Of a stretch of DNA of 64,000 bases, positions 1 to 64,000 are shown one piece after another. Source of the stretch: Branchiostoma floridae (lineage: Eukaryota > Chordata > Leptocardii > Amphioxiformes > Branchiostomatidae); the NCBI RefSeq assembly GCF_000003815.2, contig NC_049982.1:27857954-27921953 (forward strand), in the 5' to 3' direction. The position numbers and the translations under genes were made by a program. A model generated the notes under the pieces. That model was not told the origin of the DNA and ran no database searches. It saw nothing but the letters and a program-made list of their open reading frames with translations. The stretch's first letter is position 1, and each line of letters starts with the position of its first letter.

Positions 1-835
1 TAGGGTAAGGACACTTCTGTCGATACGGACACTACAGGGAGTGTGGACAACACTGGGAGTTATATGGATGGTACACATAGGGTAAGGACACTACTGTCGA
101 TACGGACACTACAGGGAGTGTGGACAACACTGGGAGTATGGATGGTACACATAGGGTAAGGACACTACTGTCGATACGGACACTGCAGGGAGTGTGGACA
201 ACACTGGGAGTATGGATGGTACACATAGGGTAAGGACACTACTGTCGATACGGACACTGCAGGGAGTGTGGACAACACTGGGAGTATGGATGGTACACAT
301 AGGGTAGGGACACTACTGTCGATACGGACACTGCAGGGAGTGTGGACAACACTGGGAGTATGGATGGTACACATAGGGTAGGGACACTACTGTCGATACG
401 GACACTACAGGGAGTGTGGACAACACTGGGAGTATGGATGGTACACATAGGGTAAGGACACTACTGTCGATACGGACACTGCAGGGAGTGTGGACAACAC
501 TGGGAGTATGGATGGTACACATAGGGTAGGGACACTACTGTCGATACGGACACTACTGTGAGTGCGAACAAAACTGGTAGTATGGATGGTCACATAGGGT
601 AGGGGCACTACTGTTGATACGGACACTACAGGGAGTGCGGACAAAACTGGGAGTATGGATGGTACACATAGGGTAGGGACACTACTGTCGATACAGACAC
701 TACTGTGAGTGCGAACAAAACTGGTAGTATGGATGGTACACATAGGGTAAGGACACTACTGTCGATACGGGCACTACAGGGAGTGCGGACTAAACTGGGA
801 GTATGGACACTACATGGGGTAGGGTCACTACTTTG
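1..835. repeat. 74-bp minisatellite array
   Basis: About eleven tandem copies of a 74-bp unit; the first is 77 bp because of a small insertion. Each unit contains TAGGGTAAGGACACTACTGT and a TGGATGGTACACA segment. Copies become less regular after about 540. The overlapping open frames of 63-112 residues on the minus strand are by-products of the repeat, since each is the same peptide shifted by 74 bases. The array lies in the intron upstream of the exon at 947. Confidence 0.95.
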
Positions 836-946
836 GGCAAGCTTAACTGATGACATGCTAGATAAATAAAATATCCAGGTTTTGTTTTGAAGCAGAACTT
901 GGATAGAAGCACATCTTGAATACAACATGTGCCTCTGTTTTTCCAG

Positions 947-1090
947 GTCCTGACTGGGCTAGAGTTGAAGTCTGACACATTCGAAACAGCTGACTCGTTC
1001 GCTACCCTTCTCGGGGGAGGAAAGTTCCCAAACCTCTCAGCACTCAGCCTCCCCAACTTTGCCAAGCCACTGGAACCGGCAGACTTCCAG
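947..1090 (+). CDS. LRR protein, penultimate exon
   Basis: The acceptor is tgcctctgtttttccag ending at 946 and the donor is CAG|gtaggg after 1090. The exon is 144 bases (48 codons), phase 0 at both ends. It carries the LRR strand PNLSALSLPNF. Confidence 0.8.
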
Positions 1091-2850
1091 GTAGGGGAAG
1101 GTTCTTGATCTTACAAAAAGATACAGTTTGTGGTAAAATACACCCCAAGACCAATATGGGAGTCCACGGGACTGTGAAAAATAGCCCATCTTAAATGCTA
1201 ATCCCAGGGTGTACATACCCCTTAAAGTAGTCTGTACTACATGTACGACAGTAAACTAAATCCATGCTAGCACAAAATTTGTAGGGTTTATGGAAAAGGC
1301 TGGGCTGTCTACCTGGGCTGGCTACCTGGGCTGGCTATCAGGTCAGGCTACTCAGATCTATGAAATCCCAATGGTACAAAGGCTGCTACAGCACTAGGTG
1401 CTGTTTGTGCTCAGCAAAGAAGCTGTGTGTGAAGGATCTGTGTTTTAAAGAACTGTATGTGAATGGGCTTTATGTGAAGGGGCAGTGTGTGAAAGAGCTG
1501 TTTGTTATTGTTAACCATCTGTGTTTAAAGGCATGATGTGTCCAGGGGCTTTGTGTGAAGCAGCTGTGTGTGTTACAGTACATAACCCAGAGGTTCTGGT
1601 TCAAATCAGTTCATGTGCCACCAGTCTTGGGCCCTTGGGAAAGGCACATCACCATGATTATCTGGAACTCTCAAAAAATCAATTTACAAATATTGAAAGA
1701 AGGGCAATTCCAGAATCACCATATTGCAAAAAACGGACTTTTACAAACTCCTAACACCACAAAAACCGTTGCAGTGGCAGAGAGGGTAGAGTGTTTGCCT
1801 TGCATTCAGTAGGTTGCGAGTTTGATTCCCGACCGAGTCATACCAAAAACTTTAAAAATTACACATGCTGCTTTCTCTGCTTTAGCACTCAGCATTCGGG
1901 AAAGAGTATGGAAGTTGAACACACCCCACTACCAGTGGACTAGCCCCCTGTTGTAGTGATTTCACAAAGTTGTGTGGTTCAGGGCTACTGAAACGGAGAT
2001 GGGCGCCGCCCTTATGTGCCATCAAGCGCGGGAAGGTACTTTGACTTTGACTTTGAACACCTCCAAACTTGATGCACAGAGGAGTTACGAAATGATTGTC
2101 CATCTTTTTTAAAAATTTTCTTTGCTTCAATAGACAGTCTTATTACTTTATCAGAATCATTGCATTGCATTTCAAAAAAAGTTCAAAAATCATAAAATCA
2201 AAAACCCTTCGCCCCTATTCCAGGTGCTGGGAGAAGTCCTGTCCCACCTGCCGGCACTACGTAGGCTGAACCTGAACGGTCTGCGGGTGATGGGGCAGCT
2301 GCGGCAGCTACTACAAAACATGCCGGGACACCTGGAGCACCTGAACGTCTCCCACTGCAGACTCGTTTCAATAGATGTTCTGTTCTTGTACGAATCCCGA
2401 CATGCTGACACCCTGCGAGAACTCAGCATATGTGGTATGTCAAGATTTAACCACCTGTGCCTTTTGGTGAGAGGAGTGGCACCACAGATTGAATGGCTGG
2501 ACTTGAGCGGTTGTCCGGAGTGCTTCGAAGAAGACTTTCTTAGCCGGATGAGATTCATTCTGCGATCCCCTTTCTCCAAACTCAGGTTCCTCAACTTCAC
2601 AGGGAATTTGATTTCTAATTTTAACCCAGCCATTTCTGTCTGTCTGTTTTTTGCAGGATCTGATAGGATACGTTCTCTAGCCACCCTGCACCTGGATGCT
2701 ATGCATTTAAATGAATCATTTGCGGAACTAGCACGTGCAAAGTTAGGTAACGTTAATGGCAAAAACAGGCCTAAGAAAGTACAAGCTCAGTACGATCCAG
2801 ACACGGGTTTAACCGTCTTGAAAGTCCTTTGGATGGACACAGCCATGTAG
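947..2850 (+). CDS. Leucine-rich-repeat protein, C-terminal part (two exons; 5' end outside window)
   Basis: Join of 947-1090 and 2224-2850, phase 0 at both junctions, giving 256 residues and a TAG stop. The chain contains successive LRR strands: PNLSALSLPNF, PALRRLNLNGL, GHLEHLNVSHC, DTLRELSICG, PQIEWLDLSGC, SKLRFLNFTGN and RSLATLHLDAM. The spacing is irregular and recalls the PRAME/LRRC14 group more than ribonuclease-inhibitor or secreted LRR proteins; that assignment is tentative. LRR solenoids bind proteins, and LRRC14/PRAME-type proteins are often intracellular adaptors. No signal peptide or transmembrane segment is visible in this part. The N-terminal exons lie left of the window, so total length is unknown. 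Confidence 0.8.
1091..2223 (+). other. Intron of the LRR gene
   Basis: GT-AG intron. Contents seen: a short direct repeat of CTACCTGGGCTGG near 1300-1335, degenerate repeats built on GCTGTGTGTGAAGG-like units at about 1395-1570, and a SINE at 1770-2060. The open frames at 1521-1812 fall in repeats and show no recognisable protein. Confidence 0.7.
1770..2060 (+). mobile_element. tRNA-derived SINE, copy 1
   Basis: The head has a tRNA-like promoter: an A-box-like GTGGCAGAGAGGGTAGAGTG and a B-box-like GAGTTTGATTCCCG. The body matches 43250-43535 closely, sharing GCACTCAGCATTCGGGAAAG and CCAGTGGACTAGCCCCCTG. The tail is a (CTTTGA)n-like run, TACTTTGACTTTGACTTTG. Two interspersed copies with a Pol III-type head define a SINE family. 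Confidence 0.75.
2224..2850 (+). CDS. LRR protein, last coding exon
   Basis: Acceptor cgcccctattccag ends at 2223. Open for 208 residues in the phase continued from 1090, ending in TAG at 2848-2850. It holds five or more LRR strands and a basic C-terminal stretch (GKNRPKK). An internal tgtctgttttttgcag ending near 2656 resembles a splice acceptor, but the frame stays open through it. No clear polyadenylation signal was seen downstream. Confidence 0.8.
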   Translation: MLGEVLSHLPALRRLNLNGLRVMGQLRQLLQNMPGHLEHLNVSHCRLVSIDVLFLYESRHADTLRELSICGMSRFNHLCLLVRGVAPQIEWLDLSGCPECFEEDFLSRMRFILRSPFSKLRFLNFTGNLISNFNPAISVCLFFAGSDRIRSLATLHLDAMHLNESFAELARAKLGNVNGKNRPKKVQAQYDPDTGLTVLKVLWMDTAM

Positions 2851-3080
2851 GCTTGTTCTTGGTTAAATTTGGTTCCTTGTTTGGCATTGCATTCAGGATT
2901 CACTTTTTTTTCATCCCTTGTTGTGACAAGCCTTTTAACTGAAGAATTATCATTTACATGATGGTTGTGAGTGTGATAGACTAGAGGTGTATAACTCTAA
3001 CAATGTAAAATATGATTTTTGAGGAAAAGGATATGTCAACTATTAGGCTCTCCAAACAACGGGGGTTTCAATAATCACAA
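2851..3080. other. 3' flank of the LRR gene
   Basis: Presumed 3' UTR followed by AT-rich noncoding sequence. No AATAAA was recognised in the first 250 bases. Confidence 0.5.
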
Positions 3081-3283
3081 AGTCACCTTTGTCCATGGGG
3101 AAACCTATATCCGTTGCTTTTAAAAGAGGGTGTTTAGCGATATGAAATTGATAGAGGGTGTTTTGAAACTGCAATATTTTGAAATTATTACAGTTTGAAG
3201 CCACTGTTGGTATATCAACTTGATATCCCTTAATACCCAGTTTTAAAAACAAAGGATATGTGACCCCACGGATAAAGGTGAAC
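3081..3283. mobile_element. MITE family A, copy 1
   Basis: Terminal inverted repeats: left GTCACCTTTGTCCATGGGG, right end reverse-complementing to GTTCACCTTTATCCGTGGGG. Inside is CCTATATCCGTTGCTTT on the left and GATATCCCTTAA on the right. The same arrangement recurs at 8621-8815. No coding capacity. Confidence 0.7.
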
Positions 3284-3975
3284 TACATGTAATGTTACAT
3301 TCCATTCTTATTTAGCTGTGTGTGATGTTGGAGAGTTTTGTTGGTCACATTAATCAGCGGCAGAGTAAAGAAAGCAGCACATTTGGAAATTCAGCTAATG
3401 TGTTCTCTTCACTCAGTTTGACGAATGTGATGGCTGATGCTGATTGTTGCCATTCGTAGAGGGATGCTCTAAGGAATCACATATGGCAACATTATAAGGA
3501 ATATTTCTTGCTGGACTATGCCAAATTGCCTTGTGGAATTCACAAATTGGCAGAATTTATGGCCTGAAATTGTGATTTTTTTTTTCAATGTAGCATGCAA
3601 ACTTTATCATAAAAAAAACTACACCTTGATGCCAAAGTTGGGCCAAAAATCATAACTGCCATCTTCCTATGTTTTATAGACGCACGTTGTAATGGTATAG
3701 GTGATGTCAAAAACTGAAATGCTCGTATTGTGTTGCCTTGGACTGACATTACCAGATGTTCTTCTGACGTGAAGCGAGTCGTAGAAGAGATCACCTCTAG
3801 CTGTCAGAAACAATTTCCTGTGTTTCATGTAGTGGTAAAAATAATCGTCTGTTGATGTCACAGTCTCTTTTATAAATGTTTTTTTTTCTCCTATTGAGGA
3901 AAGAGCTTATCTTCTACATCTGTTGGATGTGACAGAACATGATAAGCAGCTCTAGTCAACCATGCTGAAAAGTAC
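3284..3975. other. Noncoding stretch, no feature recognised
   Basis: AT-rich, with open frames of at most 69 residues that resemble no known protein. No tandem repeat or splice-framed exon was seen. Confidence 0.5.
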
Positions 3976-4363
3976 CAGGGCTCTAAATTCATTTTTGGGA
4001 TTAGGTGCACCGGTGCACCCAGCTTGAAAAATTGGGTGCACCAAAAAATTTTTGGGTGCACTACTTAAGTTCAAGTAATAACCTAATAATAAAACTTAGT
4101 TACAAGCTATCAAATTCTTAAACAAGTACCATGACAGACATTTTTATTATCTTTCTAACACTTAGATGTCAAGGATATGATGTATACTAGTATACTTATC
4201 TTTACATACATAAGCCTATGAAAATATTTTTACATATATCTTTACATACATAAGCCTATGAAAATATTTGGGTGCAGCCTGTGCACCCAGAGAAAAAAAT
4301 TGGGTGCACAGTTCCAATTTTGGGTGCACCTGGGTGCACAAGCACCCAGCATTTCGAGCCCTG
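3976..4363. mobile_element. Short TIR element with CAGGGCTC ends and GGGTGCAC clusters
   Basis: The left end reads CAGGGCTCTAAAT and the right end reverse-complements to CAGGGCTCGAAAT. AGTAC lies immediately outside both ends (3971-3975 and 4364-4368), a likely 5-bp target duplication. Subterminal regions carry many copies of GGGTGCAC in both orientations. The middle holds a direct duplication around TTTACATACATAAGCCTATG at about 4200-4265. Noncoding, so non-autonomous. Confidence 0.75.
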
Positions 4364-4854
4364 AGTACAAACAGTTTGATTTGTAGGAAAGAAATGAAGC
4401 TTTTGGCTGGAGTTGGTTGGACGGCCGACCAGGTTTGATCTTAGGTACGAGTTCCTAGTACGTAGTAATGCAAGGTCACATTTCTAATGCCAGGGTCCTG
4501 TTTGTAAACAGCCCCTTCTAACAGTTTTTTTACAGACTGTTTCTCTTTTTTGGGTGTGACACCTATAAGTAGCCCATGGGACACCCTGCGGCTACCATGC
4601 TATTTTCGGGCACGACGGGGCTCCATTTTTTTCAAACTCGAAATATACAGAAATCGTGCCTTGCTTTTTTGTCCTTTTTATGTGTTTTGCTGTTTTTATA
4701 TACTTTTTGTTTCATCAAACTACCTGACTGGGCATCAGTTTGGAAATGGTACCCTAACATTTGAGATGTCCACCAGGGCTTTGGATGGGCCCTTGTGGAA
4801 TGGGTAAGCATTGTCATGGCTGTATCCAGTTCACCTTCTAGTCCTGCTTCTTAA
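4364..4854. other. Noncoding stretch, no feature recognised
   Basis: Overlapping open frames of 60-85 residues at 4550-4817 occur on both strands and share no features of known proteins. Confidence 0.4.
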
Positions 4855-5295
4855 GGCCACACCAATTTAATTTCTTGGTTCACGGATTTTTTCATGAAAA
4901 ATTTGGAGCGATAGGGCGAAATAAAAATAAAAATTGTAAAATGGTTCGGGTAAAGGTAAGGGCTAATCCAAAACATAAAGAATAAAAAGTTTTCAGCTTG
5001 AAAAAAGTAGAAAAACACTATTACTGTACAATAACAGTACCTGGTCATTGAAAATTACAAAAGTAGTGTCAATTTTTATGTTTGTCCCATTCATCATGAA
5101 TAAAAAATATAGCTGCAATAATAATACCCACATTTTAAGGAGCTTATAATATAAAGGCCGATTTGCTACACCAGAAAGTTGGTGAATGGTTTCATTAATG
5201 GTGAAAATTTGCTGAGTGGTAATTTTTTTTTATTTCATTTTCCAAAAAATAGGAGCGAGCGAATCCGTGAACCAATCAATTAAATTGGTATGGCC
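4855..5295. mobile_element. PIF/Harbinger-type MITE, copy 1 (441 bp)
   Basis: The left terminus GGCCACACCAATTTAATTTC extends to about 34 bp and the right terminus is its inverted copy with a few mismatches. TAA flanks both sides (4852-4854 and 5296-5298). A 3-bp TWA target duplication is characteristic of PIF/Harbinger transposition. A second copy lies at 19253-19607. Internal sequence is AT-rich and noncoding. Confidence 0.85.
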
Positions 5296-5300
5296 TAAGT

Positions 5301-5635
5301 CATATAAAAATATAATCTTCACGGGCTTCAAGTATACAGTTCTTCATGTATATTTATTAATAAGTAGATGTAGCATAGATATAATTTCCCTTTTTTAACG
5401 TATCCATATATTTTGTTTTCATTCTTAAATGTTTAAAAAAACTGTTCATCACTATAGACCTATTTTTGCCTTCTTCGTCTTCCTGTTTCTAAGGTTATAT
5501 AAAAATGTACTCTTCACGACCTTCAAGTATTCAGTTCGTAATGCATTAATTATTAACATAGACTTAGAATAGGATATTATTAATCCCTTATAACGCATCC
5601 ATATATTTCATTTTCATTCTTTATTTGTTAATAAA
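5301..5635. repeat. Diverged tandem duplication, about 194-bp period
   Basis: Two copies start near 5303 and 5497. Each carries an ATATAAAAAT...CTTCACG segment, a CTTCAAGTAT segment and a CATCCATATATTT-like 3' part, separated by similar distances. Noncoding. Confidence 0.7.
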
Positions 5636-6380
5636 ACCATACTGTATACCACGACATACTGTATGCCACTGTCTTACTTTGCAATTAGATTTTGGGCATG
5701 ATCTTGCAATAAAGTTATCATTATCATAATGATTATTATTGTTAAAGCTTCTAGACTAGGAGTTCATCATCGCTGCTTGTACACAGTAATTTCAGAGTCA
5801 CTTGATGAATAACAACAAGAAAAAGGAAGTGCTTGATACCACTTAAACCACATATCATCTCAATGTTGGTTACTTATATATAATTAGAACTTCGGCTATA
5901 CAAAGCTGGTGACAATAATTGGCACTTAGGCTACAGTACAACACCCATGTAGATGATATATGTACAATGTAGTATAGTCTGATTTGGACTATTATCCTTG
6001 ATTTTATTTTATTTTATTTTTGCACTTTAAAAAATGATACATACAGAAAATTATAGAATACAACAGAACGTGCAAGGGGGGAGAAAAAAGCCATGTGGCT
6101 TATACAAACTCCCCCCCCCGTCAAAATTTACAAATCATTATACAATTAAATGGTCATGAAGATTATACATCGAACAATAATAAACCAAGTGAAAATAATA
6201 TAACTCAGTGATCATCACAACGTTACAATTAATCTTAACATCAAAAACTGAAATTAGACAAAACTAAACATGATCTACAGATCATAAAGAAATTAGTCAA
6301 AATCATACAATTAATCATGCTAGCAAAACCAAATGAAAGCAAATACAGAAAACCAAAACGATGGGTGCAAACAAATTAAT
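5636..6380. other. AT-rich noncoding stretch
   Basis: No gene seen. It includes TTTTATTTTATTTTATTTTT near 6003 and a C-run at 6111-6119, which together look like the edges of an old retroelement. Confidence 0.4.
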
Positions 6381-6384
6381 AGTA

Positions 6385-6735
6385 ATTGCAATGCATCATT
6401 TCTAGACCTACTAGCACTGCATACTAGTAATTGCAATGTATCATTTCTAGACCTACAATGTACATCTACAAAGCTTTGCTTGGGTACAATTCTCTGAAGT
6501 GATAGATATATACAAAACCTCAACAGTAACTGTACATCATGATGTAATTCTCTCAGGAGATAAATATATACAAAACCTCAACAGTAACTGTACATCATGA
6601 TAACTGTACATCATGATGTGATTCTCTCAGGCGATAAATATATACAAAACCTCAATATTAAGTGTACACCATGATGTCATTCTTTCAGGCGATAAATATA
6701 TACAAAACCTCAACAGTAACTGTACATCATGATCA
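6385..6735. repeat. 57-bp tandem repeat with a 46-bp repeat beside it
   Basis: About four copies of a unit containing GATAAATATATACAAAACCT and CAACAGTAACTGTACATCAT lie between about 6485 and 6735. Just upstream (6383-6455) are two copies of a unit containing GTAATTGCAATG and ATCATTTCTAGACCTAC. Confidence 0.85.
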
Positions 6736-8620
6736 ACATCAGCGAATTTTGAAATCATCTTCACTCAATTCAAACGATATCTCTACAGTTCTAGGAGTGT
6801 TGTTGATCCCACCCTGTTCATTAGTGAGTGCTGAGAAAGTTTCCCGATGTTGGTTTCAATAAATATATACATGTAACGTTACTTGGCTTCCAAAGGTGTG
6901 GCTTCCAAAGGTGTAAATGGCCTGACAGTACTTACAGACTGAATACCGACTGGAAACTTTAAAGACAAGCTGTCAGACAGAGGCGTAACGTTTGGTAGTA
7001 CTAAGGCCGGCAAAACATCGCTAAGCCGGACCATATGGTTACCAAGCTATAAGGTCGTCATTTGAATCTGATAAAGGCTTCAGTACGGTATAGAACGCAT
7101 TCTAGTACTTATCTAATGTTAAAAGCTAGGCACAATCTACTCCTTACTGGCTACGTCATATGAGTTGTAATTGTACGATCGTTGTACGATGGCAAGCCTA
7201 GTACTGCAATCTTCTGATATAGTCGTGAGTGTACACGTGTCGTACAAAACTAAGTTACATTGTTATAGAAAAGGTTGTCTTTTATGTAGATACTTGTCGC
7301 TGTTTGGTTCTGAGACAGCCTGACTGAAAATTCTGCTACTTTGAAAATTTAAGGAAATTCAATTTTATTGTGAAAGTCAAAATGCTGGAGTTAAGCCACA
7401 TTATTCAAAAAATTTAAGGGTTACATTTTGTGACAATGAAGACACTGAAATGAGTGTGATTGACCAGGTAAACAAAGTTTCACACGTTTTCAAATCAATT
7501 TGATTTGCAGTCGACTTCAAAATATCAAACAAGAAACGTTTTACGTACATTTTTTTTCGTTTGTGTTTATAAATGGTTTCATTTATTTAGTTCATGATCA
7601 TGCATGCCATGATGATGATAATTATCCCTTTTGGATTTTTTTCCAACTGGTTATCATAATGCAAAAGACTTGCATTATACAATCATGTAGATGTAATTAA
7701 ACCTTACGACAGGAAACGAGATAATATATTTTGGGACCTTTGACCTAACTTCCTGTCAGCGTCCCTGACGTGTATAAAGCATGTGTGATTCAGTCTACCC
7801 TTGGGAGGGGGGGAGGTGCATTTTGACATCAAAGACGACAACAGCTTCCTGTCAGAGTCATTTTTTACCTTTACCACCCGAATTCACTTCCTTCCACTGT
7901 ACTATATTCATATTACTACGGGTGCATAAGCAAACAAACACACCGAAAAACAAAACCTCCATATACACAGAGGTAACAATCAGCAACTGTGATTTCCAAG
8001 AAGGAGTTTTAAATCTCATCTTTTCCCAAATAGCATTTGAGAAGATTATCAAAATCCATGTCAAAATCCTTTTCGATATAGCATTTGCGTCAGACATCTC
8101 CATCCCAATAATGCGGTATTACAAAATGATTTTAAACTTGTCCTCGTTAAAGCTCTGTAAGGTCACCATCTGTTCGTTCTGTGAGTTTTACCGCTAAAAA
8201 CGTAAATCACTGTTAGTCTTTTAATGCGCACCACCATATGGTAGTCGGCGATTTTCGATTATGACGATCGGTTACAGGTTCGGTTAATTCCGTTAAATTG
8301 AGTTACTATGTTATGTGTCTGTCTGCATGTATAACTGCTGTGATTTAAAAATGCTGGCCATGTACATGTCATGTTTGATTCATATTTTGTTGTTGTTGTT
8401 AAGACAGAATTGCCTCCAAACTTTGCTATGTCTGTTTAACGTTTCCAAATGGTAAAAGAAATGTGAATCATGAAGTTAGTGTAAGGAAGCTATACATCTA
8501 AGGCATGATATCCCTACAAATCTCGTTCAAAGAAACTCCTTCCTTATCTACGTCTCTCTCGCATGCAATTTCCTATTTCACCAAACCGCCGGTAACTCTA
8601 TCCCCCTCTAAAGTAACGTT
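6736..8620. other. Noncoding stretch, no gene recognised
   Basis: The longest open frame (7781-8197, + strand, 138 residues) has no recognisable domain and poor composition. The part near 7735-7970 weakly resembles 22490-22690, sharing a TCTGTCAGCGT/CCTGTCAGCGT element and a similar layout. Confidence 0.5.
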
Positions 8621-8815
8621 AGATTACATTTATCTGCAGGGTAACCTATATCCGTTGCTTTCGTAAACGGGTCTTTGGGGATATCAAGTCCACAGACGAT
8701 AGTTTCAATCGAACATATATTACAACTTGGAACAACCGTCCTTCGACTTAATATCCCTTAACGCCGTGTTGGTAAACACAACGGATATAAGTTACCCTGC
8801 GGATAAAGGTGAACT
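8621..8815. mobile_element. MITE family A, copy 2
   Basis: Inverted ends of about 50 bp: GCAGGGTAACCTATATCCGT on the left, and CAACGGATATAAGTTACCCT followed by GCGGATAAAGGTGAAC on the right. The interior shares GATATC and TTAATATCCCTTAA landmarks with 3081-3283. Noncoding. Confidence 0.8.
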
Positions 8816-9934
8816 TGTGTTATAATTATTTAACCGTTGAGAGCCACCACAGAAAATCTGGCAACCGTAGATTCACAGTGACATCCTGACTATATCCTTG
8901 ACATTATAAAAATGTCCAGTACAATTTATCGAGTTATTTCTGACATCCGGTGTCACATCGATTTCTCCCCTCCCTTGATTTCATCCCCATGATTGAGGTT
9001 GGGAGCGAAATCACGGCGGGTGGCAAATTTGCTTTGACACCTGTGCGCCAAGCTTGCTACCATTTGACGCGAATCACACGTCTGGAAAGAAAACCTACGG
9101 ACATTGTGTGACACCGAGCGGTGTTTATCATTGATTTTCTTTCCTCTGGCGTTTCAGGGCGTAAGGCACGATACATGCCATTCATCTTTAATGTATCAAC
9201 TGTCTTTTTCTTTTGCTATCTTCATCTGATTTCTTCTAAAAGTGTGACAAAATACCTGTCCAGGGCGTGCCTTGCTTTCGTTTTCGTTTAAAAGCTAAAT
9301 GACTTGCATCCACCTTGACTAGAAGATGACTTTGGCCAATAGTCAGGAACGGTTATTTTTTTTTCACATCTTATCACAAGTCGCCTTATGTATGATGTCT
9401 GACCATGCAGATGTTATTACTTTCAGTATCTCTGCGTGAGAAATCAAATTATGATCGCTTTGTGTTGCTTCAATAGTCCAGTATTTGAATGGAACAACAT
9501 GTTTCGGATTTAAGGCTATGCTATTTAAGATTTTTGTGTGGGGTACTATTTTTAAAAATAAAAGCACCATAGGAAAAGACCTGTAAACAGATGTCAGCCA
9601 ATCAGAGAACTGCCTAAAACTTGCCTGTAAGTAAAGCTTGTGTTTTCTGTGATTCTGTATTCGTTTAGCGGGTAAACAACTGCCATTGGGCGTAACACAC
9701 AAGCTTCTGTATCTCTTCATTTAGCCGGTACAATGCGCCGGCTTCTGTTTCTGTATACAAAAGTATCTGTATATCCGGCATAACCACCATTTAGCTTTTG
9801 CATCTGTCTCTGTACAGCTGGTATAATATTGTCAACCCTTAACTCAGGAGCTACTAGAATTTAACTCAAAGCAGTCTTTACAAATGTTGATGGTTTTCAT
9901 AAGCGGCTGCCTAATAGTATATAAAGAAACACAT
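8816..9934. other. Noncoding 3' flank of the GPCR gene
   Basis: 8940-9020 holds a GTGTCACATCGATTTCTCCC...GAGCGAAATCAC inverted arrangement similar to 42578-42640. About 9720-9830 looks like the reverse-oriented 3' end of the LINE tail at 30170-30325 (CCGGCTTCTGTTTCTGTATA). The 118-residue open frame at 9364-9720 (- strand) shows no domain. Confidence 0.45.
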
Positions 9935-10360
9935 CTAAAAGGGTGTGGACATCACTTTTCTCAACACGAGTTTGTGCTCTGGCGGTTTCTGTTGGGACTG
10001 CAGCACCAGCATCAGGTCGGTCATCTGCAGCGTGTCCTTCCGGGACTGGCTGCTCTTGATGGTAGAGTTTCTGGCGGCAGTGAAGCGGGTGGTGGAAATC
10101 GTGGAGGCGGCGCGCTTGCGTCCTCGCCCGCTAAGCGTACGGACCAGGGCGCTACGGAACTTGGAGGAGACGAGCGTGTAGAGGACGGGGTTGAGGGTTG
10201 AGTTGAGGTACACAAGGGTGCGGATGAACACCACGAACGATCCCACCAGTTCGGCGTCGATGTTTTCGTTGGTGGTGAGGAGTAGCCAGGTCTGGAGAAC
10301 GCGGTGTGGAGTCAGACAGACGAAAAACAGCGCCACCACTGAGATCAGCATGTGCACCAC
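9935..10360 (-). CDS. GPCR exon 4: TM6, TM7 and C-terminal tail
   Basis: Acceptor tttgtcag|GTGGTG at 10360, phase 0. Encodes residues 263-403: TM6 with CLTP, TM7 with NPVLY, then a Ser/Thr/Arg-rich cytoplasmic tail. TAG stop at 9937-9935. Confidence 0.9.
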   Translation of the reverse strand: MVHMLISVVALFFVCLTPHRVLQTWLLLTTNENIDAELVGSFVVFIRTLVYLNSTLNPVLYTLVSSKFRSALVRTLSGRGRKRAASTISTTRFTAARNSTIKSSQSRKDTLQMTDLMLVLQSQQKPPEHKLVLRKVMSTPF

Positions 10361-13300
10361 CTGACAAAGAGCAGGAAATGGGAGAAAATTGTTTTGGAGA
10401 TGCCATACCGTGGCATACGGGAAAATCGGACACCTTCGGGCCATGTAGACACCTTACAATGATACTGACATGCATTTAGTACTGTTAAGTTACTTCTGTT
10501 TATTGTTAATTCTGAAAGAGCAGCTGTAGGATAGCGTCTTTTCGAGTCACTAATCCACTCAAATAAAAAAGGCACATTCTTGTATATAAAAGCGTTAAGT
10601 TTGAAAACAAAAGCTTCTTGGTGTTTACATACATGTTTCTCCAGAACCTTGCTTCTGTGTCAATACAATTAGTAGCTCAACCAATGATAGCATGCCAATT
10701 TGCGGTTCGACCAATCGAGAGAGTGACTGCACGCCCGTCACATATTTGCATTCTCATGCAACGAAAACACAAGAATGCAAATATGTGACGGACACGCAGC
10801 CACTCTCTCATTGGTCAAACCACTAATTACTACACTATCATTGGTTGAACAGTTAATTGTTGTAGCTATGTCGCACCTGGCGGCGGGACTTCATCTTGGC
10901 TCGCTGACTCCGGCAGTCTCTGCTCTCCGTGAGCGGCACGTCGTACAGTTTGCGGCATATGCTGATGTATAGGCCGCACAGCAGACCCAGGGGAAACACC
11001 AGAAACAGGAGGGTGATGGTTGTGAAGTAGGCCACAGCCGAGGTGGTGTGGGCGATGGACAGACAGCCGTAAGCCAGGTATGTCGGGGAACACTCGTTCG
11101 GATCGTGGAACTCTTCCACCTGTAGGATAGACCGACAATGCCCTTTCACAGAGACCAGAACGCACGTCTGGACATTGTTATGCAAATTAAAACAATGGTC
11201 TAGACAAGGACTGTTTTCTTTCACGGGTGCATTACGTTTGACACACGCGTATTATCTAGGACTTGAGGACTGTCTCTGCACATGCGTTTAAATCTCATTG
11301 AGAGGCTTATAAACATGATCCAACTGCGGCTGCGTAAAATTACTAATGAACTACCTATCGCTACCTACCTACCGAACGGGCTTTATTTATTTCTTAGGGC
11401 CCTTCACCTTTAACCTGCACCTACGCAGTTTGGTCTGTGAACATGCTCTTAGGATGGGTTCATTCATGAAAATGAGAATTCTCATTTCATATTGACAGGC
11501 TTCTCTAGTCTTTACCAGCCAAGTATGAATTTAGATGCGTATTTAGAATAACAAACAACCCATCTGGGCGTCCAAAAGTAAGGTCATTGACCTCACCGTG
11601 CATATCAGTTTTCTATGGACTGTACCACACAACTTTCAGTACGGTGGTGTCGGTCAAAATACTGCATTACCTGATATTGCAGCAAAAACTATCCACATAC
11701 CAAATTGATACAAAGGGATATTGAGTTATACTGGTGCGAACACACAGACCATCTTCCTACGCAGGGACATCCAACAGAGAAAACGCCGGTCTTGATGTAC
11801 CCTGCTTCCTCACCCGCCACTTTTTAGTTCCTGACAGCCCTGCTTATAAATATTCATGAGCTTAACCTTATATATTGCGAGATCCCTTTCGAAAGGCCTA
11901 TTGTTTAATTGGCTGACAGTTGGTTTGTGGTGACACCTACAGTAACTAAGCGTGACGGTTGAGAAAGCAGGGTACATCCAGTCATGAGGTTTCGCCGTTG
12001 GTTGTCCCTGCGTAGGAGGATGACACAGACACGACCAAACACAATACACCCTTCTCAGGCGATGAAACGCCTTCCCGGACGTAAATAAGACAACTTACTT
12101 TGAAGACAGTGATGGTGAAGACCGGGCTACAGAGGAGGAGACACAGCAGCCAGATCAGCGCGATGGCGATGAAGGTCCGGCGGCGGGTCAGGACGTACAT
12201 GGCCTGGAGCGGGCGGCAGATGGCGAAGTACCGCTCCACGCTGATGGCGGCGATGGTGAGGATAGAGGCCTGGAACACCACCAACTCCACATACGGAAAC
12301 AGGTAGCCTGTGGGGAACAAAATAATTTTTTATTGCTTTCGACAAGAGTAGTACGTTTTCGGTTGAGCAGCTGTGGTTGTGGGTGTAAATGTAAGTCAAT
12401 CAACAAATCCTGAGAAGCTTGGATTTGGTTTTCATGATATTTCGTATTTGAAAGCGGTAACGAAAAGGAAAGTCAAGTTCGAATGTGATTGCAATTGAAT
12501 AGCATGTTCCATCAGTACTGCAGCGGGCCGATTGTAGCCTCTACCAGGCTTCGTGGTTTGGTGGTCTTATTGTAGAAATTGGTCAAATAAGAGTAAATAG
12601 TACGCTAGGGGAGTCAGCCGGCCGAGTAGGGACATTCTCCAAACCACACGTGGTTTGAAAAATGACTCCCCTAGCGTACGGTGACTCTATTTGTCCAATT
12701 TCGACAATTAGACCATCAAACCACGGAGCCTGGTAGAGGCTAGGCCGATTGTGCGTGTCCATTTGTTTGCGGAATGCAGAACTCCAGACGTTGCGGATGG
12801 TTTTGCATGATATTTGGCGTATATGTAGAGGTTGAATATTTAATTGCTTGCCAGACTGCACCAACTTGCGCAACGGCTTAATTGCAAATAGAAAAAAAAT
12901 CAACAGTTGGCAAAATGATGGAGACCATACTTTCATCAATGAATATCTATATTTGCATAATAAATAACATGCTGAGCGCGGCCATTTAACATGACCCATG
13001 TGGCCTTCGTACACAAAGGTGTAGCGCGTGTCAAGCGGGTTCACACGCGAGTATGTATTCAAATCCGTGTGAGTTCCGTATGGACTTCTACGGCCTCTAC
13101 CAGGCTCCGCGGGTCACTGCAAAAATAGTAGAAATTGAACAAATATATGTAGATATGCGCAACATGCCAAACGTGTTAGCTGACCGAAGAGTGTGGTTTG
13201 CGACCAACCTAACTCCACTGGCATGTTATTTCTCTATATTTGTCCAATAACTACTATTTTTCCAGCGAAACATTTTTCTTGAAAAGAATGGTAGAGGCTG

Positions 13301-16300
13301 AAAAAAAATTCCATACGGATTTGAATATTTACGCTCGTGTGAACCCACCTTAACATTGGACGCATACGTAAAGTTGAAGCAATTTCCATGCGCACGTACG
13401 AGGGATCTCTACTTTACGGAACTCTGGTGAGCCTTGTGGGCAGGAATTAGAAACCATGACCCTGAACAACAAAACACCTGCGATGCATAGCATACACTTT
13501 GCGGCAACATGTCCTTCAATTATAGCGACACTAATGCCTGATTTATACTTTGTGGCAGCGTGCACTATGAATAGCTATGTGCGCACGGCATGGATTACCA
13601 AACCCGTCTGGACTGTATTTCCTATAGATTTACCTTGACTAAGAGATTATGGTGACTGAAAACATTATTACCTTCTTGAAATTGGAGTTACTGTAGAATG
13701 AAAGTAAAAGTGATACCAATCAAGCTGATTTCTGAAGAGGTATCATCATAGTCTTCCAATGTTCGTGACAGAGAAAACAATCATAGTAAGGTTTTTATAG
13801 TGTCACTGACGAAAATTAATGGATGCTAGTTGAAACGTCTGGCCGTTTCCAAAATCATATCCAGTTGCTTGAGTATCTGCTTTTTTTGTGTATCTTATTA
13901 CCTAGATGGCTAAACCTCACCGACGTACTTTGTTAAGTCTTTACAACTTAATGAACTTTATGTCTGGGTTGAGGAAAAACATTTAAAACTAGAATTCCAC
14001 GAACACATACCTTTGCCAAATAAACCAGGTTTGTTATGTAGAATGATGTCTGTAGACATAAATGTGTTACTCATTACATCTTATTTTATATGCCCGGAGT
14101 TGGTTCATAACATTTCGCCATTGCTTATACAAATTAGATCCCTATTTACATAATGATATTAAATTGTATCAAGCATTACTTAAGCTATCAGCATACCAAA
14201 AATCATGATGATCCTTTCATTCCTTCTTGACTTATTCTCTTTCAAAATAGGAAACTAAACCGGCTCCTGCAGTTCAAGAAAAGACGTTACCGGACCCAAA
14301 CATACACCTCTTACTCTCTGCCATCTTTCTCAGTTCCATATGTGTCAAGTTTGAAAGTCCTATCAAGGAATGCAGTGGATTGATCAACTTTCCGCATTAA
14401 TTATGAAAATTGTTAATTTATATAATTAGTATCTCATTATGTAAGTTTTTACTTAGGATATCTACATACCAAAAATCATGACGATCCGTCAACATGTTCA
14501 TATTTTGCCATTAATTATGCAAATGAGATCATCATCTGCATAATTAATATGTATAGATATTTCTTTCTTTCTCAGCTACAAACGTGACAAGTTTGAAAGT
14601 CCTATAAAGGAATGCAGTGGATTTACAAACATTCCTCATTAATTATGCAAAATAGCTGTCGATTTGCATGATTAGAATTCCATCATGTAAGTCTTCCCTT
14701 TGGCTATCTACTAGTACATACCAAAATTCATGACGATCCGTCAACACGTTTATATTTTCTCATTAATTATGCAAATGAGGTCGTCATTTGCATAATTAAT
14801 ATGGATTGATTTTTCTCTCTTTCTCATCTATATATGTGACAAGTTTGAAAGTCCTATCATGAAATGCGGCGGATTTATAAACTTTCCTCATTAATTATGC
14901 AAATTAGTTGCTGATTTACATAATTAGTATTTCATAATGTACATTGTTACTTGGGCTATCTACATACCAAAAATCGTCCTCGAGTTATTCTCGTCCAAAG
15001 TTTGAAAGGAAATCGGCGACTGCAGTTCCAAACAAGCCGCTAGGGGGTCCAAACTTCTAGTACTTACTCTCTGCCCCAAGGGCTATCTACCACTCAAAAA
15101 TTATAACCACAGCATGTCCAGAACACGAGATATAAAAAATTGAGGTTCTGCTGCAGTACCTTAGCAAGCTGCTAGGGGGCCCATTATCGAACTTGACCTT
15201 CGTTTTCCCGACACCTATCCACCTACCAAATATCATCGGGATCCATCCAAGGCTTCTTGAGTTATGCTGTTAACACACACACAGACAGACAGACTCACAA
15301 GCCTAAAACGTAACCTTAGCCATTCTGGCAAAGGTAATGATCCATGTAGTCTCCATGATCATAACGCAAAGGTAATGCATCTAACGCCTATCGTTAGATG
15401 CGGCCTGTACATGGTTCTATGCCATATGGGCCCCCTTAGGTGCCATAGGATCTAATTTATGAGCACAATTTGAGGGACATTTTCTTTCAAAAGTGGTGTT
15501 GTTACCCTCTACTTGACCCTGTTAACAGCACTACAGATATTGTTGGCGTTAATGGTTCTTATGTGTGATTTATGAACCCTCATCCGACCGTATGGGGTCA
15601 TTTTTGACCCCAGGCGTATATTTTAATCTGCCATAGCAACATTTTTCATCAGAGAAAAAATTCCTTCAATGAATTTGTTTGTATACATGTCTTACAACAT
15701 CTACCAATTTTTCGCTGAGTTTTGCCCATTATTGTATAAGCTATACTTGAAAGTTTGTGTCTTGTTCGGTGGGGTCAAAAATGACCCCAGCCAATTATGA
15801 ATCATTAATTACATAAATATCAAGATATTTCAATAAAATAACAGGCATTCCTCGTTATTGCTATTGCAGCAACAGGTTATAGTTGCTTAGATTAAGTAAA
15901 CACCGAATATTTTGAAAGAAATTTAGTATTTTACTGTAAAACATAGTTTTTCGACATTCTGCATAAATTATGATAATACGCACTAATTACCTATGCTAAT
16001 GAAAGTGAAAATGTTTCTAATTTCTAAAAAAGACAATATATGGACAGAATGTGCAGAAGGAACCTACAAGAAAGATCTTTGCGGGAAAATAGACAAGAGT
16101 TATTGTATGTATGTGTTTAGATGGCGGAATATGGTGCATAATTAAGTAATAAATTCGTTACTTTTCACAAATATTGTATTTTTTCTTGTTAAATAACATT
16201 ATTATGCTATCAGCATTATTGCATCATCACAATTATTGTTTAGAAATTGATAAAACAAAACATTGTTTAAGTAAGTTTAGTATGGTAGATTTTCAGAGCA

Positions 16301-18079
16301 AATGTGGGTTTTCCTCATTTTCTGCATAAGTTATGATAATGAGTAATAACTACTGACACCAAAACTTGTCAAAATATTTTTCATAGGTTAGTGAAACAGT
16401 AAATACATAGAAATGACAAAATAAGCCAGCAAAAATATGTCTATGAGCAAAACAAAATGGGGTCAAAAATGACCCCATACGGTCAGATTCGTCGTAAAAA
16501 TGTAACGGTTTATGATTGTTAAATCTGGAACGAACTTAGTGGGAGAAAACTGCACCTAAACAGCACTAAAACGCCAGTGATTGACAGCATCACAACGCAA
16601 CAGCGCACACACACACATAAATACACGAGAAGTTTAATAATATGCAAATCGGAAATCAATTACAAGCACTGAAACCACTTCCAGAATTCATATAGTCTTT
16701 CAGTAAACAAATTCCATAGCCTTACCAACGTCCGTTAATACGTAACGTTAGATATACAAAATATAAATTTATAAAGAAAACATTTGACGGCCATCTCATT
16801 GGTCGAGCAGCTAATTGCCTTACCCTCATTGGTTGAACGTTACTGCTAATTGTGATTGACAGTCAGGATATGTTGGTCTCGTTGATAGACAAACTACTTT
16901 GAAATAGAAACATTTGACGGACCCTCATTGGTCAAACCAATAATTACCTTATTGTCATTGGTTGAACAGCTAGTTGTGATGTACAGTCAGGATATGTTGG
17001 TCTCGTTGATAGACAATCTACTTTGGAATGGAAACATTTGACGGACATCTCATTGGTCGAATCAATAATTACCTTATTGTCATTGGTTGAACAGCTAATT
17101 GTGATGGACAGTCGGGATATGGCGGTCTCGTTGATAGACAAACTACTTTGAAATGGAAACATTTGACTGCCATCTAATTGGTCGAACCGCTAATTGCATT
17201 ACCCTCATTAGTTCAACCGCTAATTGTGATGGACAGTCAGGATATGTCTGTCCCATAGATAGACAAACGTCACAGAGACTGACAAATATTTCTCCCTGTT
17301 GGCTCATGGGCGCTGTCGGCACCGAAATAAAGATGTTGACTTATAGAGATCTGCTTTGAGACTGATTATATTAGCTAACCAGCATTGACGCACTTGCTTC
17401 TCTACTAAGTTTGGTAATTTGTTTAACTACGCTCTTGGGGACAGGACAATCTCTCATGGCGGGCTCTTCACCCATTGCTTTGATTTGTGTACCATTTCTG
17501 TTGCACCAGATGGTCGTTACTACAGCTTTGCCCGCCTGAGCCCTCATCTTAGAACGTTTCCGTGGATGTGACAACCGTGGTAACGATTTCTTAGAAGGGA
17601 CTACCATTTTTAACCCTAATCTATAAAGACCGGCGGAGGGGCCTTTGAGGCCTGCGCCAACTTTCATCTCGCATAACGCCAGAACGGCTTACGCTAAAGC
17701 CACCAAATTTATTGAGTTGTGCTTAAAATTTAGTTTGCGACAATTTCAATTCAATATTTTTCGTGTTGCCATGGCAATCGTTTGTTGACTGGCATTTTTA
17801 TACTGAAAACGTGGTACAAATGACTATAAGCTCTACTCTACTTCGCTTTTATTATTTTCTTGTCCCGGTAAGCCCCCCAAACACCTGCCGGTATAGTGTG
17901 TCGATTTTCTAACCGACGAGACTCGGTCCACTGATCTTTTTTCAGATCTACTTTTTTTCGGACCCGTCCCAAAAGAAGAAGAATTTTTTTTTTGTACCCG
18001 TAATATGTACTGGTACTAACACCTAATTATATTTCAGCCATGCCATAGGTATGGTGAAATATATTGTATTCGTAATGTT

Positions 18080-18114
<35 letters not shown>

Positions 18115-20324
18115 CCTGTCAAATCTTCAGAACACGGTATCTCCCTTGTTCCTCAACCGAATGACTTGAAATTTGGCACAAGGGTAGAGTGGGCCAATAC
18201 CCTCGGACGATTTTTCATTTTTTCCATATCTGTCTCTTAAATGATTTTATTAAAGGTTTTTTGGTCATCTTAAGACCAAAACTGTATATTTGGGCCCCCT
18301 GTACCCTGGTATTATAACCGAATGAGCTGAAATTTGGTACAGATGTGCCTTGATAAGTCCCCCATATAGATTCAGTATCAGTTTTGGTGTACAGTATAAC
18401 GAAATACTTATTTTTGCCATTTTTTGGTCATTTTTTTACCAAAAAAAGGACACTTTTGGCTCCTGTACCTTGGTTTTAGAACCGGATGACCTGAAATTTA
18501 GTCTAGGAGTGCCCTAGACATATGCGCACATGGATTCAATAACACTTGAGGCATACGGTACAATAAAATGCTCAATTTTGCGATTATTTGGCCATTTTAT
18601 GACCAAAAAGTACACTTTTGGCTCTTGTGCTCTGGTTTTAAAACCAAATGACCTAAATTTTGGTAAAAGGGTGCACTAGATATTTATTCAAATGACACAT
18701 GTATAATTTTTGTCATATACTACGTCAAAATGATATATTTGGGGATTTTTTTGTCATTTTCCAATAGCCAGAGGGGTCAATGACCTTAAGGTCGTTGACC
18801 CCAAAGCTGCAGATTGGACCTATTGGCATATATGTCTATTTAATCTAATTAGATAGGTAACCAATCACTTAGCCTGAATCTATATCCTAAAGAGGGGGGG
18901 TGGCAGCCAATCAGCGAGCCCGGTGTTATCTGGAAGAGTCCATTCTTACACGGAGGGGTTCATTTTTTTTTAAATTCATCATTGGACTGGTGAAGTCTTT
19001 CAGTGGATGCATTTTTGGACAGGTCTATTTTGCAATTTTACAGAACGTGTGCTGGAAGAGTCTATTCTCGCACGGAGGGGGGATTTTTCAAAATTGATAT
19101 TTTGGACTTTGGTGACTTCTAGTTTGTCAAAGTCTTTCAGTAGGGTTATTTTTGGACTGGTCTAATTTGCAATTTTACATGGGTGTTCTGGAAGAGTCCA
19201 TTCTTGAACGGGGGAATTTTGTAAGACTCATTTTTGGGTTAAACCGTCATTAGGCCACACCAATTTAATTTCTTGGTTCACGGATTTTTTCATAAAAAAT
19301 ATGGAGCGAGAGGGCGAAATAAAAATAAAAATAAAAATTGTAAAATGGTTGGGGTAAAGGTAACGGCTAATCCAAAACATAAAGAAAAAAAGTTTTCAGC
19401 TTGAAAAAAGTACAAAAACACTATTATTGTACAGTGCCCACACTTTAAGGAGCTTATAATATAAAGGCCAATTTGCTACACAAGAAAGTTGGTGAATGGT
19501 TTCATTAATGGTGAAAATTTGCTGAGTGGTAATTTTTATTTTTATTTTATTTTCCAAAAAATAGGAGCGAGCGAATCCGTGAACCAAGAAATTAAATTGG
19601 TGTGGCCTTAGTAAAAGTGATTTTTCAAATGGGTGATTTTGAAATAGCCTATTGTTGCATGGGGAGGGAGATGGCTAAAATATGCTGTATTTGCTCTCAA
19701 GCAAATGTCGGCCTTTCTAGTTGTTAGTATAACATGCTATCTATCTTTAACCATATATTCAACTTTCCTGGCAACTGAGTGGGCAAATTGTTTTTCGCTC
19801 GCTTGCATCAGTTTTGGAGTTCCCAGAGGATGTCAAGCATATAAATTATAATCAAATCAAATCTTATAAAGATTCGAATAACGCCTACAGAAAGGGGGTT
19901 ACAAAATGCAGACCCTCTTTTGAAAGTGGCACGTGCACGAGCTTTCGCCAGATTCGCATCTGTGAGCTTTTATGAAAGCTGAGCTTTCCTGCAAGAGGTC
20001 ATAGCTACAACACAAAGCATAAATTCAACCTGACGTTAATAGGGGTTGCGTGAGCAGAGCTAAGCTGTTGGCGAGTGTTCTGATTGTGGGGATTACTCAT
20101 TCAAATCCCCGGATTGAATAGTGTCTGGGTAATTTGAATTTTGGTAGCCTGACCTTATCAAACCTTTCCGCTTGGGTTATGTTGAGTGGCAAATACGGGC
20201 TAACGTTCTGTGTATTGGCTCTGGTTTCTAGTAATTCCATTAAAAAGCAACCAGTCATAGCATGCTAATTAATAGGGTATTGGTACCGGTACAGGGAATT
20301 CTGGTCCAGGTACGGTCCATTTCC

Positions 20325-20381
<57 letters not shown>

Positions 20382-23300
20382 ATATATACACACACACACA
20401 CGGACATGAACAAACAAACAAACGAACACACGTCCACGGCCTTACTAGCCCACAAAGCCTCCTTCCTTAGTCCTCCAGCAAGACAAATAAAACTGAGTTA
20501 TTTTTTTTTCTAATCCATCATTGACACGGCGTGCAAAATTCGCACACACTATTAATGACAGCATTTTCTACGTGTCAGACATGCCAACGCGGCATTTCAT
20601 GCTGAAAATAAGAACATTTGAGGACTGCCTGTAATCGGCGTGAGATAAGCTTCTTATATTAGATCACTCACACTTATCACTTCTCCGCAGTTGGCAATTG
20701 TATAGTTGAATCATCGTGAGACCTTTTAAAAAGCACGACCCGATTGCTCCTTAACATTCTGTCCACCCATCGTATCTTAATGGAAATCGTGGTTGTAAAT
20801 GGACTTCTTCCTGATATTCGTATTTCAAACTATACAAAATCCGTAATGTTTAAAGATTGATCGTATGTAGTCAGCACTCGCGCTGTGGTGAATATAAGAA
20901 AGTTAGTGCACTCTACCCTACTCTATTCCAAAGTGCACTACGTATACCGATCTACTCTACTCTACTCTAAACTACTCTGCTCTATTCTACACTACTCTAC
21001 TTTGTTCTGATCTAATCTGCTCCGACCAACTTTACACCTCTAGCTCTCTGCTCTGCTCTACTCTGCTCTACTCTACCCTTCACTACTGTAAACTACTTTA
21101 CTCTGCTGTACTCTACTCTACTCTACTCTACTCTACTCTACTCTACTCTACTCTACTCTACTCTACTCTACTCTACTCTACTCTACTCTACTCTACTCTA
21201 CTCTACTCTACTCTACTCTTACTCTATTGCACGCTATGCTACACTAAGCTACTCTACTCTACTCTCTACTCTATATCTACACCACTCTACGTCACTTTAC
21301 GCCAACTCTATTCTACTCCACTTTTAGGGGCATCTACTCTGAACGAAAAATATGTTGCGTCCACAAATTGTGTTGCGTGATTTTAAGCGTTTTGGAGCTG
21401 GCTGCTACCAGTTAGCGTAACGTGAGGCTCACACGCTTTCGGTTCCAATTTCACGGCATTTTGAAATAACCGCAGTATAATCTCCCAACCAGCAAATTCA
21501 TTATCAATATTCTTTATGGCTAACATCACTATCTTTTGTTATACAGTATCACGCTGTCGGGGCTGATTGAGGAATAATTCTAACACGCAAAAATCATTCA
21601 CTCTCCTAAAGTCACCAATCGGAGCTCCGTTTTTCTAATCACATTGAAAATCAGTCCAATATGAGCTCTGGATTCCCTGTCACTCATACCTGCCACTATG
21701 TAAATCAATTGTCAGAGCCTATAACACTATGGAAACAGACAGTTGACAGTGTGATTAGATAGGTTCTTGTACTAAGCACAGTCACATATATATGCATAAA
21801 TCAACAGGGCTAGGAAGTTTCCAATTCATTTTTCACCATTTTTAAACATTCCTTTTACTATAAAAATCATTGCCTGTACTTAATGTTCCGGTCATTGACA
21901 ATTTTTTTTAAAACGTCCAGTCAAGTTTTAGCTGACTTAGTGTACGTGGATACAGTCCATACTATTAACTCATTGCTGCATATTATGTGATTTGTAGACA
22001 ACATTTCACCTTGATCAAGGTTAGTCATCTAGGTAATAAGATACGCCAAATGGCAGTTACCCATGGCAAGCAACTGGATATGATTTTAGAAAGCAAGGGA
22101 AATGTCCGTTATCAAAATACCCTGTCAACTGATGCATATCAAAATACATGTAATGGAGAGCCAGATACTGGCATTCAGCACAATAAGGTTATCTGATAAT
22201 TGTTAATGTACCCCCTTGCAATCTAATTTCCTTGAAAGTTATTTTCTGATACAAGTTTAGAGTGTCATGATCTCGTCCAAGAACTTTATAGGTCATAACA
22301 ACTCACCCCACACATACAGCATCTCGATATGTTGCGTGTCCAAATTTCAAGTGTAATCTAAACAATTTCTTGATGGTAGGTATAGGGTGTGTTGCACAAA
22401 GATTTGCATTCTGATCATATAAGTTCTGGATCATATTCCCTAGACGGATCCAGTTTTGTGCTTTGGGAAAGAAACAGGAAGTAAGATGACCTCGCCTGGA
22501 CCTTCGGCCTAACTCTCTGTCAGCGTTCACGACATGTTAATGTTAAACCGCATGTGAAGGGTGGCAACCTGACCTCAACTTTGACCTCCACTTCCTGTCT
22601 GTCTGTGGTTACCACCATTCACTTACTGCCATTCTAATTTAGACAGACACACAAGAAAACAGAGCTTTAGACACAACGAAAACAAAACGGAGAACATGAT
22701 AAGTAGATTCATAGTTTCAAACGCGTATGCGCATCGACATGCATTGTTGGTAATATGTCAAAGGTGAAGCCCCCCCCCCGGGAGACATAATTAAATTAAG
22801 CATCTATTGACATGTATTACGCATGGCTACACAGAAACAGTTAGCAAGCTAGGGGCCTTTGTCTTTAACATATTACCCTTAGTAGGTTGTCTGCGTGGAA
22901 AACGGCAGGGGCTTTGGAATCAGAATCAGTAGGTCCTGATCGATGAGTTCAATACTCGCCATGCTCCTGCCCCCATGACGGCGGAGTGGCGCCCACCGAG
23001 TCTCACGGCTAATCTGTTTTTTAAAAGGTGCCAAAAACACCTACGGGTTTGGTGCTGCCTCTGTGTCAACATCTGCACACTTGCCACTAACACCCGTTAA
23101 TTTTTTATTACCCATAGTGCATACCCATACGCACTTGGAAACATGTATATATATCTTCTCTTATACAGTGCATTGACTGATATGTACTATAAAGATGCAA
23201 TAACTCACACATGGTCTCGCCCAGGTACCAGGGGTAGACTATCCATGTGTCCATCAGTCCCACAGGCACACATATCAACAGGAACAGCAGGTCCGCCAAG

Positions 23301-23542
23301 CTCAGGTTCACTAGGAAGTAGTTGGTCGTTGTGCGCATGTCCAGACACCTCCACACGACCACGCACACCAGGATGTTTCCGGCCACGCCAACCGCGAAGA
23401 TGACACAGTAGAGGACAGTGACGGCTAGTCGGGCTGCCTCTGTCATGTCGGTGAAAACAGGGTCTAACCATTGAGGATCCGAGTCGTTCAAACTACAGTT
23501 ACGAATACAGTCTGTGGTGTCATTCACGCACGATGAATTCAT
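9935..23542 (-). CDS. Rhodopsin-class (class A) neuropeptide-type GPCR, four exons
   Basis: Join of 23542-23209, 12307-12099, 11119-10877 and 10360-9935, with junction phases 1, 0, 0. The joined frame has 404 codons including TAG, giving 403 residues, a typical class-A length. The N-terminus has four N-glycosylation sequons (N2, N7, N15, N19). TM1 contains GNILV and TM2 LADLLFLL. The conserved TM3 cysteine (C112) is split across the first junction. ERY lies at 136-138, the likely disulfide partner is C191, TM6 reads CLTP (277-280) instead of CWxP, and NPVLY lies at 319-323. TM3 (PYVELVV...LTIAAISVERYFAICRPL) suits the TRH receptor / ghrelin-motilin receptor / ecdysis-triggering-hormone receptor assemblage. 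The exact ligand cannot be named. Expected to be a plasma-membrane peptide receptor coupled to G proteins. Confidence 0.9.
10361..10876 (-). other. GPCR intron 3 (516 bp)
   Basis: Donor CAG|gtgcga and acceptor ttgtcag. It contains the hairpin element at 10664-10862. Confidence 0.85.
10664..10862. mobile_element. Hairpin (inverted-repeat) element with CCAAT/ATTGG motifs
   Basis: Two arms of roughly 90 bp, imperfectly complementary, around a short loop near 10755-10770. The inner arms are near-perfect: CGTCACATATTTGCATTCT and its complement. The outer arms repeat GTTGAACCAATGATAG-like sequence. The outer arm resembles the unit of the tandem array at 16779-17275 (ATTGGTTGAACAG, AATTGT). Looks like a foldback MITE. 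Confidence 0.75.
10877..11119 (-). CDS. GPCR exon 3: extracellular loop 2, TM5, intracellular loop 3
   Basis: Acceptor tcctacag|GTGGAAG and donor CGCCAG|gtgcga. 243 bases, phase 0 at both ends, residues 182-262. Carries the EL2 cysteine C191, the TM5 segment around TLLFLVFPLGLLCGLY, and a basic loop ending RRQ that joins VVHML of exon 4. Confidence 0.9.
11120..12098 (-). other. GPCR intron 2 (979 bp)
   Basis: Donor AAA|gtaagt and acceptor cctacag. Contains the TIR element at 11756-12018. Confidence 0.85.
11756..12018. mobile_element. TIR element (about 263 bp) inside GPCR intron 2
   Basis: The left end CCTACGCAGGGACATCCAAC and the right end GTTGTCCCTGCGTAGG are inverted copies. Complementarity continues for about 50 bp and includes GTACCCTGCTT/AAGCAGGGTAC. 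Noncoding. The target duplication is unclear because similarity continues a few bases beyond both ends. Confidence 0.8.
12099..12307 (-). CDS. GPCR exon 2: TM3 and TM4
   Basis: Acceptor ttccccacag|GCTACC (phase 1) and donor TTCAAA|gtaagt. Encodes residues 112-181. The first codon, completed by the T from exon 1, is the conserved TM3 cysteine. ERYFAICRPL follows TM3, then TM4 (LIWLLCLLLCSPVF). Confidence 0.92.
12535..12742. mobile_element. MULE-like MITE with 9-bp target duplication
   Basis: Almost entirely a foldback: the left end TAGCCTCTACCAGGCT and the right end AGCCTGGTAGAGGCTA are inverted, with complementarity continuing through ACGCTAGGGGAGTCA. GGCCGATTG lies directly outside both ends (12526-12534 and 12743-12751). 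Target duplications of 9-10 bp are typical of Mutator-like elements. Noncoding, 208 bp. Confidence 0.85.
13038..13349. mobile_element. TIR element with GGGTTCACACG ends, copy 1
   Basis: The left end reads GGGTTCACACGCGAGTATGT and the right end reverse-complements to GGGTTCACACGAGCG. ATTCAAATCCGT/ACGGATTTGAAT lies subterminally on both sides. The inner left arm (CCTCTACCAGGCTCCG, TAGAAATTGAAC) resembles the MULE-like element at 12535-12742, so the two are probably related. A longer relative is at 34012-34402. Confidence 0.8.
14095..14985. repeat. Tandem repeat of about 245 bp, three to four copies
   Basis: Each unit contains AAGTTTGAAAGTCCTAT (near 14347, 14590 and 14838), a CATTAATTATGCAAAT segment, GACGATCCGTCAACA and TATCTACATACCAAAAATCA. 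The region then grades into single-copy pieces (14985-15290) containing CTGCAGTTCCAAACAAGCCG, ending in an ACACACAGACAGACAGAC tail. Related pieces occur at 46060-46380 and, reversed, at 53220-53620. Confidence 0.75.
14986..15295 (+). mobile_element. 3' end of an interspersed repeat with (CA)/(CAGA) tail
   Basis: Contains CCAAATATCATCGGGATCCA and TTCTTGAGTTATGCTGTTAA, followed by ACACACACAGACAGACAGAC. A fixed end followed by a simple-sequence tail suggests a retroposed element; class not determined. Confidence 0.5.
15583..16487. mobile_element. TIR element, about 905 bp, with GGGGTCATTTTTGACCCC ends
   Basis: The left end GACCGTATGGGGTCATTTTT continues GACCCC and the right end is its inverted copy, giving about 28 bp of terminal inverted repeat. 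The inner 18 bp (GGGGTCATTTTTGACCCC) is itself a palindrome and occurs a third time, inverted, near 15771-15788. The interior is AT-rich and noncoding. No target duplication was identified, so the superfamily is open. Confidence 0.8.
16779..17275. repeat. 125-bp tandem repeat, four copies, CCAAT-rich
   Basis: Units begin near 16781, 16908, 17032 and 17158 with AACATTTGACGG, continue with CATTGGTCGAACC and CATTGGTTGAACAGCTAATT, and end GATAGACAAACTACTTTG. The CATTGGTTGAAC parts are shared with the hairpin at 10664-10862. Confidence 0.85.
18078..18114. repeat. (TTTC)n microsatellite
   Basis: About nine uninterrupted copies of the tetranucleotide CTTT. Confidence 0.97.
18120..18780. repeat. Diverged tandem repeat, about 150-180-bp period
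   Basis: Four units each contain an AACCGAATGACCTGAAATTT-like segment, a GGTCATTTTATGACCAAAA-like inverted motif and a GTACACTTTTGGCTC-like segment. The period varies. A related single segment is at about 38190-38300 (GGCCTAAAATTTGGCATAAA). Noncoding. Confidence 0.65.
18920..19240. repeat. Repeat with GGAAGAGTCCATTCTTAC units
   Basis: Three units of about 125-145 bp contain CTGGAAGAGTCCATTCTT, a G-rich piece (CACGGAGGGG) and TTTTTGGACTGGTC. A related copy occurs at about 51640-51840. Confidence 0.7.
19253..19607. mobile_element. PIF/Harbinger-type MITE, copy 2 (355 bp)
   Basis: Perfect 34-bp terminal inverted repeats beginning GGCCACACCAATTTAATTTC and ending with GGTTCACGGATT, flanked by TTA on each side (19250-19252 and 19608-19610). 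Closely related to 4855-5295 but lacks some internal sequence. Noncoding. Confidence 0.88.
20325..20401. repeat. (CA)n microsatellite
   Basis: Mostly pure CA dinucleotides, with a TACACATATATA interruption near 20376-20390. Open frames on both strands here are repeat by-products. Confidence 0.97.
20935..21340. repeat. (TCTAC)n microsatellite
   Basis: Degenerate pentanucleotide repeat with a pure core at about 21106-21218. Confidence 0.95.
23209..23542 (-). CDS. GPCR exon 1: N-terminus, TM1 and TM2
   Basis: Starts at the ATG at 23542 (MNSSCVNDTTDC...). The donor ATGT|gtgagt at 23208 leaves phase 1. Encodes a sequon-rich extracellular N-terminus, TM1 (LYCVIFAVGVAGNILVCVV), TM2 (FLVNLSLADLLFLLICVP) and the YPWYLGETMC run into TM3. 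No signal peptide is needed for this class. Confidence 0.9.
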
Positions 23543-24826
23543 CTTTTTTTTTTTAAATTTTTAAATTGATCATTCAAATGTCAAGAGTCTTAATGACTGT
23601 AAAGTTTCAAGATATTCCTCGTAAATTGCAAGTTTTCGTCTCTAAAAGTGTTCAATCTAACTTTAACTTCAATCAACTTGACTCCAGTAGTTTTCCTTTA
23701 CGTTGCCGTCCTACTGGAGTTACTACATGGTCACATCTTTTTTGCAACGTCTCAGGGACGAGCCAAATGGGTATTTTACAAGCTCCCAGGCCTATCCACA
23801 AATCTTTACTTCCTTCCTTCTACGACTTTCTTTCGAAAGCCAATGTTTGTCCATCAGAATGCAGCTTTTGTTAAAGTCGGAAAAGAGGACTAACTAAATA
23901 TTACGGGCGGGTTAGTGTCTGTCTGTTGGTCACGATGCTGTGTTGTCGTCCGATCTGACTTTATGACCTGTGAATATTAAAAATAAGCAACGTCAGTAAT
24001 GTAGCGTTTACATGGGAACATTCCAAATTTGACGCCCATTTCTTATTTGTTATGAAATACCTGGAAGTTTGAATTTGTTACCCTGTAATTTTCTCTTTAG
24101 TCGTGTAAATGTTTCTATCGGTATTTCTCTCTTTCTCCTTTACATAACAGTGTGTCACATGTTTGAGAGTCATACCATAGAACAGACTTATAGCAATTCG
24201 TCTTTCATTACAACTTATTTCCCTATGGAAATATGCCATTGATTGAATATATTTGAAGAATACGGGGGCGTTTTGGTAACTCCTGGCGTGCCAGGCATAC
24301 TACGTACCAAGTTCTGTATAGCTTCAAATGGCAGGACCCAACAGTACAATTGATGTAATGGTATTCATCGGTTAATATAAACCATAGTAAAATCCTGATT
24401 AATATCAGCCCTACGGCATCGGCTATGGTTAATCAGTGCTATTTGAGAGTTTCAGTTCTCGCCGTAAAATCCACGTCAGTAAACTGACTCAGTTTTGTAG
24501 CAAACTTTGCATACAAACTGTTATCTAGCACATTGTGACTGTCACCAAAATTGCTCAAGAGCAAATTCAGTGTATCATAGCATAACCCGTCCGTTTTGCT
24601 TGACATAACAGTTACTTCAGTATCTTCCTTGCAGGATCATATTTACCACCTGCAGAGAGGGGATTAAAACAAAACAACAAAATATAATCGGATAATCCGT
24701 TTTTAATTTTCATGATGTTTGTAATTTGAGAGATACAAATCACAACAATCTAGACGACATATGCATGCATAAAGAGGAAGTACATGTATCATATTCATTA
24801 ATGTTGGCACACATCCCTACACAAGG
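23543..24826. other. Upstream flank of GPCR exon 1
   Basis: No gene seen. An A-run lies directly before the start codon on the minus strand. Frames of 64-102 residues at 23566-23897 overlap in all three plus frames and have no domain. Confidence 0.5.
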
Positions 24827-25180
24827 TTGCTTGTAACACTACACACGGCCACTCACAACTCTACACACGGCCACTCACAACTCTACACACGGCCGCTCAC
24901 AACTCGACTCACGGCCGCTCACAACTCTACACACGGCCGCTCACAACTCTACTCACGGCCGCTCACAAATCTACACACGGCCGCTCACAAATCTACACAC
25001 GGCCGCTCATCATCTACACACGGCCGCTCACAAATCTACACACGGCCGCTCACAAATCTACACACGGCCGCTCACAACTCTACACACGGTAGCTCACAAC
25101 GCTACAAACGGCCGCTCACAACGCTACGAACGGCCGCTCACAACGCTACACACGGTAGCTCACAACGATAACTCTACAAA
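24827..25180. repeat. 22-bp minisatellite (CTCACAACTCTACACACGGCCG)n
   Basis: About sixteen tandem copies whose unit contains TCTACACACGGCCGCTCACA, with single-base variants. The 114-residue frame across it is pure repeat and not a gene. Confidence 0.95.
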
Positions 25181-26144
25181 CGCCTACTCACAACTGTACC
25201 AGACAGACTGATGGCCCGTTAAGTCCTGTCCGTATGTGCATCAATTACATTCCGAGACAGTTGGTCGGACGCTACTCAACGTCGGCTTCAATTTACCACT
25301 AATCTATTAGGCCTATGAAAATATTGTTGCGTTTTGGTTAACAAGCCAAAAACCTGGTGCCTTAGCTTCTTTGGTTGGGTCGACCGCTGGTAAGTTTTTT
25401 TTTTTTTTTCCATTTAACATCAATGTGAGGAAAACATTAGGGATTGGTTTTGTAACAGCATCTCATCATTTTACAACAGAAAAGGTGACATGAATAGAAC
25501 CACCAAACGTTGGACCACTTTATATGTTGATACACTGCATAATAGTACGCCTGGATAATTGATAGATTATTTGGAAAATACCGTACTTCAGTTTTGCATT
25601 GTTTAACTGTATTTCTTGGATCACTACTAAAAGTTAAAAAGAAAAGAAAAATAAATCCCTAGAAAATCCCTACCTATTGGCCTTATGGACTGTAACCGAA
25701 AACACAGCATTTTTGTCCTCAGGCCTTAAGCTAATATAACTATAACCGAGTCAACTACAAAGTGAATCGATGGATACTTTGAAGTCGAAAACAGATGTTC
25801 GGCCCCAGAAGCTATGTTTCCTTTGCATAACTCCCCCGCACGTTTTTCTCTTATTTCAACTTACGTACGAAAATTTTTGACAGTACCACGAATTGATTCA
25901 AACGTCAAATCTCCAGACAAAAGATCTGTGGGTCTGAGTTCGCCCCAAGGTTCGGCTTGGCACTGATGTTGTAAAGGGTTGCTTTCGTCTTTCGGAAAGG
26001 ACGTAAAACGGGAATTCCGGCCTAAACTGGAACCACGCCTTCCTACCCGGCCTGACGAACTCTACGAGTTCTGTGTGAAACGACGGCAAATCTTTGCACA
26101 TTATCAGTGCTAAATCTGATCCCTGCACGCTATATTTTCTTTAT
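25181..26144. other. Noncoding stretch, no feature recognised
   Basis: Contains a T-run near 25397. 25190-25275 shares a TAAGTCCTGTCCGTATGTGC segment with the dispersed repeat at 44490-44560. Confidence 0.4.
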
Positions 26145-26354
26145 AGCCCTGTCACATCATCCACGTTCTTCGGGCATAACGTTGGAATATCGGCCATATT
26201 TAAGATCGACAGAGGGTTGCGCGTATTTTTTCACCTGAAAACCGTCCCTGTCAAATATGAACCATAGTTTGTGCCTTGTAAAATTATATTGTGTCTTGGG
26301 TGATTGCCGCAGAATAGTCGTCCAATCGATTTTTGCCAAATGTGACTGGGGTAT
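26145..26354. mobile_element. MITE family C, copy 1
   Basis: Ends resemble CCCTGTCACAT on the left and ATGTGACTGGGGTATT on the right. The interior shares AAGATCGACAGAGGGTTGCG and GTATTTTTTCACCTGAAAAC with 48485-48692. Noncoding. Confidence 0.8.
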
Positions 26355-26718
26355 TACGACCCACATACACGAATCGCACGACCTCCGTACGGTCGCAAAC
26401 CAAGGGAATTCGTGACATAGACATGCGTGTGTCTTACAAAATACAGCTGTTTTTTTTTTTTTCTACGAAAAAACAATCTGACTTACGTGGTCAGTTGGCA
26501 CTATCACGGCCTACGTGAAGAATTCTACAACGTCAAATTCGATTGGAGACCGACGACGAATGATGCTGTTAGTTGGGTTGTTTATGTACCAGAAATATGT
26601 ATGAGAACCAAAACCATTGTAAATCACCTCTGAATTTCAAATCGGCTCTTTCTGTAACGCCTCTGTTACCTAGTTCGCGCTTTCAAATGATAATAAAAAA
26701 AATGTTTCAAAGACTTAC

Positions 26719-26880
26719 CTGAATCTAAAACGGCGCAGACAGTGACTGCGAACGCGGCTAATAGCCCTTCCTTGATAGCGCCACCGGTTTGCTCAGCTAC
26801 TCAGACGAAGACTAACTCCCTCCTTACACAGTGCGCTAACGCCACCTGTGTTAGTGGGCGGATGACGTAGGACCTACGTG
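26719..26880 (-). promoter_or_regulatory. Candidate promoter and untranslated first exon of the GPCR gene
   Basis: On the minus strand a strong donor, GATTCAG|gtaagt, ends a GC-richer segment at 26719. Upstream at about 26855-26880 lie two CRE-like TGACGT motifs (TGACGTAGG, TGACGTGG). No ATG-initiated frame runs into the donor, so it would be a noncoding leader exon. The assignment to the GPCR gene rests only on strand, distance and phase-free splicing. No clear acceptor was identified just before the GPCR start codon, which weakens the link. Confidence 0.3.
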
Positions 26881-28740
26881 TGCGTGTGACGTGGCGGCAA
26901 TGCTGATGATGCGCAGTTTGCAGTGGTCCAAGTACTATTTTCAGCCAGGTTTTTCAGGCGGCAACCTGAGTCAAAAGCCAGGTTGCGCCATTAAAAATCT
27001 CAGGTTGCCCCACTTCCCAGTTGATAAATTCTTCAAATCAGCTACTTATTCATTACCTTTTATTCTAGTTACATGTAACTGTACATAATATTTCTTATTT
27101 TATAAAGAAATAGGTACGAAAGATTTTCATGTAGATGGGGGGAATGCGGTGCTTCAACTACAATTTCTGTACAGAGTTGTGTACTGCGCGACCAGGGTTT
27201 AAAATTCAAAACTTGCGTCAAGCAAAATGTCGTTGAGTTTATAAGTAGTGGATATTTCGAGGACTAGTTTGTTACATTCGTGTTTGAATGTATTGTTTCC
27301 GGTTTGCTTGCTTGTCATGGTGTGTGTTCAATCATTAGTCTTTTATAACGTCCTTGGCCCAAGTTAACTTGGGTTTAGATTCTCTTTAAAGAAGTCGTTT
27401 CAGTTGGGTTACAAGAAGTTGAGTTGCGCGTGTTCAAGTTTATATAGTTGGATTGGCCCAGGCCTTAAGTTGCCAGTCACATTTACATGTACATCGATGT
27501 AATATTGGGGCCGGATTTCAAAATAGATTATGGTGCGTCATCTTCTGATCATCATGCTATATGTCTGTTGGCTTATTAGAAAATACAACGCGACAATCAA
27601 TAATATTGAATCAAGGAAAAAGAAAAATCCCCAAAGCTCATTTAATGGTTTATTTCGTGGTGTTATGAGATCCTTTGAGTTATTGTTATTTTGGGGTCCA
27701 GTGGATCTGATGTATGGGGATGTATCTTAGAGAGCCGCTAAACGGATAGTAGTTTGTTTTGTGGATGGCGTTGCTGCGTCCGTTCTGGTCCCATTTGGGC
27801 CCCCTGTCGGTAGATAGTGGTACTGTGGCATCATTTTTTTTATTTGCTTTTAGACAGACGAGGAGAATGTGACTGCATTAACAGTGCCACATATACGGTA
27901 CAAACAGAAAGTAAAGGTAGATTTTCTTTCTTTTACCTCCACCACCGCTGTTGCTACCCATTATTACAACTGGGTGAAGTGAAGAAGGTCGTGTAAAGTG
28001 CATTTCCAAAGGCATAACGTCGGGGGCAAGGCGGCGATCGAACTCGGGACCTCTAGATTGAGGGATCAGCATTTGATCCTGGACGTCCTGTGCACATGGT
28101 GTTCATTTTAGGTGGGAGATAGGTGTTCATATGCAATTGCTGGTTGCTGTGGATCTGTAAGGTTATTATTTTGCGGATACAGAGTTGCTTTTCCGGTCAA
28201 ATATGTTGAGAATCTCTGAATTGATGCAACAATGTATAATACCTTGGTAGGTGTTGTGAAAAAAAGTGTTTTGGGGCCATCTGGCGGTTGCCAGATGCTA
28301 CAGGGGGACATAAGATTTCGGATTGCGTATTTATATTGTTTTGTTATAATTTTTGTATTAAAAATAAAAACAGTTTATTACATTTGGTCCGCCTAGGCAG
28401 CTCACAGAAATGCAGATATACGTTTTCATTAGTCATTGCATTAAAACATTATAAAATACACTTAAGTAATATGAATAGTCACAACAATCACCATTGCAAT
28501 TAATCATCATAAGAAAATATGAAGAGTAATGTCATGCACAGTGTAGGTTATGAGTTATCTTTAGCTCAAGACAGGAGGGGGGGGGGGGGGTTGTAACAGG
28601 CCTTAATGTAAATTCTTGGAGTGTAGAAGAGTCAGTGAAGGTGATATGTCTTGATAATTTGAATAAGCTGTTTCAGAGTTGTGACGTGTATGGGATAAAC
28701 CCGGTCATGTTATTGAGATTAATACGTTCTTGGTCGCATC
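26881..28740. other. Noncoding stretch with a SINE-like piece
   Basis: No gene seen. About 27960-28090 in reverse orientation resembles a tRNA-type SINE head (GAGTTCGATCGCC as B box) followed by a GTGCATTTCC/GGAAATGCAC region; related pieces are near 37900-38000 and 41940-42060. A G-run lies at 28576-28590. Confidence 0.4.
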
Positions 28741-29770
28741 AAGAAATAATTAGCAAAAATTAGATTTGAAAGCATAGATTCTTAAGTATAAATCTTTAAT
28801 AAATGTCTATCAAAATGCATATCATCGTGATCATCACTTATCAAAACCTAGTAACGGTAGGTAAGAGAGAACTTCAAGAAAAAAATATGAAAAATTGAGC
28901 TGCGACCTGAGGTGTGAGGGTCAACAAACTTGCTCTGCTGAAAATCCGGCACCCACTTCTTTTTAATTGAAACACGAAGGGAATCCTTATCAAACATTTT
29001 ACTATGTCTTCAAATGATATATGGTTTGGGGATCTTGACCCATACATGTCTGATCACAGTTCAATCTTGTTTGTTTCGCCACTGACCTATTGATCTAAAA
29101 AAAGACTTTTCATGGACAGTTATGACTGCAATGATTTGCAATTTGGAGGATAGAGATAAAAGGCTTTAAACGACGAGGTTAGGCTTCGAAATTTGTGTTG
29201 TGCTTGATATATCTGAGTGAGGCCAAGGACTTATTGATCAGCCCTCGTGGATCATAGATCTTGGTTTTGGGGATTTTGAAGCATAGATATCAAGTGTAAA
29301 ATCTTTTATGAATGTGTACCGAAATGCAAATCATTGTGGTCATAACAGGCGACACCCAGTAAAGGTAGTTATGAAATAAGAAATAAAGGACAATTGAGCT
29401 GCGACTTGGGGTGTGCAGGTCAACTAATTTGCTCTGCTGAAAATCAGACACCAACTTCTATCTATTTGAAGTGCTAAGGAAATCATTGACAATATTTCTT
29501 CAATATGTCTTCAACGAATTTGCAGCAAAGAGATCTCGAAACTACACATGTCAGATCACAGTTCAACTTTGTTTTTTCCTACACCGAACTATTGATTTAA
29601 AAAAGAAGACGCTTCTTGGAAAGTAATGACTGCAATGATTTGCAATTTGGGAGATATTGATAAAAGATTTCAAACTACGATGTTAGGGTTCGAAATTTGA
29701 GTTGTGCTTGACACATCTGAGTGATATGAAGACCTTATTGACCACCTTCGTAGATGATGGTTATTCATCT
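28741..29770. repeat. Diverged tandem duplication, about 500-bp unit
   Basis: Landmarks appear twice about 500 bp apart: TTGAGCTGCGACCTGAGGTG / TTGAGCTGCGACTTGGGGTG, TTGCTCTGCTGAAAATC, and GACTGCAATGATTTGCAATT. Neither copy has a long open frame. Confidence 0.8.
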
Positions 29771-29931
29771 GAGGATTCAAGATGTACGGAGTTACCTAGG
29801 CTGTAAGACGTTTCAAACAATATCCGTTGTTTTTCGCCAGTGACACTGGAGAATTTGAAGAGGTTTTTTTTAATCCTAACTGTGAATTGATATGCAAAAG
29901 AGATCTAGAACACTTTATCCTGTGAATTAAA

Positions 29932-30168
29932 ATGCAAAAAAAGGGAGGAAGACACATTTTGAATTGTCCAAAGGCAACAAGGGGTAGAGAGAGACAAGTT
30001 AAAGTCTATATTGATGCAAACGTATTCAAATTTTCGTACTTTCCAGGAACTATCGTAAAATGCAATTTGTTAGCACCAAGCACAGTAGGGGCATACTCTC
30101 TCGATAGTTTCAAAGAACGCTTGCAGATGGATGTGCAAAAGTTTGGTTCGACGGGTCTTTCAGTGTAA
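29932..30168 (+). pseudogene. LINE reverse-transcriptase C-terminal remnant
   Basis: A 78-residue frame ends with FKFSYFPGTIVKCNLLAPST and SLDSFKERL. This matches the end of many non-LTR retrotransposon polyproteins, where the usual form is a Y-x-x-SF-x-P-R/G-TI-x-x-W-N-x-LP pattern followed by an S-x-x-x-FK-x-x-L helix. The usual Trp-Asn is Cys-Asn here. The rest of the reverse transcriptase is absent, so this is a 5'-truncated dead copy. Confidence 0.75.
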
Positions 30169-30325
30169 TATAACCAGCTGCTGCCGCGCTGCGTGCATGA
30201 GAACCTGGTGTGTTAATCCGAAAGGCGGTTATACCGGCTATATAGATATAAATACAGAACCTGGTGTGTTACGACGAAGGGCGGTTGTACTGGCTATATA
30301 GATACAGATACAGATACAGAGTCAT
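30169..30325 (+). mobile_element. LINE 3' UTR and (GATACA)n tail
   Basis: Two 3'-end-like units (GAACCTGGTGTGTTA...GGCGGTT...GGCTATATAGATA) end in GATACAGATACAGATACAGA. This directly continues the LINE remnant at 29932. A 3' end with a short repeat tail is usual for several LINE clades. Confidence 0.7.
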
Positions 30326-31610
30326 GTCATTTCAAGTGCCAGAAATGCCAACATAGGATTGATGTGTTAAAAGATGAGTTAAGAATTGCTCTCCTTACTA
30401 ACAAATTACAAACCTCCATTTTATGGAGATAAAATGCCCGTGTCACAGAGTAGGTTTCTGATGTACGTCAAAGGCAATGGGATTTAAGAAAGAATTTTGT
30501 ATCCATCAATATTATATTGATTCCGTGCTCCGACTCGGGAAAGAACTGTATCCAATAATCCCCTTTTTAGGAGAAACCCTCAAGGAACCAAGTTGTTACA
30601 AGTAGACGGAATAGAACGCGAGGCCTTTGGAAAGAGATTTATGTATCTGGCTACCTGACAGATCATAGCATACTTTCATAATAGCATAATTTAGCTAGCA
30701 AGGAACATCTTGCACGGCCGTCGGTTGCGGGTAGTCTTCCCGTTGCTAGGCGTGTTTGGCAGTGTATTGGGTCACAAGAGGCCAATATTTAGCTAAACAC
30801 AAAATAATCGAAAATAAACAAGATAGTATGGACTGTAAACTCTCTTTGAAATAAAATGAAATTTGAATTTTGCTCATAAAGGCGTTAAGGTTGCACGTAC
30901 TTATTCGCGACAACGGGAAAGTAGAAGGTCACGTGCAAAATAAAACATTTATAAATGATAACAAAACTAACGTTGTACAAATTCAACATCTTGTTTTTCA
31001 GTTATCATGGAGATGAAAGCACAGATATGTTTTATGATCAATGGTTTGTCTAGTTTCATCAGGAATATGATATTTTTCTACAAAAATTAAAATGCAATAT
31101 ACATTGTATTAGGAATAGAGAAATAGGTTCTCAATGAACTTTTACAGTTAATTATCTCTTCGCCAATCTACACCTAGTACCTTTTAAAAAATGACTTTCG
31201 TCTTCTATTCTACTAAATTACAGTAATCACATAATCTTTGTTCCTGAGGGGTGATACAAACACCAGTACCCTGAGTAATCTCAGTTTTACATTGCTAACT
31301 GTATTAGTGATACAATTTTGAACTTTGAACATGCACAAAATAAAACGTTGACCAACAAGCTTTCGATTATATTTGTCCTCTGAAATGACACAAAGATATG
31401 ACACATCCAGATCGGAATTGTGACTTCAGCAGTGTGTCAAAGGTGTTTGGAAGTCGATATCGACCCTCGTCTTGGTTGAGGATCATTTCAACTTGAAAAG
31501 GATCAAAAGCTGACCTAAAAGGTAAAATGTCAATCATATTGTTGATTACCGTACAGATAAACTTACGTTCAAGCTAATTGTATTTGTTGGCTTACTGTGG
31601 CTGCTATCTA
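30326..31610. other. Noncoding stretch, no feature recognised
   Basis: AT-rich sequence; the longest frame is 63 residues and has no domain. Confidence 0.45.
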
Positions 31611-32189
31611 CGAGGGGTGTTCAAGAAGTAATCCACCTGACCCATTTCCCAAAGGAGGAGATTAATGGAACTTGGTGCAGTTATTAGTCTTTCTCTTCAT
31701 AGGAATCACCCAGAGTTATGCATTTCTACCATCGTTTGATGTAGCTCTGTACACCGTTTTTGTAGGACGCCCCAGGTTGGTCCTGCAACAGATGCCTCAT
31801 CAATGGCAGAAGAGGGGCGACCAGGTCTGGAAGCTGTTTCCACAAACTTCCGGCCATGTTTGAATTCACAATGCCAGCGTTTTACAAGGTCATATGATGG
31901 GGAATCATCACCATAAGTTTCTTTTATTTCATCAAAAGTCTCATTTGGTATGCGTCCTTTCAAATACAAAAACCGGATCACTGCGCGACACTCAACTGGC
32001 TCCATTTCACACCTGGTCCATTTCACACCTGACTCAGTTCAAACACCTTTAAATCAAAAACCAAAATTAGTTCAGAGCTGTTTTTTTGCAACATAACCCA
32101 TAGAGATATGAATCATTACATATGCAAAATTTCATCTAGATCAGACAACTGGAAGTGGGTCAGGTGGATTACTTCTTGAACGCCCCTCG
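31611..32189 (-). mobile_element. Mariner-type element, internally deleted
   Basis: Ends CGAGGGGTGTTCAAGAAGTA and the inverted TACTTCTTGAACGCCCCTCG form terminal inverted repeats of about 38 bp. TA flanks each side (31609-31610 and 32190-32191), the mariner/Tc1 target signature. At 579 bp it is less than half the usual 1.3-kb mariner. Confidence 0.92.
31706..32026 (-). pseudogene. Mariner transposase N-terminal remnant
   Basis: A 106-residue frame keeps the helix-turn-helix DNA-binding region: an early RAVIRFLYLKG segment, then SYDLVKRWHCEFKHGR and a GRPSSA linker before DE. The catalytic DDD region is missing, so it cannot encode active transposase. It could still bind its own ends if expressed. 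Confidence 0.85.
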
Positions 32190-32385
32190 TAAAAAGATAG
32201 AATCAAAAAGAGAATTTCTGCCTACGTATACCACATTTTTTCAAGACCAGGTAACACAACGTTTCTTTTCTTACGCCTAATCCATACCCTTCTACTTGGA
32301 GATTCCCCACTGACACTGTGGTTAACCACAGAGGTACACACATCCATTTGAAGCCCGCTGGTTTAATCGAACGTCAAGGACTATA

Positions 32386-32910
32386 TTGCTTCGGAAAACA
32401 CCACAGGTAATGAGAAAGGTTGTTATTGAAAGTCCAGACCCTCCACGGGCCCTAGGGACTCAGGGACTTGACGCCAACGCAAAATTGGCTTCCCAATGTG
32501 ATAGATGTTTGGAAAATGCTGTCATTCACTTCTATGAGATCGAAGACGAACGTCACTTCGTTATGGAATGTTCTCGATATGATGATAAACGCACAGAGCT
32601 GTTCACATTACTTTCCGCTTCCTCTAAAGACTTTGCTACTCTCTGTTCGATAGATAAATTCAAGTACATTCTGGGAAGCGATAATCCACATTGTGTACAA
32701 GTAGGCAATATATCCACGATTGTTTATACCGTAGAACCAATTAAGGTGGTTTAAAAATGACATGCTAAACCCTTTATGTTGATGTATCCATACCTATAGA
32801 TATCCATATATATGTGTTTAGTTGTACTGTAAGTAGTTGTTATACATGTAGACCTTACGAAAGTCGCTGTACTTTTGTCGTGTCAATAAAGATTATTATT
32901 ATTATTATTA
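32386..32910 (+). pseudogene. LINE 3' fragment with zinc-knuckle-like CCHC and (ATT)n tail
   Basis: The frame at 32386-32754 contains CDRC, EDERHFVMEC and YDDKRTEL, the Cys-Cys-His-Cys pattern commonly found after the reverse transcriptase in non-LTR elements. After the stop there is a 3' UTR with AATAAAG at 32885 followed by ATTATTATTATTATT. 5'-truncated. Confidence 0.75.
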
Positions 32911-33299
32911 TAACTGGAACTAGAACAAACACGAATGAACACTCTGTTATGTAGACTGTTATATCGGAATGTACCATTTACACTTCTCAGTACGGATGAC
33001 GACCTTTGTACCGTGGTTCTATAAATATTGATGTCAATGTTATATCGTCCATTCAGATTTCTCACCTAATTAATGCGTCCAGACTTAAAAAAAAATCAAT
33101 GTTACGTTATGTAAGCATGATTTTAACAACTCTTTTTAACCAAACAACCATCTAAGTTTTAAAACTTAAAGTAATGTGTGTACGTAAGGTGTGTGTAAAT
33201 ACCATCATAATTCAGACTTTGTTGTTCCAAGTCTGCGAAGTGGTATAATGAATAAATATTTTTTTAAAAATGTATCTTACAAGTAAGGGCCCTTCCTTT
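32911..33299. other. Noncoding stretch, no feature recognised
   Basis: AT-rich, no frame longer than 60 residues. Confidence 0.4.
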
Positions 33300-33661
33300 A
33301 GGCCATATTGATTTGGTTGATATATGGATGACATCGACACATGCATTTTTGTTAATGTTTTCGGTCATACTGTAAATGTACCTGCTAAATATATGCTGCA
33401 TGAGTAATTAATTTTAATCTGAATATCGAAAACGGATACTATGCCGAAGAATGCTTTTGTCATTTCCAAAGTCAAAGATTAGAGAGGACAAAAATATAAA
33501 GAACACATTTTCGGTATGCCATACTCTGTGTGTTCAGCAATTTATTCAAAGTCCTGACCACTAAGATTCCATAATGAAGACAACTATCTTTTTAATTCGC
33601 ACGTTGGCATCAGTTTTGGGGCTCGAAGAGGATGCCATCCATATAGTCTAATTAGGATGCC
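33300..33661. mobile_element. Family D inverted-repeat element, copy 1
   Basis: The left end AGGCCATATTGATTTGGTTG leads into ATATATGGATGACATC and the right end is GATGCCATCCATATAGTCTA. A GCATCAGTTTTGGGG segment lies just inside the right end. The same ends and internal pieces recur at 41214-41950 and 49407-49782. Noncoding. Confidence 0.75.
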
Positions 33662-33680
33662 CTTAGACCGCAGTGAGTAA

Positions 33681-34005
33681 CTAAAGCTAGGGGCACAACC
33701 CGCCGTACTTGCAAGTGCCAAAACGTCGGCAATCTTTTGGTATCCGTAAGTGGTAAGTACCGTCTCCGAACGAACACGTGGCGAATCCCACGGATTTGGG
33801 AGCACGCAGACACGCCGTAGAAATTTAAGTGCATGCAGAACTTTCTCTGCGTTCGGGCTGCGGATTCGCCCTCCGTACGTGCCAGTACGGGCGACGCACC
33901 TGCCATGTACAGACTGAACGTTTTCAAGAATACGGGGCAGACGTGGCCTCCACAAAAAACGTACGGACAAATTGCACGTACGGCGGGTTGTGCCCCAGGC
34001 TTTAG
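33681..34005. mobile_element. TIR element with CTAAAGC...GGGGCACAACCCGCCGTAC ends
   Basis: The left CTAAAGCTAGGGGCACAACC and the right GGTTGTGCCCCAGGCTTTAG are inverted copies; complementarity continues with CGCCGTACTTGCA/TGCACGTACGGCG. The overlapping open frames on both strands (88-128 residues) follow from this structure and show no protein family. Confidence 0.85.
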
Positions 34006-34011
34006 GGAGGG

Positions 34012-34402
34012 TTCACACGTGCGTATATGTTCAAGTCCGTATGAGGTCCGTATGGAAGTCTTAGCCTCTAACAGTCTACACAGGTTGCCGGTAAAATGAT
34101 AGAAATTGCACAGATGAACCCAGATAGGATGCCATCGAAATTAGTGAAAGCGTACTCCTCTGGCACGTTATGTGTCTATATTTTTCCCAATTTCAACTAT
34201 TTTACAGCGACCTGTGGAGCCTTGTTAGCCTCCATAGCAGGCTTTCTGGGGCCTATTTTTGGCTCATAATACACCTTTGCTGGCCATTTCTATTTGTACT
34301 CGGTCGCTGATTGCTGGCGTTTTCTGATAGCCGGCCTTGTAGAGGCTACGAATTCTATACGGACCTCGAACGGACTTGCATATATACGGACGTGTGAACC
34401 CG
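34012..34402. mobile_element. TIR element with GGGTTCACACG ends, copy 2
   Basis: The left end GGGTTCACACGTGCGTATAT and a right end reverse-complementing to GGGTTCACACGTCCGTATAT are inverted copies, followed by GTTCAAGTCCGT-like segments. The interior repeats TAGCCTCTA-type pieces as in 13038-13349. It abuts the preceding TIR element. Confidence 0.85.
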
Positions 34403-34635
34403 GCTTTATATGGTTAGCATCCTCTGCAAACTATAAATTCCAAAGTGCAAAAACAATTAGATAGGTTTGAAAACAAAATTCATAAGTATTCGAAGTGAAG
34501 AAATGTATCACAGACAGCAGCTCTTTAACTCCTGTGTTCACGCAATTGTAAAATGATACGATCATACTGATAAAGCCTGAATCCGAATAAAACATGAAAA
34601 AGGCAAAAAGTAAAGCCAGTTTAAACATTCTTCGT

Positions 34636-34870
34636 CAGGCAATGTTGATTTGATTATATGGATGGCATCCATTGGAACATACTGATGCGAGCAGGTGAAT
34701 GAGAAAGAACGTTTGGCCAAAAAAATCTTCAGTATGAAATCTGAGTGGTCATGAAAGTTGAACACGGGACTAAACACATGTATGGTATAGCAACAATTAG
34801 GTTTAGGGACTGGTACATTTGTACCGGTACAATCCTGTTTTTTTTTCTTCTTCTTCTTGGACTTGTCCGC
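34636..34870. mobile_element. Family D element, truncated copy
   Basis: The end AATGTTGATTTGATTATATGG followed by ATGGCATCC and CTGATGCGAGCAGGTG matches the left end of 41214-41950. The two also share a GGTACATT...GTACCGGTACAA-like internal part. No clear right terminus was found. Confidence 0.6.
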
Positions 34871-34887
34871 CAAAAAAAGATAAGTGA

Positions 34888-35007
34888 CTACAAAATGTTT
34901 CAATATGGCCGACACTAGTCCACCTAGTCTCCTAAATAGTCTGTACTACTTTCTGTACAAGCTGCGCCGAGCCGACAGCTTGTCGGCCATATTGAAACAT
35001 TTTGTAG
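34888..35007. repeat. Inverted repeat, 25-bp arms
   Basis: AAAATGTTTCAATATGGCCG at 34892 and its complement CGGCCATATTGAAACATTTT near 34984 form long arms around a loop of about 70 bases. Noncoding. Confidence 0.85.
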
Positions 35008-36565
35008 GCACCGGTTACTGATTGGCTTGTGCCGAAGGACGCAATCTCATTAATATTTATAAGACTGGTGCCGGAAGATTAAGCAGAGTCGGATCCGGTC
35101 GCCGAATTCTGAGTAGGAGACGGGGGTATCAGAGCACAACAATTGACAGACAAAAGATCATCAAAAGATGTAGAGGAAATCTACATCTGTGATACCTTTT
35201 TCAGACAGTTTGTTGCAAAACAAGACCTCTGCCTTTTTCGCTGGATCTTGAACCGCTCTAGTGCTATCAAGGAGGTTGAAAGAGGGGAGCTATCGGGTCG
35301 GACCCGGAGACCAGTGTGCGATCATCGGGCATGTCTGTAGTCTGTAAAGCCTATTCTATGGCTTTATCACTGGCATCTTTGTTTCCCTGGCCTTCAACGA
35401 CTGTAGTTAGCACGATTATCAAAATTAGAAGCCTGAAGATATACATCTTTGCTGTGGTCCTTCAAGAACCCACATATTAGAGCAGCATACTAGAAGGCTA
35501 ATACTTTGGTCAAAACTAGAATAAAAGGGGCCCCGTCGGGTAGTTTACGGGCTCTCTTTTTGCACTTTCTGGCGTGTCCTCTACATGGATCCGTGGGACT
35601 CCCTTCGACCACCGGTTTATTTCGGGCCTGGTAAGAAATAGACGGTGTTCGCTAGTCGGCAGTCCATCGAGACAACTTTGTGGCTTCAGGGTCCGGCCGG
35701 GGCTCCACCCCTGCGGGCACCGGTGTAAATGTGACCGTGACATTAGATAATTCAACTCCAATACTCTTTATCATAAGTGCTAAATGCACCACTAAGACTT
35801 GAAATATTTCGAATGTACTGCAAACACTCTAGGCCACTGCATTGCTTCTGCTATAAAACACATGGTAGATTATCAATAAGTCTCTTTCACCGTCTTATTT
35901 TGATTGTCTCATCAGCTTGTTTTTCTTCTTCCTTAATTCTGAGCCGCTGTAACGGGGGTGACTAGCAGTGCGCATGGTGTTAGTAAGTGAAGCTTTTTTT
36001 TGTTTTACATTTCTTTGTAATTGCTAGCTTACTATGTAGACCAAAAGATGGAGCATCTATGTGTTGATATTATTTCATACCTGACAAATATGTTATATCA
36101 TGATAACGTTATTGAAAGCAGCCTACGTGTTTCGATCTCTTGTCTTGGGTAGGCTTCGTGCTGCAAGCTGGTAACCCTAAAGACTATTTCCCAGTTTTCC
36201 TCCTATGGCCACAGCAATTGAATTTTATGGTTGACATCCTTTGTAGAGCGCAAAAAAACAACAAGATGGGAAAAAACAAGGTATTCATTCCTGTATTAAA
36301 GAAGTGAACTAGTGTAGTAAAAGTGATACTATTGTGGTACACTGGTATCACTTGCCAAGCTGGCAACTACAACCATGGCTTCAATATATGGTGACACTCT
36401 TAGTAAGAGTCATACAACTATCCAGCAAGTTTCAGTTCTGCAACTATAGTCATGGCTACCTCCCTAGTGTCACTTTTACAAGTATGGTCATTAGGCTACA
36501 ACACAAATCGTTTGCCTATTTGGTCTATCTGACCCATCCGGGAAGAGGAAAAAATTATTGCTTTT
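35008..36565. other. Stretch without recognised gene
   Basis: Frames at 35143-35340 (+, 65 residues) and 35516-35761 (-, 81 residues) are open in GC-richer sequence, but neither resembles a known family or sits between convincing splice sites. A T-run lies near 35994. Confidence 0.4.
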
Positions 36566-36665
36566 NNNNNNNNNNNNNNNNNNNNNNNNNNNNNNNNNNN
36601 NNNNNNNNNNNNNNNNNNNNNNNNNNNNNNNNNNNNNNNNNNNNNNNNNNNNNNNNNNNNNNNNN
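36566..36665. other. Assembly gap (100 N)
   Basis: Exactly 100 N, the usual placeholder for a gap of unknown size. Frames spanning it are artefacts. Confidence 0.99.
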
Positions 36666-38830
36666 AACGGGGACAGAATAGAAACCCCGACATGAACGTC
36701 AAAACTATTAGAGTCTAATATCATGCTGAACATGAAAAGCGGTCTGTGGGCCGATGTGAGCTTTTCTGAATAAGCAAACTCCAGGTTCAAACAAGACGAA
36801 ACAAACAATCTGCTTGGAGAGTAAGTTTTCCTTTAAGTTCGTAGTTTTATATGACTACATGACTTACAGAAATATTAACTAACTTAAAGCTTGTAGACGT
36901 CCTTAAGCTAAGAGATCGTATTTGACTACAAAGATAGAAGATTTGAACTCGTGGCCATAAGAGGCAAACTCAATAGATAGTTTTAAACAAAGCTTATAGC
37001 TAGATGTCCAAAGGTTAGGTGTGACAGGTCATCAAGTATAATATATATCGAGCTGCAGTGATAATTTCCCAAACTTATTCAGTAGTAGTAGTAGTAGTCC
37101 ACTGTGTTCTGTTTTTGCAGTGGTCTGGACACTCTGCAGCTGCAGTCAGTCTTTCTTACACTCTCTTCACTTCATCTTGTTCATTGCGAGTCTTTTTATT
37201 CAATACCAAGTATAACTCTACAAATCACTCGGCATGTCTGTTTGTTTTTAAGTTATTTGGGGCTTCCGTAATTTGGGGCTTCCGTAGGATTGTTTAAACA
37301 TGGAATGGCTAAATCAGATTCGAAAAAAAAAATATATGCAAATTTACTGCCATTTAGGATTCCGGCGCATATTAACAGGGCGCGCAAACAGTCTTCAACA
37401 GGGCGGAAAGATTGCTTCCGCCGATTCAGCAGTAGATCTGCATTTCAAAACACCAGGATGCTGTTCATAAGTGTTTCCCGCACCATTGCAATATTCAACA
37501 GTACTTATTTTGTTTTCGTCCGCCGTTTTGCCGTTAAAGAGGAAGGGGTGGATTTTCAAATACTGATTGGTACAAAAGGAAGAAATGAAAGCCACTGGTT
37601 GATTTTGGAAGAAGGTTTCATGTTTAGTTTAGTTTGATACAGCTCTCCATTAGTGACTGACATGTCATTATTCGTCCTGGAGTCCGGGTGATTTGTAAAG
37701 AATCACCTACTCAAGACGAAAGGATTTGTACCATCGCATAGCACACCATCGCAAGTGTGGTGGGTTCTTTAACCTGGGTGTTTTTAAACACGGGAGCTCC
37801 ATTTAACGTTCTATCCGAGATCCTATAGTCGAAGCTAGATACTCATTTCACCTGAAAATTTGTGACGTACCTAGGCAAAGCAAGGTACTCATTTTCACCT
37901 GAGTAAAGTGAGGAAAGCCGTGTTAAGTGCCTTTCCCAGGGGAAACAAGATCCGTGACACGCCAAACACGCTGCCGCTGCGCCACGCAATCTCACTTTGA
38001 GGGTGATGCTGCGTTGATGAACCTTTAAACATGCGTATGCCTTCAGATTATTTTACCTTTTCAGACGTTGTGCACGTACGTCTTCCTTGTTATATTTCAC
38101 CCATTCCACAGTTGTGGGTCGAAATATATTGTTTTTTTTTGGCGTTTCCCCTCCTTCTTCTTCAGTCAAATATTTAAGTCTATTCATTATGGTCATATTT
38201 TGGACCAACTGGCCTAAAATTTGGCATAAAGCTAGAGTGGGCCAATGCCCACTAGCTGTTCATTTCTAGGTATTGGCCTCTGAAATGGTTTTGTCAATTT
38301 TTTTGTACCCAGAAAGTATATAATGTCCCCGAAATTCGTTATTTGTCTTGAAATATGTCCAAAAAGTTTCGAACATATTTTTATATCATACAATGCATTA
38401 AAATGATTCATTTTTTTGTGATTTTCCCCATTATTTGTACCGACAATGTACAAACAATACAAACCATACCAAATACTGGATCTTACACACACTTAACAAG
38501 TACTTGTACCTAACATGTACAAAAAAATCATACCCAACACCAGATCTTTTACATATGAATCTTTTTATTATCATCAAAAAGAGACTTGAACACAAAACGT
38601 CTCTTGTTACGTGAATTTTGAAATGTAAATGACTTTTCAGTGCAACAAAGTTTAACATGCATGCTTGGTCTCTTCACAAAGGTGGATGTTCTTAATCAGA
38701 AACCTCTTCCAATTCTTCAGGTTTCCGGGTCTACCTTGTTCCGTTCAGAGAAGCACGGGTCCCGTATGTGGTTTTCCCTGCTTCTTCATCGTAGGTCACG
38801 TTTCTGCCGAAGAAAGAAAAAAAAATAGAT
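36666..38830. other. Noncoding stretch with SINE- and repeat-like pieces
   Basis: No gene seen. 37740-38000 contains TTAAGTGCCTTTCCCAGG and a reversed tRNA-like end (GCCGCTGCGCCACGC), resembling the SINE-like pieces near 27960 and 41940. 38190-38300 is related to the repeat at 18120-18780. The 115-residue frame at 37290-37637 has no domain. Confidence 0.4.
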
Positions 38831-38833
38831 TAA

Positions 38834-38902
38834 CTCTCGCGAGAACTTGGTCACTCCGTGATCAAGATGGACTGATAGCCATCGAAAATTTGTCATCAAG
38901 GT
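38834..38902 (+). promoter_or_regulatory. Possible promoter with TCTCGCGAGA palindrome
   Basis: CTCTCGCGAGAAC at 38834-38846 contains the palindrome TCTCGCGAGA, a known core element of some TATA-less metazoan promoters. It is followed by CAAGATGG, which resembles a YY1 site, and by a good donor CATCAAG|gtatgt at about 38902. No downstream coding exon close by was identified. Confidence 0.25.
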
Positions 38903-39556
38903 ATGTGTGTTTACCTGGGAAAATGGTCACTGGTTGATAAAAAATCCTATTAACTGTGTACGTACGTGACTGATGAATCTCTTCAACGAAAATAGATTAA
39001 AAAAAGAATGATTGCAAAATTAACCGCACAAATTGAGAACCAAACGTTATCAGAAATTCTAAAACCAGGTGTATACCCAATTGGTATGAAGGTTAGACAT
39101 ACGGGTAATAACATAATTGTGCAAGGTTAAACGGATAGATTTTGTCGACGGTCAGACATTTCATGTAGCGCCAACTACCTTTCGTGAGTTACTTGTGTCC
39201 AGTAACTGTCGTCACGATCGAGTCACTGATGAAATGAAGTGGATGCTACTTAAGACGTCAGACCGTTTCCATATTCTATCCAGGAACACTTGCCTTGCGT
39301 ATACCCAACTCAACTAGGAGTTTCTATCTTAATTCTCAATTATAAAAATCCACCTTCTTTTGTCTTTCTCTGCGTCCCCCCCCCCCCCCGAAAAAAACAA
39401 GACAACTAATGTAGATATAGCCAACTTATTAAATAGTCTCCTGTATCTACAATATTCTCAATTATTGCCCCAGTCACGTGCATGTCTCCTGTGTTTATGC
39501 CACATATGTGTTTATCTAAGTAAACGTACTTGTAATAAGCCTTCGGATAAGAACTT
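38903..39556. other. Noncoding 3' flank of the repeat-protein gene
   Basis: No gene seen. Includes a C-run at 39377-39390. Confidence 0.4.
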
Positions 39557-39562
39557 TTTATT
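39557..39562 (-). terminator. Polyadenylation signal AATAAA
   Basis: AATAAA on the minus strand, about 160 bases after the TAA stop of the secreted repeat protein. Confidence 0.6.
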
Positions 39563-39721
39563 GTAAAACGGTACAATAAAATTTAAAAGTTCTTTTTAGT
39601 GTAAAACGGTACTTTTCCGAGGCAAACTAAATTCAAAATGTATTTTACAGCAGTAATGGCTTTCTTAGTGATTCTTATAATACAGAACGACCTGCGAACT
39701 AACCTTGTCTGTCATTTTCAG

Positions 39722-40540
39722 TTAGGCGGATTTCTTCTGCTTGGACATTGGTGGTCCGAGCCCAGACAGGTTCATACCCATCTTCTCCTCGGCATATGCA
39801 ATGGCTTCCTCTAGGGGCATACCTTGGGCCATGGCTTGCCTTATCAGGGCCATCTTCTGTGAGGCGTAAGCAACGGCTTCTTCTCCGGACTTCCCTTGGG
39901 TCATCGCTTCCATTATCAGGGTCATAAAGTCGGGAGGAGGGGCATCGTCGGATTTCTTTTGCTTCTTGGACTGTGGTGGGCCGAGCATAGATGGATCTAT
40001 TCCCATGGCCTCCATCATCTTCCGGTTGACGTATGCAGCAGCTTCTTCTCCGGACATTCCTTGGGCCCTGGCTTCCGAGAACAGGGCCATGGCTTCAGGT
40101 GGAGGGGCATCGTCGGATTTCTTTTGCTTCTTGGACTGTGGTGGGCCGAGCATAGATGGATCTATTCCCATGGCCTCCATCATCTTCCGGTTGACGTATG
40201 CAGCAGCTTCTTCTCCGGACATTCCTTGGGCCCTGGCTTCCGAGAACAGGGCCATGGCTTCAGGTGGAGGGGCATCGTCGGATTTCTTTTGCTTCTTGGA
40301 CTGTGGTGGGCCGAGCATAGATGGATCTATTCCCATGGCCTCCATCATCTTCCGGTTGACGTATGCAGCAGCTTCTTCTCCGGTCATTCCTTGGGCCCTG
40401 GCTTCCGTGAACAGGGCCATGACTTCGGGAGGAGGGGCATCGCCAGGCGGCGGCGGAAGACCTCCATGCGGTGCGCCTTGGATGGAAACCGTTGCGACCA
40501 CCAACAGCAGTGCTGGAATAAGCTTCAACGACAACATCAT
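39722..40540 (-). CDS. Secreted tandem-repeat protein, candidate peptide precursor
   Basis: 272 residues from MMLSLKL to a TAA stop. Residues 1-22 are a clear signal peptide (hydrophobic IPALLLVVAT, likely cut near SIQG|APHG). After a proline-rich spacer come three 55-residue repeats (about 34-88, 89-143, 144-198), each holding DAPPPE, MALF, EARAQGM, GEEAAAYVNRKM, MEAMGIDPSMLGPPQ and SKKQKKS. A fourth, variant unit (199-272) looks like two half-repeats fused. There is no cysteine. RK and paired KK sites in each repeat could be prohormone-convertase cuts, but no Gly-Lys/Arg amidation site is seen. An acceptor tctcttttctgttcag lies just before AAGCCATG, so a 5' UTR exon is likely. The family is not recognised; a structural, non-processed secreted protein is the alternative. 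Confidence 0.85.
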   Translation of the reverse strand: MMLSLKLIPALLLVVATVSIQGAPHGGLPPPPGDAPPPEVMALFTEARAQGMTGEEAAAYVNRKMMEAMGIDPSMLGPPQSKKQKKSDDAPPPEAMALFSEARAQGMSGEEAAAYVNRKMMEAMGIDPSMLGPPQSKKQKKSDDAPPPEAMALFSEARAQGMSGEEAAAYVNRKMMEAMGIDPSMLGPPQSKKQKKSDDAPPPDFMTLIMEAMTQGKSGEEAVAYASQKMALIRQAMAQGMPLEEAIAYAEEKMGMNLSGLGPPMSKQKKSA

Positions 40541-40545
40541 GGCTT

Positions 40546-41213
40546 CTGAACAGAAAAGAGAGATACTGCTTTAGAACATACACTTTTCCGGACAGAAATA
40601 TTTAAGCTAACTCGTATCAGCGCGTGCACATGATGAAACTGGGGGTATGGTAAACTATAGTACAGAATATAGTAAGGTAGTGCAAACTATAGTAAGACAG
40701 TAAGTTAGACAATACAATACGTACTTTCAAATGGCCCTAAAACACGCCAGGGACTTTCTGTACTTGCCTCTCTGCAAATGTGGAGAAGAACACAGGCAAC
40801 TGCCCTCCTTTTATACCAGTCCTCGCCTCGCAACGCAGCTACGGGATTCTCAGAAAGAGTTTAATGATCAATTTTCTATTCCAGGTCAAATGAAATTACT
40901 GCATCCGGAGGTTTAAAAAATGATGCGGGTTATTTTGCTTTAATGGCGACTACGACACGCAGAATTCAAAATGAGCAATCGGTTTCATCTCAAGCGAGAA
41001 ATTACGGCAATATTTGGGGCTATATGCTACAAGGCTTATTCAAAATGGTTCTATATAAAACCATTTGCTGTTTGTCTTTGGATATGGGGATTTTCAGTTT
41101 TGTATTTGCGTTTTTTATATTTTGACGAGTATCAGAAACAACGGAGTTAAAAACTACTTAGTCGTAGAGAGAAAGCTTTAGGTCAATCTCAAAATAGGAA
41201 CATGAACCACACT
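40546..41213. other. Upstream flank of the repeat-protein gene
   Basis: Expected to contain the 5' UTR intron and promoter. GTACAGAATATAGTAAGGTA-type short repeats lie near 40660-40700. No further coding exon seen. Confidence 0.4.
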
Positions 41214-41950
41214 AGGCCATGTTAATTTGATTATATGGACGACATCCTCCAGGAACTACAAAACTGATGCGGCGCGCGAAAAGAAAAGTTTGCCCCCTCC
41301 CCAAATATTGCCTTCGGTAAAAAATCTAACTGGTCAGGAAGGTTGAACATAGTACTAAAGACACATATAGACACAGTATAGTTAACCACCAATTAGGTGT
41401 AGGAATCGGTACATTGTACGGGTACCGGGTAAAAAAAATTATTCTTGGACCGGTCCGAAAAAAAAACAGACCTGAAAAAAAAAACGGTTTGTGCGTTTTG
41501 GGGCTTATCGGGCCAAGAAATATAACAAGAGTAAATTCGAGTTTATAGTCATTTGTAACTTGTTCACACAGTCAAAGATACAGAGGCAATTAGCCTTGAG
41601 TACAAGAAGATTTAAAACGCTAGTAGGGGTGAGGGGAGGGGCGGATGCTCCACCAAACAGCTTCCTTTGCAACAAAACTGAACAGGACCTGTACCTAAAA
41701 TTTCTGTACCCGGCCGGGTACCCATTCCTACCAACAATAGATTTTTTTTATTTATGCCCGTTTACATCTTGTTCTTTGACATTATATTTACTTTAACATT
41801 AGTTATCTGTTTTCTGATAGCTTTTTTTTCAATCGACGTCATATTCCTTCTCATCTAACAGCTGCTTTGCACGATCTTCAACTTTTTTGGACACAGCCGA
41901 AAATTGATGCCCGTGCGGATGCCATCCATATGTTCAAATTGACATGACCT
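41214..41950. mobile_element. Family D inverted-repeat element, copy 2 (about 737 bp)
   Basis: The left end AGGCCATGTTAATTTGATTA leads to TATGGACGACATCC, and the right end GATGCCATCCATATGTTCAA runs on to TTGACATGACCT. Internal GGTACCGGG and GACCGGTCCG pieces are shared with 34800-34860 and 53090-53140. The 101-residue frame inside has no domain. Confidence 0.7.
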
Positions 41951-42577
41951 TATAGTCGCGTGGAGTGCCTTTCCCAGAAACACATGTACAGCGCCAGCAT
42001 GCAGACAGAAATTCCAGAACCCGTGACCTCTTGATCCCGTGCCCTTTAGCCCACCCACTCGCGTATTTGACGCCAATGACATTGTAATCAGCTGTTGATT
42101 GTAACACAGTACATCCCCCACACAAGGAAAAAGTATTTGGAAAACTACAACATTGGCGCCAACCAGTCCCCAGTTGTGACAAAAATATGGAAACTTTCCT
42201 AATGTATAAAGAGGCCAAGAAATCGAGAACTTGTTCCTGCTTTTTTTTTCAATCAAGTTCGTAGGGCCTGATGTTACCATCATAAAGATGAAGAGCGGCC
42301 CATAGCGATAACTGTAGCAGCTGTTTTCCCACATCAAGCTTAGACAAGCTTGACTTTACTGACTCAATAGGCGAAGCAGGTGGTACGAGCGTTTGTAGTA
42401 TATCAGGCATAAAATATGTAGTCTCCTTTGTAGACAATGGTGCGACATTTTTATTTATTTATTTGAGGGGGCACTGGTTTGCTATTTTCAACACGCCACA
42501 CTCTCTTATTCTTGAGCTCCTCAACCACCAAGCTTTACGTCTCATCTTAGATATAGATGGTCTCCCTTTCCTGAGAT
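41951..42577. other. Noncoding stretch with a SINE-like piece
   Basis: 41940-42060 resembles the reversed SINE-like sequence seen near 27960 and 37900 (GGAGTGCCTTTCCCAG). Overlapping minus-strand frames at 41855-42437 have no recognisable domain. Confidence 0.4.
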
Positions 42578-43246
42578 ATACCGGTGTGACAGCGATCTCG
42601 CCCCCCCCCCCCCCCGGGGGGGGCGAAATCACTAGAGATCTAGGTATTAATTAGAATAACGCACATTTTGGTATATGCACCTGGCCAAGGGATATCTTCA
42701 CCTCCAACATGACTGTTTTTTCTAGTATTTAGGAACTGATGCATTTATCCGTGTTTCTTAAGACTGGTACTTTACCAGTGTTTGTGTAGCATTTAGCAAC
42801 AGCTATATCAACTTGCGCGTAGATAGTGTTTATAATGAGAAACTATTATTCACGTGTGTTTTTGTTAGTGCTTTGGAAATGTTTCCAGACAAGAAAGAAA
42901 AACACTGTGACAAATTGAAAACATATAGCTGACGTATTCCGTGCCATAGACGGTGTTGATTTATACGTTTGGAGTAGTACTGTTTTTATGCCACCTCAGC
43001 TGCAAAAATGGTCTTTTTCATTTCAATGTCATATTTGCACCGAACAATATAGTATCGACTTTCGAGGTATGACCTCTTACGGTACGGTAATAAGGTGTCA
43101 TATAGGTACCAGGTAACACACCATATACGTTACTCCCCAGGTGCAGTATAGTACCAGGTAGCGCACCTGTAATATATGTAATAGCCAGCTGCTCTGGGGG
43201 GGGGGGGCGAAAACGCTAAAGGGGGGCGAAAACGCTAGTGATCTCG
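42578..43246. mobile_element. Candidate element bounded by C/G-run hairpins
   Basis: 42578-42640 is a hairpin: GCGATCTCGCCCC, a long C-run, then GGGGCGAAATCAC. At 43196-43246 a G-run precedes GGGGCGAAAACGC twice and then AGTGATCTCGCCCC. A similar TTTC...GCGAAATCAC arrangement occurs at 8940-9020. The middle is AT-rich and noncoding. Confidence 0.4.
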
Positions 43247-43249
43247 CCC

Positions 43250-43535
43250 CACCGGTGCAATGGCCTAGTGGTTGGAGTGTTCGCCTTGCATTCGGTAGGT
43301 AGTGAGTTCGATCTCGATCTCCGGCCGAGTCATACCAAAGACTTTAAGAATGGTACATGCTTCTTTCTCTGCTTAGCACTCAGCATTCGGGAAAGAGTAT
43401 GGACGTTGAACACACACCACTACCAGTGGACTAGCCCCCTGCTGTAGTAATTGCGTTGTGTGGCCCAAGGGCTACTGAAACGGAGAAGGGCGCCGCCCTA
43501 TGCGCCATCAGGCGCGGGAATGACTTTAACTTTTA
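43250..43535 (+). mobile_element. tRNA-derived SINE, copy 2
   Basis: The head GCAATGGCCTAGTGGTTGGA is a good A box (TGGCCTAGTGG) and AGTTCGATCTCG serves as B box. The body matches copy 1 at 1770-2060 (CACTCAGCATTCGGGAAAGA, CAGTGGACTAGCCCCCTG, GCGCGGGAATGACTTTAACT). Confidence 0.8.
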
Positions 43536-44269
43536 ACCCTTTCCTGAGACAAGCACTAATTGTTTCAACTATAGTAAGGCGAGTGGGGGAACTCCACAAC
43601 ATCGGGGCCTGCTACGGACTCGAACCAGGAACATTTAACATATCTAACCGATCGTATTGAAAATGGGTCGACTAAAGATACACACCATGGCAAGCAAGTC
43701 CACGGGAAAACAACAAACCTATCCAATGTTTCGGAGGTAATAAGAACACCACTCGAAGCGACACCAAATATCATATTGGCAACTTCGATTTTTGAAATAC
43801 GCAATATCCACACATACATCCAGAGCGCGTCGCTATGACTCCCATGTAAGTCTACAGCTCTACATTCGGCGACTGCTTTAAGACAACGTCTTATAGAAAT
43901 CCCACCATTAATCCCCACTCTCCTGCTTGGTCATGGGACCATTAATAAGGATTTTGATTTGTGTCAGTGATATAGATTATTAGGTTCTTTCCTCTATCTG
44001 TTATTTTCTTTCATGATTGATGTATGTTTATAAGCAGGGGACCCTCTAATGACAATGACTGCCATGGCCTCTTGGCTAACTGTGCGTTGAAGTATTACTA
44101 GATACTATAGTAAGGTTCTAATGTGTCCTTGGTGGTATGAGCGTTCATTTGTAGAAAGTTGTCCTTTTGGTGGGTATAGGAGAAAGGTGGTCAGACATAG
44201 TCCATCAAATAAAACCGTTTAAGCAACACTTCGTTAACGTTATATGTACTGTTACTTTGATTGATTATC
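43536..44269. other. Noncoding stretch, no gene recognised
   Basis: A perfect Pol III B-box sequence, GGTTCGAGTCC, lies on the minus strand at 43616-43626 but without a correctly spaced A box. It is probably another SINE remnant. The 117-residue frame at 43565-43918 (-) shows no domain. Confidence 0.4.
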
Positions 44270-44560
44270 GAGTGTCAGTGAACAGTTGTTTTCTTTGCCA
44301 TACATTCAGCGTAAAGGCCAAAGAAAATTAGCACTGTGTTTCGGACTTTGACTTAAAAGACAACAACTGCTGTATACGCCTGATAACATATTGTATATGG
44401 CTACCATGCTGGTCAATGGTTAAATAAAGATGCCTGTAGTTATAGTTAACAGTTATCTTTGCTACTTTTTATTGATTTACCAGTCAGACTGATCACATAG
44501 AGTCCTATGCGTATGTGCATTACGTTCTGGGACTGTGCTGGAGAGGCCGCCATTTGTCTT
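44270..44560. repeat. Dispersed repeat, copy 1 of a pair
   Basis: Shares ordered landmarks with 50440-50660: GACAACAACTGCTGTA / GACAACAATTTCTGTA, GCCTGATAACA, GTTAACAGTT, and TAAGTCCTGC / AGAGTCCTATGC near the end. Noncoding. Confidence 0.55.
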
Positions 44561-44756
44561 AAGTTTGACAGGCCGTCTCCACTGCTACGGTCCCACTTGC
44601 ACCTGTGTTCGCAGGGAATGTAACACAAGCGGGGGTCCGAAGCCACCGATTTGTCCCAGTGGACTACCAGATACCGACGGTACATCTCAGTGTCTTTACC
44701 GATAGGTCACAGCGTTATATTGTCACCGAATTGATTTTGAATGAGAGTGTAAAGAA

Positions 44757-44825
44757 ACCCAGGGGACCCGACTGTGCCCCAAATTTGCCAGCTAGACGCA
44801 GGCTGTATCACTCGGCCACGCAGGG
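44757..44825 (-). mobile_element. tRNA-like SINE head fragment
   Basis: Read on the minus strand: GCGTGGCCGAGTGATACAGC, close to the A-box arm of Ser/Leu tRNAs, followed about 35 bases later by AGTCGGGTCCCC as a degenerate B box. Not a foldable full tRNA by eye. Confidence 0.45.
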
Positions 44826-46059
44826 GCCACGCCCGTTAGTGCAGAAAAAAAAACGCAAACTACTATCCCAAAGGGCCTCTTTTTTTGCAAACGGAACCTT
44901 AGCATAAGACGGGCGCGTATACAGCTATACATGACACACAATATATATGTGTCTACCGCCCCCTTGAGATCGTCCGTGTACCAATCCTCAAGTTGGCGAG
45001 AGGCGACGTCCTTCTTGCGGTGAAGGCTGAACAGACAGCGGCTCCGACATTTTAAGGTCGATATGGGACTTAGATAAAGAAGATGGGCTCATCCGCGTGA
45101 CTGATGGGTGTCAAGGGACATTTACTTGATAAGTACAAGGCTCCTCTGACGCGGCGACGGATTCAATATCCATCAATCTCTCGAAAAAACAGAATTACTC
45201 AGGTGTACAAGCAGACTTTTGGGACAAGAAGCAAAGTTTTCAGTATGTTTGCTTTTATGCTTTTCATGCAAATGTTTTGTGGTTGTACCGGCTGCTGTAT
45301 TTACTAGGGGCACCGCACGGGGAAGTTAACGTGATTACCTAGCGGCAGAAATCAAGAAATGGAAGTATTTGGTTTCGATATTCAATGATACCTGAAGGGT
45401 TTGTATATTATACAACTGTTGTGGTTGAATGCACTCAGGAATTGTTGATAACTTCACAAAATACTAATCACATGAATTACAACACACGCCACCAGAACTT
45501 TCAATGGACAATCTATTTAGAAAACGGTTTCCTGTTTGCTATTTGCCTTGGCAGATCAGATTACTAGAATACGACACTAAAAAAAAATAGGAAATTATCT
45601 GTAACGATCGCCTACAGCAAACAGTCCTTTTTTTTTCTAGATTCGCAAATGTTAGTCGATGTCCCAAACTTTCTTGGATAGATTTCAAACGCATGCATAA
45701 CGTTAACAACTAACTTTGCGAAACTCAAATGTAATTATTTGCACTTTAGTGTCCGGCTCAGCATGACAATTAGTCCCCCGACCAGTTTCTTTATTTTCCC
45801 TTTTACAGCTTTTCAGTTCAAGGAAATGTTTCCACGCGCCATGTCCTCAAGTGACAATATAAGAAGAATATATCATCGACTTGGCCGCCACACACATACA
45901 TCACACCCCATGAGCTTTACGGTAAATGCGTATTGACATGTTAGTATTAACGTTTTTTTTCTTATCCCCTTGGACTCCTTTCCTGCTTCGCCTCTCAGGA
46001 ACAAAGCAACTACTGACCATGTCAACTAACGCTGTAGTAGCAAATAAATCATATCTTAA
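44826..46059. other. Noncoding stretch, no gene recognised
   Basis: Short frames only (up to 67 residues), no domain. A-run near 44850. Confidence 0.4.
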
Positions 46060-46385
46060 GCTTTCCCCATGGCTATCAGTCAACACTTTCTTGAGTTTTT
46101 CTCATCCAAAGTATGAAACAAAACTGATCCTCTTAGTTTTAAAAAGGAGCTAGGGGATCCACATATACATGACTTACTCTCCGTGCCAAGAGCACTCAAA
46201 AATCATGACCGTATACATGTGTAGAACACGACATAACAAAACAAGAAATTCTGCTACAGTTCAATAAAAAAACCGCCAGGGGGCCAAAAGTATAATCTTA
46301 TACAAAATATCAAGACAACCTATACAGAAATTTTGAAAGGAAAGGAAAGTGATCCAGTTTTATCTCACTGAAAAGCTAGTCTTTC
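46060..46385 (+). mobile_element. Interspersed repeat related to 14095-15295
   Basis: Contains CTTGAGTTTTTCTCATCCAA, a CTACAGTTCAATAAAAAAACCGCC-type segment followed by AGGGGGCC, and ACTTACTCTCCGTGCCAAGAG, in the order seen near 14990-15180. Noncoding. Confidence 0.5.
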
Positions 46386-47261
46386 ACTAGTCGTGACAGA
46401 AAAGACAGACGCTATGTTCTGTAGCTACAGGTTCAAACAATTTCCCTACCTCTTTTCGGCAAGCACAGCGAGTTTTAATGTTCACACAAAAATTCACATA
46501 CACACATATACACAAGGGTACATGAAAACATAGGCTTTTTTGAACGGTAACTAAATCCACTTACTAGCGTTGTTCTAAGATATAGACAACTCATTTTTCA
46601 GCCGCAAAACTTGATACGCAGCAAATGTACCCTTTCTGAGTTAAGAAGTTGTGTGAAAGAAGATAATTGACAGCACCACAAAAGCAGCATATAGCTCCTA
46701 TCACTGGCGATGACATTGAACCTCGGAAATAATTTGTCACTTTTGGCAAGAATCCTCAACTCTGGTCACCACATGGGCGTTGATTTATTGAGTTGATGAT
46801 AGTGAGGATGGTATCCAGTGGTCATAAGCTTTGAGCAGAACATCTCAATCACAACAACTCCGCATGGAAGGAGACGCTTGTCGGAAGTGTGTGCCGAGAA
46901 TACTTTAAATTTTCTGCAGCACACCAGTTACTCAAGACGAGTTCCAGTGGAGGGGCGGGTGGGGCCATGATGCTGTCACGGAAAATAGAAAATTACTAAA
47001 CACTTTACACTAAGTACTTAAAAATCATGATAACTTCTAAAAATTTCAAAATCGTCGTGGTAGTCCGGCTCGCAAATAAAGAAACTGTCAATTGAAGGTA
47101 AACCTTTATCCTAAAGAAATGGGACACCCCGTGCGGTTTCCAGGAAGTCATTCGAGGTAGCCGGACCATTCCCTGCTTAGTCGGTGTACAATCAGCTTGA
47201 GAGTTGAGAAGAGCGCCAAATCTTGTATAATAAGCTTGGAACAGAGTATCTCAATCATGAC
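46386..47261. other. Noncoding stretch containing a local duplicated segment
   Basis: 46800-46910 (AGCAGAACATCTCAATCA, ACTCCGCATGGAAGGAGACG) resembles 47230-47273 joined to 47587-47640. The latter copy is split by the LINE insertion. Confidence 0.5.
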
Positions 47262-47598
47262 TACTCCACATGAGTGAGGAACTCCACTCTGTACGGTGAC
47301 CTCCCTAGACTCTCTCATAAGATCAGGAAACGGAGGATGGCGCTGGCCGGACGCTGTGTCCGACACACAGAACTGGTAGCCAATCAGCTGATCCTCTGGG
47401 ACAGAAGGAAAGAGAAGAAGGGTCAGAATGCGCACAATCTTCATCAACAACCCAAAAGGGATACCCAAATTAGCAACATCACAGCAGAGCTTCGCTCCCT
47501 CATGGAGGGCAAGGCTGAGTGGAGAAGAAGGATCCATTGCGACCCGTGATGGCATCCCTGATGTCCACGTTCAAGGTCAAGCAAGGTACTCCACATGA
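47262..47598 (+). mobile_element. LINE insertion, 5'-truncated, with 12-bp target duplication
   Basis: TACTCCACATGA occurs at 47262-47273 and again at 47587-47598. The 313 bases between them hold a LINE 3' end finishing in GTTCAAGGTCAAGCAAGG. The target-site duplication and 5' truncation are hallmarks of target-primed reverse transcription. The same tail type appears at 60445-60585. Confidence 0.85.
47274..47549 (+). pseudogene. LINE reverse-transcriptase C-terminal remnant
   Basis: A 91-residue frame with LYGDLPRLSHKIRKRRMALA, GRCVRHTELVANQLILWD and ELRSLMEGKAEWRRRI. This is the end of a non-LTR polyprotein, where a K-I-x-x-R-R-x-x-L-A-G-H-x-x-R-H segment precedes a W-R-R helix; the usual GH is GR here. 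Upstream reverse-transcriptase motifs are absent. Confidence 0.8.
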
Positions 47599-48484
47599 AA
47601 GTAGACACTTGTCGGAACCATGTGTTTCGAATACTAAATATTACACGTATGGTACAAAACTGAATTGAAAGCTGATATGGCTGCAAATTGGAAAGTATTG
47701 CAGCTCCACTGAACCGATATTGCTCTCAATATTATTGCATGATTTTTCACGTCTGATTAGCCACACAAAATTGCAAACATGTTGACGTAAAATCAAATTC
47801 CAGGGTGAAGAAATGATTTCTTGCAAAAAAATTGCCTGACGTAAGAGAAGTGTTGTCCTCCAGCAAGTCAATGACTCCCAGCACATATCAAAATCATACA
47901 TTGGCTGGAGGTATCATGAAAAGTCACTACAAGCCTAAGCTGGAAAATATTGCCAAGGTGAATGGGCGAAGAGAGTGCTTCCAGAAGCTTGTGACAGGCT
48001 ATCGCCCCGTCTACAACAGGTCATAGAAGTCATGGATGCAGCAAAGGCTACTAAAGACATGCCTGTACAAGCCCTCATGTAGGGGTTGAATAAGTTTGCA
48101 ACCTGATTTATATGTGAAAGTTGCAATTTTGGACGGTCTTTGAAACACAATATTGACCATTTGCTTCGGTAACCAATTGAAATGAATATGGAATACTTGG
48201 ATGATTTAGAATTAGGCTGCAGTTGTAATATTTCTCATTCTGACAAAGTACAAATGAGTCAAGGCTGATAAGTGATATTGCATGACACTGTAAAATAGCC
48301 CCAAGCGTTTTCCATGCACTGAACTTCAAATGAACTCCAAATGACTTCAATGGTATCAACTTCCAGGCACCTTTGACCCGCTCCTGGCATCACGTGACCG
48401 GGCAGCTGGTACATGTCAGGAGTGAGTAAGTCAGCTAGCTACCTGTCTAATCTTTTAGCTTCCACTATATCGTCCTTACATGTA
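47599..48484. other. Noncoding stretch, no gene recognised
   Basis: Minus-strand frames of 64-86 residues have no domain. Confidence 0.4.
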
Positions 48485-48692
48485 TACCCCTGTCACATTA
48501 TTCACGATCTTCGGGCGTATCGATGGAAGATCGGCCATATATAAGATCGACAGAGGGTTGCGCGTATTTTTTCACCTGAAAACCATCCCTGTCACATGTA
48601 AGCCGTGTACAATTGTTGTCCAATAAAGCGAGGCTCGGGCGATTGCCACAGAATCGTCGTCCGATCGATTTTCGCCAAATGTGTCAGGGGTA
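48485..48692. mobile_element. MITE family C, copy 2
   Basis: Left end TACCCCTGTCACATTATTCA; right end AAATGTGTCAGGGGTA. Strong internal match to 26145-26354 over AAGATCGACAGAGGGTTGCG and GTCGTCCGATCGATTTTCGC. Noncoding. Confidence 0.85.
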
Positions 48693-49119
48693 TTACACTC
48701 ACGCCACCCGAGCAGTTTTGTTTTATATCTTGCCCCGCGACCAGATTTCTTTAAAAGCTATGATCGTGTTTTTGGTGTTGTATTAGAGTTTACATAACTA
48801 CATACATACCAATACAAACATACAAGTAACGCTTGCTACCGATGGAAAGGATTTGAAGTCATTGTCAAAGTTAGACAACCTATTCTAACTTAACACTTGT
48901 GGGGCTGCGCTGTTTCATGTGGAATCATGGCGTAAAAACTCACACTAAAGACACAGGCATATTTCGTCTCTTTCCATTAGACATTGAGTAAGAATTTGCA
49001 ATAAACTTATAATATCATCATTTAGCAAGTAAGGGTGTGATGTAGGCGGCTCTTCGACTCATTGGTACTTGTATATGTTGCCACCTCTAGACCTGCCACT
49101 ACAAGCACCCCCCTCCCAT

Positions 49120-49177
49120 CGTACACACACACACATACACACATACACACATACACACATACACACATACACACATA

Positions 49178-49214
<37 letters not shown>
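49120..49214. repeat. (ACACAT)n/(CA)n microsatellite
   Basis: Alternating ACACAT and CA units. The apparent 70-141-residue frames on both strands are by-products. Confidence 0.97.
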
Positions 49215-49218
<4 letters not shown>

Positions 49219-49406
49219 ACATGCATGCAATTGAGCACATAAAACCCGATGTCAGCTGGAATTTGCGCCACTGAATATGAAAATGCAGCGACCAGCTGTG
49301 GTAATGTTATTTTTTTTATGGAACACTGAGGTTTGTCTTGTATTGTTGTTATGCAACAGGTACGCAGGCGTTGTCCAAGTTCGAAGGGAAAACATTTTTC
49401 AGCATC

Positions 49407-49782
49407 AGGCCATGGTGATTTGATTATTTGGATAAGATCCACGCGAGCATCAATTTTCAACTGTTTCCAAAAATAATCATTCAATCACACTGTAAACAAC
49501 TATAAAATGAGCATATGTATACGTATGGCGTATGGAAAACCGATACTAAATGTTATTGAATGCAAATGTTAATTCCAAGGTCAAAAAAGAAGATGTAACG
49601 GAACAAAAATTAAGACCGTTATTTGATATGCCATATTCCATTGTCCTTTTCAACCGTTTTGCCACATAGATTTTCATACTGAAGGCAATTTTTGGGGTCC
49701 AAACTTTATTTTGATTCGTATGCTCGCATCAGTTTTGGGATTCCCTAATGATATTATTCATATTATTGTACCAACATGACCA
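49407..49782. mobile_element. Family D inverted-repeat element, copy 3
   Basis: The left end AGGCCATGGTGATTTGATTA leads to TTTGGATAAGATCC, and the right end has GCATCAGTTTTGGGATTCCC and finishes near CCAACATGACC. An internal TTTGATATGCCATATTCCAT segment matches 33510-33530 of copy 1. Confidence 0.7.
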
Positions 49783-50439
49783 CATATACTTCTAGTTGAG
49801 TCTTGTGTACAATTTGACTTATATATTTCTCTATTTCTAGAATAAACTTGGCGACTCGATTTCGAAGGACTTGAATAATGGTCGTCGTTTCATAAATATG
49901 ATTTTTGGGGAGGGGGCGCCATTCTCACAAAAACGTCCTCGATGTGTCCTTCGCATGACGCCAGGGGACCAACAGTGATTTCAACATAGTGTCATTAGCG
50001 ATGGAAACTTTTTCCAACAGGGATTTATCGATTAGGTTATAGAAGGGTCGAACCATCCCCTTGAGTTCTTAATGTCTTTATGAGTAGGATGAACTTGAGC
50101 TCCATGGAGTCTAGTAAGTCTTGATGAGTCGCCCTTTCTTGACAACTCAGGGTCTAGCAATCTGTCATAAAAGACAAGCCCAAGGGCACTTCTGTTACAC
50201 AACGGAGCTTCGTGTATGTCTTGTCTGATGTCTGGAGACAAGAAGACAGGAATTCATAAACACTGACAATCAATAAACTTTGATCTATGCTGCCTGTAGA
50301 TTCGGCACATGCTTAGCTCATCCAAAACCTTGACAGATGTCAAAGTATAATATCCTTTCCCGTCTATTGGTTCCAAATGATGTGTCAGAAAAAAAATAGT
50401 TTGCAACAGGCCAAATTTTGATGCACATGTAACGGAAGC
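49783..50439. other. Noncoding stretch, no gene recognised
   Basis: Short frames only, no domain. Confidence 0.4.
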
Positions 50440-50660
50440 GCTTTAAAATCCTACTCAAACTAGACAACAATTTCTGTACATGCCTGATAACACTTTGTAA
50501 CTGGCCATGGAGTATCATGATGGGCGAGTGTTAAAAGGTGTCTATAGGTATTGTTAACAGTTCACTTCGTTACTGATTTTTGCTGAATACAAACAATGCT
50601 CCAGCCAAAATGGTTCCTCTAAGTCCTGCAAATATGTACATGGCGTTCTGGAACAATGCT
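50440..50660. repeat. Dispersed repeat, copy 2 of a pair
   Basis: Collinear with 44270-44560 as described there; also overlaps in sequence with about 25190-25275 (TAAGTCCTG...ATGTGCA). Confidence 0.5.
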
Positions 50661-51639
50661 TCTCTAAATTATCTAAACACACTGTCTTTGGGGAAATAAT
50701 GTATCTTACCAAATCCATCTAAACGTTTTGTGCTATAGATCTTTTATCTGAAGAATAAGTAAATTTCATTTTTATTAAGAATCATATCGATTCCTTTGTG
50801 TTTTATGATTTCGAAGCAGGGTTATAAGTCAGGCTTGTATGAACTCTTTTTTTAGTATATACTGTTGAAAGTCAGTGCTGCCAGCAATACATGAATTCTC
50901 TATTGTTGATATTTGACTGCTTGCATATGGGATTCAATTCTTTAGAAATTTTGTGCTTAATGAATTGGAAAAAGGTCTAAATGACAATGGTTTAGGAAAA
51001 AGTACAGCTCAAAAAGTCGTGGGTGAACTTGCTTGTGATTGTTTATGTTTACTATTCCACCTTCAATTGGTTGAAAATACACGTTACACGTTACTTTCTT
51101 TTGCGTCGTATACTATAAATAGACTATAATTTTACTAATAACAATATTTCTTATAGAGCGATATTTTGAAATTTTCTAATGTTGTGTTGGGGAATTGTTC
51201 ACGTTATTTCACTTTCTTCTCTCTCCTATATGCCATCGAAGTTGTTAAGATTACTAGTCAAAGAAATGGAGAAAATATTAGAGTTTTTTTTACCGTCAAG
51301 TAAGAAACCAAGAAGCAAGAAAAGCTTGATATAAGTGAAATATATTACCTTCTCCCATAGTGACTCTATGTTGATGGTTCAACAGCGACACCTTGTAATG
51401 TTCACTAGAACTGCAATGGTTAACGCTATATCAATCCAGATATTAAGATGTGTTCGTTCTGCGTTTCAAAGATAGTATATTACATTTGTGGTATACAAAT
51501 GACGTCAGAGGGACTCTCATAGTGTGACCTTATGCAAATACCCTCGGACTTTTATTTCATTTTCTTTTTCATTTCCGTCTTTAGAATGATTTTATGAGTT
51601 TTTTTTTGTCATTAGTTTACCAAAACTGTATATTTTGGC
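50661..51639. other. AT-rich noncoding stretch
   Basis: No gene or repeat recognised. Confidence 0.4.
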
Positions 51640-51840
51640 AGCTGTATACCATAGTATTAGTCAAAGTCCTATTTTAGCGGATGTATTTTGGGGACTGGAG
51701 TTAAATAGGCTTTTTTTACAGGAAGAGTCCATTCTTACCTGGAGGGGGATTTTTCAAGTTCAGTTTTCAAGTGATTTTGGACTGGTCTATTTTACTATTC
51801 AAGTCCATTCATACATGGGGACCTTTTCTTTCTAAATTCT
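51640..51840. repeat. Copy of the GGAAGAGTCCATTCTTAC repeat
   Basis: Shares AGGAAGAGTCCATTCTTACC, TGGAGGGGGATTTTTCAA and GGACTGGTCTATTTT with 18920-19240. Confidence 0.65.
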
Positions 51841-52600
51841 ATTTTGAATTGGGTTTCTTATACAAAATGCACTTTTTTTCAGTAATGCAACCTTCAAATC
51901 CTGCCAAGAACCTGTGTGCCTTTTTCTGTGTTTTGTATACTTAGTTGCACCCTGCTGGTACTTTTCATGAAGCCTGAAGACAGGTGTATCAAGTGACTCA
52001 CCTTTGTTTGTGCTGTTGTGTGTCTAAACATTGACGGTGGCTCTGTATACCGGCAGTAACCATAACATGTTATGACTGGCTGGATAGCAAATATTATATT
52101 TGAAATCAAGTAAAGTGTGCGCTCTGAAACTGCAGTTTGCCACAGGACATCCATAGGTACATTGATTAGTTTTAAACGTAATGTGGTCGTTCTTCCAAAA
52201 CACTCTGGCAAATGAGGTTGAATACACATATGTGGGAAAGTAGTAGTTTACCCTATATATGCCTGACACATCCTGTACCGTTGAGAACATGATCACGAAG
52301 CTTTAAAAACAGTGTCAGTTTTCAAGGTAACCATGTAGACATGACGAGTGCAAGTAATATCCATTTTGTCTGTAACAGCTGCCGTTTCTGTTCTTGTACA
52401 CATTACGCAGCCTTTGCACATTGTGATCTCTAACGTTAGTTGTTGAAGGGAGCTAACTTCACTTCTCGGTTTTAGTCTCGTATTTAGTCCTTGACCAGTT
52501 AAAGCACAAAACGGCGTTCTGATAAGCGGCCCACACCACACAGGTAAACACACTTAAACACACAAGCGCGTTATTTGTTACAAAATACTGTCGCGTGACT
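51841..52600. other. Noncoding stretch, no gene recognised
   Basis: Overlapping minus-strand frames (111, 90 and 86 residues) lack domains and convincing splice borders. Confidence 0.4.
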
Positions 52601-52642
52601 TTACTGAATGCAATGACGCAGACAGATGTCAAAGGTTATACC

Positions 52643-52779
52643 GTCGCCTGGTAACAGCCTGGGGCCCAGAGAAGGTGGAGTCCGCAGAAACACCTATCGT
52701 GGTTGAACACTTTTCCCTTAGAGGCGTCCTGTTGTTGAATGTATATTTAGGGTGTAGGGCTGTAGGCCCACTTGCAAAG
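52643..52779 (+). promoter_or_regulatory. Candidate X-box promoter and leader exon for the CARD-TIR-ROCO gene
   Basis: GTCGCCTGGTAAC at 52643-52655 fits the RFX X-box half-site pattern (GTNRCC, one spacer, RGYAAC). A strong donor GCAAAG|gtaaga follows after 52779. The first coding exon downstream begins with an acceptor (54468) and 5' UTR, so an untranslated leader exon must exist somewhere upstream. This is the nearest plausible one found. Confidence 0.3.
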
Positions 52780-54468
52780 GTAAGATTAGAGGTGAGTTAC
52801 CTGTACAGAAAATCCAGGTATCTTATTATCTTTGCTAACTTGTGAATGGGCGATACTAAAAACAATGGTCCAAACAAAGGATTCTGTTTGGTGGGGTATC
52901 TGACCGAAGTCCATTGACGTTTGAGACCCCATCCGAGTCATGTAAACAACACTAACCGCCACTGTTTTAGATAAAGTTTGACTTTAGAAGCCTTTTAAAA
53001 TGTCTTTACTTCATTCTTATTCTTTTCTTGGATCTGTAATCTGTTTATTTTCGAATCAGTCCAATTTCCTATTCCACTGATTTTTTCAGGTTCCGGTTTG
53101 GACCGGTCCAACAAGAAAAAACGGTTTTGTACCGGTGCACTTCACAGATACCACCCCTAGGTAAGATAGTTACCTCTTTCGAGTAGGCTGAAATATAAAT
53201 TTATTAGCGTTTTTATGTGTGCCTGAGTAGCATTGATTATGTGAATGAACAGCATAACTCGGGAAAGCCTGGATAGATTGTCTCAGATTTGGTATGTAAG
53301 ATCTTGATGAGAAAAAGAAATGGTTATATTCCAGACTCCCTAGCGCCTTGTTTCAGTACTGCAGTGGAACGTCTAGTTTTGATACATCAAACTGTAGTCG
53401 TAATTTTTTAGTGGTAGATATACATGTAGCTCCCTTGGGGTAGAGAGTAAGTGGCTTCGGTTTGGCTCCCCTAGCGGCTTTATGGAACTGCAGGGGCCGG
53501 TTAAGTTTCTTTAAAAGAGAAAAACTCAAAAAGGGGGTGACAAATCGTGATGATTTTTAACATGAAAAAAAATGTACATTAAGTCATGGTTCATGATGTA
53601 GTAGGTAGTAACGCATCAGACTAGATTTGCAAAACCAAATTTTCAAACTGATATGAGTTGCATGATATGACTATTCAAACACGTGACATATCTAACAGAG
53701 AGAGAGAGAGAAGAACGGTGATAGATATAAATATTAATAAATATAAACATTACCATTGAGTACTAATTCACAAACTTTAGTAGGAATATGCTATGATTCC
53801 ACAGTGGAAATTGACCGGAATTTCATACGTTTGGCATTTGGAAATTACGTGGAGGTGGGAATTGTTTAAAGTATGATATATTTTACACATCTTTTGTTAT
53901 CTGAGTGGAAAAGATAATCAAATTAACTGATGCAATATCATGTAAATAATGACCTTTTTTACATAATCAATAAGAAGTAGTTTTGATACGGCAGTCGCTA
54001 AAGTTAAGATCATTTTGTGAAGGTTAAGGTCCTGGGACTTTAGCGATTAAGATATTGGTATGCAATATATAAGGCAACATCGAAACAGAGCAATCTATAT
54101 TACCCTGGCATCGTCAGAGGTTTTTGAAGTTGGTATTGCGGTAGAATAAACCAAACTTTAGTACAGTATGTACAATGGTATGAGTAGAAAGCCGATATAC
54201 AAAAAAAGGAGCACTGTATATGCCGTTCCTGCTTGTACTTCCAAGTTTTTGGCAAACAAAAAAAATATGCGAAAATATTGTTGTGTGCCATGAGATATTT
54301 TGCACGTACTTGTATTTATTGCTGATTTGTATGTCAGGTTACTTTTAGGCTGTTGCTTTTATCAGTATCATCATAAAAATATCAGTATAAATAGCACAAA
54401 CTTTAACCAATGTGGAACATAAGATGCATGTATGTTTGCTTACTTTCTTACCTCTTCATCCCATGTAG
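52780..54468. other. Presumed first intron / upstream flank of the CARD-TIR-ROCO gene
   Basis: 53220-53620 is a reverse-oriented relative of the repeat at 14095-15295 (ACTCCCTAGCGCC, CCTAGCGGCTTTATGGAACT, GCAGGGGCCGGTT). 53090-53140 contains the GGACCGGTCCAACAAG motif shared with family D elements. AGAGAGAGAGAG near 53698. Confidence 0.45.
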
Positions 54469-54789
54469 GACTTAAGGGTACTGCGTTCCACATTCAGTAA
54501 ATGATGGAGGAGAGACACGTGGAACTCCTTCGCAAGAATCGCGTGCAGATAGTAGATAATCTAGAATTTGATGACATTCGATACCATCTCGTTGACGCTG
54601 GGATCTTGAATGATCCTTGGCATCTTGACAGCATATACAGTTCTCGAACACGTGCAGATAAAGTCAGAGCTTTGCTAGACATTCTCCCGACCAGAGGACC
54701 AAAAGCATTCACGGTGTTTCTGGATGCCCTGAAGGACAGCTACCCTTACCTAGCTTGGATCTTGCAGGATGAAAGCCAAGAAGTAGAAG
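54469..54789 (+). CDS. Exon 1 (coding from 54501): CARD domain
   Basis: Acceptor ttcatcccatgtag ends at 54468; 5' UTR 54469-54500 ends with an in-frame TAA directly before the ATG, fixing the start at 54501 (or 54504, since two ATGs are adjacent). The donor GAAG|gtaatg gives phase 1. The six-helix CARD pattern is evident: RHVELLRKNRVQIVDNLEF, DAGILND, KVRALLDILPTRGPKAFTVF, and a final YLAWILQ. Confidence 0.88.
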
Positions 54790-57700
54790 GTAATGTAATC
54801 ACACATCCAACGTCTTCAGACTAAATCAAGCATATTACAGCAGATTTTACCGTTAGAAATATTGCCAACGGTGACAGTTAAGGATCTTGCTCTTTAATAC
54901 GTTTCGCGTTGTCCTTTATAATACTTAGTACATGCGTAAGCGCTAATATTATTACATAACAAACCGATGGTCTTACACTTGAAGGCGTTTAAAATTTATA
55001 TCCTAATAGATAGAATTAATTTTCTCTTAGAATCCTATCGTTTCTAATGTTTGAAAGCCCTATTCATGTACATAGCGTTAAATGATAACATGTTTTTACA
55101 TCCTCGTGTTTTCCTAGGACCACGTGTGTTCGTCATCCACGCAGGAGAAGACAAGGACTCATTTGTCCGCCCACTTGTCATCAACCTCCTACAACAGGGT
55201 TTAGCCGAGACAGACATTTTCTTTGATTACAGTTCCATCAAACCTGGTGACAACATCAGGGAGAGGATACTTTCAGCGCTATCAAGTCAAACTTTAGAAC
55301 TTGCTGTCGTTGTTGTCAGTTCATCATTACTTAACAAGCACTACTGGCCTAAATTTGAGTATGAAACATGTCTGCGAAAAAGGAAACGAATATTCCCCAT
55401 TTGGTTTGATGCAAACAATGACAACTTTAAGGCATTCAGTGAACAAGTCGGAGAGTACTCTCCCACATTGAAACAGCTCGTTGCGAGACGTGTGCAGAGA
55501 GACAATGTTCCTGCTGAGCTGCCAGGCATCGCTGCTGAGATCATACAGCAGCTCTCTCCTTTGGAAAGTGGCGTTTCGGACCCTGCAGGTTGGAAACAAT
55601 TGTATCATGTGTAACACAGCTATTTTATCACTTGCATGAAAAATAGAGTCGTTTGTGGTGTTGGTACGGCAGCAATTTTTCCCTTTTTTTGTATATGCCA
55701 TGGTCTTGTTTTTATAGGTGGCAGATACCTTTTAGTGTGGAGGAAAAGTAGCATAAATTTGAGTCCCCTAGCATCTAGCCCTGAAACTGTTTAAATATGT
55801 TTAAATATTTCAAGGATAACTGAACGAAGTATCGAAAATTCGGCATTTTTACTATAATAGTGAAACAACGAATTTTCTTGTTAATGGGCATTAAGGCATC
55901 CTAAGTGAGATGTACATACTAAGATGCAAATCATGAACATTTTTTGCATAGTCAATGAGGAACAGCTGTAATTCTAGTGCATTAGTAGAAAATGTAAAGC
56001 ATAAAATTTATGGCAAGAGGAACAATGACAGAGAGCAAATAAGGGTCTACCTTGCAGAATTAATGCAAAAGTGGCATAATTCTTTTTTGTCAAATAATAG
56101 CAATTACGTAGTTAACGAAGTTAGCTAAAGGTGTACACCTTTATGCGTAGATTATATGCGTTATTAATGAAACAAGACAAAAAAACTATAAATCTACAAA
56201 GGCTCTAAATTTTTCATATATGTATGAAGTCTGATAACTCTTTCTATTTTTGAAAGGTTCGCATGTGCCCATCGACCTACAAGGACCAGAGATGACAGAG
56301 TTGTATGTTAAAGCCTGTCGCGAGGGGTCGCTACCAGTACACAACACACGTGCCCAGGTGGTGGGTCAGTACAGGTCAGGGAAAACCTGCTTCATCAACA
56401 GGCTGATGGGAGAACCGGTCAGGCTGGACGAACCAATCACGGATGGGATCAATATCACACCTGATGTTCAAACCAAGGCATGGAAGCAGTCACGAGGTGA
56501 GGAAATAAAAAGGCGATGAAGACAATGTACTCTTTGCTGAAGTTTTAGTGTTGGGTATATTTTCTTTTGTTTTTAATTCTCATTCTCTTTCCAGTGGAGA
56601 TTGATGAGTTCGGCGCTGGAATGGCAGGGCTGCTGCTACAGTCGCGACAGGAAACTGAGACCTCGGCAGGTGATACAGAATCTCCATCAGGTAAATCTCT
56701 ATAAATTATGTACTGTACATGAGTGTGTGGTGTCCGTGTGGTAGTGGTAACGGTTGGAATAGATGTGCTGCTGCACATGGAAGATTGATGCACTTGCACA
56801 TGGAAGATTGAAGCTGATGTCATCCATATAATCAAGTCAAGTGTGGCCTTACCGATACGTTGATCAGGAACATCTAACTTAGATTGTGATGCAAGAACTT
56901 TGATGTGAATTACGAGGCTATTCACAGAACACATCTGACTTCCGTCATTAATCCGTATAATTTGTGTCATGGCAGAGGACGAGAGTTACGAGTCCGTTGT
57001 AACGACAAGTAGTTTGATGCCGCGAGAGGAGAAGTCCACAGAGTCACCTGCGACGACTTCATCAGATGATACTACACATCGTCTCGGCGAAAGCGAAAAG
57101 CTACAAGATACAGCAGAGGCGTCATTTCGACCGTCAGCAATTCCCAGCAGTGTCTCGGAGACCTTGAAGAGAATGCGGGATGCAGGCTTTTCGGAGGAAG
57201 ACCTTGGGACTGCGGAATACCCACGTTTGTCTTTCTGGGATTTCGGCGGCCAGGCGACTTACTATGGGACCCACCACTGCTTCATCACACACCTAGGAAT
57301 CTACATCCTCGTCATGTCTCTGCTGCAGAAACTGTCAGACCCTGTACCAAAACAGGACCACAAGGCTTCCGTGGACAACCTGAAAACAGGAGGGGGTACG
57401 TACTAGAAGAGGATACTACTTTATAGATACATGTCACACGCGTACATCTTACTAAATTAAAACGCGTATGCATCCTTGTATTGTATTTCATGGCATTATA
57501 TTGGATTGCATTATTGTACTGAATGGCATATGTCGTATTGTTGCATTCAATGGTGTCTTTTTGTTCAGATTACTTGGACCACTGGCTCAACTCAATTCGC
57601 TCTCACACTCAGCATCAAAACACAAGAAAGCCTCCAGCCATCCTCGTCCTCACGCACAAAGACATGGTCTCTCAGGTGAGGTTATCACCTTCGTGAAAAA

Positions 57701-60432
57701 TGGAGTTAGTATTGTATGTCTCTATCTCTCTGCGTGTGCTTGTCTCTGTTTGTATGTGTCTTTGCGTGTGTTTGCATTACGGATTTTTGCTGTCACTATA
57801 ACTGTACAGTGTCTAGAAGGATATTATTTTATTTGTTAGGTTTTAAAAAGACGATGGTCAAGGTCGATTTTGGACCTGCCAGTGGGTGATCTTGAAAATG
57901 CAGCAAAACTACGCTGTTTTTGTCTTTGACATGCTGTAGTCTTTTTTTTGTGGCAAATGTCAGAAATAAGAAGTGCAAGTTTGGGCCTCCAAGAAGATTT
58001 TCTGAGCTACAGGGGCGTTTGGTTTAAATCATACAGAGAGGATAACTGAACAGAGGATCCACTAATTTCCATGACATGTATTTGAGAAACCATTGCCTTT
58101 ACATGATGTATTTTGGAGTACATCTAGACGGTTTGAACAACCGAAAAGGAATCAATTCGACCATATATTGAACTTAGCCTGTTACATACTGGTATCCTGG
58201 AAACAAGTTGTTTGTTACAATTAGTGTAGTAATTACAGCAATTTTATCGGTGTTCTACAGAAAGACATTGAGGACTACAAAGAAGAGATATGGAACCACA
58301 TCAAGGGAAAGGCGGCAGGAAAGCTGGTCATGCCAGAAATATTCGCAGTGGACAACACAACTGATGACTCAGAAATTAACAACATTCGTGAGTACATCCG
58401 AGAGGTGGTGAAAACCCTGCCCCACATGGGCGAGGAAATCCCCATATCGTGGCTTCATCTCAAGTCTAAACTGAAGAAACAGCTACAGGAGGGAGGTCCG
58501 TTTTGCGACTTCCAACAAGTTGCGAAACTGGCCCGTGATCCCAACATCAACATCACAGACGAGCACACACTCGCCATGGTTCTTACATTCCTCCACGATC
58601 GAGGTGACATCATCTTCTTAGACGAACCCAGTCTTCGCGATGATGTCACCCTGCGGCCACAGGTGATGATTGACGTCTTCAAGACCATCATCACAGTTCC
58701 CGAGTATCAGCAACACAGGCAGACGGACCCAGAAGTAAGGAAGATGTGGGAGAGGCTGGAAAAGGAAGGAGTCCTCAGCGACAAGTTGCTGACAAGGATC
58801 TGGGAAGAGAAGGATCAGCAACTGGAAAGGCCATTTCTGGTCCAGCGCAAGACTTTCCTGAAGAACCTGATGGAGAAGTACTATCTGCTCTGCAACGCCA
58901 CCTTCGTCGGTGATGGTGATGGTGATGACGAATCTCAACAGGAAGAGATGTATTTCGTACCCGCACTTCTCAACTGCGAGAGAAACAACGAGATGCTGTA
59001 TCCCAGCGAAACGAATCGTTTCCCACAGGCACTCTACTTCGTGTTCAGCGAGAAGTTTCTTCCCAGTGGCATGTTCAGCCGACTACAAGCTTTGTGCGTT
59101 CGCAGGTTTGGACTTGCAAAGTCTTGCGTCTATGCGGGTTGCGCACGCTTCCCTACCGACAACAACAAGCAATCGTTCGTCGTCTCAAAGGTGAACCACT
59201 ACCTGAAGGTGGAGCTTCTGTCGTCTTCTGACGCCTTCACAGAAGGTCTGAGCGTCAGGAAGTTTCTCAGCAGCGCCCTGTTTGAGATCAAAGAGAAATG
59301 GATCCCCTGTATCCAGTACAAGCTGTGTTGCTGTAAACAACATGACGACAGAAAAGAACCAGACTTCCTGGCATTGGCCACAGATGACGGGGCACTGGAA
59401 CAGGATTCAGGGTACGATCACTGAATGCTATCATTTATGAAGAATGACAAAGACATTGAATTTATTGCTCGAAATGTATGTCATGAAATAGGATGATGTC
59501 TATTCTGTATAGTACAAGCAGAATTTCATTGGAGAGCATTCAGTTTAAAGCGAATCAGTTTCATCTACAAGTCCATATGTGGACCAGCGGCAAATATGAC
59601 ATAATCAGCTGTTCAATTTATACATTATTTGGCAAAGTTATGAGATTTTGGAACTTTTGTTTACCATTAACTTGGCGAGCGACTACAACCGAAACTTGAA
59701 TTGAAATCAACTTATACTAACTGACTGTATGTACCTTTTTCTTACCAGAATACCATCTGCATTTCGTGACGTTTGGATGACTGGTAGCTCACAACCTGAT
59801 CGAACAGGTAACTCAACCTATTTGAGTACATAGCGTACGACTTTTTTTATATAGGAACTAGATTTAGGTTTTCTGTTAGTAACAAATAAAGCTCATATTT
59901 TACATGATAAGAGTAAGCAGATTCTACAATGTTTCTATCTTCTTCATTTGAATCTTAATTGGTCAATCGGTGCAAATTAGCATATAGGCACGCATAATGA
60001 TTTGCTCAACCAAGGTCTATCATTCTTAAGCGCTGTTTTTATTCGCTATCTATAATAGACCATGCCAACATTTGTTTATTTATCTTCTGTGTGTCCATAA
60101 TACGGCACTATGCTGTTACCTTGCATTTCCTTCCTCAATTCATATTCATATGAGAAATTTAAATGTACCAGAAAACTCAGGAGGAGACGGCCCAGTGATA
60201 CTGTTGCCTACGGGAGACCCTAGCAGCATGCGAACGATCGGCCCCGTCTTGGACACTATGGAGCTGGGGACAGGACTGTCGCTGGACCAGTGTGACCGCA
60301 CTCGGAACCAGCTGACGCCAAAACAGCGGGTCCAGGTGCTGGTGCGGCTAGTAGAAAACCGCTACCTGTTGGGAGCCGCCGTGGAGATGTGCTGTCCAGA
60401 GTTTATGGATTGCTTCTTGAGGGAAGAACGAG
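54501..60432 (+). CDS. CARD-TIR-Roc-COR multidomain protein (nine exons seen, 3' end beyond window)
   Basis: Join of 54501-54789, 55118-55588, 56257-56496, 56595-56690, 56976-57395, 57569-57675, 58261-59411, 59749-59807 and 60172-60432. All junctions agree in phase (mostly 1), giving at least 1031 residues. CARD (about 2-92) opens with HVELLRKNR and has LLDILPTRGPKAF. TIR (about 98-250) has VFVIHAGEDKDSF, the BB-loop-like DYSSIKPGDNI, and WPKFE with E177 at the W+4 position. Roc has P-loop GQYRSGKT (290-297), DFGGQ (454-458) and THKD (534-537), with a Ser/Thr/Glu-rich insert of more than 100 residues between the first two. COR follows (about 560-910). Roc-COR proteins are GTP-dependent dimerising switches; CARD and TIR link to innate immunity or cell death. 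The combination was not recognised as a named gene. Confidence 0.88.
55118..55588 (+). CDS. Exon 2: TIR domain
   Basis: Acceptor tgttttcctag|GACCAC and donor CCTGCAG|gttgga, phase 1 at both ends. Encodes residues 97-253, a complete TIR domain on one exon. Box-1-like VFVIHAGEDKDSFV, BB loop SSIKPGDNI, and SSSLLNKHYWPKFEYETCL containing the W-x-x-x-E spacing used by the catalytic glutamate of SARM1 and plant TIRs. Confidence 0.9.
55589..56256 (+). other. Intron 2 of the CARD-TIR-ROCO gene
   Basis: GT-AG, 668 bases, AT-rich, no repeat recognised. Confidence 0.8.
56257..56496 (+). CDS. Exon 3: start of Roc GTPase, P-loop
   Basis: Acceptor tttttgaaag|GTTCGC and donor CACGAG|gtgagg, phase 1 at both ends. 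Contains AQVVGQYRSGKTCFINRLMG, a full Walker A motif of Roc type. The exon ends soon after a TDGINITP segment typical of the Roc switch-I region. Confidence 0.88.
56595..56690 (+). CDS. Exon 4: Roc linker
   Basis: Acceptor tctctttccag|TGGAG and donor CATCAG|gtaaat. 96 bases, phase 1 at both ends, 32 codons (VEIDEFGAGMAGLLLQSRQ followed by an acidic Ser/Thr segment). Too short for long-frame detection; supported by splice sites and phase. Confidence 0.75.
56976..57395 (+). CDS. Exon 5: acidic insert and Roc switch II
   Basis: Acceptor tgtcatggcag|AGGACG (weak pyrimidine tract) and donor GGGGG|gtacgt placed so that phase 1 is kept. The first ~55 codons are a Ser/Thr/Glu-rich low-complexity insert. 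LSFWDFGGQATYYGTHHCFI then carries the DFGGQ switch-II motif diagnostic of Roc. Confidence 0.85.
57569..57675 (+). CDS. Exon 6: Roc base-recognition motif
   Basis: Acceptor ctttttgttcag|ATTACT and donor CTCTCAG|gtgagg; enters in phase 1 and leaves in phase 0. Encodes DYLDHWLNSIRSH, then PPAILVLTHKDMVSQ. THKD is the G4 (N/T-K-x-D) motif. Confidence 0.85.
57676..58260 (+). other. Intron 6 of the CARD-TIR-ROCO gene
   Basis: GT-AG, 585 bases. The frames extending from exon 6 across its donor are read-through of the intron. Confidence 0.8.
58261..59411 (+). CDS. Exon 7: end of Roc and COR domain
   Basis: Acceptor atcggtgttctacag ends at 58260, phase 0. Long open exon: LPHMGEEIPISWLHLKSKLK marks the COR start, and TLAMVLTFLHDRGDIIFL is the COR winged-helix-like segment. 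A further half includes YFVPALLNCERNN and KFLPSGMFSRLQALC. A donor TCAGG|gtacga after 59411 allows splicing onward in phase 2. If it is not used, translation ends at TGA 59422-59424 after DSGYDH. Confidence 0.9.
59749..59807 (+). CDS. Exon 8: short linker after COR
   Basis: Acceptor ccttttcttaccag|AATACC and donor CGAACAG|gtaact. 59 bases, entering in phase 2 and leaving in phase 1 (IPSAFRDVWMTGSSQPDRT). Supported by good splice sites and frame only. Confidence 0.6.
60172..60432 (+). CDS. Exon 9: C-terminal extension
   Basis: Acceptor aatgtaccag|AAAACTC and donor GAACGAG|gtatgt, phase 1 at both ends. Encodes GPVILLPTGDPSSMRTIGPV and a helical-looking part, TPKQRVQVLVRLVENRYLLG ... CPEFMDCFLREERG. 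The domain is not recognised. Since the donor is good, more exons are expected beyond the satellite. Confidence 0.65.
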
Positions 60433-60444
60433 GTATGTTGTCTT

Positions 60445-60585
60445 TGATACTTGACTTACTTGACTTATATCGGGTGCTGCTCCTCCCCTGCCACCCGAAC
60501 CACTGTAGCAGCCAGAAGTCTCTGTCATCCATCGCCTTCCCCAGGTTGTCTGCCTGTAGACCAGTATCCCGTCTGACGATCGGAC
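60445..60585 (-). mobile_element. LINE 3' end fragment, minus strand
   Basis: On the minus strand a frame reads LQADNLGKAMDDRDFWLLQW, similar to the terminal D-x-R-x-x-W-R helix of non-LTR polyproteins. A GTCAAGTAAGTCAAGT tail follows, of the same (TCAAG)-rich kind as the insertion at 47274-47586. It directly follows the exon 9 donor. Confidence 0.6.
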
Positions 60586-63500
60586 TTCCAAAATTCAAAC
60601 AAAATGTGCGTTACTTTCAACACTTAACTTTTCTACATACGAATCAAGGGTCACCCGGGGGGTAACCGCTAACCGCTAAGCGAACCATTCGGTAACCGCA
60701 AAAAAAGCGACCCCTTACGATCGGACTTCCGAAATTTCAAACAAAATGTGCGTTACTTTCAACACTTAAATATCATAGTAATACACTTGGGGAATAGATA
60801 GAAAGTGATTTGATTACCCAAAATTACTTTGTAACTTTTCTACATACAAATAAAGGCTCACCCGCGGGGTAATAGCTAACCGCCAAGCGAACCTTTAGGT
60901 AACCGCAAGAAAGCGACCCCTAACGATCGGACTTCCGAAATTTCAAACAAAATGTGCGTTACTTTCATTACTTAAATATCACAGTAATACAATTGGGGAA
61001 TAGATAGAAAGTGATTTGAGTACCCAAATTACTTTGTAATTTTTCTACATAAGAATGAAGGCTCACCCGCGGGGTAACCGCTAACCGCTAAAAAAACCCT
61101 TCGGTAACCGCAAAAAAGCGACCCCTTACGATCGGACTTCCGAAATTTCAAACAAAATGTGCGTTACTTTCAACACTTAAATATCATAGTAATACACTTG
61201 GGGAATAGATAGAAAGTGATTTGAGTACGCAAAATTACTTTGTAACTTTTCTACATACGAATGAAGGCTCACCCGGGGGGTAACCGCTAACCGCTAAGCG
61301 AACCCTTCGGTAAACGCATAAAAGCGACCCCTTAAGATCGGACTTCCGAAATTCAAACAAAATGTGCATTACTTTCAACACTTAAATATCATAGAAATAC
61401 AGTTGGGGAATAGATAGAAAGTGATTTGAGTACCCAAAATTACTTTGTGACTTTTCTACATTGGATTGAAGGCCCACCCGAGGGGTAACCGCTAACCGCT
61501 AAGCGAACCCTTCGGTAACCGCAAAAAAGCGACCCCTTACGATCGGACTTCCGAAATTTCAAACAAAATGTGCGTTACTTTCATTCCTTAAATATCACAG
61601 TAATACACTTGGGGAAAAGATAGAAAGTGATCTGAGTACGCAAAATTACTTTGTAACTTTTCTAAATACGAATGAAGGCTCACCCGCGGGGTAACCGCTA
61701 ACCGCCAAGCGAACCCTACGGTAACCGCAAAAAAGCGACCCCTTAAGATCGGACTTCCGAAATTTCAAACAAAATGTGCGTTACTTTCATTACTTAAATA
61801 TCATAGTAATACACTTGGGGAATAGATAGAAAGTGATTTGAGTACCCAAAATTACTTTGTAACTTTTCTACATACGAATGAAGGCTCACCAAGGGGGTAA
61901 CCGCTAACCGCTAAAAAACCCTTCGGTAACCGCAAAAAGGCGACCCCTTACGACCGGACTTCCGAAATTTCAAACAAAATGTGCGTTACTTTCAACACTT
62001 AGATATCATAGTAATACACTTGGGGAATAGATAGAAAGTGATTTGAGTACCCAAAATTACTTTGTAACTTTTCTACATACGAATAAAGGCTCACCGGGGG
62101 GTAACCGCTAACCGCTAAAAAACCCTTCGGTAACCGCAAAAAGGTGACCCCTTACGATCGGACTTCCGAAATTTCAAACAAAATGTGCTTTACTTTCAAC
62201 ACTTATATATCATAGTTATACACTTGGGGAATAGATAGAAAGTGATCTGAGTACGCAAAATTATTTTGTAACTTTTCTTCTTACGAATGAAGGCTCACCC
62301 GGGTGGTAACCGCTAACCGCTAAGCGAACCCTACGGTAACCGCTAAAAAGCGACCGGTCGACCCTTTACGATCGGACTTCCAAAATTTCAAACAAAATGT
62401 GCGTTACTTTCAACACTTAAATATCATAGTAATACACTTGGGGAATAGATAGAAAGTGATTTGAGTACCCAAAATTACTTTGTAACTTTTATACATACGA
62501 ATGAAGGCTCACCCGCGGGGTAACCGCTAACCGCCAAGCGAATCCTTCGGTAACCACAAAAAAGCGACCCCTTACGATCGGACTTCCAAAATTTCAAACA
62601 AAATGTGCGTTACTTTCAACACTTAAATATCATAGTGATACACTTGGGGAATAGATAGAAAGTGATTTTATTACCCCAAATTACTTTGTAACTTTTCTAC
62701 ATACAAATGAAGGCTTACCCGCGGGGTAATAGCTAACCGCCAAGCGAACCTTTAGGTAACCGCAAAAAGGCGACCCCTAACGATCGGACTTCCGAAATTT
62801 CAAACAAAATGTGCGTTTCTTTCACACTTAAATATCATAGTTAATACACTTGGGGAATAGATAGAAAGTGATTTGAGTACCCAAAATTACTTTGTAACTT
62901 TTCTACATACGAATTAAGGCTCTCCCGCGGGGTAACCGCTAACCGCTAAAAACCCTTCGGTAACCGCAAAAAGGCGACCCCTTACGATCGGACTTCCGAA
63001 ATTTGAAACAAAATGTGCGTTACTTTCAACACCTCAATATCATAGTAATACACTTGGGGAATAGATAGAAAGTGATCTGAGTACGCAAAATTACTTTGTA
63101 ACTTTTCTACTTACGAATGAAGGCTCACCCGGGGGGTAACCGCTAACCGCTAAAAAACCCTTCGGTAACCACAAAAATGCGACCCCTTACGATCGGACTT
63201 AGGAAATTTCAAATAAAATGTGCGTAACTTTCATTGCTTAAATATCGTAGTAATAAACTTGGGGAATAGATAGAAAGTGATCTGAGTACGCAAAATTTCT
63301 TTGTAACTTTTCTACATACGAATGAAGGCTCACCCGGGGGTAACCGCTAACCGCTAAAAAACCCTTCGGTAACAGCAAAAAAGCGACCCCTTACGATCGG
63401 ACTTCCGAAATTTCAGACAAAATGTGCGTTACTTTCAACACTTAGATATCATAGTAATACACTTGGGGGATAGATAGAAAGTGATTTGAGTACCCAAAAT

Positions 63501-64000
63501 TACTTTGNNNNNNNNNNNNNNNNNNNNNNNNNNNNNNNNNNNNNNNNNNNNNNNNNNNNNNNNNNNNNNNNNNNNNNNNNNNNNNNNNNNNNNNNNNNNN
63601 NNNNNNNNNNNNNNNNNNNNNNNNNNNNNNNNNNNNNNNNNNNNNNNNNNNNNNNNNNNNNNNNNNNNNNNNNNNNNNNNNNNNNNNNNNNNNNNNNNNN
63701 NNNNNNNNNNNNNNNNNNNNNNNNNNNNNNNNNNNNNNNNNNNNNNNNNNNNNNNNNNNNNNNNNNNNNNNNNNNNNNNNNNNNNNNNNNNNNNNNNNNN
63801 NNNNNNNNNNNNNNNNNNNNNNNNNNNNNNNNNNNNNNNNNNNNNNNNNNNNNNNNNNNNNNNNNNNNNNNNNNNNNNNNNNNNNNNNNNNNNNNNNNNN
63901 NNNNNNNNNNNNNNNNNNNNNNNNNNNNNNNNNNNNNNNNNNNNNNNNNNNNNNNNNNNNNNNNNNNNNNNNNNNNNNNNCCCTTCGGTAACCGCAAAAA
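60575..64000. repeat. 206-bp satellite array
   Basis: About fourteen visible copies plus whatever fills the gap. Each unit contains GGGTAACCGCTAACCGCTAA, GCGACCCCTTACGATCGGAC, TTCAAACAAAATGTGCGTTA, TACACTTGGGGAATAGATAG and CCAAAATTACTTTGTAACTT. The GATCGGACTTCC landmark recurs about every 206 bases from 60718 on. The first unit (60579) is shortened to about 139 bp. Copies differ by a few percent and fall into variants such as TTGAGTACCC versus CTGAGTACGC. The last 20 bases after the gap are again satellite. Confidence 0.97.
63508..63980. other. Assembly gap (473 N) within the satellite
   Basis: Run of N flanked by satellite on both sides. The size may be an estimate; 473 is about 2.3 repeat units. 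Confidence 0.99.

What the first reader, a model, noticed from the sequence alone, without database searches (positions are those of the whole stretch)
54501..60432. One gene joins CARD, TIR and a Roc-COR GTPase
Seen: nine phase-compatible exons give an open chain with CARD, TIR, a Roc domain with all three readable nucleotide-binding motifs (GQYRSGKT, DFGGQ, THKD) and COR. Known: CARD and TIR are homotypic or signalling domains in innate immunity; ROCO proteins (LRRK, DAPK1, MASL1 types) are GTP-regulated dimers usually paired with LRR, ankyrin, kinase or Death domains. Inference: a GTP-gated immune or cell-death switch in which Roc-COR dimerisation could bring TIR domains together and CARD could recruit a caspase or adaptor. 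I do not recognise this order as a named vertebrate gene.
Basis: partly seen in the sequence, partly recalled or inferred. Interest (0 to 1): 0.88.

Follow-up and report, generated by a model that had tools for sequence, protein, structure and literature searches.

The report
Shuffled CARD-TIR cassette on Roc-COR GTPase
A lancelet-like genome carries a gene, apparently assembled from mix-and-match exons, that joins two immune and cell-death signalling domains to a GTP-driven switch, and it probably continues well beyond the stretch examined.

Summary
Nine phase-compatible GT-AG exons (54501-60432) give an open 1031-aa chain; Pfam finds CARD (1e-17), TIR_2 (8e-9), Roc (1e-9) and COR-A (6e-11), all above cut-off.

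One gene is the better reading. In 8 of 10 fetched paralogs the TIR exon is followed by an in-phase acceptor, and all 18 strong copies of exon 9 lie within 4 kb behind a COR hit. Against it: the exon 2 donor is weak, with a stop close behind.

The gene looks like a fusion in a phase-1 intron. Exons 1-2 resemble a CARD-TIR cassette found elsewhere before TRADD-N-like, NB-ARC or AIG1 sequences; exons 3-9 belong to a Roc-COR family. Of 87 listed COR places, only this one has a listed TIR upstream within 40 kb. The TIR resembles AbTIR, an NAD+ hydrolase, and keeps the aligned glutamate.

The gene probably continues outside the window, past a minisatellite, with a second TIR-like exon, Death, FIIND and Death.

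TIR_2 with Roc-COR is already reported in sea anemones, Aplysia and bacteria: a new variant of a known kind. No transcript was available.

The parts
54504..54789 (+). Exon 1, CARD; conserved start at the second ATG (54504); in-frame TAA at 54498-54500; donor phase 1
   Evidence: Pfam CARD 1e-17; ATGGA in 8 of 8 CARD paralogs examined
55118..55588 (+). Exon 2, TIR_2-type TIR, symmetric 1-1 exon; WPKFE with glutamate codon at 55357-55359; weak donor GTTGGA
   Evidence: Pfam TIR_2 7.9e-9; profile matches to 7 TIR chains at 4e-14 to 2e-11; glutamate aligned; DNA identity to paralogs stops near the exon ends
56257..56496 (+). Exon 3, start of Roc with P-loop GQYRSGKT; 1-1 exon
   Evidence: 64-69% identical exon in 6 of 6 close Roc-COR paralogs read (L049, L050, L054-L057)
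56595..56690 (+). Exon 4, between the G2 and G3 motifs of Roc; 1-1 exon
   Evidence: splice phases; weak matches in 2 of those 6 paralogs, L056 and L057
56976..57395 (+). Exon 5, rest of the G2-G3 stretch plus DFGGQ; 1-1 exon
   Evidence: 53-64% identical exon in 6 of 6 of those paralogs
57569..57675 (+). Exon 6, THKD (G4) motif
   Evidence: disturbed in L056
58261..59411 (+). Exon 7, end of Roc and COR; alternative stop at 59424 if not spliced
   Evidence: Pfam COR-A 6.2e-11; dN/dS 0.20-0.28 against 5 paralogs; GT donor at the same place in 6 of 6 paralogs
59749..59807 (+). Exon 8, short linker exon
   Evidence: GT-AG, phase-compatible; a 47% identical stretch between COR and exon 9 in L061 (E 0.007); no convincing match in the other fetched paralogs, most of which do not cover the interval
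60172..60432 (+). Exon 9, conserved domain without Pfam match; donor phase 1 leads out of the window
   Evidence: 17 other strong copies, 44-89% identical; all 18 within 4 kb downstream of a COR hit
60625..63507 (.). 206-bp minisatellite, 14.0 copies, inside the presumed intron 9

Best explanation
One gene of a large lancelet-type Roc-COR (AP-GTPase) family whose 5' end was replaced or extended by a recurrent CARD-TIR exon cassette, by recombination in a phase-1 intron. Most likely mechanism: a cytosolic immune or cell-death platform. Roc-COR changes oligomeric state with its nucleotide; this crowds the N-terminal CARD-TIR heads, so that the bacterial-type TIR becomes active as an NAD+ hydrolase or cyclase and the CARD recruits a CARD caspase or adaptor. 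The presumed C-terminal TIR-like, Death and FIIND modules outside the window add further docking. Shown: exon chain, domains, cassette and family copies, low dN/dS. Inferred: that the exons are spliced together, GTP gating, TIR catalysis, CARD partner, immune role.
For: Domains over cut-off. In 8 of 10 fetched loci with a homologous TIR exon an in-phase acceptor (exon starting AIQT) follows 0.2-0.65 kb on; in the other two the next domain recognised is NB-ARC or AIG1. Of 6 close Roc-COR paralogs read, other adaptor domains lie upstream in 3: tandem CARD (L054), CARD (L055), DED-like plus Death (L056). The window CARD exon matches cassette CARDs at 52-57% in 8 of 10 loci and gave no match at E<=0.05 in L054/L055. 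Exons 2-5 are all symmetric 1-1. No AATAAA or ATTAAA in introns 1 and 2. The COR-exon donor is kept in 6 of 6 paralogs; exon 9 follows COR in 18 of 18 places. dN/dS 0.20-0.47 for TIR, exon 3, COR and exon 9. The TIR profile hits 7 TIR chains at 4e-14 to 2e-11, AbTIR NAD+ hydrolase among them, with W-x-x-x-E aligned.
Against: No transcript or protein was available, also for the paralogs. The exon 2 donor (GTTGGA) is weak, and reading on gives a stop after GWKQLYHV, so a CARD-TIR-only product is possible. The fusion is seen at one locus in one assembly. CARD dN/dS against L052 is 0.84, and several CARD and exon 9 comparisons have synonymous distances above 1.5. Introns 3, 5 and 8 each hold one AATAAA or ATTAAA. 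A glutamate in WxxxE is no proof of catalysis: TLR TIRs can carry it too (recalled). The AlphaFold model of the TIR had mean pLDDT 49.6 and was not used.
Confidence: 0.66

Rival explanations
1. Two neighbouring genes: a two-exon CARD-TIR gene ending just after exon 2 (GWKQLYHV stop) and a separate Roc-COR gene whose first exon was missed.
For: Weak exon 2 donor. In 8 of 10 paralogs a stop codon comes within 3 codons of the same G|GT. At the other places listed, cassette-type TIR and COR are not found in this order within 40 kb.
Against: In 8 of 10 paralogs an in-phase acceptor of a further conserved exon follows. Introns 1 and 2 hold no AATAAA or ATTAAA. Exon 3 has a homologous phase-1 acceptor in the two paralogs inspected for it, and adaptor domains lie upstream of exon 3 in 3 of 6 paralogs. 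The two ORFs of over 50 aa inside intron 2 have no Pfam match over cut-off (best VHS, E 0.0017).
Confidence: 0.13
2. Assembly chimera: cassette and Roc-COR sequences from different loci were joined by misassembly.
For: Both parts belong to multi-copy families, and only one listed locus shows the fusion.
Against: No N between 36666 and 63507. Neither half is a near-identical copy of another locus: best other matches are 75-77% (TIR) and 72% (COR). Splice phases match across the joint.
Confidence: 0.06
3. The TIR is only a docking module and the gene works as a MyD88-like adaptor with a GTPase scaffold, without NAD+ turnover. This overlaps with the gene model above and differs only in the output.
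For: The family's second TIR-like exon lacks the glutamate at the aligned position in 12 of 12 sequences, so TIR-like domains seem to be kept here without catalysis.
Against: The N-terminal TIR matches AbTIR and similar chains, and no SARM1 or TLR chain at E<=10 except two Toll-receptor-related 2 chains near E=1. The glutamate is invariant in 11 of 11 aligned cassette-type TIR exons.
Confidence: 0.4

Closest known systems
Sea-anemone novel genes NG1 (LRR, Roc/Ras GTPase, low-threshold COR, TIR_2) and NG3 (kinase, Roc-COR, Death, TIR), PMC5094078 (passages read)
   Same: TIR or TIR_2 and Roc-COR in one animal protein
   Different: No CARD named; different domain set
Aplysia ROCO-containing TLR, MyD88-like and TIR proteins, PMC9334734 (passages read)
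   Same: Roc-COR with TIR, in MyD88-like ones also Death-like
   Different: LRR, MBT or EF-hand partners in the TLRs; no CARD in the passages seen
Bacterial AP-GTPase (Roc-COR) conflict systems with TIR and other effectors, PMC8195603 (passages read)
   Same: GTPase switch plus COR with a variable effector that can be TIR
   Different: LRR N-terminal and effector C-terminal; here CARD-TIR is N-terminal
DAPK1 and MASL1/MFHAS1 (domain layouts recalled; human ROCO list from the PMC3995007 abstract start)
   Same: Roc-COR; DAPK1 ends in a Death domain
   Different: No CARD or TIR; kinase, ankyrin or LRR instead
Lancelet shuffled genes: CARD+AIG1 (PMC12373286), TIR-NACHT and TIR-NB-ARC-WD40 (PMC2575513); passages read
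   Same: Shuffling of CARD, TIR and NTPase modules in lancelets
   Different: The word Roc had no hit in either paper
NLRP1/CARD8 FIIND proteins, PMC3210808 (abstract start in search listing only)
   Same: FIIND domain, here outside the window
   Different: Roc-COR instead of NACHT; no SF in the two FIIND-matching exons as I delimited them

Membership tests
ROCO / Roc-COR proteins | Roc GTPase domain followed by COR | tested here: met
   Roc 1.2e-9 and COR-A 6.2e-11, both over cut-off, in that order
ROCO / Roc-COR proteins | readable nucleotide-binding motifs | tested here: met
   GQYRSGKT, ITDGI, DFGGQ, THKD; in the aligned paralogs the P-loop is kept in 6 of 6 and THKD in 6 of 7, not in L056
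ROCO / Roc-COR proteins | GTP binding and dimerisation | not testable with these tools
   needs protein
CARD | Pfam CARD over cut-off | tested here: met
   64.3 bits against 23.9; RAIDD 4.4e-8 and caspase-9 0.0012 among PDB matches
Bacterial-type catalytic TIR (NADase) | TIR_2 similarity and W-x-x-x-E glutamate | tested here: met
   bacterial origin of most matched chains is recalled, the tables give molecule names only
Bacterial-type catalytic TIR (NADase) | NAD+ hydrolysis | not testable with these tools
   needs assay
DAPK1/LRRK/MASL1 orthologue | kinase, ankyrin or LRR next to Roc-COR | tested here: not met
   none found in the 1031-aa chain
TLR or MyD88 adaptor | TLR-type TIR (PF01582) over cut-off | tested here: not met
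   PF01582 15.1 bits, below 21.3
FIIND protein (downstream, outside window) | FIIND over cut-off | tested here: met
   2.6e-15 and 4.1e-7 in two exons; the link to the window exons rests on paralogy and phase, not on a transcript
FIIND protein (downstream, outside window) | SF/S autocleavage motif | tested here: inconclusive
   no SF in the two exons as I delimited them; the one SF that one search reports lies before the acceptor. Cleavage untested; no PDB match to check against

The most novel reading that the evidence does not exclude
A single ~35-kb gene encodes CARD, catalytic TIR, Roc-COR, a new conserved domain (exon 9), a pseudo-TIR, Death, FIIND and Death: a GTP-switched, NAD+-consuming platform made by swapping a CARD-TIR cassette onto a Roc-COR scaffold. 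It would belong to a modular lancelet system in which the same effector cassette is mounted on STAND ATPases, AIG1 GTPases or Roc-COR GTPases.
Probability: 0.3. Interest if true: 0.82.

Novelty: new variant of a known kind. Interest (0 to 1): 0.62.

Why it matters
If true, one effector cassette (CARD plus bacterial-type TIR) is attached at the same phase-1 position to different nucleotide switches within one genome. That makes the idea of interchangeable effector and switch modules in animal immunity directly testable. It also links Roc-COR GTPases, known mainly from Parkinson's disease (LRRK2) and DAPK1, to TIR and CARD signalling in a chordate, and suggests how TIR enzymes could be gated by GTP.

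Tried and rejected
Exon 9 as a second CARD: three weak hits to tandem-CARD exons (E 0.47-0.88), but profile comparison gave probability 0.5%, Pfam none, and a single-sequence AlphaFold model (mean pLDDT 60.9) had no Foldseek match better than E=2.9. Rejected; left as an unnamed domain.

AlphaFold of the TIR exon alone: mean pLDDT 49.6, not used.

Prokaryote genome-contig scan with the TIR alignment: 23 pattern matches, none confirmed.

PDB search with the joined FIIND exons: no match at E<=1.

Homology of intron 2 to the fetched paralog loci, to locate the breakpoint: no match at E<=1e-3.

ORFs inside intron 2 as a missed first exon: no Pfam match over cut-off.

Paper searches for hyphenated order names gave 5 unrelated papers. 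Huang 2008 (PMC2493400) is not held, so a description of this gene there cannot be excluded.
Full report
Observation. All eight introns are GT...AG (98-668 bases), the phases fit, and the chain is open for 1031 residues. Pfam places CARD (1e-17), TIR_2 (7.9e-9), Roc (1.2e-9) and COR-A (6.2e-11) in that order, each above its cut-off. PDB sequence matches agree: RAIDD (4.4e-8) and caspase-9 (0.0012) for the CARD, AbTIR and similar TIR chains (from 4e-10) for the TIR, and a leucine-rich-repeat protein chain (4wnr, 2.1e-12) and LRRK2 (from 8e-5) for Roc-COR.

Source. The window is part of a 513-Mb assembly with 431 contigs.

One gene or two. This was the main doubt, because CARD-TIR and Roc-COR also occur separately. 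Among 87 COR places (84, 3 added) and 156 TIR places (145, 11 added), the window is the only one with a listed TIR upstream of a COR on the same strand within 40 kb; three others have a TIR 5-34 kb downstream. The lists are lower bounds: 150 of 179 TIR candidates and 45 of 333 protein candidates were scored, and PF01582-type TIRs were not searched.

The TIR exon elsewhere. I fetched 10 loci with a 68-77% identical TIR exon; a homologous CARD exon lies upstream in 8 of them, not in L042 and L048. In 8 of the 10 an in-phase acceptor and an exon starting AIQT follow 0.2-0.65 kb on; one copy of that exon was scanned and resembles TRADD-like N only weakly (E 0.095, below cut-off). In the other two the next domain recognised is NB-ARC (6.8e-7, L042) or AIG1 (5.6e-11, L051). 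I read this as a phase-1 donor at the end of the TIR exon, with the stops close behind it (within 3 codons in 8 of 10) being intron sequence. No transcript confirms it. The window donor GTTGGA is weak, so a CARD-TIR-only form is possible.

The Roc-COR part elsewhere. Six close paralogs were read (L049, L050, L054-L057); more distant COR loci (L001-L008, L059) were not used for this. All six have homologues of exons 3, 5, 6 and 7, exon 6 being disturbed in L056. All six keep a GT donor where window exon 7 ends, and five read GTAAG there. Upstream lie a tandem CARD (3e-38) in L054, a CARD (3.7e-18) in L055, and DED-like (3.9e-8, below cut-off) plus Death (6.8e-16) in L056; nothing was identified in L049, L050 and L057. 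The window CARD exon matches cassette CARDs at 52-57% and gave no match at E<=0.05 in L054 or L055, so exons 1 and 2 probably came together. Exons 2 to 5 are all symmetric 1-1 exons, the pattern expected for exon shuffling.

Coding constraint. dN/dS (Nei-Gojobori) is 0.22-0.47 for the TIR (5 comparisons), 0.27-0.38 for exon 3 (5), 0.20-0.28 for COR (5) and 0.21-0.41 for exon 9 (2). For the CARD it is 0.20-0.43 in three comparisons and 0.84 in one; some CARD and exon 9 comparisons are near saturation. DNA identity stops near the predicted exon ends. Introns 1 and 2 hold neither AATAAA nor ATTAAA; introns 3, 5 and 8 hold one each. The two ORFs of over 50 aa in intron 2 have no Pfam match over cut-off.

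The gene goes on. Exon 9 has 17 further strong copies (E<=1.2e-8; 18 of 21 rows with the window's own), 44-89% identical, and all 18 lie within 4 kb downstream of a COR hit. Exon 8 has a likely homologue between COR and exon 9 in L061 (47%, E 0.007). In 16 of the 17 others a second TIR-like exon follows within 2 kb. In the window gene that exon lies 23 kb further on (C4:27941522, window-equivalent 83569) in the same phase, behind a 206-bp minisatellite that begins at 60625. Next, on the same strand, come a Death domain (4.7e-9), two FIIND exons (2.6e-15, 4.1e-7), a weak UPA-FIIND piece (0.048) and another Death domain (5.3e-18). The second TIR-like exon is related to the first by profile comparison (probability 96.5, E 8.9e-10), although Pfam does not call it in the window gene. 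At the aligned glutamate position it has T, A, D or G in 12 of 12 sequences. Using the 32 stronger of 48 FIIND rows, FIIND lies downstream of 3 of the 17 other exon-9 copies within 30 kb and of 20 of 87 COR places within 10 kb. That the downstream exons belong to the window gene rests on paralogy and phase, not on a transcript.

What it may do. The profile of the N-terminal TIR matches seven TIR chains at 4e-14 to 2e-11, AbTIR NAD+ hydrolase among them; no SARM1 and no TLR chain appears at E<=10 except two Toll-receptor-related 2 chains near E=1. WPKFE aligns with WTNYE of AbTIR, and the glutamate is invariant in 11 of 11 aligned exons. The simplest mechanism is a nucleotide-switched scaffold that brings CARD-TIR heads together. 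That Roc-COR proteins change oligomer state with nucleotide is taken from titles and abstract starts of work on a homologous Roco protein (PMC5714945, PMC11052575; listing). Whether this TIR cleaves NAD+ is open; I give about even odds.

What is known. TIR_2 with Roc-COR is reported in sea anemones, where COR was a low-threshold match in NG1, with further TIR_2-GTPase combinations in oyster, Trichoplax and bacteria (PMC5094078, passages), in Aplysia (PMC9334734, passages), and as bacterial AP-GTPase systems with TIR among the effectors (PMC8195603, passages). Lancelet shuffling of TIR, CARD, NACHT, NB-ARC and AIG1 is reported (PMC2575513 and PMC12373286, passages), and TIR_2 and Death are enriched among dispensable lancelet genes (PMC12373286). 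I found no description of CARD-TIR-Roc-COR, but only openly licensed papers are held and Huang 2008 could not be read.

Verdict. Real, better explained as one gene than as two, probably larger than described, and a new variant of a known kind. The interest lies in the cassette logic and in the possible GTP-gated TIR enzyme.

Noticed in passing
window 60625-63507 and L045-L046: 206-bp minisatellite, 14.0 copies in the window; similar repeat ORFs and N gaps continue beyond it. Exon 9 is 23 kb from the next exon here, against under 1 kb in 16 paralogs.
   Followed up: partly
L039, L040, L041, L043, L044 (C12), L053 (C14): CARD-TIR genes, most in an array on C12, each followed by a TRADD-N-like exon; a further conserved exon (WESYAEEYL or WEGYAEEYL and the like) is seen in L039, L040, L044 and L053.
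   Followed up: partly
C3:31.9-33.3 Mb and C191 of the same assembly: Clusters of COR hits with FIIND hits a few kb downstream on the same strand: a second Roc-COR-FIIND expansion.
   Followed up: no
L042 (C8:16334000-16343000): TIR exon of the cassette type followed by a 1198-aa open frame with NB-ARC.
   Followed up: partly
L050 1071-2273: Reverse-transcriptase-like open frame upstream of the Roc exon of a paralog (by eye).
   Followed up: no
window 9938-11251 (-) and 23111-23560 (-): Pieces of rhodopsin-type GPCR genes (7tm_1 3.2e-8, 4.7e-4 below cut-off, and 2.2e-14).
   Followed up: no
window 39725-40570 (-): Open frame with a signal-peptide-like start (by eye) and near-identical internal repeats; best Pfam match SAM_2 3.2e-5 over the whole protein, no single stretch passing.
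   Followed up: no
window 2134-2847 (+): Leucine-rich-repeat-like open frame, below Pfam cut-offs.
   Followed up: no
L049 3-530 (sense strand): Coding-looking open frame upstream of a Roc-COR paralog; its first 137 residues have no Pfam match. A possible further N-terminal module.
   Followed up: no
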